In this document: in pieces, positions 1-35,630 of the stretch
How positions within the stretch are numbered: the stretch's first letter is position 1
Layout: the number at the start of each line of letters is the position of its first letter
Made by a program: the position numbers and the translations under genes
Assembly: GCA_027483085.1 (NCBI GenBank)
Contig: JAIXVK010000140.1
Coordinates: forward strand, 1 to 35,630
Direction of reading: 5' to 3'
Origin: Comamonadaceae bacterium
Lineage (GTDB): Bacteria; Pseudomonadota; Gammaproteobacteria; Burkholderiales; Burkholderiaceae_C
DNA: 35,630 nucleotides
The notes under the pieces: model-generated
What the model saw: only the letters and a program-made list of their open reading frames with translations
Databases searched by the model: none
Told to the model about the DNA's origin: nothing

Positions 1-944
1 ACCTGCCCTCCGACTACCTCTATGGTGCGCTGAAGCGGCCCAACATCACACTGCTCACTGGAGCCGAAGTGCAGTCCCTGACCATGCAAGGCCGCAAGGT
101 GACCGGGGTGCGCTTCGTACGCAACGGCAAGGTCGAAACAGTCAGTGCAGCAAAGCGCGTCGTGCTGTCGGCCGGCGCCATCAATACGCCGAAGATCCTG
201 ATGCTGTCGGGCATCGGCGACGACGCCGAGCCCAAGCGCCACGGCATCCGCACTGTCACCCACCTGCCAGGGGTGGGGCGCAACTTCCAGGACCACGTGC
301 TCGTGGGCGGCTGCGTGTGGGAGTACGACAAACCACTGCCGCCGGCCAATAACGCCGCGGAGGCGACCTTCTTCTGGAAGAGCGATGCATCGCTGCCGAC
401 GCCTGACCTCCAGCCGTTCCAGATCGAGGTGCCGTTCACGTCAGAAGTCACCGGGCCGCGCTTCAAAACGCCTGCCGGCTCGTGGACCATCGCCCCTGGC
501 CTTGTGCGCCCCAAGAGCCGCGGCCGCGTGACGCTGGCCTCCGCCAACCCCGCAGACATGGCGCTCGTTGACGGCGCTTTCCTCAGCCACCCGGACGATG
601 TGAAAGCGCTGTTGCGGGGCATCGAACTGTGCCGCGAAATCGGCAACTCGCAGACGATGAAACCCTTCGTCAAACGCGAAGTCATGCCGGGCGCCCTGGG
701 CCGGGACGACATGACCGCCTTTTTGCGAGACGCTGCAGGAACCTACTACCACCAGAGCTGCACCTGCAAGATGGGCAAGGACGAGATGTCCGTGGTCGAC
801 GGCACGCTGTCGGTACGCGGTGGCGTTGAGGGCTTGTCAATAGCCGACGCCTCGGTCATGCCGCAAGTGTCCACCGGCAACACCATGGCGCCCACCGTGA
901 TCATCGGCGAGCGCATGGCCGATATCCTGCTCAGCCAGCGTTGA
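1..944 (+). CDS. GMC-family FAD oxidoreductase, C-terminal part (5' truncated by window edge)
   Basis: The reading frame is open from the first bases of the window, so the gene begins upstream; about 314 residues of a family usually near 530-560 are present. The second GMC signature is visible around 170-225 (AGAINTPKILMLSGIG). Near the C-terminus are a catalytic-His segment (YYHQSCTCKMG, about 748-780) and a final segment (VSTGNTMAPTVIIGER, about 868-915) that carries Asn at the position of the second catalytic His/Asn. The FAD-binding Rossmann N-terminus lies outside the window. Family members oxidise alcohols (choline, aliphatic or aromatic alcohols) with FAD. The substrate cannot be read here; an alcohol dehydrogenase role feeding an aldehyde dehydrogenase is plausible but only inferred. 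The stop is followed by an 80-base gap before the next plus-strand gene. Confidence 0.9.
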   Translation, partial: LPSDYLYGALKRPNITLLTGAEVQSLTMQGRKVTGVRFVRNGKVETVSAAKRVVLSAGAINTPKILMLSGIGDDAEPKRHGIRTVTHLPGVGRNFQDHVLVGGCVWEYDKPLPPANNAAEATFFWKSDASLPTPDLQPFQIEVPFTSEVTGPRFKTPAGSWTIAPGLVRPKSRGRVTLASANPADMALVDGAFLSHPDDVKALLRGIELCREIGNSQTMKPFVKREVMPGALGRDDMTAFLRDAAGTYYHQSCTCKMGKDEMSVVDGTLSVRGGVEGLSIADASVMPQVSTGNTMAPTVIIGERMADILLSQR

Positions 945-1023
945 ATCGGGACGGCGCGCATGCAGACCTCGTGCGCGCCACTCCAATGTAGCCAAAACGC
1001 CAACCGCGTTAACGGAAGACCTC

Positions 1024-2019
1024 ATGATGCCGACATCCGATCATTCCGCCATTGCAGAGCTCCTGGGTGTTCACGCCCCCTGGGTTGTTACTGGCACCCA
1101 GTTGTCTGCCTCGTCGCGTGTTTTCACAGTCGTGCTGGAACAGCAAGCCCCCAAAGCCAGACTGTTTTCAAAAAGCGCAGTCGCCCCGATCCAGGGCAAA
1201 TACCTTTGGGAACACATTGCCTTCGGGGGCTGGCGCTGCCAGATCAAGCTGGTGCTCCGGCAGGGAGGGCCGATCCCTGCTGCCTCCTGGACAGGCGATG
1301 GCGACGAAGCCTACACGCGCGGGCTCCAACGACAGATTCTCGATCTGCTGATGGCCGGCGCCACGGTGGAGCAGCTCTCGGTACTGCTACGGCTACCCTT
1401 CGCCGATCTGTGGCGCTACAAGTTCCGACTGGACCAGGGCCAAGGCGCAAAGACGACCCCGGTCGCCCCAGCGCCAAACGCCGGGCCATTGCCACAAGCC
1501 GGAGGCTCAAGCACCGCCATGGCATCGAACTTACCAGCGGAGTCCGATCCGGTCTGGATGGCCATTCTCCTGGGGCGGATGAAGTTGGATGTCCGCATGC
1601 TCGGGCTGCGTCTGCTGCTTGCGAAGTTGAAGCGCGAAGCGCAACTCCACGGTGACGAGGATCTTCATCGGCAGGCAGCCGGTGATATCCATCGCTATTT
1701 CGTTCGTAGCCAATCCCAGCTCAGGCATGAGTTGGAGCAACTCGCAGCGTATTCAAATCAGGCGGCGACTATGGAGGCGTCACAGCTTCCAGCAGCGAGT
1801 GATCCGCTCTGGCTTGCCGTGCTCCAAGACGATTTCCCCTTGGAGGTGAAGCAACTGGGGTTGCGCCTTTTGCTGTCCAAGCTGCGAACTCAGCTACGGA
1901 CCACTACGGACGACGACGCCCGGATGATCAAGTTGGTGGAAATCCATCGCTATTTCGAGCGAAACAAGACCATGTTGACCCACGAAATCGAACAAATCAG
2001 CCGTTGGGCTAGCCATTAG
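1024..2019 (+). CDS. Uncharacterised protein: ISL3-like degenerate N-domain plus two tandem helical repeats
   Basis: Not recognised as a named family. Residues about 11-80 resemble the N-terminal domain of ISL3 transposases (an LLGVHAPW start, a beta-rich stretch, then LWEHIAFGGWRCQIKLVL, like the family's wRHL element), but the zinc-binding cysteines are absent. Residues about 97-135 look like a helix-turn-helix (RGLQRQILDLLMAGATVEQL). After a Pro/Ala/Gly-rich linker (about 140-172) come two copies of a roughly 70-residue helical unit (173-243 and 257-328). They share SDPxWxAxL, LGLRLLLxKL, IHRYFxR and HExEQ. No catalytic DDE triad or membrane segment is visible. ATG at 1024 has GGAAGA upstream. 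The next gene follows 12 bases later behind its own AGGAG, so the two are probably cotranscribed. A DNA- or protein-binding regulator is one possibility, unproven. Confidence 0.75.
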   Translation: MMPTSDHSAIAELLGVHAPWVVTGTQLSASSRVFTVVLEQQAPKARLFSKSAVAPIQGKYLWEHIAFGGWRCQIKLVLRQGGPIPAASWTGDGDEAYTRGLQRQILDLLMAGATVEQLSVLLRLPFADLWRYKFRLDQGQGAKTTPVAPAPNAGPLPQAGGSSTAMASNLPAESDPVWMAILLGRMKLDVRMLGLRLLLAKLKREAQLHGDEDLHRQAAGDIHRYFVRSQSQLRHELEQLAAYSNQAATMEASQLPAASDPLWLAVLQDDFPLEVKQLGLRLLLSKLRTQLRTTTDDDARMIKLVEIHRYFERNKTMLTHEIEQISRWASH

Positions 2020-2031
2020 GAGACCATTGCT

Positions 2032-3027
2032 GTGATCCAACACTCACTCATGTCACTTGCAGCGGCGTCCGAACTGATCGGCAAAGGCGCCGTCTGCTGC
2101 GTAGCCGGCGACGAATCGGCTCTTAGGCGCCTGCCCCGTGGTTGCTGGATCGGTGGCACGATCCCCTACTTTATGACGCCACAAGGTGGCAAGTTCTCCC
2201 GAGACGAAGTGTTCGTCAGCACCTTGCCAGGCGACTCACGCACCGTCGCACCCAAGGTCTACACACTGCAGTCGCTGCACAACATCTGCCGGGAAGCACC
2301 CGAGCACGGGTTCACCATGCTGCTGATGCCTGCGTTCAGTGCAGTGCTCCAGTCGTTCGCCGAGGAGGCCGCCAATTACGAAGACATGTTCCTGCGGCCA
2401 CTGTTCGGCTGGGTAGCCGGCATCCACTTCGCAGACCTGGGGCAGCAATGTCCTTTTGTGTTCGACGGGCTACGGGGCGAGGTGCTTGCCGATGCAGCAG
2501 TGGTGTTGCATGTGCCGTTGCCCCCATCCAAATCCTTGCATATCGACATCGTGAACCCGTTCATTCAGCGGGAGAGTCCTGTCATCGAGGTGCCGCAGCG
2601 CGGCTTCATCGTGGATGACTGCCTGATCGGTGGCCAGGCAGGCAACCTGCACGACCATCTCGTGAGCATCCAGCACGACATCCGCGTTCCTCTGCAGTCT
2701 GACCACTGTGGTGCGCTGGTGAACGTCAGTATCCGGCAGCTACTGCCCCAAACGAGGCAAGTCGAGTTTTTCACTCCGGTGTTCCCCGGATTCAGGTATC
2801 GGCCTGCGCAGCCTGTGGGTGACTATGTGGCTGCATTCGATAGCGCCTTGGCGAACCATGAGGTTCCCGGCGAGCTGGCCTTCGCCTGCAACTGCGCGCT
2901 CAACTACCTCTACGGAGAATTGGAAGGACGGATTCTTCCGATGCAGGGCCCCGCCACTTTTGGCGAGATTGCCTACCAGCTCCTCAACCAAACCCTGGTG
3001 CACGCATCCCTGGTCGACAACCAGTGA
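2032..3027 (+). CDS. Uncharacterised protein, probably divergent FIST-type sensor (DUF6976-like)
   Basis: 331 residues from a GTG start with AGGAG about 10 bases upstream. The fold looks related to FIST sensory domains: GCWIGGTIPYF (about 42-52) recalls the FIST_N GCSTxGEI element, the middle (PLFGWVAGIHF to GEVLADAAVVL) resembles FIST_N strands, and the C-terminus (GPATFGEIAYQLLNQTLVHASL) resembles the closing GEIGP...LHNQT part of FIST_C. No signal peptide or transmembrane segment is seen, so it is probably cytosolic. FIST domains are thought to bind small ligands and usually occur with signalling proteins; here the partner would be the preceding repeat protein. I believe this type of sequence is catalogued as a DUF (possibly DUF6976), but I could not check. 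It converges with the minus-strand Nit1C-type operon, 29 bases away. Confidence 0.7.
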   Translation: MIQHSLMSLAAASELIGKGAVCCVAGDESALRRLPRGCWIGGTIPYFMTPQGGKFSRDEVFVSTLPGDSRTVAPKVYTLQSLHNICREAPEHGFTMLLMPAFSAVLQSFAEEAANYEDMFLRPLFGWVAGIHFADLGQQCPFVFDGLRGEVLADAAVVLHVPLPPSKSLHIDIVNPFIQRESPVIEVPQRGFIVDDCLIGGQAGNLHDHLVSIQHDIRVPLQSDHCGALVNVSIRQLLPQTRQVEFFTPVFPGFRYRPAQPVGDYVAAFDSALANHEVPGELAFACNCALNYLYGELEGRILPMQGPATFGEIAYQLLNQTLVHASLVDNQ

Positions 3028-3056
3028 AAGGCCACTGCGGGAAGCGTAGCGCAAGT

Positions 3057-3935
3057 TCAAGTCGATGCTTCCACAGAGACCTGCATCTCGGCCAATCGAC
3101 GGCGCCCCTCACAGCTCATCATTTGCAAGTGATACCGGCGGACAGGCCCCGCCCTCTCCTCGCGCAGCAAATTGACATCCACCGATTCGCCCACAGACAC
3201 GTTGCCAAGAAACAGGCATTCCCGGCTCAACACCTTTGTATCGGTCTCCAGCATGCCCCAGTGCCACATAGCCCTGTCGGCTATTGCCGTGAAAGATGGG
3301 AAGTACAGCAACCCCGCACCATTGAAGTCAGACCGTGGGCACGGTATCGTCGTCCAAGTCAGCGCACCCGCCGCACGCGTTTCCGAAGCGAGCCGCCATT
3401 GGCGCAGATGGCCCAGCAGCGCAGCTGTATCGGGCTTCGGCTGGCTCACCGCTGCAGCAGGCACGTCGGCCCGGCGCACCGAATGGTTGTCGCCCGGGCG
3501 ATGCCGGCTGACAAACACCGACAGCATGTCAAGCGCGGCCATGGCCCCATCGAAACCAGCCAACCAATGCCGACTCAAGGCGTGTGAACGCCCCAGCCAC
3601 TGCAAGCGACTGTGCAGCCGCATGCCCTGCCCCTCAGCGACACGGCTTAGCGCCGCCTCTCGCAAGTGCAGCCAGCCGAACGCGGCGTACACCCGCCGCC
3701 CCTGCATGTCCACCCAGCGATCGGATGGCTGACCGAGTGCCTGTGCCAAGGAAAGCCAATGCTGCGAACCACATGTCTTCTGCAACCAGGTCTCCGAAAG
3801 TCCGCACGCGTTGAGCTCGGGCATGCCTGCGACCAGCTGCAGCGCGCGTTCGTCATGGCCTTTCGGCTTCTCAGTCGCTGCACCATGCGCCCGTGCGTGT
3901 ACCGCATCGGGAAACTCCTCGCACAGGGTCGCCAT
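3057..3935 (-). CDS. Pnap_2097-family probable biosynthetic protein (LnmK-related)
   Basis: 292 residues from ATG at 3935, eight bases after the stop of the flavoprotein gene; the frame stays open upstream, but that part reads as a shadow of the preceding gene. Family features: GMPELNACGLSETWLQK with QHW shortly after (about 38-63), which matches the conserved start of LnmK-like proteins, and the motif DFNGAGLLYFPSF followed by an ADRAMWHW segment (about 215-240). LnmK of leinamycin biosynthesis is a bifunctional acyltransferase/decarboxylase with a double hot-dog fold. The Pnap_2097 group is known as a probable biosynthetic protein, named from Polaromonas. No strong Shine-Dalgarno is visible before 3935, so translation may depend on coupling. 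It is the last gene of the nine-gene operon and may act on an acyl-thioester or acyl group of the unknown product. Confidence 0.75.
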   Translation of the reverse strand: MATLCEEFPDAVHARAHGAATEKPKGHDERALQLVAGMPELNACGLSETWLQKTCGSQHWLSLAQALGQPSDRWVDMQGRRVYAAFGWLHLREAALSRVAEGQGMRLHSRLQWLGRSHALSRHWLAGFDGAMAALDMLSVFVSRHRPGDNHSVRRADVPAAAVSQPKPDTAALLGHLRQWRLASETRAAGALTWTTIPCPRSDFNGAGLLYFPSFTAIADRAMWHWGMLETDTKVLSRECLFLGNVSVGESVDVNLLREERAGPVRRYHLQMMSCEGRRRLAEMQVSVEAST

Positions 3936-3943
3936 CGGCGGAA

Positions 3944-5239
3944 TCAGGCCAGCGATGTCTCGACCTGGCGATCCGCGTCCGCCAGGGTTTCGGCTTGATG
4001 AGCCTGATGGTGCGCGATGCGATCTGCGATGAATTGCGCATCGCGCGCCACGCCGGAAAAACGGCCAGAGCCCCAGGTATGCAGCCATGGCAGCCCCACA
4101 AAGTAGAGACCTGGCACCGAGGTGACTCCGCGCTCGTGCACCGGATGGCCACGCCCTGTAAACACCGGTGCATTGAGCCAACGGAAGTCAGGTGCGAAGC
4201 CAATACACCAGATCACCGAGGTAATACCGGCATCTGCCAGCGACAAGGTGGCGCGCTCCTCAGCCGGAACCCAAACAGGCTGGTAGATCTCGCCCTCAGG
4301 CGCTTCAATACCGTTCTCGGCAATATGCTTGTCAATGGCTGCATTGATGCCGTTGTAGGTTCGATCTGCCTGATCGAGTGCCGTACCGAGGTTGGTTGCA
4401 AACTGCAGCGTGTCGCCCTCCAAGCCTTCGAGCAAGCCGTAGAGCTCCATACCTTCCAGTGCGAACCGGCGCAAGTCGATATCACGTCCACCGTCACGGC
4501 CAGTGACGTAGTGATTGGTGTTGTCACGCACGCCTTCGCGCAACGGGTGCTGAGACACGGGCATCTCGTAGTAGCCCATGTCAGCCAGCCAGTCCACCAC
4601 ATCGCGCCCGCGATAGAAGCGCGCGCAGCGAGGGGCATCACCAACGGCAAGCACCACCTGACGGCCCGCCAAATGCAAGTCTTCGGCGATCTGGGCACCG
4701 CTTTGCCCAGAGCCGACCACCAGCACCTTGCCGGGCGGCAGCTGATCGGCGTTGCGGTAGTCGGCGGAGTGGATCTGCTGGATGCTGGCGGGCAGTCTTT
4801 CGGCCAAGCGCGGCACGATGGGCTGGTGATAGCCGCCCGAGGCCACCACCACCTGTTCAGCCAGACACTCACCTTCGCTGGTGCGGACAAGAAAGCCACC
4901 CGCCACTGGCTGCACTAGCTCCACCGCCACGCCTTCACGCAAATGGGCATTGACCTTGGCTTTGAAGCCCGCCAGGTAGTCGTTGATCTGGTCCTTCTTC
5001 ATGAAACCATGCGGATCATCACCTTCGTAGGGATGGCCCGGCAACGCGCACTGCCAGTTGGGGGTGACCAGGCAAAAGTTGTCCCAGCGCTGGGTGCGCC
5101 AGGCGTGCATCGCTTCGTGCTTTTCAAGCACCACGTGGTCGATGTCCAGGGTCTGCAGACCATGACTGACCGACAGGCCAGCCTGGCCGCCGCCGACGAT
5201 GACCACACTGTGACGAGGGATGGATGATGAGGTAGACAT
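3944..5239 (-). CDS. MSMEG_0569-family flavin-dependent oxidoreductase (Nit1C cluster)
   Basis: 431 residues. Two dinucleotide-binding motifs, GGGQAG (16-21) for FAD and GSGQSG (176-181) for NAD(P)H, are spaced as in flavin-containing and Baeyer-Villiger-type monooxygenases. An ATG-like segment near the end (VIWCIGFAPDFRWL) and GLYFVGLPWLHTWGSGRF close the FAD domain. The sequence and position match the flavoprotein always found in Nit1C clusters. Its substrate is not established; oxidation of an N- or C-containing intermediate with NADPH and oxygen is the family-based guess. ATG at 5239 has AGGAG seven bases upstream. It sits 27 bases after the MSMEG_0570-like gene and 8 bases before the Pnap_2097-like gene, in one operon. 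Confidence 0.9.
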   Translation of the reverse strand: MSTSSSIPRHSVVIVGGGQAGLSVSHGLQTLDIDHVVLEKHEAMHAWRTQRWDNFCLVTPNWQCALPGHPYEGDDPHGFMKKDQINDYLAGFKAKVNAHLREGVAVELVQPVAGGFLVRTSEGECLAEQVVVASGGYHQPIVPRLAERLPASIQQIHSADYRNADQLPPGKVLVVGSGQSGAQIAEDLHLAGRQVVLAVGDAPRCARFYRGRDVVDWLADMGYYEMPVSQHPLREGVRDNTNHYVTGRDGGRDIDLRRFALEGMELYGLLEGLEGDTLQFATNLGTALDQADRTYNGINAAIDKHIAENGIEAPEGEIYQPVWVPAEERATLSLADAGITSVIWCIGFAPDFRWLNAPVFTGRGHPVHERGVTSVPGLYFVGLPWLHTWGSGRFSGVARDAQFIADRIAHHQAHQAETLADADRQVETSLA

Positions 5240-5266
5240 TGAAAGCTCCTTGAAAGTAGGAATGGA

Positions 5267-5563
5267 TCAGGATTGGGCCGGTGCAAACGAAACGACTCGA
5301 ATCGTGGCGTCTGCCTTGTTGGAAAAAACTGCTGCTCGGGCTTCGGTGTCGGCGAGCTGATCGCTAGCCCGTGAGCACTCGAAGCCGAACTTGGCGTGGA
5401 CTCTCTGATTGGCGATGGCGGTGGCTTCGCGCACTCGGCGCAAGAAGTCGTCTAGCGGGTATTCGGTCCCCGGTGCGAGGAAGTCCTCGATCACGAGCGA
5501 GGGTGAATAGGCCACGCTTTGAGAAGCGTCTGGCCATTGAAGGGTGTAGTGCATAGCAGGCAT
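5267..5563 (-). CDS. MSMEG_0570-family nitrogen starvation response protein (Nit1C cluster)
   Basis: A 98-residue soluble protein starting MPAMHYTLQWPD. The pattern of a strand with F/YTLQWPDG-like start, then SPSLVIEDFL, and a C-terminal part rich in A/R/S with FGFECSRASDQL fits the small MSMEG_0570-type protein that accompanies Nit1-type nitrilases. Its biochemical role is unknown; family naming refers to induction under nitrogen starvation in mycobacteria and cyanobacteria. I chose ATG 5563 because GGAG lies about eight bases upstream, in the 14-base gap after the glycosyltransferase stop; ATG 5554 is a weaker alternative. No membrane segment or signal peptide is seen. Gene order (after the glycosyltransferase, before the flavoprotein) supports the assignment. 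Confidence 0.8.
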   Translation of the reverse strand: MPAMHYTLQWPDASQSVAYSPSLVIEDFLAPGTEYPLDDFLRRVREATAIANQRVHAKFGFECSRASDQLADTEARAAVFSNKADATIRVVSFAPAQS

Positions 5564-5577
5564 CGGGAATCTCCGGT

Positions 5578-6789
5578 TCAGTGGGTCAGGATGGGGCGGG
5601 CTGCTTCGGTGCTCGACCGGTGTTCGGTCATCAGTTCGACATACCAGTCCTCGTGCAATGCCGCGCTGCGTTGCCAGCTGTGTTCCAGGCAGACGCGGGG
5701 CGTGGCCGCTAGGCGTGGCATGCGCACGGCATCCTGCAAACCGGCAGCGATGGATGCCATGTCTTCGGGGTTGCACCAGGCGACGCCCGGCGAGTCGTGG
5801 AAATGCTCAGTAAAGGGCGGCCGGCGAGAGACCAGCACCGGGGTGCCGCAAGCCAGCCCCTCCAGCGCGGCCAGGCCAAAGCCTTCCATCAGCGAGGGCA
5901 TAGACACCACGGCGGCACGCCGCATCAGCGCAGGCATCAGCTCATCGGACACGGTGCCGGTGCGCAACACGGGCTGACCTGCACCTTCGCTCAGACCGGT
6001 CTCTGCCAGGGTGTCCAGCCAGGCGCGCTGGGCGGCGCTGTGGTCCAGCATGCTGGCACCACCGACCACCACCAGGCGCGCGTCGGCCCAGGCTGGATCT
6101 GTGCGGCGCAGATGAGCCACCGCCCGCAGCAAGCGCACGCTGTTCTTGCGTTGCTCGACGCCACCCACCAAAAGGCAAACGGGGCCGGTCTGCGGGGCCA
6201 GTCCTATTGCGGCCAGTCGCGCTGTGTCGCCCGAGTCGGCCTCGATGTGGTAGCGACGCAGGTTCACGCCGTTGTGCATGCGACGAGCCGGATACCCCAG
6301 CACATCGTGAAAGTGACGGGTCCACAGGTCGCTTACGCAGGCCACGCCGTCCGCCGCTCGCCAGGCACGTTCTTGCCACGCCATGAGGGTCGGGTTTTCG
6401 AAAACGTCCAGGTGGTGCACCGTGCGCGCCCAGGGCGGCACGGCCAGGCCATCACGCTGCAACAGGGCCAACGCATTCCCACTGAGGCTGTCCTGCGCAT
6501 GCAGTACATCAAACCCGCCGGCGCCCAACAGAGGCGGCAGCCCTTGGACCAGGGTGTCAATGCGCTGGGACACCTGAGCCTGCAGCCCCCCTGTGAGCGT
6601 TGGCAGGCGCAGCACCTGCACCGGAAAATCCACCTCGCGGAACAGCTGCTCGCCCGGTTCTGCGGAGGCCATCACCGTCACCGAGTGCCCGCGCTCCATC
6701 AGCGCCTGAGCCAGCTCCAGCGTGTGAACCACACCGCCGCGGGCGCGCACAGAATGGGTCAGCAAGCCGATGCGCAGGCGCCGTTTCAT
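5578..6789 (-). CDS. MSMEG_0565-family glycosyltransferase, GT4-like (Nit1C cluster)
   Basis: 403 residues from ATG 6789, which overlaps the stop of the upstream AIR-synthase-like gene by four bases (ATGA). The N-terminal GT-B domain starts KRRLRIGLLTHSV with the Gly-rich RARGGVVHTLELAQAL loop. The C-terminal nucleotide-sugar domain has VGGVEQRKN (about 208-216) and the E-x7-E motif EGFGLAALE (302-310) typical of retaining GT4 enzymes. It should transfer a sugar from a nucleotide donor to an unknown acceptor in the cytosol. Its presence in the middle of the operon, translationally coupled to its neighbour, argues that the cluster makes or handles a glycosylated compound. Donor and acceptor cannot be read from the sequence. 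Confidence 0.88.
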   Translation of the reverse strand: MKRRLRIGLLTHSVRARGGVVHTLELAQALMERGHSVTVMASAEPGEQLFREVDFPVQVLRLPTLTGGLQAQVSQRIDTLVQGLPPLLGAGGFDVLHAQDSLSGNALALLQRDGLAVPPWARTVHHLDVFENPTLMAWQERAWRAADGVACVSDLWTRHFHDVLGYPARRMHNGVNLRRYHIEADSGDTARLAAIGLAPQTGPVCLLVGGVEQRKNSVRLLRAVAHLRRTDPAWADARLVVVGGASMLDHSAAQRAWLDTLAETGLSEGAGQPVLRTGTVSDELMPALMRRAAVVSMPSLMEGFGLAALEGLACGTPVLVSRRPPFTEHFHDSPGVAWCNPEDMASIAAGLQDAVRMPRLAATPRVCLEHSWQRSAALHEDWYVELMTEHRSSTEAARPILTH

Positions 6790-7781
6790 GCGGCCTCCCG
6801 ATGGGTGATGAAGGGGGTCTGCGCGTGGTCCCATAGCAAGGCTGTCGCTCCAGCGTGACCCACGGTCAGGCAACTGCCCTCCCCTACTGCCCCCACGTCG
6901 GCACATACGATGCCGCGCGACTCGAAACAAGCAGTCACCTCTCGGGCGTGCTCTGGGCGGACGCTCAGCACGTAACCAAAGCTCGGGAAAGCGCACAGCC
7001 AGCGCAGGAAACTTTCGCTATCCTCGCCCGGCCCGCCGATAGCATCGGGGCGAGGCAGGCGGTCCAGGTCGATTTCAGCTCCCACGCCGGAGCACTCCAG
7101 CAACATCAGTGCCGAGCCGAGCACGCCGGCCATGCTGATGTCCTTGCCGGCGTCGCACCAGCCAGCTTCCGCCATGGTGGGCAAAAGTTCCATGTCCCCG
7201 CGCAACCGCTCTGCCGGCGCCTCGGTGGAGGCATTCCAGAAAGGGTATGGCGCCTGCCACTGTCCGCGCAGGTCCACAGCCACCAGCAGCCGGTCGCCCG
7301 GAAGCGCCGCAAAGCTGCTGATCAGACGCTGCGCCTTTCCCAGCACCGCCACCGCCAGTTGACCGCTGTTGCTTTGCAAGTTGGTATGGCCACCCACCAG
7401 CGGAACCCCGTAGCGTTCGGCAGCAGCCCGCATACCCGCCAGCACCTCACAGGCATGGGGTTCCCCATGGGCCCAGAGAGCGTCGACCACCGCCATGGCG
7501 CGACCGCCCATGGCCGCTACATCGCTCAGATTCACCATCACGGCGCTGTAGCCGGCGAACCAGGGCATGGCCTCGACGAAGTCCTGCACTAGACCCTCGA
7601 TGGCCAACAGCAGGTGGCCGGTTCCGCTGGGGTCGGGCAGCACGGCGCAGTCGTCGCCATTGGGCACGGTCGTGAAGCCTGAGGTCGGCGCCAACTGGCC
7701 CATCACCGCGGCAATGTCCCGCTTGTGCGTGAAGCCCCGGCTGGCGCGCACGCGCGCGACCAGGTCTTCCAGCACCGTCAT
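6786..7781 (-). CDS. Sll0787-family AIR synthase (PurM)-like protein (Nit1C cluster)
   Basis: 331 residues from ATG 7781, chosen because GGGGAG lies upstream and because this start gives a four-base ATGA overlap with the GNAT gene. The fold is the PurM/HypE/SelD/ThiL type: GDDCAVLP (about 42-49) gives the acidic nucleotide-binding loop, NLSDVAAMGGRAMAVVDA (about 84-101) the Gly-rich segment, and VGGHTN the later loop. Family enzymes use ATP to activate a carbonyl or phosphorylate a substrate. The true reaction of this branch is unknown; it is clearly not purine-biosynthetic PurM, because its neighbours are the Nit1C enzymes. ATP-dependent activation of an amide or formyl group derived from the nitrilase product is a reasonable inference. 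Confidence 0.87.
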   Translation of the reverse strand: MTVLEDLVARVRASRGFTHKRDIAAVMGQLAPTSGFTTVPNGDDCAVLPDPSGTGHLLLAIEGLVQDFVEAMPWFAGYSAVMVNLSDVAAMGGRAMAVVDALWAHGEPHACEVLAGMRAAAERYGVPLVGGHTNLQSNSGQLAVAVLGKAQRLISSFAALPGDRLLVAVDLRGQWQAPYPFWNASTEAPAERLRGDMELLPTMAEAGWCDAGKDISMAGVLGSALMLLECSGVGAEIDLDRLPRPDAIGGPGEDSESFLRWLCAFPSFGYVLSVRPEHAREVTACFESRGIVCADVGAVGEGSCLTVGHAGATALLWDHAQTPFITHREAA

Positions 7782-8377
7782 GCTGTGCTCCCCTGGGTGA
7801 GCACAAAGCCGGCATATGGCGTGCGGCAAGGCGGGTAATGTTCCAGGTCAGCACGCATCAACGCGTGTACACGTCCGTGCAACACCATCTCGTCCAGCAC
7901 CTGCCAATGCATGCGCTTGAACAGCGGTACGTTTTGCGCTTGCACATGGGCCAGAAACTCGCTACATCCTTGCGCGTGGGCGCTGCACACCGCCAGGCGG
8001 ATCAGGCTGCTGCCCAGCTTGCCGTGCTGGCGCCAGTCGCGCCGCACCGCCAGGCGCGAGCCCCACCACGTGCCTGGAAGCGCTTCATGGATGCGCACCG
8101 TGCCCAGCACCTCGTCGGGCTCGCCAGCCAGGCAGGACAACGCCACCAGAGAGCGCACCGAGGGCGCGTCCCGGTCGATGTCGTCTTGATCGTCCCCGTC
8201 AAACAAACCCTGTTCGACGCAGAACACCTGGCGACGCAGCGCGTGGGCCTGCCGATTCATCCAAGGCACGCTGGCCCACTGGACGCGGAAAGCTTGTGGG
8301 CGATAGGTGCTGCTGAGATCGCACCACGAAGCCTGCGCGAGCTGCTGCTCCATCAAAGTCTGCGTTAATGTATGCAT
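7778..8377 (-). CDS. MSMEG_0567/Sll0786-family GNAT N-acetyltransferase (Nit1C cluster)
   Basis: 199 residues from ATG 8377. I preferred this over ATG 8386 because GGGGA and GGAG lie upstream at usable distances, while at 8386 the purines abut the codon. The acyltransferase core shows RRQVFCVEQGLF (an autoinducer-synthase/GNAT-like beta-alpha start), EVLGTVRIHE, and RLAVRRDWRQHGKLGSSLI, the acetyl-CoA pyrophosphate-binding loop. A later FLAHVQAQNVPLFKRMHW segment is also GNAT-like. The acyl donor is presumably acetyl-CoA and the acceptor amine is unknown. Its stop overlaps the start of the AIR-synthase-like gene by four bases. The family is a constant member of Nit1C clusters. Confidence 0.88.
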   Translation of the reverse strand: MHTLTQTLMEQQLAQASWCDLSSTYRPQAFRVQWASVPWMNRQAHALRRQVFCVEQGLFDGDDQDDIDRDAPSVRSLVALSCLAGEPDEVLGTVRIHEALPGTWWGSRLAVRRDWRQHGKLGSSLIRLAVCSAHAQGCSEFLAHVQAQNVPLFKRMHWQVLDEMVLHGRVHALMRADLEHYPPCRTPYAGFVLTQGSTA

Positions 8378-8394
8378 GTGCTCCATCCCCTAAT

Positions 8395-9540
8395 TCAACC
8401 GGCCAGCGGCGTTTCGTAGCGCGACAGCGTCGAACAGGCGGCGCAGCGGCCGCAACCGGCCTTGATATCGCCAGCCCGCAAGCCAGCGGAAGCCACCATT
8501 TCGCCCAGCGGACCCAGCACGTTGCGCATGAAATCGGCCGAAGGCGCCGGCCTGTCTTCCAGCGGCGTTCCGCTGATGGGCACGAAGGGCACGACGAAGG
8601 GGTAGACGCCCAGGTCCAACAGGCGCTGGCTGGTGGCCAGCAATGTCTCGGCGCTGTCGCCCAGGCCGGCGAGCAGATAGGTGCTGACCTGGCCACGCCC
8701 GAACACGTCCACCGCTGCGGCGAACGCATCCCAGTAGCGGGCCATCGGTACCTCGGCCTTGCCAGGCAGGATCTGCTGACGCAGGTCCTCGCCCACCACC
8801 TCCAGGTGCATGCCCAGCGTGTCCACGCCTGCGTCTTTAAGGCGCTGGAACCAAGCGTCAGTGTCAGGCGGTTCGCACTGTGCCTGCAGCGGCAGATCCA
8901 CCGCCGCACGGATGGCTTCAGCGCTCTCGCACAGGATCTGCGCACCTCGGTCAGGGGTGGGCGGTGTACCGGTGGTCATGACCATGTGCTTCACGCCATC
9001 CAGCTCCACGGCGGCCTTGGCCACCTCGGCCAGCTGGGCCGGTGTCTTGCGGGCGATGGTGCGCCCCGCTGCGAGCGACTGGCCGATTGCGCAGAACTTG
9101 CAGGCCTTGCGCCGGCTTTCGTAGCGGATGCAGGTCTGCAGCACGGTGGTGGCCAGAACATCGGCGCCGTGCAGGGTGGCGATCTGCTGGTAGGGAATGC
9201 CGTCGGCGGTGCTCAGCCCGTAGAAACGTGGCTGGGTCGGGAAACGGATGCTCGCGATGGGGATGCTGCCCCGGCGCAGCACACTCAATCCGTCAGCACC
9301 CGGAGCATCAGCCACGAAGGGCGAACTGAACGCCGTGGCCGTGTGCACCGGCACCATCAGCGTGACGCCGTCCACCGTCACGGCCTTGTGGTCCGAAGGA
9401 CCAGCCCCGCCCCGGCGGCTGGCAGCCCCCGCCGACGGATCCACCAGGCGCAGACCCTGGGATTGCAGCTCGGTCATCAGCTGCCGGCTGTCCGGTGCAT
9501 CCGCTAGGCGCGGCGGCGTGTCGAAGGCGATCGCGGTCAT
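8395..9540 (-). CDS. MSMEG_0568-family radical SAM protein (Nit1C cluster)
   Basis: 381 residues from ATG 9540, chosen because GGAG then sits six bases upstream; ATG 9546 would place GGAG directly against the codon. The cluster-binding motif is CIRYESRRKACKFC (about 137-150), that is C-x9-C-x2-C instead of the usual C-x3-C-x2-C, followed by AIGQS. VKHMVMTTGTPP and LGMHLEVVGED are barrel elements of the radical SAM core. Near the C-terminus a second cysteine group, CGRCAAC, could hold an auxiliary Fe-S cluster. Family members accompany Nit1-type nitrilases; the substrate is unknown. A lipoate- or biotin-synthase-like sulphur insertion, or a C-C bond rearrangement, cannot be told apart from sequence. 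Confidence 0.9.
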   Translation of the reverse strand: MTAIAFDTPPRLADAPDSRQLMTELQSQGLRLVDPSAGAASRRGGAGPSDHKAVTVDGVTLMVPVHTATAFSSPFVADAPGADGLSVLRRGSIPIASIRFPTQPRFYGLSTADGIPYQQIATLHGADVLATTVLQTCIRYESRRKACKFCAIGQSLAAGRTIARKTPAQLAEVAKAAVELDGVKHMVMTTGTPPTPDRGAQILCESAEAIRAAVDLPLQAQCEPPDTDAWFQRLKDAGVDTLGMHLEVVGEDLRQQILPGKAEVPMARYWDAFAAAVDVFGRGQVSTYLLAGLGDSAETLLATSQRLLDLGVYPFVVPFVPISGTPLEDRPAPSADFMRNVLGPLGEMVASAGLRAGDIKAGCGRCAACSTLSRYETPLAG

Positions 9541-9552
9541 GGTCATCTCCGT

Positions 9553-10563
9553 TCAAAGGGGGTTGAGGGCGTCGTTGGCCGGGCCGGCGGGCGGCTCGAC
9601 GGTGAAGCTGGGTTCCGCGTCGGCAGCGGGCCAGGGCCGGGTCGTGCGGTTGGGCTCGCGGCGGACTGCCAGGCTCAGCAGCTCGGGGCGTGCGTAGTGA
9701 CCCACCGAATCCATCATGCGTTTGCGTTTCTGGATCAGGGCCATGTCCAGATCCGCGATTACCAGGCCCTCGCCTTCGGTCAGCGGTTCGGCCAGGTACT
9801 TGCCTTCGGGCGAAACAATGGCGGTGTGGCAACCACCGCGCAGCGCGCCCTGCAGCTTCTCGTCCGGCGTGACCGAGCGGATCTGTGCGTCAGTCAGCCA
9901 ACCGGTGGCATTGACGACGAAGCAGCCCGACTCCAGTGCGTGGTGGCGGATGGTCACGCCCATTTGCTCGGCAAAGATCGGGCCGACCAGCGAGCCAGGG
10001 AACTGCGCGCAGTGGATTTCTTCGTGCTCGGCCATCAGCGCATAGCGCGCCAGCGGGTTGTAGTGCTCCCAGCAGGCCAGCGCGCCGACACGGCCGACGC
10101 GGGTGTCAACCGCCACGAGCCCCGAACCATCACCCTGCCCCCACACCATGCGCTCATGATAGGTGGGCGTGATCTTGCGGCGTTTGAGCAGCAGGCGGCC
10201 GTCGGCGTCGAAAACGATCTGCGTGTTGTAGAGGCTGCCGTGGTCGCGCTCGTTGACGCCGAGCACCACCACCATGCCGGCCTCGCGCGCCGCGGCCGCC
10301 ACAGCGTCGGTCATGGGACCGGGCACCGTGGGCGCGCGCTCCATCAAGAGCAGGTGCGCGGGGCCTTGCAACACGGGCGGCTGAATGAAGGAAAAATAAG
10401 GGTAGTAGGGAACGAAAGTCTCGGGAAAGACGATCAACTCCACGCCCTGCTTCGCGGCATCGCGGATCGTGTCCAGCACGCGCGCCAGGGTGCCATCGGC
10501 GCTCTCCAGGTCAGGGGCGATCTGGGCGGCAGCGGCCCGTACGGTTCTCTTCATGTCAGCCAT
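9553..10563 (-). CDS. Nit1-type nitrilase
   Basis: 336 residues from ATG 10563, selected because CGGGAG lies eight bases upstream in the 16-base gap after the preceding stop. The catalytic triad of the nitrilase superfamily is complete: Glu48 (VFPETF), Lys130 ([15 protein letters not shown]) and Cys164 ([10 protein letters not shown]). CWEH is typical of true nitrilases (branch 1), which hydrolyse nitriles to carboxylic acids and ammonia. The gene context (Nit1C) has been linked in Pseudomonas to assimilation of cyanide as nitrogen source, so hydrogen cyanide or a cyanide adduct is a candidate substrate; aromatic nitriles giving benzoate are a second possibility given the benzoate genes 14 kb away. 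The C-terminus (after about 295) is a Pro-rich, probably flexible tail. Cytosolic. Confidence 0.93.
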
Positions 10564-10579
10564 CGTGTGCTCCCGGGGA

Positions 10580-11062
10580 TCAAAGCGTCCAGGTGTCAAG
10601 GATGAGTGCGCCGTCTTTGCGGTGCAGCAGCACGATATCGAGCACGTCCAGCGGATTGATCGGGCGGATGCCTTCGATCAGCGCGCCTTCGCCATGCCCA
10701 TAAAGCGCCTGAAGTGCGAAGCGGCAGGCATACACCTTGCCACCTTCTGCGATGAACTTGGCGATTTGTTCATTGAAGTTCTGGTGACCCGGGAAAGCCG
10801 AGTCGCCGAGCTTAGGAAACCCGCGCTTGACACCCAGCGTCACGCCCGGACCGTACAGCAGGATGGAGGTTTCGAAGCCCTTGCGCTGCAGCCGGGTCGC
10901 CTGTAGCAGGTTGACAAAACCGATCGAGCCTTCGAAAGCCACAGTGTGAAAGGTCACAAGAGCTTTTTCGCCAGGTGCGGCCTTCACGTCCTCGAAGACT
11001 TTCTCTTCGTAGTCGACCAGGAAATCGCCCTTTTGGGCTGCGGGATGTGTAACTTGAGGCAT
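10580..11062 (-). CDS. MSMEG_0572/Sll0783-family nitrogen starvation response protein, first gene of Nit1C operon
   Basis: 160 residues from ATG 11062 with AAGGAA seven bases upstream. The sequence ([29 protein letters not shown] split over about 18-46, then [24 protein letters not shown], and [27 protein letters not shown]) has the look of a DsrE-like alpha/beta fold with one cysteine (in YACRFA). It matches the small protein that opens Nit1C clusters and is induced by nitrogen limitation in cyanobacteria. A role as carrier or accessory of the nitrilase or another cluster enzyme is inferred only. It is the promoter-proximal gene: a sigma-54-type promoter candidate lies about 85-100 bases upstream. 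Confidence 0.85.
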
Positions 11063-11144
11063 GGTGTTCCTTTTGCAGAGGGTTAAACATCGGGCTCTGT
11101 AGAAGCCCGGTCAGGTCCAGCACGCGCTGGCTCCGGTTGATGTA

Positions 11145-11161
11145 TTGCGAAGGGCGTGCCA
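11145..11161 (-). promoter_or_regulatory. Sigma-54 (-24/-12) promoter candidate for the Nit1C operon
   Basis: Read on the minus strand, the bases are TGGCACGCCCTTCGCAA. Compared with the consensus TGGCACG-N4-TTGC, the -24 half is perfect, the spacing between GG and GC is exact, and only one base of the -12 half differs (TCGC for TTGC). Transcription would start near 11135, giving a leader of about 73 bases before ATG 11062. Nitrogen-type control by sigma-54 fits the operon content. No sigma-54 activator gene is adjacent; the nearest one is at 16254. Confidence 0.65.
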
Positions 11162-11187
11162 GGCTTGCACCGCTGCCACCGACCAAT

Positions 11188-11370
11188 ACCCAATCAAAGA
11201 GGCGTAGTGATAACGCAGACGTTCAGACACGCTGACGACACCACTCACCCATGCACCAAAAAAAGGTGAGACCCATGCAATCAATGCACCCAATCAATTG
11301 ACGGGACGCACCGTTTTGGCTCGAGAAACTCGACTCCCGGCCATGCAATCTTCGACTGATAGATGCAAAC
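11188..11370. repeat. Direct-repeat-rich control region between Nit1C and mocR-type gene
   Basis: ACCCAATCAA occurs at 11188-11197 and again at 11288-11297, exactly 100 bases apart. The core ATGCA recurs on the plus strand: ATGCACC at 11251 and 11284, ATGCAATC at 11275 and 11343, ATGCAAAC at 11363. CTCACC (11244-11249) and GGTGAG (11265-11270) form an inverted pair around an A-rich stretch. MocR/GabR/PdxR regulators characteristically bind direct repeats, so some of these are operator candidates for the divergent regulator; alternatively they bind an upstream activator of the sigma-54 promoter. Confidence 0.45.
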
Positions 11371-11413
11371 TCGGGGGGTGTTTGAGATTCCTTTTCAGCC
11401 GTTGGAAATCCGC

Positions 11414-12802
11414 ATGCCATTTACCCATTGGACAACCAGGCTCAGGAGCAGTGCGCTACCGGCCTATCAGCTAATTCCCGATCTCATCGCTGAAGATTTG
11501 CAGTCAGGTCGGCTAGCCCCTAGAGATCGCCTGCCGCCGCTGCGCGATCTGGCATTGCAATTGGGGCTCAACTACACAACGGTAGTCCGGGGATTCGCCG
11601 AGGCAAGGGAGCGGGGACTGATCGTTTCCAGGCCGGGCCTGGGCTCCTATGTGCGCGGCTCATTTATCGGATTGCCTCTACGCGCCGGCACTGGAGCCGA
11701 GATGACCATGAACATGCCGCCTGAGCTGCCGGAGCATCCTGCGATGCTTCGGGCCCAAGAAAGTGCAACCCGCTCGATTGCGCGAGCCAACGTGCAAGAT
11801 CTGATGCGCTACCAAGACTTTGGTGGGACCACCCGGGACCGGGCCCTTGCGGCTCAGTGGATCTCACAGTGGGTACCTGAAGCTGCACCCGATCGTCTTC
11901 TGGTGGCACCGGGCATCCACAGTGCACTGCACGCTCTGACCAGCCTGCTAGTGAATGCCGGACAGTCACTCTGTGTAGAGCCGCTGGTCTACCCCGGCAT
12001 CAAGGCCATCGCTACCCAGCTGGGCACCCGTTTGCACCCCCTTGCGATGGACGAACAAGGCTTAATCCCCGATAGTTTCGAGGCCGCATGCAAAAGCACC
12101 CCTGTAGGCGCCCTCTACCTGTGCCCCAACCTACACAACCCGACGACGGCTTCGCTACCGATCCGACGCCGCGAACAACTCGCCGACATTGCGTTAAGGC
12201 ATAGCGTTCCCATCATTGAAGACGATGCTTACGGCATGCTGCCTACCGCGGCTCCGCCGCCTCTCATAGAGTTCGCACCGGAGTTAACTTACTACATCAC
12301 GGGACTGTCAAAATGGTTTGGCGCTGGGGTCAGGACCGCTCACGTCTTGGCGCCGACAGTGGCTACGCATCAACGCTTGGCGGGAGCTCTGCGGGCAACT
12401 ACCGTGATGGCTTCACCATTCATCAACCACGTAGTCTCGGACTGGTTTGAACACGGTAACTCAGACGAAGTGTTGGCGGCCATTCGGGAAGAATGTCAAT
12501 GGCGCAGTGAGATCATTCGCACCTATTTGGCCAATTACGAGGTGCGGGTTCATCCATGCGGATTTCATGCTTGGCTCCCCTTGCAAACGCAAACCACCCG
12601 GCACTCCAGTGCGTCCGAAATCGCCAGTCGATTACGCAGTCTTGGCGTCGCTGCGGTAGCGGGAAGTGCTTTCTCCACCGACAGAGATCCGCCAGAGGGG
12701 CTGCGCCTCTGCCTTGGAGGCAGCCTTACGAGGGATGATTGCAGCAGGGCGTTACTCGCAGTGAGGGAGGCGCTGGAAAGCTTCGATGAAGACGTGGGCT
12801 AA
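11414..12802 (+). CDS. MocR-type transcriptional regulator (GntR HTH plus aminotransferase-like domain)
   Basis: 462 residues from ATG 11414 (GGAAA upstream); an upstream in-frame ATG at 11363 is an alternative. The N-terminal winged helix-turn-helix is GntR-like: AYQLIPDLIAEDLQSG, RLPPLRDLALQLGLN, YTTVVRGFAEARERGL, then the wing RPGLGSYVRG (about 14-80). The rest is a fold-type-I aminotransferase domain with CPNLHNPTTASLP, IIEDDAYGML and the PLP-lysine motif TGLSKWFGAGVR. Such regulators sense amino compounds or PLP itself through an aldimine. It is divergent from the Nit1C operon and shares its 350-base control region, so it is the most obvious candidate regulator of that operon, sensing perhaps an amine or amino-nitrile. 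This target is inferred from position only. Confidence 0.9.
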   Translation: MPFTHWTTRLRSSALPAYQLIPDLIAEDLQSGRLAPRDRLPPLRDLALQLGLNYTTVVRGFAEARERGLIVSRPGLGSYVRGSFIGLPLRAGTGAEMTMNMPPELPEHPAMLRAQESATRSIARANVQDLMRYQDFGGTTRDRALAAQWISQWVPEAAPDRLLVAPGIHSALHALTSLLVNAGQSLCVEPLVYPGIKAIATQLGTRLHPLAMDEQGLIPDSFEAACKSTPVGALYLCPNLHNPTTASLPIRRREQLADIALRHSVPIIEDDAYGMLPTAAPPPLIEFAPELTYYITGLSKWFGAGVRTAHVLAPTVATHQRLAGALRATTVMASPFINHVVSDWFEHGNSDEVLAAIREECQWRSEIIRTYLANYEVRVHPCGFHAWLPLQTQTTRHSSASEIASRLRSLGVAAVAGSAFSTDRDPPEGLRLCLGGSLTRDDCSRALLAVREALESFDEDVG

Positions 12803-12912
12803 TTGAAGAGGCTCTTCAGTCTTGATATGGTGTACTCGGGCAAACGGCCACACCTACAAAGCGCACCGGTTTGAAAGGCTGAGCGCCATGCCATAGAGGG
12901 GAAAGCGCGTAT

Positions 12913-13770
12913 TCAACTTTCACGACGCATGTCGTCCAGCACAGCCTGCTGCTCCCGCATGTCAGCGAACACCTCTGCAACCGTTTTTACCCGCTGTGCG
13001 GCACCATTTTGGATATCTGAGAACACTTCCTGGACTGCTGAGCTGTGAGTGATTCCGCGTTCACTGACTTGCTTCATCTGCTCCACTTGAGCCTGTGCAC
13101 CGGCACATGCGGAAGACAGTGCCTCCGCCAGCTTACCGATTTCCATGGCGGCACTGTCGGCTCGCCCCGCAAGCAGCTTCACTTCGCCTGCAACAACTCC
13201 AAAGCCTTTACCCAACGGGCCGGCGCGGGCCGCCTCAATCGCGGCATTGATCGCCAGAAGGTTTGTCTGACGAGCGATTTCTTTCACGGTTTCCACCAAA
13301 GCACCGATGCGCGCGGCGCGCTGCTGTAGGTCATCAAAAGCTTGTGAAGAAACGCCTAAGTGTCGGTCCATTTCAGCAACAGCCGCTTTGAGCTCAAGCA
13401 TGGTGCTGGCTCCTTGCGCAACGCGGCCGCCCGAACGACGAGCCAGCTCGGTGGCTGCTTCCATTTTGGCGACACAGGCTGAGACTAGCTGATCCAGCCG
13501 CACTGTATGCGCAGTTAAATGGTTTCCGTCAGCCACCATCGGGAGCGATGGGCTGGGCTCGGACGCTGTTTCCGGGTGGATTGTCTCTGGGGTGGGCGGC
13601 GCTTCAGACTTTTCGCGCCACCCTACCCAAGACAGTACGCATAACGCCAATGCAATGACGTGAACCCAGCGGGGCAACGGCCCCACCAGCAACGCCCATA
13701 GAGACAGCGCAACAAGCAGTGTGAGGGCACTGTTATGCCGAAAGCGAGGGCCCATCAACGACTGCCACAT
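12913..13770 (-). CDS. Minimal methyl-accepting chemotaxis protein without a ligand domain
   Basis: 285 residues. Two closely spaced membrane helices (about 15-31 and 36-52) are joined by only a few residues (GPLPRW), so there is no periplasmic sensor domain, and no HAMP domain follows. After a Pro/Glu/Ser-rich linker (about 54-82) comes a coiled-coil signalling hairpin with the tip [21 protein letters not shown] (164-184). The next residues read [13 protein letters not shown], where the usual E after AG is replaced by P. The protein would couple to CheA/CheW. ATG 13770 has AGGAG eight bases upstream, inside the 15-base gap after the SRPBCC gene, which suggests cotranscription with it. The missing ligand domain implies sensing through the membrane, through a partner protein, or of energy state. 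Confidence 0.9.
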
Positions 13771-13785
13771 GCGCTGGCTCCTGGT

Positions 13786-14334
13786 TTACTTCGCGTTAAT
13801 GAGGGCGAGGTTGTCCAAACCAGCCTTGAATACACCCTGCACCAGCTGCGAGGTAGCCTCGTCGTCCTGGCCGGCCTTGGGCGACTCTTCCGGCCGCTGG
13901 AACTGGCCCGACCACTTGATTACCGAGCCGCCGCCGGCTGCCGGCACCACCCACATCTCGCCTACATAGTTGGAGAGGGGCAGGTTGGTTTTGAGGATTC
14001 GGTATTTGAACCGACGCTTGCTTTCATCATAGGAGAGCAGTTCGCTGATAACGAAGGCGCCGCCCTTGATTTGAAACTCACGCACAGCCAATGGCTTACC
14101 GTTCTGGCCGACCAACAGCACGGTGTTCTCGGTGGCGGGGTGCCACTTGTGGATACTGTCAAAGTTTTTGAAGCTATCCCACGCTTTTTGCGGTGACGCT
14201 TTCACTGCAATTTCGGAGTGGTATTTCAACACCGTGCGCTCGGCATGCGCCGCTGCAGCTGAGAACAACAAAGCGAGGGCCACGCAAGCGCCGCCTGTCA
14301 GCCGATTAACAATGGAGAAGATATTGGTTTTCAT
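13786..14334 (-). CDS. Exported SRPBCC (START/polyketide-cyclase-like) protein
   Basis: 182 residues from ATG 14334 (GGAA upstream). The N-terminus is a classic signal peptide: MKTN, a hydrophobic core (GGACVALALLFSAAA) and a likely cleavage after AHA. The mature protein shows the SRPBCC pattern: VLKYHSEIAVKASPQKAWDSF (split about 35-55), NFDSIHKWHPATE (about 57-69), LSYDESKRRFKYRIL and a C-terminal long helix (SQLVQGVFKAGLDNLALI). The fold forms a hydrophobic pocket binding lipids or aromatic and polycyclic ligands. A periplasmic location is unusual for this mostly cytosolic fold, though known. It lies 65 bases after the aldehyde dehydrogenase and 15 bases before the chemoreceptor gene, so it may capture a hydrophobic substrate for one or both. 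Confidence 0.85.
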   Translation of the reverse strand: MKTNIFSIVNRLTGGACVALALLFSAAAAHAERTVLKYHSEIAVKASPQKAWDSFKNFDSIHKWHPATENTVLLVGQNGKPLAVREFQIKGGAFVISELLSYDESKRRFKYRILKTNLPLSNYVGEMWVVPAAGGGSVIKWSGQFQRPEESPKAGQDDEATSQLVQGVFKAGLDNLALINAK

Positions 14335-14399
14335 GTGATTTCCGTAGTGAAATTTCACTGGGTTGAAAGGGTGACTACTTTTAAAAGGAGCTTGTTTGC

Positions 14400-15872
14400 T
14401 TAAAACGGATAGGCGATGGGTGTTTCCATCACACTGACCCACTGGGTCTGTGTGAATTCGTCCAAATTGGCCGGGCCGCCGAAGCGCCCGCCGTTGCTGG
14501 ATGCACCCATACCACCAAAGGGCACGTGAAACTCGTTGTTCACGGTTTGGTCGTTGACGTGAACCATGCCGCTCTTGATGCGCTGGGCCAGCGAAACACC
14601 GCGAGGAATGTTGCGTGTGTGCACCGCGGCGGTCAGGCCATAGGGTGAACTATTTACCAATGCCACTGCTTCCTCATCTGTGTCGAACACCGTGATCGGC
14701 GCTACCGGACCAAAGATCTCGTCGGTAAAAGCGCTCATCGTCGGACTTACGCCGGTAAGCACGGTAGGCCAGAAAAAGCGACCTTCGCGACGGCCGCCTG
14801 CCGCCACTTGGGCACCGCTGCGAACGGCGTCTTCCACCACCTTCTGCACGCGCTCGGCTTGGCGATCATTGATCAAGGGGCCAAGGTGTGCCGGACCGGC
14901 ATGGGGATCTCCCACGTGCAGCGCTTGCGCACGGGCGGACAATAATTGCGCGTAACGCTCAGCCACGCTGCGATGCACCAAGTGCCGACCGGCCTGCATG
15001 CAAATCTGACCTTGGTGCAGGAAAGAGCCCCATGCGCCGCTGGAACTGGCTGCGTCAAGATCGGCGTCTTCAAGCACCACGAGGGCATTGTTGCCTCCTA
15101 GCTCAAGGATGCATTTTTTAAGCATTTGGCCGCAGGTAGAACCGATGCTGCGACCCACTGCGGTTGAGCCCGTGAACGAAATCATGTTCACCATTGGATG
15201 CCTCACCAGCGCATCACCGGTAGTGGGGCCACCCGGCAGCACGTGCAGCACGCCTTCGGGCAAGCCAGCGTCCGCAAATAACTGCGCGATCAGCGCGCCA
15301 CCTATCACCGGCGTCTGAACGTCAGGTTTGAGGATTACCGCATTACCCAATGCCAGCGCAGGTGCGACCGACCGCATCGACAGCAAGAGGGGGAAGTTCC
15401 AGGGTGCGATCACACCCACGGTACCAATGGGCACCCGGCGCCAATAGTTGGTGCGGCCAGGCATGGCAGAAGGGAAGATTTGACCTACCGGCTGCATGGG
15501 CAGCGCGGCACACATCGAAAGCTGTTCGCGCGTAGCCTGAAGCTCCCAACCGGCCTTCGGGCCGATGGAGCCAGCCTCCCGCACGTTCCAGTGCTGGAAC
15601 GTGTCGGCGCGATCTGCCAGCAGCTGTTCGGCGCGACGTAACACTGCCGCGCGCTGGTCGAAAGGTGTGGCAGCCCAGGCCTGTTGTGCACGAGCGGCGG
15701 TCCGTGCGGCGCGGTCTACGTCGTCGGCATCAGCCAAGCCGACGGTGGTTAGCACTTCGCCGGTAGCTGGCTCTTTCACATCGACCGTGCCACCGTGAGC
15801 AAGTTGCCATCCGTCACTGTAGATGCGGCTTTTCCATGGGGCAGCGATGTCCACGTTATCTCTTGCGTTCAT
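14400..15872 (-). CDS. NAD(P)-dependent aldehyde dehydrogenase, benzaldehyde/vanillin dehydrogenase type
   Basis: 490 residues from ATG 15872 with AGGAG seven to eight bases upstream. Catalytic Cys lies in HQGQICMQAGR and the general base Glu in ELGGNN. The coenzyme-binding elements are VIAPWNFPLLLSMRSVAPAL and FTGSTAVGRSIG. The REAGSIGPKAGWELQ segment, PMQPVGQIFPS, and RRVPIGTVGVIAPWNFP are characteristic of XylC-like benzaldehyde and vanillin dehydrogenases. Oxidation of benzaldehyde to benzoate would connect it to the ben-cat-pca genes of this window. Substrate assignment is by resemblance only. A strong sigma-54 promoter candidate precedes it, and an AcoR-type activator is divergent, so expression is probably induced by its substrate or a related alcohol or aldehyde. 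Confidence 0.9.
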   Translation of the reverse strand: MNARDNVDIAAPWKSRIYSDGWQLAHGGTVDVKEPATGEVLTTVGLADADDVDRAARTAARAQQAWAATPFDQRAAVLRRAEQLLADRADTFQHWNVREAGSIGPKAGWELQATREQLSMCAALPMQPVGQIFPSAMPGRTNYWRRVPIGTVGVIAPWNFPLLLSMRSVAPALALGNAVILKPDVQTPVIGGALIAQLFADAGLPEGVLHVLPGGPTTGDALVRHPMVNMISFTGSTAVGRSIGSTCGQMLKKCILELGGNNALVVLEDADLDAASSSGAWGSFLHQGQICMQAGRHLVHRSVAERYAQLLSARAQALHVGDPHAGPAHLGPLINDRQAERVQKVVEDAVRSGAQVAAGGRREGRFFWPTVLTGVSPTMSAFTDEIFGPVAPITVFDTDEEAVALVNSSPYGLTAAVHTRNIPRGVSLAQRIKSGMVHVNDQTVNNEFHVPFGGMGASSNGGRFGGPANLDEFTQTQWVSVMETPIAYPF

Positions 15873-15923
15873 ATGTTTGTCTCCTGTTGACCCCGGCAAC
15901 GTGCAGCGGGTCTCGGATCAATT

Positions 15924-15938
15924 GCAAGCGGTGTGCCA
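15924..15938 (-). promoter_or_regulatory. Sigma-54 (-24/-12) promoter for the aldehyde dehydrogenase gene
   Basis: On the minus strand the bases read TGGCACACCGCTTGC, followed by AAT. This matches the sigma-54 consensus TGGCAC-R-N4-TTGC at every defined position, with exact spacing. Transcription would start near 15912, leaving a leader of about 40 bases before ATG 15872. The divergent gene encodes a sigma-54 activator with an intact GAFTGA loop, which makes this a coherent activator-promoter pair. Confidence 0.85.
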
Positions 15939-15982
15939 TTGACTGCGGGCAGCGTTGCAGTGCTCTGTCTCCCTCTGTGGCG

Positions 15983-16032
15983 CGCACCAAACGGTGTGCG
16001 AGAGATCTCTTCTGATAGTCTCAAAAAGAGAC
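15983..16032. promoter_or_regulatory. Dyad symmetries upstream of the sigma-54 promoter: activator-site candidates
   Basis: Three symmetric elements lie 45-95 bases upstream of the -24 element, a usual distance for enhancer-like sites of sigma-54 activators: CGCACC-AAAC-GGTGTG (15983-15998, one mismatch), AGAGATCTCT (16001-16010, perfect) and GTCTC-AAAAA-GAGAC (16018-16032, perfect). Which of them binds the AcoR-type protein cannot be told from one sequence. Confidence 0.45.
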
Positions 16033-16192
16033 AGGCGGTAGCGTAATGAGACTGCGAGAATTCTGCCAACATCAGGCCGAGGCAGAGTTACATCGTCAAC
16101 TAGCGTGAAGAAGCGAAATAGCTTGGATGGTCAGCAACGGTACGCAAGTCACACGTCCCCGAGGGTGACGGAAATAAGAGGGATTTACCCGA

Positions 16193-16221
16193 TTGACACC
16201 GCTTGGCTTCGGATGTCTCAT
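16193..16221 (+). promoter_or_regulatory. Sigma-70-type promoter candidate for the AcoR-type regulator gene
   Basis: TTGACA (16193-16198) is a perfect -35 hexamer. After 17 bases comes TCTCAT (16216-16221), a weak -10. A start near 16229 would leave ATG 16254 as the first usable codon, which supports that start over the in-frame codon at 16203. Confidence 0.4.
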
Positions 16222-16253
16222 GTCGATCGCATTACACCTGCCCGTCACAAATC

Positions 16254-18167
16254 ATGAGCGTGTCTCCGCATCTATCCCACCCCCACTACCAGCCCCAGTC
16301 CATATGGAGTGCCCGAAAAGCCTTCTTCGAGCAGGGCGTCGCACCGGTGGGCTTGGTCAATGATGCTGTTGTGCGTTCATGGCGCCGCTGTAGTGACAGC
16401 GGCCACGCAGTGAGCGAAACGGTGGCTTTCGAGCCCGTCGAGCGAGCACACATATCACGCCTACTACAGAGCCATCAGGAACTCCTTGAGGCTGCACAGC
16501 CTGAACTCGCGGACTTGGCTGCTTCGGTTGGTGATGCTGGTTACGCAGTGCTGCTAACAGACCGGAAAGGCAGCGTGCTCGCGGTAGATGGAGCCATCGC
16601 ACAGCGCAGCGCACCACTTCGACTCGCTTTCCGGCCGGGGGTAGACCTTTCGGAAGCGGCAATCGGCACTACCGCGATGTCCGTGGCGGTTCAGGAATTG
16701 CAGCCGGTTCGTGTGCTCGGAGCCGAACATTTTTTCACCGACACACAAATCTTCCATTGCAGCGCGGCACCGGTTTTTGATGCGCATGGAAATGTCATTG
16801 CAGCTGTCGACGTCAGTCGCGATATGCCCGGCATGGTCGATAGCACACTATGGCTTGCGGCGCGCTGTGCTCAACGCATCGAACGCAGGCTGTTCCGTAC
16901 CTTGCGTGCGAGCGTGCATGTCGAAATCGACGCCGGCAGCGGTTTCGGCAGCGGAGCGGCCGGAAGCGGCGCATGGCTGGCTTTCGGGGACTCGGGGGAA
17001 CTGATGGCCGCGAACCGTGCTGCACGCAGTCTGATCGGTTTGCCTGCAGGTGGACTGGAGCTGCACTTCGATCAGCTATTCGTGGAACGCTTCGGACCCT
17101 GGATGTCGACGCTGCGTCGCAGCGATTCGGGAGCATCAATGCGCCTTCAGGACGGCGTCCGGCTGCTCGCCATGCCGCTGGACGCGCGTGGCACGGCACG
17201 GACAGGCATGTTGCCCGCACGTTCCGTCCCCGCGACAAAACCGTCATTGCAGGCGGCGCCTTCATCGGCGCCTGAGTTCGGCGATGCCCGTCTTACGCGC
17301 GAATTCGACCGGGCACTGCGTGCGGTCGCCGCTGGCTTGTCGCTCCTAGTCACTGGCGAAACCGGCACGGGCAAGGAGGTTACCGCGCGCGCACTGCATG
17401 CATCCGGGGCGCGTGCAAGTGGTCCGTTTGTAGCCTTGAACTGCGCAGCCTTACCTGGTGAGCTATTGACAAGCGAACTGTTTGGGTACGTTGAGGGAGC
17501 ATTCACTGGAGCACGGCGCGGTGGTGCCCCGGGAAAGATTGAGGCGGCGCACGGTGGCACACTTTTCCTCGACGAAATTGGTGATATGCCTCTGTCACTC
17601 CAGGTGTCCTTGTTGCGCGTTCTCGATGGTAAGGAAGTCGTACGATTGGGCTGTCATACCCCGCGCCCGGTAGATGTGAGCCTCGTCTGCGCAACCCACC
17701 GAGACCTCACTGCGCTAGTGCAACAAGGCCTCTTTCGCGAAGATTTGATGTATCGCCTGTGCGGCCACACGTTGCACCTACTGCCACTACGTGAGCGACG
17801 CGATTTCGACACGATACTCAATGCGTTGCTCAAGCGGTTCGGTGGTGATGAGGAGCTCATCAGTGCGGAATTGCGTGCGAGCTTAAAAGCACTCCCATGG
17901 CGCGGCAACCTTCGCCAGCTGGCCAATGCTGTCCAGCGCGCTGTGGCACTCGCGGACCTCGGCACTCCTTTCACGCTCGATGATTTCGGTGCCCTTGAAA
18001 CTAAGACTTCGTCTGATGTGATCAAGCCTGACACGGGTCTGATGCACGCCGTTGCCGTCCAAGCCATCGACTCTGCGCTGCAACGCTGCGGCGGAAACGT
18101 GACCCAAGCGGCGCGATTACTGGGCATGGGCCGCGCCACCCTTTACCGCAAGCTTAAACAGCGCTGA
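16254..18167 (+). CDS. AcoR-type sigma-54-dependent transcriptional activator
   Basis: 637 residues from ATG 16254. The N-terminal half is a sensor: an AcoR-like entry (VVRSWRRCSDSGH, about 40-52), a GAF domain (about 95-185, ending SAAPVFDAHGNVIAAVDVS) and a short PAS-like stretch (WLAFGDSGELMAANRAARSL). The AAA+ domain has Walker A GETGTGKE (368-375), the sigma-54-contacting loop GAFTGA (415-420), and Walker B GGTLFLDEIGD (434-444). The C-terminal Fis-type helix-turn-helix is GGNVTQAARLLGMGRATLYRKLK. There is no receiver domain, so it should respond to a small ligand, not phosphorylation. It is divergent from the aldehyde dehydrogenase, whose promoter is sigma-54-type; related regulators (AcoR, MimR) respond to acetoin, alcohols or aldehydes. 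No clear Shine-Dalgarno precedes the start. Confidence 0.92.
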   Translation: MSVSPHLSHPHYQPQSIWSARKAFFEQGVAPVGLVNDAVVRSWRRCSDSGHAVSETVAFEPVERAHISRLLQSHQELLEAAQPELADLAASVGDAGYAVLLTDRKGSVLAVDGAIAQRSAPLRLAFRPGVDLSEAAIGTTAMSVAVQELQPVRVLGAEHFFTDTQIFHCSAAPVFDAHGNVIAAVDVSRDMPGMVDSTLWLAARCAQRIERRLFRTLRASVHVEIDAGSGFGSGAAGSGAWLAFGDSGELMAANRAARSLIGLPAGGLELHFDQLFVERFGPWMSTLRRSDSGASMRLQDGVRLLAMPLDARGTARTGMLPARSVPATKPSLQAAPSSAPEFGDARLTREFDRALRAVAAGLSLLVTGETGTGKEVTARALHASGARASGPFVALNCAALPGELLTSELFGYVEGAFTGARRGGAPGKIEAAHGGTLFLDEIGDMPLSLQVSLLRVLDGKEVVRLGCHTPRPVDVSLVCATHRDLTALVQQGLFREDLMYRLCGHTLHLLPLRERRDFDTILNALLKRFGGDEELISAELRASLKALPWRGNLRQLANAVQRAVALADLGTPFTLDDFGALETKTSSDVIKPDTGLMHAVAVQAIDSALQRCGGNVTQAARLLGMGRATLYRKLKQR

Positions 18168-18459
18168 ATAGGTATGTGAAATGGGACGGGTACTTATTTT
18201 TCAAGCCTGCTCAGGGCGAAGTCACAGGAATTTGCTCCATCGAGCACCTTCCGCGTAAAGGTTACTCCGAGCACTCATTTTGACAAGTGATTCTCAAACA
18301 GGCGTGCTGAATGAGACCCGGGGACCCAATCAACAGCCTTAGAGTGACGAAGATCATCCACCAACAATGGTGCTTAAGCGAGTACCTGAATACCAGACAG
18401 GTACAACTTAGATTTGGTGAGCCATTGCAGCGGCCAGCCATTTTGGCCGGCCGAATGAA
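18168..18459. other. Intergenic stretch between convergent regulator and pcaF; two hairpins, no gene
   Basis: No convincing coding frame. Two inverted repeats are visible: GTACCTG (18382-18388) pairs with CAGGTAC (18398-18404) over a 9-base loop, and GGCCAGCC (18432-18439) pairs with GGCCGGCC (18445-18452) over 5 bases with one G-T mismatch. The second lies just downstream of the pcaF stop and may end that operon, but no T-run follows on either strand, so neither is a clear intrinsic terminator. Confidence 0.4.
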
Positions 18460-19662
18460 TCACACACGCTCCAACACAACGGCAATGCCCTGCCCGACGC
18501 CAATACACATCGTGCAGAGCGCGTAGCGACCACCAGAGGCGTGCAGCTGATTCACTGCGGTGGTGGCGAGGCGTGCTCCACTTGCACCAAGAGGATGGCC
18601 CAGAGCAATGGCGCCACCCCAAGCATTCACTCGGGGATCGTCATCTCGCAAACCCAGCATCCTCATGACGGCAAGACCTTGCGCAGCAAAGGCCTCATTG
18701 AGCTCAATAACATCCATTTGATCCATGGTCAGGCCCGTTAGCGCGAGCACCCTCCGGGTTGCAGGTGCGGGCCCCATGCCCATCACGCGCGGTGCGACAC
18801 CGGCAGTTGCCATACCTACAATTCGGGCACGCGGAGTGAACCCGTTGGCCTTTGCGGCAGCATCACTGGCCAATAGCAAGGCGCACGCGCCATCGTTGAC
18901 GCCACTGGCGTTTCCAGCGGTAACAGAGCCCTGAGGGCGGACAACTGGCTTGAGCCTTGCAAGCGCCTCAAGGGTAGTTTCGCGGGGATGCTCGTCAGTA
19001 TCGACCACCAACGGTTCCCCCTTCTTTTGGGCGACGGTAACCGGAGTGATCTCTGCAGACAAGTAACCCGCTCGCTGTGCTGCAATAGCCTTACGTTGGC
19101 TCGCAAGGGCCATCACATCCTGGTCAGCGCGGCTGATGCCGTAGTCAAGGGCCACGTTTTCCGCAGTTTCGGGCATCGCATCCACACCGTACTGTTGTTT
19201 CATCAATTCATTGACGAACCGCCATCCGATTGTGGTGTCGTAAATCGCATTACCCCTGCTAAAAGCTGCTTCTGCCTTTGGCATGACGAAGGGCGCCCTG
19301 CTCATGCTCTCCACGCCACCAGCAATCATGAGTTCAGCCTCGCCAGACTTGATTGCACGTGCGGCGGTTCCTAATGCATCGAGACCAGAACCACAAAGCC
19401 GATTCACCGTAGAGCCCGGAACTTCAATCGGTAAGCCCGCGAGCAAACTGGACATGCGAGCCACATTGCGGTTGTCCTCACCGGCTTGGTTGGCGCATCC
19501 GTAGATGACATCGCTGATGGAGCTCCAATCCACATTCGGATTTCTAGCCATCAGTGCTTTTAACGGAACTGCGCCAAGGTCATCAGCCCGTACGCTACTG
19601 AGGGAGCCGCCGTAGCGACCAAAGGGCGTGCGAATGGCATCGCAGATAAAGGCTTGTTGCAT
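18460..19662 (-). CDS. pcaF: 3-oxoadipyl-CoA thiolase
   Basis: 400 residues, the usual length. It cleaves 3-oxoadipyl-CoA with CoA to succinyl-CoA and acetyl-CoA, the last step of the beta-ketoadipate pathway. Thiolase features: the acylated Cys in [19 protein letters not shown] (about 84-102), [13 protein letters not shown] (about 115-127), the His motif [20 protein letters not shown] (about 348-367; shown in part), and the C-terminal catalytic Cys in [13 protein letters not shown]. The segment [22 protein letters not shown] is typical of PcaF/PaaJ and not of acetoacetyl-CoA thiolases. PaaJ of phenylacetate degradation is the nearest alternative; the pcaIJ neighbours favour pcaF. It follows pcaJ by 25 bases on the same strand. 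Confidence 0.93.
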
Positions 19663-19687
19663 AAGTGCTTTCTACTAAATACGGGAA

Positions 19688-20335
19688 TCAAATACCGACG
19701 GGCAGTCCTAAGATCTGTTCGAGCTCCGAATGTGCGAGGCCGTCCACCTTGTCGACCAACTTCAGTCCCTCAGGTGTGCAGTCCAAGGTCGCCAGATCTG
19801 CATAAATGCGCTTGACACAGGCAATACCCGTGAGTGGATAGGTACATGTCGGCACAACTTTGCTTTGTCCTGACTTCGTCAGCAAATCCATCATGACCCA
19901 GGTTTGTTTGGCGCCAATTGCAAGGTCCATGGCACCTCCCACCGCAGGGATAGCACCTTCTTCACCCGTGCTCCAGTTGGCTAGGTCTCCCGTTGAAGAC
20001 ACCTGAAAAGCACCAAGCACACAGATGTCCAAGTGTCCTCCACGCATCATGGCGAAACTGTCAGCATGGTGGAAATAAGCACCTCCCTTGAGCAGGGTCA
20101 CGGGTTGCTTCCCGGCATTGATCAGGTCGTAGTCCTCTTCCCCTGCCTTGGGCGCGGGTCCCATACCCAGTATTCCGTTTTCACTGTGGAGAATGACTTC
20201 CATGTCTTTCGGAATATGGTTTGCAACCAGCGTGGGCATCCCGATACCAAGATTGACTGTCGCCCCATCAAAAATGTCTCGTGCCACGCGCGCGGCCAAC
20301 TCGTCTTTGCTGCGTTTTTTGTAGTTCATGGTCAT
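19688..20335 (-). CDS. pcaJ: 3-oxoadipate CoA-transferase, beta subunit
   Basis: 215 residues. With PcaI it transfers CoA from succinyl-CoA to 3-oxoadipate. The catalytic glutamate lies in the SENG motif (VILHSENGILGMGP, about 47-60). VNLGIGMPTLVANHI, NAGKQPVTLLKGGAYF and GGHLDICVLGAFQVS are conserved elements of class I CoA-transferase beta subunits. Its ATG overlaps the pcaI stop by four bases (ATGA), so the two subunits are translationally coupled; an ATG six bases further in (20329) is an alternative. ScoB/CtfB-type acetoacetate or short-chain transferases are the alternative family call; the pcaF neighbour supports 3-oxoadipate. Confidence 0.92.
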   Translation of the reverse strand: MTMNYKKRSKDELAARVARDIFDGATVNLGIGMPTLVANHIPKDMEVILHSENGILGMGPAPKAGEEDYDLINAGKQPVTLLKGGAYFHHADSFAMMRGGHLDICVLGAFQVSSTGDLANWSTGEEGAIPAVGGAMDLAIGAKQTWVMMDLLTKSGQSKVVPTCTYPLTGIACVKRIYADLATLDCTPEGLKLVDKVDGLAHSELEQILGLPVGI

Positions 20336-21048
20336 GCTGCCTTTTTGAAGCCGCCGGCCTGAGTTGCCACACGGTCTATTCTTACGATGCTCTGCACAAA
20401 GATTCCAGGCGTAATGATGGACTCGGGGTCTAGGCTGCCCAAGTCCACGATTTCATGGACAGTTGCAATCGTTTTGCGCGCGGCCATGGCCATCACCGGG
20501 CCAAAATTACGAGCGGCTTTTCGATAAGTCAGATTGCCCCAACGGTCTCCCGTCTCGGCCTTGATCAATGCAAAATCCGCATGAATAGGCATCTCCAGCA
20601 CGTAGTGCTTGCCGTCGATTTCCCGGGTTTCGCGTGCTGTTCCATCCGGGTTTTTCGCCAGATCTGTGCCATACCCAGTTGGAGAAAAGAAAGCGCCTAT
20701 TCCTGCACCAGCAGCGCGAATTCGCTCCGCCAAGTTACCTTGGGGCACTAACTCCAACTCTAGTTTTTTGCTTCGGTACAGGGCATCAAACACGTGACTG
20801 TCTGCCTGACGGGGAAAGCTGCAGATGATTTTTCGAACCCTGCCGGCGCTGAGCAAAGCAGCCAGACCAGTATCGCCATTGCCTGCGTTGTTGTTGACCA
20901 AGGTCAGGTTCTTTGCGCCCTGCTCTATCAGCCCATCAATCAACTCTATGGGAATACCGGCTGTGCCAAAGCCGCCAATCATCACCGTTGAGCCGTCTTT
21001 CACATCAATCAATGCGTCCGCAACTGACAACGCAATCTTGTTAATCAT
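20332..21048 (-). CDS. pcaI: 3-oxoadipate CoA-transferase, alpha subunit
   Basis: 238 residues from ATG 21048, chosen for GAGG upstream and for family length; the frame upstream has no family content. The Gly-rich VMIGGFGTAGIPIELIDGL (about 22-40), LTLVNNNAGNGD, VRKIICSFPRQADSHVF and the C-terminal ITPGIFVQSIVRI are typical alpha-subunit elements. The protein forms a heteromer with PcaJ in the cytosol. It is the first gene of the pcaIJF operon and is divergent from an IclR-type regulator; a 15-base motif repeated in between resembles PcaR boxes. Confidence 0.93.
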   Translation of the reverse strand: MINKIALSVADALIDVKDGSTVMIGGFGTAGIPIELIDGLIEQGAKNLTLVNNNAGNGDTGLAALLSAGRVRKIICSFPRQADSHVFDALYRSKKLELELVPQGNLAERIRAAGAGIGAFFSPTGYGTDLAKNPDGTARETREIDGKHYVLEMPIHADFALIKAETGDRWGNLTYRKAARNFGPVMAMAARKTIATVHEIVDLGSLDPESIITPGIFVQSIVRIDRVATQAGGFKKAA

Positions 21049-21086
21049 GGAAATACCTCTGGAAGGACAAAAAAGCGAATTCAACT

Positions 21087-21120
21087 GTTCGTAGTATGAA
21101 CAATTGTTCGCGATTAGAAT
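21087..21120. promoter_or_regulatory. PcaR/IclR-type operator candidates between pcaI and the IclR gene
   Basis: Two 15-base units lie in the 119-base divergent region: GTTCGTAGTATGAAC (21087-21101), itself a GTTC-N7-GAAC dyad, and GTTCGCGATTAGAAT (21106-21120). Both begin like the Pseudomonas PcaR box (GTTCGATAATCGCAC). GAAC-AATT-GTTC (21098-21109) forms a further perfect dyad across the junction. The IclR protein probably binds here to control pcaIJF and itself. Confidence 0.6.
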
Positions 21121-21167
21121 TCTAAAAGGGTTTTTACAATGTGGCAACACCGACTCGCAAAGCGCTA

Positions 21168-21974
21168 ATGACCAAATCACCCACTGATGACGCCTCCCTC
21201 CCACAAGAACCCGGAGACAACTACGTGCAATCTTTTGCCCGTGGACTTGAGGTGATCCGTTCATTCAGCGCTGAGTCCCCGCGACAAACGCTTACTGAAG
21301 TCGCTGAGCGAACCGGGTTGACGCGCGCCGGTGCCAGGCGCCGCTTCTCTACTTTGCACACGTTGGGTTATGTGAGGCACGATGGACGCTTGTTTCAGCT
21401 CTCACCGCGGATCCTTGATCTCGGCTTTGCCTATCTCTCCTCGCTGCCTTTTTGGAACCTCGCTGAACCTGCCATGGAAAAGCTGGTGGCAGATGTGAAA
21501 GAGTCCTGCTGCGCTGCGGTTCTCGATGGCACGGACATCGTGTATGTACTCCGAGTGCCAACACAGAAAATCATGAGCATCAACTTGGGTGTTGGATCGA
21601 GGCTTCCTGCTTATTGCACATCCATGGGTCGGATGCTGCTTGCCGGACTACCTGAAGATGAGTTACGGACGAGATTAATCCAGTCAAAACCGATGGCGCG
21701 CACCCCGAAAACCAAGGTGAGTGTTGAGGATCTCATGGACTGCATTGCGCAGATTCGGCAGCAAGGCTGGTCGCAGGTCGACCAAGAGCTGGAAGAAGGC
21801 TTGATTTCAATGGCCGCTCCCATCCGCGATCGCAACGGGACCATATTGGCCGCCTTGAACATCAGCGGGCAAGTCAACCGAACTAGTGCCTCTGTAATGC
21901 AGGAGACGATGCTCGAACCTCTCTTGGCGGCAGCGTCTAGTGTTTCAAAGATGTTAGGCCGACAGCATTTTTAA
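21168..21974 (+). CDS. IclR-family regulator, PcaR/PcaU/PobR subgroup
   Basis: 268 residues from ATG 21168; GTG 21141 in frame is an alternative, and neither has a strong Shine-Dalgarno. The N-terminal winged HTH reads SFARGLEVIRSFS, TLTEVAERTGLTRAGARRRF and TLGYVRHDGRLFQLSPRIL (about 22-85). The C-terminal ligand domain has the signature VGSRLPAYCTSMGRMLLA and a closing DQELEEGLISMAAPIRD. The RLFQLSPRILDLGFAYLSS piece and the long C-terminal helix (VMQETMLEPLLAAA) place it with regulators of protocatechuate and beta-ketoadipate genes. The ligand is probably 3-oxoadipate or a related dicarboxylate. It is divergent from pcaI. Confidence 0.9.
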   Translation: MTKSPTDDASLPQEPGDNYVQSFARGLEVIRSFSAESPRQTLTEVAERTGLTRAGARRRFSTLHTLGYVRHDGRLFQLSPRILDLGFAYLSSLPFWNLAEPAMEKLVADVKESCCAAVLDGTDIVYVLRVPTQKIMSINLGVGSRLPAYCTSMGRMLLAGLPEDELRTRLIQSKPMARTPKTKVSVEDLMDCIAQIRQQGWSQVDQELEEGLISMAAPIRDRNGTILAALNISGQVNRTSASVMQETMLEPLLAAASSVSKMLGRQHF

Positions 21975-22005
21975 TTGCCTTGGAGTTCAATGCGAGACAA
22001 GGCAA
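21975..22005. terminator. Stem-loop between convergent IclR and LysR genes
   Basis: TTGCCTTG (21975-21982) and CAAGGCAA (21998-22005) form a perfect 8-base stem with a 15-base loop in the 55-base gap between the two convergent stops. A bidirectional terminator is likely from position. The T-run expected of an intrinsic terminator is poor on both sides, so confidence is moderate. Confidence 0.45.
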
Positions 22006-22029
22006 CAAATCATCCGTGGAGTCTGCACT

Positions 22030-23034
22030 TTAATCAGACTGTTTCTTTTTTGAGCTCGATCTCGGTCGAGGTTTCTCATCAACACGAGCAACCAAAGCCT
22101 CTTTGCTGAGCGATGAGGGGAAGGCATTAGTCTCCATGTCAAGCCATGGAGGATTCTGGGCATACATTTCAACGATCAGCTCTTTGATTGCGGCGATATA
22201 CCAAGAATCGTCGTTCAATCGATGACTCAAGATGATGGGGGAAGTAGCCCGTTCATCCTCAATGACTCTGTATACCAAATCTGTCCTTGCTCGAGCCGCA
22301 GCGGGGACGATGCAGACTCCCATTTCTGATGCGACCAAGCCAAGTGCTGCTTGCAACTCTCGAACCTCGTGTACTTCACTGAGTTGAATATCCTGGTCAT
22401 GGATGAGACTCAACACATGGTCCGCATAGCTGGGACGCGGTTCTTTCGGAAACACGATGAGACGTTGACCCGCCAACTCCTTGAGCAAGATCCGCGCGTT
22501 GGTGCTTGCCAGCGGTGAACTTGGAGGCAATGCCACTACCAGTCGCTCCTCTCGCAACACCACTCTGGAGACAGAGGCGTCTCGTGTCCGGATACGTCCG
22601 AAGCCAATATCAATTCGTCCGGATTTCAGTTCCGAAATTTGATGCACTGAACTCAGGTCTACGAGGTTCACGTCAGTGTCGGGATATCGCTTGCGAAACA
22701 TACGGATCAACATGGGAAGCCCGCCGTACAGTGTCGAAGCAACGTACGCAATAGAGACGGATTGCCGCTGATTCCGCCCTACTTGTCGGGCCCCGGTTTT
22801 CATTTGCTCAACCCTGTGCAGCACCTGTAACGACTGCTCATAGAACGCCCGCCCCGCCTCGGTCAATCGCAAGGGCCGACTGTCGCGCTGTATCAAGAGC
22901 ACACCAAGCTCTTCCTCCAATAGCTGTATCTGGCGGCTAAGGGGCGGCTGCGCAATGTGCATTTGCTCAGCTGCGCGAGTGAAGTTTTTAGTCGTAGCTA
23001 CAGCCACGAAATAGCGTAATTGACGTAAGTCCAT
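22030..23034 (-). CDS. catR: LysR-type regulator, CatR/BenM/CatM type
   Basis: 334 residues from ATG 23034 (MDLRQLRYFVAVA), the start that fits the family; an upstream in-frame start at 23052 has no support. The HTH (FTRAAEQMHIAQPPLSRQIQ, about 19-38) is followed by the conserved LEEELGVLLIQR. The effector domain has VSIAYVASTLYGGLPMLI and GFGRIRTRDASVSRVVL, as in muconate/benzoate-responsive regulators. The C-terminus ends with a basic tail (KPRPRSSSKKKQSD), longer than usual. It is divergent from catB; ATAC-N7-GTAT-like sites lie between. It probably activates catB and perhaps ben genes with cis,cis-muconate as inducer. It is the only LysR gene in the window, and no AraC-type BenR is present. 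Confidence 0.85.
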   Translation of the reverse strand: MDLRQLRYFVAVATTKNFTRAAEQMHIAQPPLSRQIQLLEEELGVLLIQRDSRPLRLTEAGRAFYEQSLQVLHRVEQMKTGARQVGRNQRQSVSIAYVASTLYGGLPMLIRMFRKRYPDTDVNLVDLSSVHQISELKSGRIDIGFGRIRTRDASVSRVVLREERLVVALPPSSPLASTNARILLKELAGQRLIVFPKEPRPSYADHVLSLIHDQDIQLSEVHEVRELQAALGLVASEMGVCIVPAAARARTDLVYRVIEDERATSPIILSHRLNDDSWYIAAIKELIVEMYAQNPPWLDMETNAFPSSLSKEALVARVDEKPRPRSSSKKKQSD

Positions 23035-23045
23035 TAGGGTAAACC

Positions 23046-23120
23046 ATACCAATCAAGGATGGGCGATCTGTAAGTCATTGATATTTAAAACAAAACATCA
23101 TAACTATATGAAATAGGTAT
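23046..23120. promoter_or_regulatory. BenM/CatM-like binding sites between catR and catB
   Basis: ATAC-CAATCAA-GGAT (23046-23060) and ATAT-GAAATAG-GTAT (23106-23120) each differ by one base from the ATAC-N7-GTAT consensus described for Acinetobacter BenM and CatM. They lie 60 bases apart, the first next to the catR start codon and the second about 100 bases upstream of the catB start used here. This arrangement suits autorepression and catB activation. Confidence 0.55.
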
Positions 23121-23219
23121 GGAGCAAGACTAATTCGGTGTTGGATTGAAAACGCGTAGCGCATTTCAATACCACCCATGCAACACACACCACTACCTCT
23201 TTCACACGCAACGTTGGGA

Positions 23220-24380
23220 ATGGCAGGCGGAACCATCACGATTGAATCGGTGGAGACCCTGTTGGTTGACTTGCCAACCATTCGCCCCCACAAATTGTCG
23301 ATGGCCACCATGAATGGCCAAACCCTCATGCTTGTCCGCGTTCGGTGCAGCGATGGAACTACAGGCATTGGAGAGGGAACAACTATCGGCGGACTGGCCT
23401 ATGGCAGTGAATCCCCCGAAGGTATGAAGCTGGCAATAGATACCTACTTCACTCCACAGATGGTGGGCAAGGATGCCAACCGTGTGTCTGCATTGATGGC
23501 ACAACTCAACAGCACTATCCGTGAAAACCGATTTGCCAAATGTGCCGTTGAAACCGCACTGTTTGACGCTTTGGGCCACCGGGTCGGATTGCCAGTTTCA
23601 GAACTTTTGGGTGGACGACAGCACGACCGTTTACCGGTTGCATGGACCTTGGCATCAGGTGATACCGAGCGAGACATCAATGAAGCCCAACAAATGTTGG
23701 AATTGCGACGGCATTGCATATTCAAGCTGAAGATCGGTCGCAAGTCAGTCCGTGAGGACGTCGCGCATGTTGCAGCCATCAAGAAGGCTTTGGGTGACTC
23801 AGCCTCAGTCCGGGTGGATGTGAACATGGCGTGGACCGAGCTGCAAGCGCATTACGGATTAGCAGGTCTGGTGGATGCCGGCTGCGAATTGGTAGAACAA
23901 CCGGTCGCCCATATCGAAGCGATGGCGCGACTCACAGGTAAGTACCCGATCGCCATCATGGCGGACGAATCACTGGTCGGACCCGCCTCAGCATTCAGCA
24001 TTGCAAAGCTCGCAGGTGCAGATGTTTTCGCAATCAAAACCGAACAATCCGGCGGACTTCAAGCGGCACAGCAAGTTGCAGGTATTGCAGAGGCCGCAAA
24101 CATCGCTCTTTATGGCGGAACGATGTTGGAAGGCGCTGTCGGCTCGATTGCCTCAGCCCATGTCTTTTCGACATTCCGCGAACTGCGATGGGGCACTGAA
24201 TTGTTCGGCCCCCTGCTCCTCACAGAAGAAATTCTGACCAAGCCCCTGGAGTACCGGGACTTCCACCTTGAGGTTCCATCCAGTCCAGGTCTAGGTATCA
24301 GCTTGGACGAAGAGCGATTGGAGTTCTTCCGTCGTGACAAGGTCCGAAAGCTCAACACCCCAAAGGTGTCCACCCACTGA
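23220..24380 (+). CDS. catB: Muconate cycloisomerase
   Basis: 386 residues from ATG 23220; ATG 23178 would add 14 residues. Neither has a good Shine-Dalgarno; I preferred 23220 because the N-terminus then aligns with family members (about 370-375 residues). It converts cis,cis-muconate to muconolactone with Mn2+. DLPTIRPHKLSM and TTIGGLAYGSESPEG are MLE hallmarks. The catalytic residues of this enolase-superfamily branch are present: the K-x-K pair in IFKLKIGRK, metal ligands Asp in VRVDVNMAW, Glu in LVEQP and Asp in MADES, and the second base Lys in FAIKTEQSGG. YGGTMLEGAVG and LRWGTELFGPLLL complete the barrel. It is followed after 76 bases by catA. Chloromuconate cycloisomerase is unlikely, as its usual partners are absent. 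Confidence 0.93.
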   Translation: MAGGTITIESVETLLVDLPTIRPHKLSMATMNGQTLMLVRVRCSDGTTGIGEGTTIGGLAYGSESPEGMKLAIDTYFTPQMVGKDANRVSALMAQLNSTIRENRFAKCAVETALFDALGHRVGLPVSELLGGRQHDRLPVAWTLASGDTERDINEAQQMLELRRHCIFKLKIGRKSVREDVAHVAAIKKALGDSASVRVDVNMAWTELQAHYGLAGLVDAGCELVEQPVAHIEAMARLTGKYPIAIMADESLVGPASAFSIAKLAGADVFAIKTEQSGGLQAAQQVAGIAEAANIALYGGTMLEGAVGSIASAHVFSTFRELRWGTELFGPLLLTEEILTKPLEYRDFHLEVPSSPGLGISLDEERLEFFRRDKVRKLNTPKVSTH

Positions 24381-24456
24381 TTTTCCCAAGGGGTGACAGG
24401 TAAATCCAAGACCCCAATTTTCCCAAGTAGCAATCCATCCATACAAGGAGACAACC

Positions 24457-25392
24457 ATGACCGTAGCAATCTTTAATACATCTGAAGTCCAAGACTTCCT
24501 GAAACTGGCAAGTGGAATGACGCAAAAAGGCGGCAATCCCCGAACCAAGACGATCGTTCACAGGATCCTTTCGGACTTATTCAAGGCGATCGAAGATCTG
24601 GACATCACTTCGGATGAATACTGGGCGGGCATCGCATATTTGAACCAACTTGGCGCGCGCAGCGAGGCCGGATTGTTGTCCCCCGGATTGGGCTTGGACC
24701 GTTACTTCGATATGCGCATGGATGCAGAGGATGCTGCTATTGGCATCGTGAACGGAACGCCTCGGACTATTGAAGGGCCTCTGTACGTGGCGGGCGCACC
24801 AGTAGCCCAGGGATTTGCCCGGCTGGACGACGGCAGTGATACGGCTGGCCAAACGCTGATCATGCATGGCACTGTGTTCGATGCGAACGGCAAGCCGGCT
24901 CCTGGGGCAACAGTAGAGGTATGGCACGCAAACACCAAAGGCTTCTACTCCCATTTTGATCCCACCGGCGAGCAGAAACCCTTCAATATGCGTCGAACGA
25001 TTGTGACGGACGCACAAGGCCGCTATAAGTTTCAAAGCATTGTTCCTGTCGGTTACGGCTGCCCTCCGGATGGCCCAACCCAAGCTTTGCTGAATCAACT
25101 CGGCCGACATGGCAATCGTCCCGCCCACATTCACTTCTTCGTTTCTGCTGAGGGCCATCGCAAGCTGACCACTCAGATCAATATCGATGGCGATCCATTG
25201 GTGAATGATGACTTTGCCTATGCAACCCGGGAAGGACTGGTTCCCCCATTGGTGGAACGCAAAGATGCCGCAAGCTTCAAGGCCAATGGCCTGAGCGGTC
25301 CGTTCGCAGAAATCGAGTTCGACATCACGCTCACCGCTTTGGTTGACGGCGTGGACAACCAGCTTGTCGACCGCCCTCGCATGGCGGCCTGA
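24457..25392 (+). CDS. catA: Catechol 1,2-dioxygenase
   Basis: 311 residues, full length. It cleaves catechol between the hydroxyls to cis,cis-muconate with Fe(III). The four iron ligands fall at Tyr164 (KGFYSHFDP), Tyr200 (VPVGYGCPPDG), His224 and His226 (RPAHIHFFVS), the same numbering as in the Acinetobacter enzyme. The N-terminal helical dimerisation domain (about 1-100) and EGPLYVAGAP are also typical. ATG 24457 has AAGGAG upstream. It is followed by a stem-loop with T-run before benA, so it probably forms its own transcript end together with catB. Confidence 0.95.
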   Translation: MTVAIFNTSEVQDFLKLASGMTQKGGNPRTKTIVHRILSDLFKAIEDLDITSDEYWAGIAYLNQLGARSEAGLLSPGLGLDRYFDMRMDAEDAAIGIVNGTPRTIEGPLYVAGAPVAQGFARLDDGSDTAGQTLIMHGTVFDANGKPAPGATVEVWHANTKGFYSHFDPTGEQKPFNMRRTIVTDAQGRYKFQSIVPVGYGCPPDGPTQALLNQLGRHGNRPAHIHFFVSAEGHRKLTTQINIDGDPLVNDDFAYATREGLVPPLVERKDAASFKANGLSGPFAEIEFDITLTALVDGVDNQLVDRPRMAA

Positions 25393-25400
25393 TATTTGAC

Positions 25401-25444
25401 CAGGGCCAGACCGGCATCACTTAGACCGGCCCCGCCCTGTTTTT
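25401..25444 (+). terminator. Intrinsic terminator or attenuator between catA and benA
   Basis: CAGGGC (25401-25406) pairs with GCCCTG (25434-25439), with further GC-rich pairing inside (GACCGGC and GGCCCC segments), and five T residues follow (25440-25444). It lies nine bases after the catA stop, so catBA and benABCD may be separately controlled or benABCD may depend on readthrough. Confidence 0.6.
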
Positions 25445-25458
25445 CCGACTGAAAGAAA

Positions 25459-25476
25459 CCGCGACGTTTGTCGCGG
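25459..25476 (+). promoter_or_regulatory. Stable hairpin in the benA leader
   Basis: CCGCGAC (25459-25465) and GTCGCGG (25470-25476) form a perfect 7-base GC-rich stem with a 4-base GTTT loop, 31 bases before the benA ATG. No T-run follows. It may protect the 5' end of a processed benA transcript or limit translation. Confidence 0.45.
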
Positions 25477-25507
25477 CGGATGACCTCACCCCTAAGGATG
25501 CACTCCC

Positions 25508-26872
25508 ATGACCACAACCGTATCCGTCGATAAATATGCCGACGTTGAAAAGCTGTTGAACACGGCCTTGCAAGACGACAAGGAAAACGGCGTTTTCCGC
25601 TGCCGACGCGACATCTTCACTGATCCAGATCTCTTTGAACTGGAAATGAAGCACATCTTTGAAGGCAACTGGGTGTACTTGGCGCACGAAAGCCAGATAC
25701 CTGAGATCAACGACTACTTCACCACTTACATCGGCCGCCAACCTATCGTCATCACGCGCGGCAAAGATGGAAATCTGAATGCAGTTATCAATGCTTGTGC
25801 TCACAGGGGTGCCATGTTGTGCCGGCGCAAACACGGCAACAAAGGTAGTTTCACTTGCCCGTTCCACGGATGGACATTTGCCAACACGGGGAAGCTACTG
25901 AAGGTCAAAGATGAAAAGACCACGGAGTACCCCATTCAGTTCAATACCGGGGGCTCACATGACCTGAAGAAGGTCGCTCGATTTGAAAGCTACAAAGGCT
26001 TCTTGTTTGGGAGCTTGAACGCTGACGTCCAACCACTGGAGGACTTCCTGGGCGAAACAAAGGTTGTGATTGATCAAATTGTCGATCAGGCTCCTCACGG
26101 CTTGGAGGTGCTTCGCGGTAACTCTACCTACACCTACGACGGCAACTGGAAACTCCAGATGGAAAACGGAAGCGATGGTTATCACGTCAGCTCCGTGCAC
26201 TGGAACTACGCAGCAACGATGGGGCGCCGCAAAGACGGCGGTACCAAAGCCGTGGATGCCAACGGTTGGAGCAAAAGCGTTGGCGGGGTCTATGGGTTTG
26301 AGAACGGGCACATTTTGCTGTGGACCAAAACCATGAACCCAGAAGTGCGTCCGATCTTTGGTCACAAAGAAGAATTGAAAGAACGTCTCGGTGAAGCCAA
26401 GGCGGATCTGATTGTGAATCAGACCCGAAACCTGTGCCTCTATCCCAACGTCTACTTGATGGATCAGTTCTCCACGCAGATCCGCGTGACTCGCCCCATC
26501 AGTGTTGATCAAACAGAAATCACCATTTATTGCTTTGCCCCCAAAGGTGAAAGTGCTGACGACCGAGCAACACGTATCCGCCAATACGAGGACTTCTTCA
26601 ATGTGTCCGGAATGGGTACCGCCGACGACCTGGAGGAATTCCGCTCGTGCCAGACAGGCTACGCCGGGAAAGCTGCACCTTGGAATGACCTAAGCCGAGG
26701 TGCCCCCTTGTGGGTGCATGGACCTGACGATAACGCCCGAACCATGGGGATGATGCCCCTTATCAGCGGTGGTCGCAGCGAGGACGAAGGGCTGTTTGTC
26801 TGTCAACACGACTATTGGGCGCAAACCATGCGCAAGGCCTTGAAAGAAGAACGTGAAGGAGCAAAGGCATGA
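25508..26872 (+). CDS. benA: Benzoate 1,2-dioxygenase, large (alpha) subunit
   Basis: 454 residues. It is the oxygenase subunit that turns benzoate into the cis-diol acid with O2 and electrons from BenC. The Rieske [2Fe-2S] ligands are Cys97, His99, Cys117 and His120 (CAHRGAML and CPFHGW). The mononuclear iron site shows the bridging Asp223 and ligands His226 and His231 in [12 protein letters not shown]. The C-terminal region ([23 protein letters not shown]) matches BenA rather than toluene-type dioxygenases; XylX and anthranilate AntA are close relatives, excluded mainly by the benD-cat context. The ATG is preceded by AAGGATG. Its stop overlaps the benB start (ATGA). Confidence 0.95.
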
Positions 26873-27360
26873 ACCAGCACTACAACGCCGTATGTGCATT
26901 TCTGTACCGGGAAGCCCGTTTTCTTGACGATCGTGAATGGGAATCCTGGCTGGCACTTTACGCACCCGACGCTGAATACTGGATGCCTGCATGGGATGAC
27001 GACGATCAACTCACAAACGATCCACATGGCCAGATCTCATTGATCTATTACCCCAACCGGAACGGCTTGGAAGATCGTGTGTTCCGCATCAAGACGGAAC
27101 GCTCGAGTGCCTCCATGCCCGAGCCGCGCACGAACCACATGATCACCAACGTGGAGGTTTTGGCCCATACCAGTGACTCACTCGAGGTTCGTTACAACCT
27201 GCATACGCTCAGTCATCGGTACAAAGCCACGGATCACTTCTTCGGCTCGATTTTCGTGACGCTCAAGCTGGTCGAAGGCGGTGATTTTCAAATCACTCGC
27301 AAGAAGATCGTTTTGAAAAATGACTACATCCGTCAAGTCATTGACGTCTACCACGTCTAA
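26869..27360 (+). CDS. benB: Benzoate 1,2-dioxygenase, small (beta) subunit
   Basis: 163 residues, the usual length. The structural beta subunit has the SnoaL/NTF2-like fold: [24 protein letters not shown] (split about 4-27), [18 protein letters not shown], and [19 protein letters not shown] (about 72-90). It forms the alpha3-beta3 oxygenase with BenA. ATG overlaps the benA stop by four bases, so the subunits are translationally coupled. benC follows 15 bases later. Confidence 0.95.
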
Positions 27361-27375
27361 GAAGAAAGGCCCACG

Positions 27376-28410
27376 ATGACCACCTATCGCATCGCCTTGA
27401 ACTTCGAAGATGGCGTGACCCGTTTCGTGGATTGCGGCGCCCAGGAAAAGGTACTCGACTGTGCATTCCGGCACCGCATCAACTTGCCCATGGACTGTTC
27501 AGATGGCGTCTGCGGAACCTGCAAATGCCGAGCGGAGAGCGGTGCCTATGACCTCGGTGATGAATACATTGATGAAGCGTTGACCCACGATGAGGCAGAG
27601 AAAGGTTTGGTCCTTACCTGTCAAATGGTTCCGCGATCTGACTGCGTCATCTCTGTGCCGGTTCCTTCTACTGCTTGCAAAACTGGTACGGGGAGCTTCT
27701 CAGCGACGCTTGCTGACGTATCCCGACAAGGAGAAGCCGCCTACGAGTTGGCACTAGACGTGCCAAGTGAATCGACTGGCTTTCTTCCTGGCCAATACGT
27801 CAATATTGACGTACCTGGAAGCGGTCAGCGCCGATCATATTCGTTCAGTTCTGCTCCGGGCAACTCGCGAATGACCTTCTTGATCAAGCAGGTCACCGGA
27901 GGCTTGATGAGTTCTTGGCTGTCCAGTGCCACCGAAAAGGAGGCCCTGACACTCACCGGACCCATGGGTAGTTTCTATCTACGAAGCGTGACACGCCCAC
28001 TACTTTTCTTGGCAGGTGGCACCGGGCTCGCTCCATTTCTGTCGATGCTGTCAGTCCTTCAGGATCAACCGGCAAATCACAAGATTCACTTGATATACGG
28101 CGTCACGCGTGACCAAGACCTAGTTTTAGTTGAACGCTTGGCTGAGTTTGCTCAAGCGATGCCTCATTTCACTTTCACTACGTGTGTTGCAGACAGCCAG
28201 ACCCGTCATGAGCGACAAGGCTTTGTGACCCAGTACATGCGGCCCGAGTACCTGCACAACGGTGCCGTAGACGTCTATCTATGTGGCCCGCCTCCCATGG
28301 TGGACGCAGTTCAGAAGCACTTCAAGACCATCGCTTTGGAGCCTTCGAATTTCTATTACGAGAAGTTCACCCCTAACGCTACAACCGCCCCTTTGGAGAA
28401 AGCAGCATGA
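27376..28410 (+). CDS. benC: Benzoate 1,2-dioxygenase electron transfer component (ferredoxin-FAD reductase)
   Basis: 344 residues. The N-terminal plant-type ferredoxin binds [2Fe-2S] through Cys41, Cys46, Cys49 and Cys82 (CSDGVCGTCKC and TCQM). The FAD-binding barrel has the RRSYSFSSAPG motif, and the NADH domain has FLAGGTGLAPFLSML and VYLCGPPPMVDAV. It passes electrons from NADH to the Rieske centre of BenA. An AGAAAGG Shine-Dalgarno lies before the ATG. Its stop overlaps benD by four bases. Confidence 0.95.
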   Translation: MTTYRIALNFEDGVTRFVDCGAQEKVLDCAFRHRINLPMDCSDGVCGTCKCRAESGAYDLGDEYIDEALTHDEAEKGLVLTCQMVPRSDCVISVPVPSTACKTGTGSFSATLADVSRQGEAAYELALDVPSESTGFLPGQYVNIDVPGSGQRRSYSFSSAPGNSRMTFLIKQVTGGLMSSWLSSATEKEALTLTGPMGSFYLRSVTRPLLFLAGGTGLAPFLSMLSVLQDQPANHKIHLIYGVTRDQDLVLVERLAEFAQAMPHFTFTTCVADSQTRHERQGFVTQYMRPEYLHNGAVDVYLCGPPPMVDAVQKHFKTIALEPSNFYYEKFTPNATTAPLEKAA

Positions 28411-29183
28411 ATACAGAATTTGAAGGCAAAGTGATGTTGATCACAGGCGCCGCGCAAGGCATTGGTGAGCGCGTTGCAGAACTCGCCGCAGCTCGTGGTG
28501 CACGGCTAGCTCTAGTAGACCGGTCACCCATTGTGCAAAGTCTGCGCGAACGGCTATCGGCATTTGCAGAGGTCATTGCCATAGAAGCCGATCTGGAGCA
28601 ATTCGAAGGTGCAGAACAAGCCGCGGAACGCACCCATAAGGCGTTTGGGAGGATTGACATTCTTGTGAACAACGTGGGCGGGACGATTTGGACGAAACCG
28701 TTTGAGCACTATGAGCCCAAAGAGGTAGAGGCTGAAATACGTCGCTCTCTGTTTCCCACACTGTGGTGTTGTCGAGCGGTTCTGCCATACATGCTGAAGA
28801 AGAAAAAAGGCGCAATTGTCAATGTATCTTCTATCGCCACACGAAGCGTCAATCGCGTTCCCTATGGTGCAGCCAAAGGCGGGGTCAATGCATTAACAGC
28901 CTGCTTGGCTTTCGAAAACGGCGAGCGGGGAATCCGCATCAATGCGGTTGCCCCTGGCGGCACTGAAGCCCCCCCCCGCCGGATACCTCGCAACACATCC
29001 CGTCTCGGTCGAAAAGACAAGGCGTGGTACCAAGAGATCGTTGATCAAACTGTTTCAAGCACTTTGATGAAGCGCTATGGAACGCTTGATGAGCAAGCTG
29101 AAGCCATCCTGTTTCTCGCATCGGACCGTTCGTCATACATCACAGGGACAGTACTTCCAGTCGGTGGTGGCGACCAAGGCTGA
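28407..29183 (+). CDS. benD: cis-1,6-dihydroxycyclohexa-2,4-diene-1-carboxylate dehydrogenase
   Basis: 258 residues of a classical short-chain dehydrogenase. It oxidises and decarboxylates the benzoate cis-diol to catechol with NAD+. TGAAQGIG (13-20) binds the cofactor, NNVGG (88-92) follows, and the catalytic Ser and Tyr153-x3-Lys157 lie in NVSSIATRSVNRVPYGAAK. The acidic residue after beta-2 (LVDRS) suits NAD+. GGTEAPPRRIPRN with KAWYQEIVDQT is the variable substrate loop seen in BenD. A run of nine C residues (about 28969-28977) sits in this loop. ATG overlaps the benC stop. Confidence 0.94.
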   Translation: MNTEFEGKVMLITGAAQGIGERVAELAAARGARLALVDRSPIVQSLRERLSAFAEVIAIEADLEQFEGAEQAAERTHKAFGRIDILVNNVGGTIWTKPFEHYEPKEVEAEIRRSLFPTLWCCRAVLPYMLKKKKGAIVNVSSIATRSVNRVPYGAAKGGVNALTACLAFENGERGIRINAVAPGGTEAPPRRIPRNTSRLGRKDKAWYQEIVDQTVSSTLMKRYGTLDEQAEAILFLASDRSSYITGTVLPVGGGDQG

Positions 29184-29254
29184 TCGACAAAAGCACCCCA
29201 AACCAAGACAACGCAAAAGCCGGCACCAGTCGGAACATTCAGGAGACAAGCATC

Positions 29255-30427
29255 ATGTTCACCTTCAACACCTATCGTGTCACCCTCATCGCTGCAGCAG
29301 CCGTACTGGCTATTCCAGCCTCATACGCCCAGGCACCTGCAAAGCTAAAAGTGGGTTTCATGTTGCCCGCAACCGGAACCTTTGCGGCTCTGGGTACCGC
29401 CATTGAAAACGGCTTCCGGCTCTACCTCAATGAGCAAGGTGGGAAACTTGGTGGTCGCGAAGTTGAGTTTTTTAAAGTTGACGACGAGTCTGATCCGTCC
29501 AAGGCCATCGACAACGTCAACAAACTCATCAAGCGCGACAACGTCGATGTACTCATTGGCAGCGTTCACTCTGGCGTAGCAATGGCCATGGCACGTGTGG
29601 CGAAGAGCTCTGGAACCTTGATGATTAATCCTAACGGTGGAGCGGACGCCATCACCGGTTCGATGTGTGCCGTCAACATCTTCCGCAGCAGCTTCAGCAA
29701 CTGGCAGCCCGGGTTTGCCATCGGACAGGCCATGGCTGCCAAAGGTCACAAAACAGCTGCAACTATCACTTGGAAATATGCTGCCGGCGACGAAATGGCC
29801 AAAGGCTTCAAAGAGGGCTTTGAAAAAGCAGGCGGAAAGGTCACGAAAGAGTTAAACCTTCCCTTCCCGAACGTTGAGTTTCAAGCACTGCTGACTGAAA
29901 TCGCGTCGGCTAAACCGGACGCAGTGTTTTCATTCTTCGCGGGGGGAGGTGCCGTGAAGTTTGTTAAAGATTACGACAGCGCTGGACTGAAAAAAGTCAT
30001 ACCACTCTTTGGAACAGGATTTCTCACAGACGGCACACTAGAAGCGCAAGGCAGCTCTGCCCAGGGGGTACTTACATCATTGCACTATGCGGACGGTTTG
30101 AATACACCTCGCGACAACGCCTTCCGCTTGGCCTACGCCAAAACATTCAAGATGCAGCCGGATGTCTACGCTGTACAAGGCTACGACGCTGCTCAAATGC
30201 TGGGAGTAGGCTTAGCGGCCGTCAAAGGTGACGCGAAAAATACAACCGGATTCGCAGCAGCGCTTGTCAAAGCCACGATCGACAGTCCCCGGGGCAAATT
30301 CACGATTTCCAAAGCGCATAACCCGATCCAAAACATGTACTTGCGCGAAGTGTCCGGCAAAGAAAACAAAGTCGTGGGTATTGCAAGCAAATCTTTGGAA
30401 GACCCCGCTACCGGCTGCAATCTGTAA
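29255..30427 (+). CDS. ABC transporter substrate-binding protein, branched-chain amino acid type (probable benzoate uptake)
   Basis: 390 residues. A signal peptide (MFTFNTYRVTLIAAAAVLAIPASYA) is followed by a type I periplasmic binding protein: KLKVGFMLPATGTFAALGTA, NGFRLYLNEQGGKLGGREV, VDVLIGSVHSGVAMAMARVA and NPNGGADAITGSMCAVNIFR. The HAAT/LivK family includes binding proteins for benzoate and other aromatic acids in this group of bacteria, and the position right behind benD argues for benzoate. No BenK/BenE permease is in the window. AGGAG lies before the ATG. A hairpin follows the gene before the permease, as is common for highly expressed binding proteins. Confidence 0.88.
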   Translation: MFTFNTYRVTLIAAAAVLAIPASYAQAPAKLKVGFMLPATGTFAALGTAIENGFRLYLNEQGGKLGGREVEFFKVDDESDPSKAIDNVNKLIKRDNVDVLIGSVHSGVAMAMARVAKSSGTLMINPNGGADAITGSMCAVNIFRSSFSNWQPGFAIGQAMAAKGHKTAATITWKYAAGDEMAKGFKEGFEKAGGKVTKELNLPFPNVEFQALLTEIASAKPDAVFSFFAGGGAVKFVKDYDSAGLKKVIPLFGTGFLTDGTLEAQGSSAQGVLTSLHYADGLNTPRDNAFRLAYAKTFKMQPDVYAVQGYDAAQMLGVGLAAVKGDAKNTTGFAAALVKATIDSPRGKFTISKAHNPIQNMYLREVSGKENKVVGIASKSLEDPATGCNL

Positions 30428-30453
30428 TTTCAAGATTTGCATCCCTAACTACT

Positions 30454-30470
30454 CTTCCCCAATGGGGAAG
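30454..30470 (+). promoter_or_regulatory. Stem-loop between binding-protein and permease genes
   Basis: CTTCCCC (30454-30460) and GGGGAAG (30464-30470) form a perfect 7-base stem with the 3-base loop AAT in the 63-base gap. No T-run follows. It probably stabilises the upstream mRNA or reduces readthrough, so that more binding protein than permease is made. Confidence 0.5.
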
Positions 30471-30490
30471 GGCTTACGGCGGAAATCACG

Positions 30491-31372
30491 ATGGACATAA
30501 CCACCTTTTTTATTCAGTGCCTGAACGCGGTGCAGTACGGCTTGTTGCTGTTTCTGGTTGCCTCTGGCTTGACCCTCATATTCGGCATCATGGGCGTGAT
30601 CAATCTCGCGCATGGCAGCTTCTACATGATTGGGGCCTACATGGCGTTTGCCCTGACACCCATTGTGAACTCCGTATTTGGAGGAGGCTTCTTTGCGGTC
30701 CTGCTCGTAGGCGTAGTCCTCTCAGTGTTGCTTGGCTATGTGCTGGAATGGGCCTTTTACAGCTACCTCTACAACCGGGAGCACCTGCAGCAAGTGCTGA
30801 TGACTTACGGCTTGATTCTGGTTTTCGAGGAATTGCGCAGTCTGTTGGTGGGTGATGATGTCCACGGGGTTCAGGTACCCGACATCTTGGCCGGAACTCT
30901 GCAACTGGGGGACATGATGACTTACCCGGTGTACCGGCTGTTTGTCTCCGCCGTCTGTTTGGCACTCGCTGTGGGGATGTACCTTGTCTTCACCCAAACC
31001 CGACTGGGAATGATGATTCGAGCAGGTGCCAGCAACCGCGAGATGGTTCAGTCCCTCGGCATCGACATCCAGTTTCTCTACCGGGTGGTGTTTGCGGCGG
31101 GTGTTGCGATCGCCGCGTTGGCAGGAATGGTCGCCGCTCCTGTGTCATCTGTGTATCCAGGCATGGGTAACCAGGTGTTGATCATCTGTTTTGTTGTGGT
31201 CGTGATTGGTGGCATTGGCTCCATCAAGGGCGCATTTGTCGCCGCACTCATGATCGGTGTGGTCGATACCTTCGGCAAGGTTTTCCTGCCTCAAGCTTCC
31301 GGTGTGTTGGTGTACCTGCTGATGGCGGGCATCCTCCTGTGGAAGCCTGATGGTCTATTCAAAGCGGGCTGA
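30491..31372 (+). CDS. ABC transporter permease, LivH type
   Basis: 293 residues with about eight membrane helices. Family hallmarks: LTLIFGIMGVINLAHGSFYMIGAY (split about 27-50), the YLYNREHLQQVLMTYGLILVFEEL segment, TRLGMMIRAGASNREMVQSLGI (the cytoplasmic coupling loop, about 166-187) and FVVVVIGGIGSIKGAFVAALMIG. It forms the channel with the LivM-type partner, four bases downstream. Context links it to aromatic acid import. Confidence 0.92.
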   Translation: MDITTFFIQCLNAVQYGLLLFLVASGLTLIFGIMGVINLAHGSFYMIGAYMAFALTPIVNSVFGGGFFAVLLVGVVLSVLLGYVLEWAFYSYLYNREHLQQVLMTYGLILVFEELRSLLVGDDVHGVQVPDILAGTLQLGDMMTYPVYRLFVSAVCLALAVGMYLVFTQTRLGMMIRAGASNREMVQSLGIDIQFLYRVVFAAGVAIAALAGMVAAPVSSVYPGMGNQVLIICFVVVVIGGIGSIKGAFVAALMIGVVDTFGKVFLPQASGVLVYLLMAGILLWKPDGLFKAG

Positions 31373-31376
31373 TGCC

Positions 31377-32390
31377 ATGAATCAAATAGAGAAATCCAAA
31401 TGGGCCTTTATGGCTGCGTTCTTTGCCATCCTGACAGCAATCCCCCTCTTCAGCGGCAACTTTGGCATTGATCTGGTCAACAAGATCATGATTTACGCCA
31501 TTTTCGCTCTCAGTCTCGAATTGTTGGTGGGAGGTACTGGACTGGTCTGCTTTGGGCAAGCCGCATTTTTCGGTATAGGGGCGTACATCGCTGTACTTCT
31601 TTCGCCGGAATCGGCGTCTGCATCACTGCTCTGGCTCTTGCCTGCCGCAGTGTTTGCCGCCGGTCTGTACGCGCTGGTTGTTGGCTCGCTGTCACTGCGG
31701 ACAAAGGGCGTGTACTTCATCATGGTCACGCTGGCATTTGCCCAGATGGCTTACTTTGTCGTGCACGACACGCCCTTAGGTGGTGGTTCTGATGGGATAT
31801 ATCTGAACGTGAAACCGCAGCTGGCAAATCTGATTCGACTGGACTCTCCTCTGGCCATGTACTACTTTACGCTGGCCTGCCTAGTGCTCGTTTTTACCTT
31901 CCTGGCGGTGTTGTTACGTTCCCGCTTTGGAAGGGCATTGGCAGGTATACGCGTGAATGAACAACGGATGCGTGCAACAGGATTCTCAACCTACCCCTAC
32001 AAACTAGCTGCTTTCACCTTGTCGGGCTCCATTGCAGGATTGGCGGGTTTTCTGTTCGCAGTGAAGGATGGATTTGTTAATCCTGAAATGATGAGCTGGC
32101 ACCTTTCGGGAGCAGTGCTGGTCATGATCATCCTTGGTGGACTTGGCCATTTGCGCGGCGCACTGATTGGTGCATTCGCCTTTGCCCTACTCCAAGAATT
32201 CTTCAAGGCAGAGGCAATTTTTGGTGATTTTGCAAAACACTGGCATCTGGGCTTGGGGTTGAGCATCATTGCTGCGGTAGCCCTTTTGCCGCATGGGTTG
32301 GTGGACTTGCCAGCGCAATTGCGAAGCCGCTTGACCGGTGTCCTGTCAGGCAACGCAGGATCAGACAGTTCAGCCACGCCGAAGGGATAA
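31377..32390 (+). CDS. ABC transporter permease, LivM type
   Basis: 337 residues from ATG 31377, four bases after the LivH-type stop; an in-frame start at 31350 would overlap the previous gene and is less likely. Multiple membrane helices and the LivM hallmarks GGTGLVCFGQAAFFGIGAYIA, SLRTKGVYFIMVTLAFAQM, LRSRFGRALAGIRVNEQRM (the coupling loop) and MIILGGLGHLRGALIGA are present. It pairs with the LivH-type permease. Confidence 0.92.
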   Translation: MNQIEKSKWAFMAAFFAILTAIPLFSGNFGIDLVNKIMIYAIFALSLELLVGGTGLVCFGQAAFFGIGAYIAVLLSPESASASLLWLLPAAVFAAGLYALVVGSLSLRTKGVYFIMVTLAFAQMAYFVVHDTPLGGGSDGIYLNVKPQLANLIRLDSPLAMYYFTLACLVLVFTFLAVLLRSRFGRALAGIRVNEQRMRATGFSTYPYKLAAFTLSGSIAGLAGFLFAVKDGFVNPEMMSWHLSGAVLVMIILGGLGHLRGALIGAFAFALLQEFFKAEAIFGDFAKHWHLGLGLSIIAAVALLPHGLVDLPAQLRSRLTGVLSGNAGSDSSATPKG

Positions 32391-32393
32391 GAC

Positions 32394-33149
32394 ATGAAGC
32401 AAAAAGAAATCCTCTTACGCGGCTTGAATATGACCCGACGCTGGGGTGGTCTAGTCGCTGTCAACGATGTCTCCATAGACCTGGAACGCGGCACGATACA
32501 TTCAGTCATTGGAACAAACGGCGCTGGGAAGTCGACACTGATCAACATGTTGTCAGGTGAATTTGGCCCCTCCAGTGGATCGGTCGAACTGCTGGGCCAA
32601 GATGTGACGACATGGCCACAAGCCCGTCGAGCGCGCGCTGGCCTTGGACGCAGCTACCAGAGGAACACCATTTACCCAACCTTCACGGTATTCGAAAACT
32701 GCCGCTTAGCTGCGCAAGCGAATGTTCAGAAACCCTGGCAATGGTGGAAAGCTGCTGATACCTGCTCGGCAAGCACCAATGCGGCAAGAGATGCCATCGA
32801 ACGAGCGGGTCTGGAACACATGCAAGAAAGACTAGCTGGCATGTTGTCACATGGTCAGAAGCGTCAACTCGAGATTGCCATGTGCTTGGCTACAAAACCG
32901 CAGGTTCTCTTGCTGGATGAGCCACTCGCTGGCATGGGTGCAGATGAGACCGAGCGAATGTTGAAGTTGCTGGACACACTGCGAAAAGACCATGCGATCT
33001 TGTTAGTCGAGCATGACATGGACGCTGTGTTCCGCGTCGCTGACCAGATCACGGTGATGGTCAACGGCACAAAGATCGCTTCAGGCAGCGTTGAATTTAT
33101 TCGCAATAGCCCAGAAGTTCGAGCAGCCTACCTTGGAGAGGGGCACTGA
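32394..33149 (+). CDS. ABC transporter ATPase, LivG type
   Basis: 251 residues. Walker A is GTNGAGKST (about 36-44), the Q-loop region is GLGRSYQRNTIYPTFTVFEN, the signature is LSHGQKRQLEIA (in place of the usual LSYGEQR), and Walker B is VLLLDEPLAGM, followed by LLVEHDMDAVFRVAD with the switch His. The long insertion after the Q-loop (NVQKPWQWWKAAD) is typical of LivG against LivF. It starts three bases after the LivM-type stop. Confidence 0.92.
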   Translation: MKQKEILLRGLNMTRRWGGLVAVNDVSIDLERGTIHSVIGTNGAGKSTLINMLSGEFGPSSGSVELLGQDVTTWPQARRARAGLGRSYQRNTIYPTFTVFENCRLAAQANVQKPWQWWKAADTCSASTNAARDAIERAGLEHMQERLAGMLSHGQKRQLEIAMCLATKPQVLLLDEPLAGMGADETERMLKLLDTLRKDHAILLVEHDMDAVFRVADQITVMVNGTKIASGSVEFIRNSPEVRAAYLGEGH

Positions 33150-33150
33150 G

Positions 33151-33867
33151 ATGACAGTAAACGACTTTCTTGTTGACGCGAAAGGTCTACACGCTTGGTA
33201 CTCATCCAGCCATGTACTGCATGGGATCGACATCCAAATTGCGCGTGGACAGACTGTGGGGCTGCTTGGCCGTAACGGAATGGGAAAAAGCACACTCATT
33301 CGCACACTACTGGGACATGTCACGCAACGCGAGGGCAACATCACCCTGTTTGGCCAAGATGCGTCCAAATTCCAGCCACACCAAGTGGCGCGGCTAGGTG
33401 TCGCCTACGTACCTGAGGGCCGCGGTGTATTTCCGAATCTAACGGTACGTGAGAATTTGTTGATGTCCGCTCGCCCTGGACACCATGGTCGCAATGATTG
33501 GACCTATGAACGAGTCTTGGAAACTTTTCCTCGTCTTGCAGAGCGACTCGGGAATATGGGCAACCAACTCTCAGGCGGAGAACAGCAAATGGTGTCTATA
33601 GGCCGCGCCTTGATGACAAACCCTGAACTCATCATCTTGGACGAAGCGACGGAGGGCTTGGCCCCACTCATCGTGAACGAGATCTGGAATGTGATCGCCA
33701 ATATCCGTGACAGTGGTCTTGCCACCCTGATCGTGGACCGAGACTACCGCCGTGTGTTGGCGCACAGTGATGCAGCCATTGTTTTGCAAAAAGGCTTAGT
33801 CGAGCTTGCGGGACCTGCTGAGCAGGTTGCCACAGACTCCTCGTTAACCCGACTGCTGGGTGTCTAA
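33151..33867 (+). CDS. ABC transporter ATPase, LivF type
   Basis: 238 residues from ATG 33151, one base after the LivG-type stop (GGAGAGG upstream). Walker A is GRNGMGKST (in LLGRNGMGKSTLI), the Q-loop is VAYVPEGRGVFPNLTVREN, the signature is LSGGEQQMVSIGRAL, and Walker B is LIILDEATEGLAP. The switch region reads LIVDRDYRR, lacking the usual VEQN or VEHD; this variant appears in related Burkholderiales sequences and is not proof of inactivity. It ends the transporter genes; pcaD follows. Confidence 0.92.
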   Translation: MTVNDFLVDAKGLHAWYSSSHVLHGIDIQIARGQTVGLLGRNGMGKSTLIRTLLGHVTQREGNITLFGQDASKFQPHQVARLGVAYVPEGRGVFPNLTVRENLLMSARPGHHGRNDWTYERVLETFPRLAERLGNMGNQLSGGEQQMVSIGRALMTNPELIILDEATEGLAPLIVNEIWNVIANIRDSGLATLIVDRDYRRVLAHSDAAIVLQKGLVELAGPAEQVATDSSLTRLLGV

Positions 33868-33937
33868 GAGATACCCTTTCTTTTTGGGAAGCACGGCGGT
33901 ACCCATCATCTTTCTAGAACTTGCAAAGAAAAAGTAT

Positions 33938-34744
33938 ATGGAACAACAACTAAGAACAGACAGAGGTGTTTTTCGTATAGCCATTGATGGTGAAACCTCA
34001 TCGCCGGCCCTCCTCCTTAGCAATTCACTAGGCACTACCTTAGAGATGTGGACGCCACAGGTAGAAAATTTCTCCAAGAATTTCCGCCTGATTCGCTATG
34101 ACACGCGTGGCCATGGCGGCAGTCCACTGACAAATGGGCCTTACGATTTCGATGGATTGGGACAGGATGTACTCGCCATCATGGACGCACTTGAAATCCA
34201 ACGTGGAATGTTTTGCGGGCTTTCCATGGGTGGACATACGGGCCTCTGGCTTGCCATCAATGCTGCAAAGAGATTTCAAGCTATTGCAGTGTGCAACAGC
34301 GCTGCGCGAATTGGAACCGTCGATGCTTGGAAGGACCGCGCGGTAACTGTCCGGCAAGGCGGCGCAACAAGTATGCGAGCTTTGGCAAAATCTGCGCCAA
34401 GCCGGTGGTTTACCGAAGAGTTTATTGCCAAGAGACCTGACATCGTAGAACTTACGCAGCGAGGCCTTGCGGATGTCTCCCCTGAGGGCTATGCGGCCTG
34501 TTGTGACGCCCTTGCAATATCTGATTTGCGGGGTGGTCTAGCCGGAATCGACACTCCCATGTTGCTACTGGCTGGTCTTTACGATCCTGTTACCACTGTG
34601 ATGGAAGCCCAACAGATCCAGTTGCAGGTTCGCCACTCACAACTGAAGACGATTGCAGCTTCGCATCTCTCCAACATTGAAGCGCCATCAGAGTTCTCGA
34701 CCATTGTGGAGAGATTCTTCTCCCAACAGACCTTTTCAAGCTAA
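33938..34744 (+). CDS. pcaD: 3-oxoadipate enol-lactonase
   Basis: 268 residues from ATG 33938, the start that fits the family (about 260); an in-frame GTG at 33860 would overlap the previous gene. Neither start has a strong Shine-Dalgarno. It hydrolyses 3-oxoadipate enol-lactone to 3-oxoadipate. It is an alpha/beta hydrolase with LLLSNSLGTTLEMWTPQV, RYDTRGHGGSP, the nucleophile elbow CGLSMGGHTG, the acid in GLYDPVT and His in AASHLSNIEAPSEF. LSNSLGT and the elbow are typical PcaD. Unlike common layouts it sits after the transporter and not with catC-catB upstream. Confidence 0.93.
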   Translation: MEQQLRTDRGVFRIAIDGETSSPALLLSNSLGTTLEMWTPQVENFSKNFRLIRYDTRGHGGSPLTNGPYDFDGLGQDVLAIMDALEIQRGMFCGLSMGGHTGLWLAINAAKRFQAIAVCNSAARIGTVDAWKDRAVTVRQGGATSMRALAKSAPSRWFTEEFIAKRPDIVELTQRGLADVSPEGYAACCDALAISDLRGGLAGIDTPMLLLAGLYDPVTTVMEAQQIQLQVRHSQLKTIAASHLSNIEAPSEFSTIVERFFSQQTFSS

Positions 34745-34760
34745 CCGATAAGAGGAACAC

Positions 34761-35039
34761 ATGCTTCATCTTGTGCACATGACTGTGAGTATCCCCGATA
34801 ATTTGCCCACGGCAGAGGCTGATCGAATCAAAGCAGAGGAAAAGGCCTACTCTCAAAACTTGCAGAAGTCAGGGAAATGGCCACACCTGTGGCGTGTCGT
34901 TGGTGAGTACGCGAATTACAGCGTTTTTGACGTTGAGAGTAACGACGAGTTACACGACTTGCTGAGCAAACTGCCGCTGTTCAAATACATGAAGATTTCG
35001 GTAACGCCACTAGCCCAGCATCCGTCCTCGATCCGATAG
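34761..35039 (+). CDS. catC: Muconolactone delta-isomerase
   Basis: 92 residues, the usual length. It converts muconolactone to 3-oxoadipate enol-lactone, the substrate of PcaD encoded just upstream. MLHLVHMTVSIPDNLP, a helix with IKAEEKAYSQNLQKSGKW, LWRVVGEYANYSVFDVESNDEL (split about 46-67) and LPLFKYMKISVTPLAQHPS match the ferredoxin-like CatC decamer subunit. AGAGGAA lies before the ATG, and the gap to pcaD is 16 bases. It is the last intact gene in the window. Confidence 0.94.
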   Translation: MLHLVHMTVSIPDNLPTAEADRIKAEEKAYSQNLQKSGKWPHLWRVVGEYANYSVFDVESNDELHDLLSKLPLFKYMKISVTPLAQHPSSIR

Positions 35040-35099
35040 ATCCTCAATCACGCAAGAAAAGAGCTAGATTGAGTTGGCAGTACACCAGCCACAACACTG

Positions 35100-35369
35100 T
35101 CTTGCCCCTGGGGGCCAACGACGTCCTTCAACGCATGGTGCATGAGAGCAAAGGCGGCATACACGGGCTTGAGCTTGGCGTTCTCCTCCTTCAGCTCTTG
35201 CAAATGAGAAAGACGCGGCACAGTCATCCCAGTCGAACTGACTCTTCCACTTGTAGTGAGTGCGTTCGCTAACGCCGCGCTTCCTGCAGGTCTACCCGAC
35301 CTCGGCTGCCAATTCACCCTTTTTCAAGATACCGACAATTTGAATTTCACTGAACTTTGATTTCTTCAA
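35100..35369 (-). pseudogene. IS3-family transposase orfA, decayed remnant
   Basis: Read on the minus strand from a TTG near 35369, the sequence gives KKSKFSEIQIVGILKKGELA, then a nonsense TAG, then TCRKRGVSERTHYKWKSQFD, the helix-turn-helix typical of IS3 OrfA. After a frame change comes the leucine-zipper part LQELKEENAKLKPVYAAF and ALKDVV. At least one stop and one frameshift break the gene, and no orfB follows, so it is a dead fragment. It lies just behind catC, on the opposite strand, marking the edge of the catabolic supercluster. Confidence 0.8.
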
Positions 35370-35630
35370 GTAGAGACTCCGCTGGGGGATTTTCTCTACT
35401 CCTAACTTGCTCAAGTTTTCAAGGAAGCTTCAAGCCCCGTTTGCTGAATCGCAATGCCGCTGACTCGGGCTTTTATCGTCAAACATCAGCCCAAGCCGAG
35501 ACGACCCAACTGAGAAACTGCATTCTGAGTGCTACGGGAGTGCTACATCTATATATTCAAAACTCGTAAGTTATTGAATTGAATATACATTTTTACGACT
35601 ATCGGCCCAATCCATCATCGGGGCGACGGA
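35370..35630. other. Stretch after the IS remnant; AT-rich end, no gene recognised
   Basis: GTAGAGA (35370-35376) and TCTCTAC (35393-35399) form an inverted repeat directly at the IS remnant and could derive from its end. From about 35545 on the sequence is clearly AT-rich, with ATTCAA/TTGAAT inverted elements, and may hold a promoter for a gene beyond the window. No convincing coding frame was seen. Confidence 0.35.

Follow-up and report, generated by a model that had tools for sequence, protein, structure and literature searches.

Comparative sequence analysis suggests a conserved two-input switch, with a sigma-54 promoter and a divergent MocR regulator, at Nit1C operons

Introduction

How might a Nit1C operon be controlled when its promoter appears to be of the sigma-54 type and the regulator encoded opposite to it belongs to the MocR proteins? 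The question is raised by a 35.6-kb stretch of DNA from a Comamonadaceae bacterium (the window, by which we mean the whole stretch that was analysed), where profile searches reveal a Nit1C operon, an intergenic region at 11063-11413, and a divergent mocR-type gene. Nit1C clusters are linked to cyanide and nitrile use. The preliminary description of this region saw in the pairing a mismatched control logic. When the locus is placed beside its relatives, the arrangement looks like a conserved two-input switch rather than a mismatch.

The Nit1C locus and its genomic setting

All seven Nit1C families and the associated glycosyltransferase were recovered over their cut-offs, giving a complete ordered set from nitB to nitH, with nitB as the first gene of the minus-strand operon on one side of 11063-11413 and the mocR-type gene on the other. 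Reading along the minus strand, the operon comprises nitB (10580..11062; MSMEG_0572/Sll0783 family, TIGR04044, 286 bits), nitC for a Nit6803-family nitrilase (9553..10563; TIGR04048, 574 bits), nitD for an MSMEG_0568-family radical SAM protein (8395..9546; TIGR04043), nitE for a GNAT acetyltransferase (7778..8386; TIGR04045), nitF for an AIR-synthase-like protein (6786..7829; TIGR04049), an MSMEG_0565-family glycosyltransferase gene (open reading frame 5578..6996, start probably internal; TIGR04047 over residues 75-453), nitG of the MSMEG_0570 family (open reading frame 5267..5776, start probably internal; TIGR04042 over residues 73-161), and nitH for an MSMEG_0569-family flavin-dependent oxidoreductase (3944..5239; TIGR04046).

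The source genome consists of 671 contigs and is an estimated 77% complete. Elsewhere in the window, an open reading frame with an MCP signalling domain of the chemoreceptor type (12913-13770, minus strand) lies between mocR and an aldehyde dehydrogenase gene, and a benzoate degradation region beside the Nit1C cluster (24457-33149) contains catechol 1,2-dioxygenase and benzoate dioxygenase genes, with BenC and BenD profiles over cut-off and a BenA-like match just under it, together with branched-chain/urea-type ABC transporter genes. No nitB was found in the four other genomes drawn from the window's genus, and the nearest MocR (83%) and nitB (99%) among the gathered loci both belong to one locus, L140, of another genus. 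The window's contig may have been acquired by horizontal transfer or misassigned in binning.

A probable sigma-54 promoter upstream of nitB

Sites were scored against TGGCACGN4TTGCW with GG-N10-GC required, which we take to be the sigma-54 consensus. The element upstream of nitB, TGGCACGCCCTTCGCA (11146..11161, minus strand; TGGCACG-CCCT-TCGCA when read from 11161 to 11146), agrees at 11 of 12 positions, its single miss being TCGC in place of TTGC, and both the GG and the GC are present. Its first base lies 99 nt ahead of the nitB ATG at 11062, and its position predicts a transcript start near 11135 and a leader of about 73 nt. An equally good match arises with P = 0.0026 in dinucleotide shuffles of the 301-nt region searched on both strands; across the whole window, only this site and one before the aldehyde dehydrogenase gene reach at least 11/12; and a search of 3.3 Mb of the genome gives 6 occurrences of TGGCACGN4TYGCW versus 2 of a reversed control pattern. 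An rpoN gene is present in the window's genome, the only genome checked for it.

The breadth of this comparison needs to be kept in mind when its counts are read. We gathered the 80 nitB loci nearest to the window's own among 558 confirmed ones, so the counts lean to close relatives. Within the window's family, 49 of 399 genomes carry nitB over the cut-off, the window's own among them; of the 48 others, 41 loci were fetched and the remaining 7 coincide with loci already named. These sources gave 117 distinct nitB upstream regions, 103 of them non-cyanobacterial and 14 cyanobacterial. Sixteen extra loci from outside the family partly offset the bias towards close relatives, and some of them may duplicate species; one, L165, has an upstream region identical to that of an earlier locus and is counted once in the grouping of 132 regions used below. 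The flanks are of unequal length (about 3.9-20 kb), and where we report an enhancer-binding protein (bEBP) or a MocR as absent, this means absent within the flank examined. Sequences were not weighted for relatedness, except in a lightly dereplicated set of 92 regions.

Of the 103 non-cyanobacterial regions, 101 have a -24/-12 match of at least 9/12 in the 200 nt before nitB, against 8.4% of shuffles and 14/103 on the reverse strand of the same 200-nt stretches, and 83/103 reach at least 10/12 (shuffles, 1.75%). The median distance from the end of the site to the ATG is 58 nt. Only two non-cyanobacterial regions (L069 and L151) miss a match, and none of the 14 cyanobacterial regions has one; cyanobacteria are not known to have sigma-54. 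Outside the family, 15 of 16 loci have a site within 300 nt, the one in L164 being doubtful for its unusual distance, and L169 misses. The alignment of relatives that the preliminary description had proposed as a check on its strong TGGCACG-N4-TCGC candidate thus finds the bases retained, and the candidate itself stands on its 11/12 match, the shuffle test, and this conservation. A second, sigma-70 promoter, which that description had also entertained, gained nothing from our consensus scan, in which no sigma-70-type site of at least 9/12 appears in 11040-11440, a threshold that a weak promoter could escape. Overall, the Nit1C operon is very probably under sigma-54 control, as judged from its upstream sequence.

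The one deviation from consensus is itself patterned. At 11146-11150, the -12 element reads TCGC in the window's clade, TGGC in one member (L140), and TTGC or NTGC elsewhere, and TCGC recurs in L172, a locus with a linked bEBP. This lineage-specific change to TCGC may weaken the promoter.

The divergent MocR regulator

The mocR-type gene occupies 11414..12802 on the plus strand. Its open reading frame begins at 11363, and the conserved start is the ATG at 11414, in agreement with the end of the interval (11413) given in the preliminary description. The product combines a GntR helix-turn-helix domain with an aminotransferase-fold domain that contains the PLP lysine, as expected of the MocR subfamily of GntR regulators, and no AAA+ domain was seen in it, in line with the earlier statement that this protein cannot open a sigma-54 complex. 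Its best NCBIfam match is EhuR (NF052286), as it is for the MocRs of six relatives; the window's protein scores 328 bits and all seven fall between 317 and 450 bits, under the cut-off of 480, and none of them is assigned to EhuR/EnuR. Six residues (K317, N259, D287, Y290, R324, and R448 in the numbering of the window's open reading frame) are kept in at least 98% of 98 MocRs, and by analogy with aminotransferases we take them to be PLP and carboxylate contacts. The likely ligand would be a PLP-reactive amine, probably with a carboxylate.

Grouping the 132 distinct regions by MocR linkage leaves 118 that are non-cyanobacterial. A related MocR, 38-83% identical to the window's (the window itself excluded), diverges from nitB in 104 of these and is linked without being directly divergent in 8 more, for example about 7 kb downstream of nitB in Methyloversatilis; of the remaining 6, four show no related MocR and the other two are cases of a contig edge or second copy. 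Those four are varied: a sigma-54 activator domain adjoins nitB in L064 and L172, the only MocR seen at L069 is a distant one (21%), and L155 has neither a MocR nor a sigma-54 activator within 1.5 kb of nitB. The outside-family sample agrees, with a MocR in 14 of 16 loci and a bEBP in 1. In the sampled Pseudomonadota, a predicted sigma-54 promoter with a MocR gene beside it is what one usually finds, and because the pairing is conserved we do not regard it as the oddity that the word mismatch implied. The related remark that other Nit1C clusters have a linked sigma-54 activator is borne out by NitA in Pseudomonas (PMC11049912, in its accessible parts), and it describes only two regions here (L064 and L172); because the linked NitA was described for Pseudomonas, the contrast drew on what is a minority type in this sample. 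The window does not belong to the NitA-controlled type, having a MocR in place of a linked bEBP.

Two further observations concern the arrangement of these genes. One contig (L129) carries two nitB genes about 4 kb apart, one of them without an adjacent divergent MocR, and their promoters and repeats are similar. Facing mocR itself, a -24/-12-like site of at least 9/12 occurs in 47 of 64 mid-distance relatives (for example L020, L040, and L118), against 7.7% of shuffles and 8/64 on the opposite strand; by eye, these sites often lie near or over TTGATYGCA boxes. There is no such enrichment in the window's clade (2/19) or in an alpha-like set (1/8). In the mid-distance relatives, mocR looks as if it were sigma-54 dependent and self-repressed.

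Direct repeats as candidate MocR operators

Alignments were made of the 19 closest regions and of 102 of the 103 non-cyanobacterial rows anchored on the -24 box (L069 was skipped). Apart from the promoter, what stands out most as conserved is O1, a direct repeat of 11-bp period, TTGATCGNNNNTTGATCGCA, that lies immediately upstream of the -24 box. This repeat is new relative to the preliminary description and is the most informative feature of the region. Information per column reaches 1.60 bits in the repeat boxes and 1.51-1.79 in the -24 element versus 0.37-0.45 in the spacer. In the window, O1 reads TTGATTGGG-TA-TTGGTCGGT (11178..11197, minus strand, about -62 to -43); this copy has the 11-bp period and is degenerate (12/18), and it sits at the conserved aligned position, with its second box at the relatives' distance of 25 nt from the T of TGG. 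A distal repeat, O2, TTGATTGGGTGCATTGATTGCAT (11275..11297, minus strand, about -162 to -140), has a 13-bp period and agrees with the family consensus at 21 of 23 positions; the family form, TTGATCGGGTGCATTGATCGCAT, also with a 13-bp period, is found at 19/23 or better in 68 of 112 regions. The distance from O2 to O1 in the window is 111 nt. Towards mocR, the intergenic region contains further copies of the repeat, as judged by eye.

If these repeats were bound by MocR, they should be found where the protein is found. We scored repeat pairs of at least 14/18 with periods of 10-13 within 300 nt on both strands, using a consensus derived from the MocR-bearing loci on which the pairs were then counted, with relatedness not removed. 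On this basis, pairs occur in 91 of 104 MocR-divergent regions and in all 8 in which MocR is linked and not divergent, together 99 of the 112 that have a related MocR; they also occur in both edge cases, and in none of the 18 regions without a related MocR (0/14 cyanobacterial, 0/4 other). Shuffles give 0-3.7%, depending on the group. The 13 MocR-divergent regions under the threshold include alphaproteobacteria (L058, L080) and gammaproteobacteria (L065, L076, L081). Because the pair is present in 91/104 divergent and 8/8 linked loci and in 0/18 without MocR, the repeat follows the MocR protein and not the gene arrangement. From this co-occurrence, the candidate operators O1 and O2 would, with good confidence, be sites of MocR binding. 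A genome scan with the repeat pattern, allowing 2 mismatches, returned 65 matches versus 16 for the reversed pattern, and a genome-wide MocR regulon based on it was dropped; the nit O1 is one of the two matches with a single mismatch.

Spacing and helical phasing

The distance between O1 and the promoter is restricted in a way that suggests geometry matters. Among the 87 of 112 regions with an 11-bp-period pair of at least 14/18, the start of the second box precedes the T of TGG by 25 or 26 nt in 73, by 35-37 nt in 13, and by 47 nt in 1, and distances of 27-34 and 38-46 nt are not represented. The picture is unchanged at thresholds of 13 and 15; at 12/18, four odd distances appear (11, 16, 24, and 60). 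The set fits a 10-11.2-bp period (P = 0.0002), and on a quick tree of 85 MocR rows, branch support disregarded, near and far spacings switch at least 6 times. This set of distances, the fit to the period, and the repeated switches place O1 on a constant side of the helix with respect to the sigma-54 polymerase. The rule is clearest in the betaproteobacterial types, and the alphaproteobacterial exceptions L055 and L063 have 12-bp-period pairs at other distances. The O2-O1 distances cluster at 111-115, 122-124, 130-132, 141-143, and 175-176 nt, with single values of 126, 127, 135, and 299 outside the clusters, which is suggestive of phasing between the two repeats as well (P = 0.012).

Candidate activators and alternative explanations

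An unlinked activator could be supplied by NtrC, whose gene is present over cut-off in the window's genome. At the level of the family, TGCACC/GGTGCA occurs in 61 of the 92 lightly dereplicated upstream regions versus 14.4 expected, and the partner half of GGTGC sites peaks at the NtrC spacing (2.29 of 5 matches versus a null of 1.43 +/- 0.07) in 181 sites from 81 of the 92 regions, those inside O2-type repeats being left out. As a control we turned to PII-gene promoters. A first set gave a sigma-54 site in only 3 of 30 loci (2 without an anchor and 1 almost without upstream sequence), and the 13 controls used are 12 of 18 additional copies with a site together with the PII promoter of the window's own genome (L222), which has an 11/12 -24/-12 site and an 11/12 NtrC dyad. 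Dyads of at least 9/12 occur in 64/92 nit regions versus 11/13 PII controls and in about 9% of mononucleotide shuffles. The GGTGC enrichment, the dyad peak, and the PII control make NtrC the leading candidate at family level, with a weaker signal in the nit regions than in the controls. In the window, a GGTGC element conserved in the close group, TGGTGCATGG (11249..11258, minus strand, downstream of O2), is a possible half of an NtrC-like enhancer site, and one conserved GGTGC falls within O2. The window's best NtrC-like dyad (TGCACC-N5-GGTGCA) is 8/12, no better than chance, and a clear NtrC site there was rejected. NtrC is thus moderately probable as the activator of the Nit1C promoter: it leads among the candidates for the family, and for the window its role stays putative.

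The lack of a good dyad in the window leaves some weight for a different unlinked bEBP. Four clear bEBP domains were found in the 77% complete genome: C41 (NtrC), C275, C286, and C306 (the AcoR type), and C275 or C286, for example, could serve. Against such an activator stand the NtrC-type dyad signal of the family and the NCBIfam names of several cluster families, which read "nitrogen starvation", and we consider it possible and rather unlikely.

The role of MocR is a separate matter. GabR has a dual role, repressing its own gene and co-activating at sigma-70 promoters, and by analogy the Nit1C MocR could be a co-activator that, ligand-bound and in phase at O1, stabilises the polymerase or the activator loop and represses its own gene. 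Activation by MocR is possible because phasing is not required of a repressor that does no more than block; the face-of-helix rule suggests contact over mere blocking, and O1 abuts the -24 element without overlapping it. On the other side, the nearest curated family, EhuR/EnuR, acts in repression with predicted operators over the promoter (PMC8739950, accessible parts), and repression also seems to be the role of a MocR at the cio cluster of Pseudomonas, at another locus and partly from its authors' unpublished data (PMC8567248, accessible parts). Weighing these points, we think that MocR is probably a repressor and regard co-activation as the doubtful alternative.

Could the repeats have nothing to do with MocR, being instead IHF sites that bend the DNA for an activator loop while MocR acts elsewhere? 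Such sites are often found between enhancer and promoter, where they can be phased, and the TTGAT of the repeats resembles half of the IHF consensus. The arrangement of the repeat, in two head-to-tail copies of 11-bp period with a conserved CGCA tail, is not that of IHF sites, however. None of the 4 non-cyanobacterial regions lacking a related MocR has the repeat, and 3 of these 4 do have a -24/-12 match; the copies seen by eye on the mocR side also fit this explanation poorly. IHF as the sole explanation of the repeats was rejected, and we consider the reading improbable.

Also improbable is activation by the AcoR-type bEBP of the window (16203..18167, plus strand; AAA+ with GAFTGA, Fis helix-turn-helix, and a weak GAF match in the domain search), which is the nearest sigma-54 activator and has GAFTGA. 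It lies about 5 kb away, is not conserved as a neighbour of Nit1C (in the examined flanks, 107 of the 108 other non-cyanobacterial loci from the 80 nearest and the family set have no bEBP domain, and 1 has), and likely has its own target in a separate 11/12 -24/-12 site, TGGCACACCGCTTGCA (15923..15938, minus strand), before the divergent aldehyde dehydrogenase gene. The preliminary description had offered NtrC or this protein, with MocR adding repression or ligand control; the option of NtrC with MocR fits best, and the AcoR-type half of the proposal was rejected.

A two-input model for Nit1C control

We propose that sigma-54 RNA polymerase would transcribe the Nit1C operon from the element at 11146-11161, and that, when nitrogen is limiting, the complex would be opened by an enhancer-binding protein that is global and unlinked, most likely NtrC. 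The divergent MocR would supply a second, pathway-specific input. It would bind O1 (about -62 to -43), on a fixed helix face relative to the promoter, together with the distal O2, and by default would keep the promoter shut, either by blocking the approach of the activator or by closing a loop between O1 and O2, until a PLP-reacting ligand lifted the repression. The comparison documents conservation of the predicted promoter, of MocR, and of the repeats, the co-occurrence of MocR and repeat, and the spacing rule. MocR binding to the repeats, its repression, NtrC as the activator, and the kind of ligand are what we infer. Taken as a whole, with sigma-54, an unlinked NtrC-like activator, and a MocR gate, the model seems to us somewhat more likely than not.

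Only tentatively would we generalise further, to a PLP-dependent MocR acting at sigma-54 promoters by face-dependent contact or looping, with O1, O2, and the -24/-12 element mutually phased, in a proteobacterial Nit1C module that gates a global nitrogen activator through a nitrile-pathway metabolite, and with mocR itself under a -24/-12 promoter in many betaproteobacteria. The elements defined here make the control of MocR-type Nit1C clusters directly testable, and the MocR ligand would point to the physiological substrate of the cluster, which would be a PLP-reactive, probably amino-acid-like compound.

Comparison with known systems

In the open literature searched, we came across neither a MocR at a sigma-54 promoter nor control of Nit1C by a MocR. 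The main text of a MocR regulon survey (Suvorova and Rodionov 2016, PMC5320631) yields no match to "nitril", and its accessible parts give no sigma-54 case; in the tables of the survey the group may stand under another name; the 2005 Nit1C paper, in its accessible parts, could not identify conserved upstream sites (PMC1199592). If the model is true, sigma-54 promoters join the reach of MocR regulators.

A close known system is the Nit1C operon of Pseudomonas oleovorans CECT 5344, where, in the accessible parts of PMC11049912, the same operon is preceded by a divergent, linked bEBP, NitA, in the place that MocR holds here. One bEBP-linked locus of our 16-locus phylum sample, L172, has a sigma-54-like promoter, TGGCACAGCCTTCGCT, and the TTGATCG repeat pair is absent from it and from L064. 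The PII-gene promoter of the window's genome (glnK type, L222) resembles the nit promoter in its 11/12 -24/-12 site and upstream GGTGCA elements and differs in its 11/12 NtrC dyad, which the window's nit promoter does not have.

Among MocR proteins, the regulators of ectoine use, EhuR/EnuR/EutR, form the closest curated family and share the PLP site, and the ATTGT half-site of EnuR, the nearest characterised relative and a repressor, resembles ATTGAT; unlike the Nit1C repeats, their operator is an inverted repeat (ATTGTn6ACAAT) predicted over a sigma-70 promoter, and they regulate other genes (PMC8739950, accessible parts).

HutC, the local regulator of the hut genes, is not of the MocR type. 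The logic of Pseudomonas hut (NtrC/CbrB and HutC) is nevertheless a close match, since there too a global nitrogen or carbon bEBP and a local, ligand-sensing repressor of the GntR family meet at one sigma-54 promoter, NtrC activating hut and the HutC footprint overlapping the sigma-54 site of hutU (accessible parts of PMC8871633 and PMC12977541). In general form, then, a sigma-54 promoter under the joint control of a local repressor of the GntR family and a global activator is already known; what would set the Nit1C switch apart is that HutC binds TGTA-N2-TACA over the sigma-54 site, whereas here a PLP-type MocR would act from phased direct repeats upstream of it.
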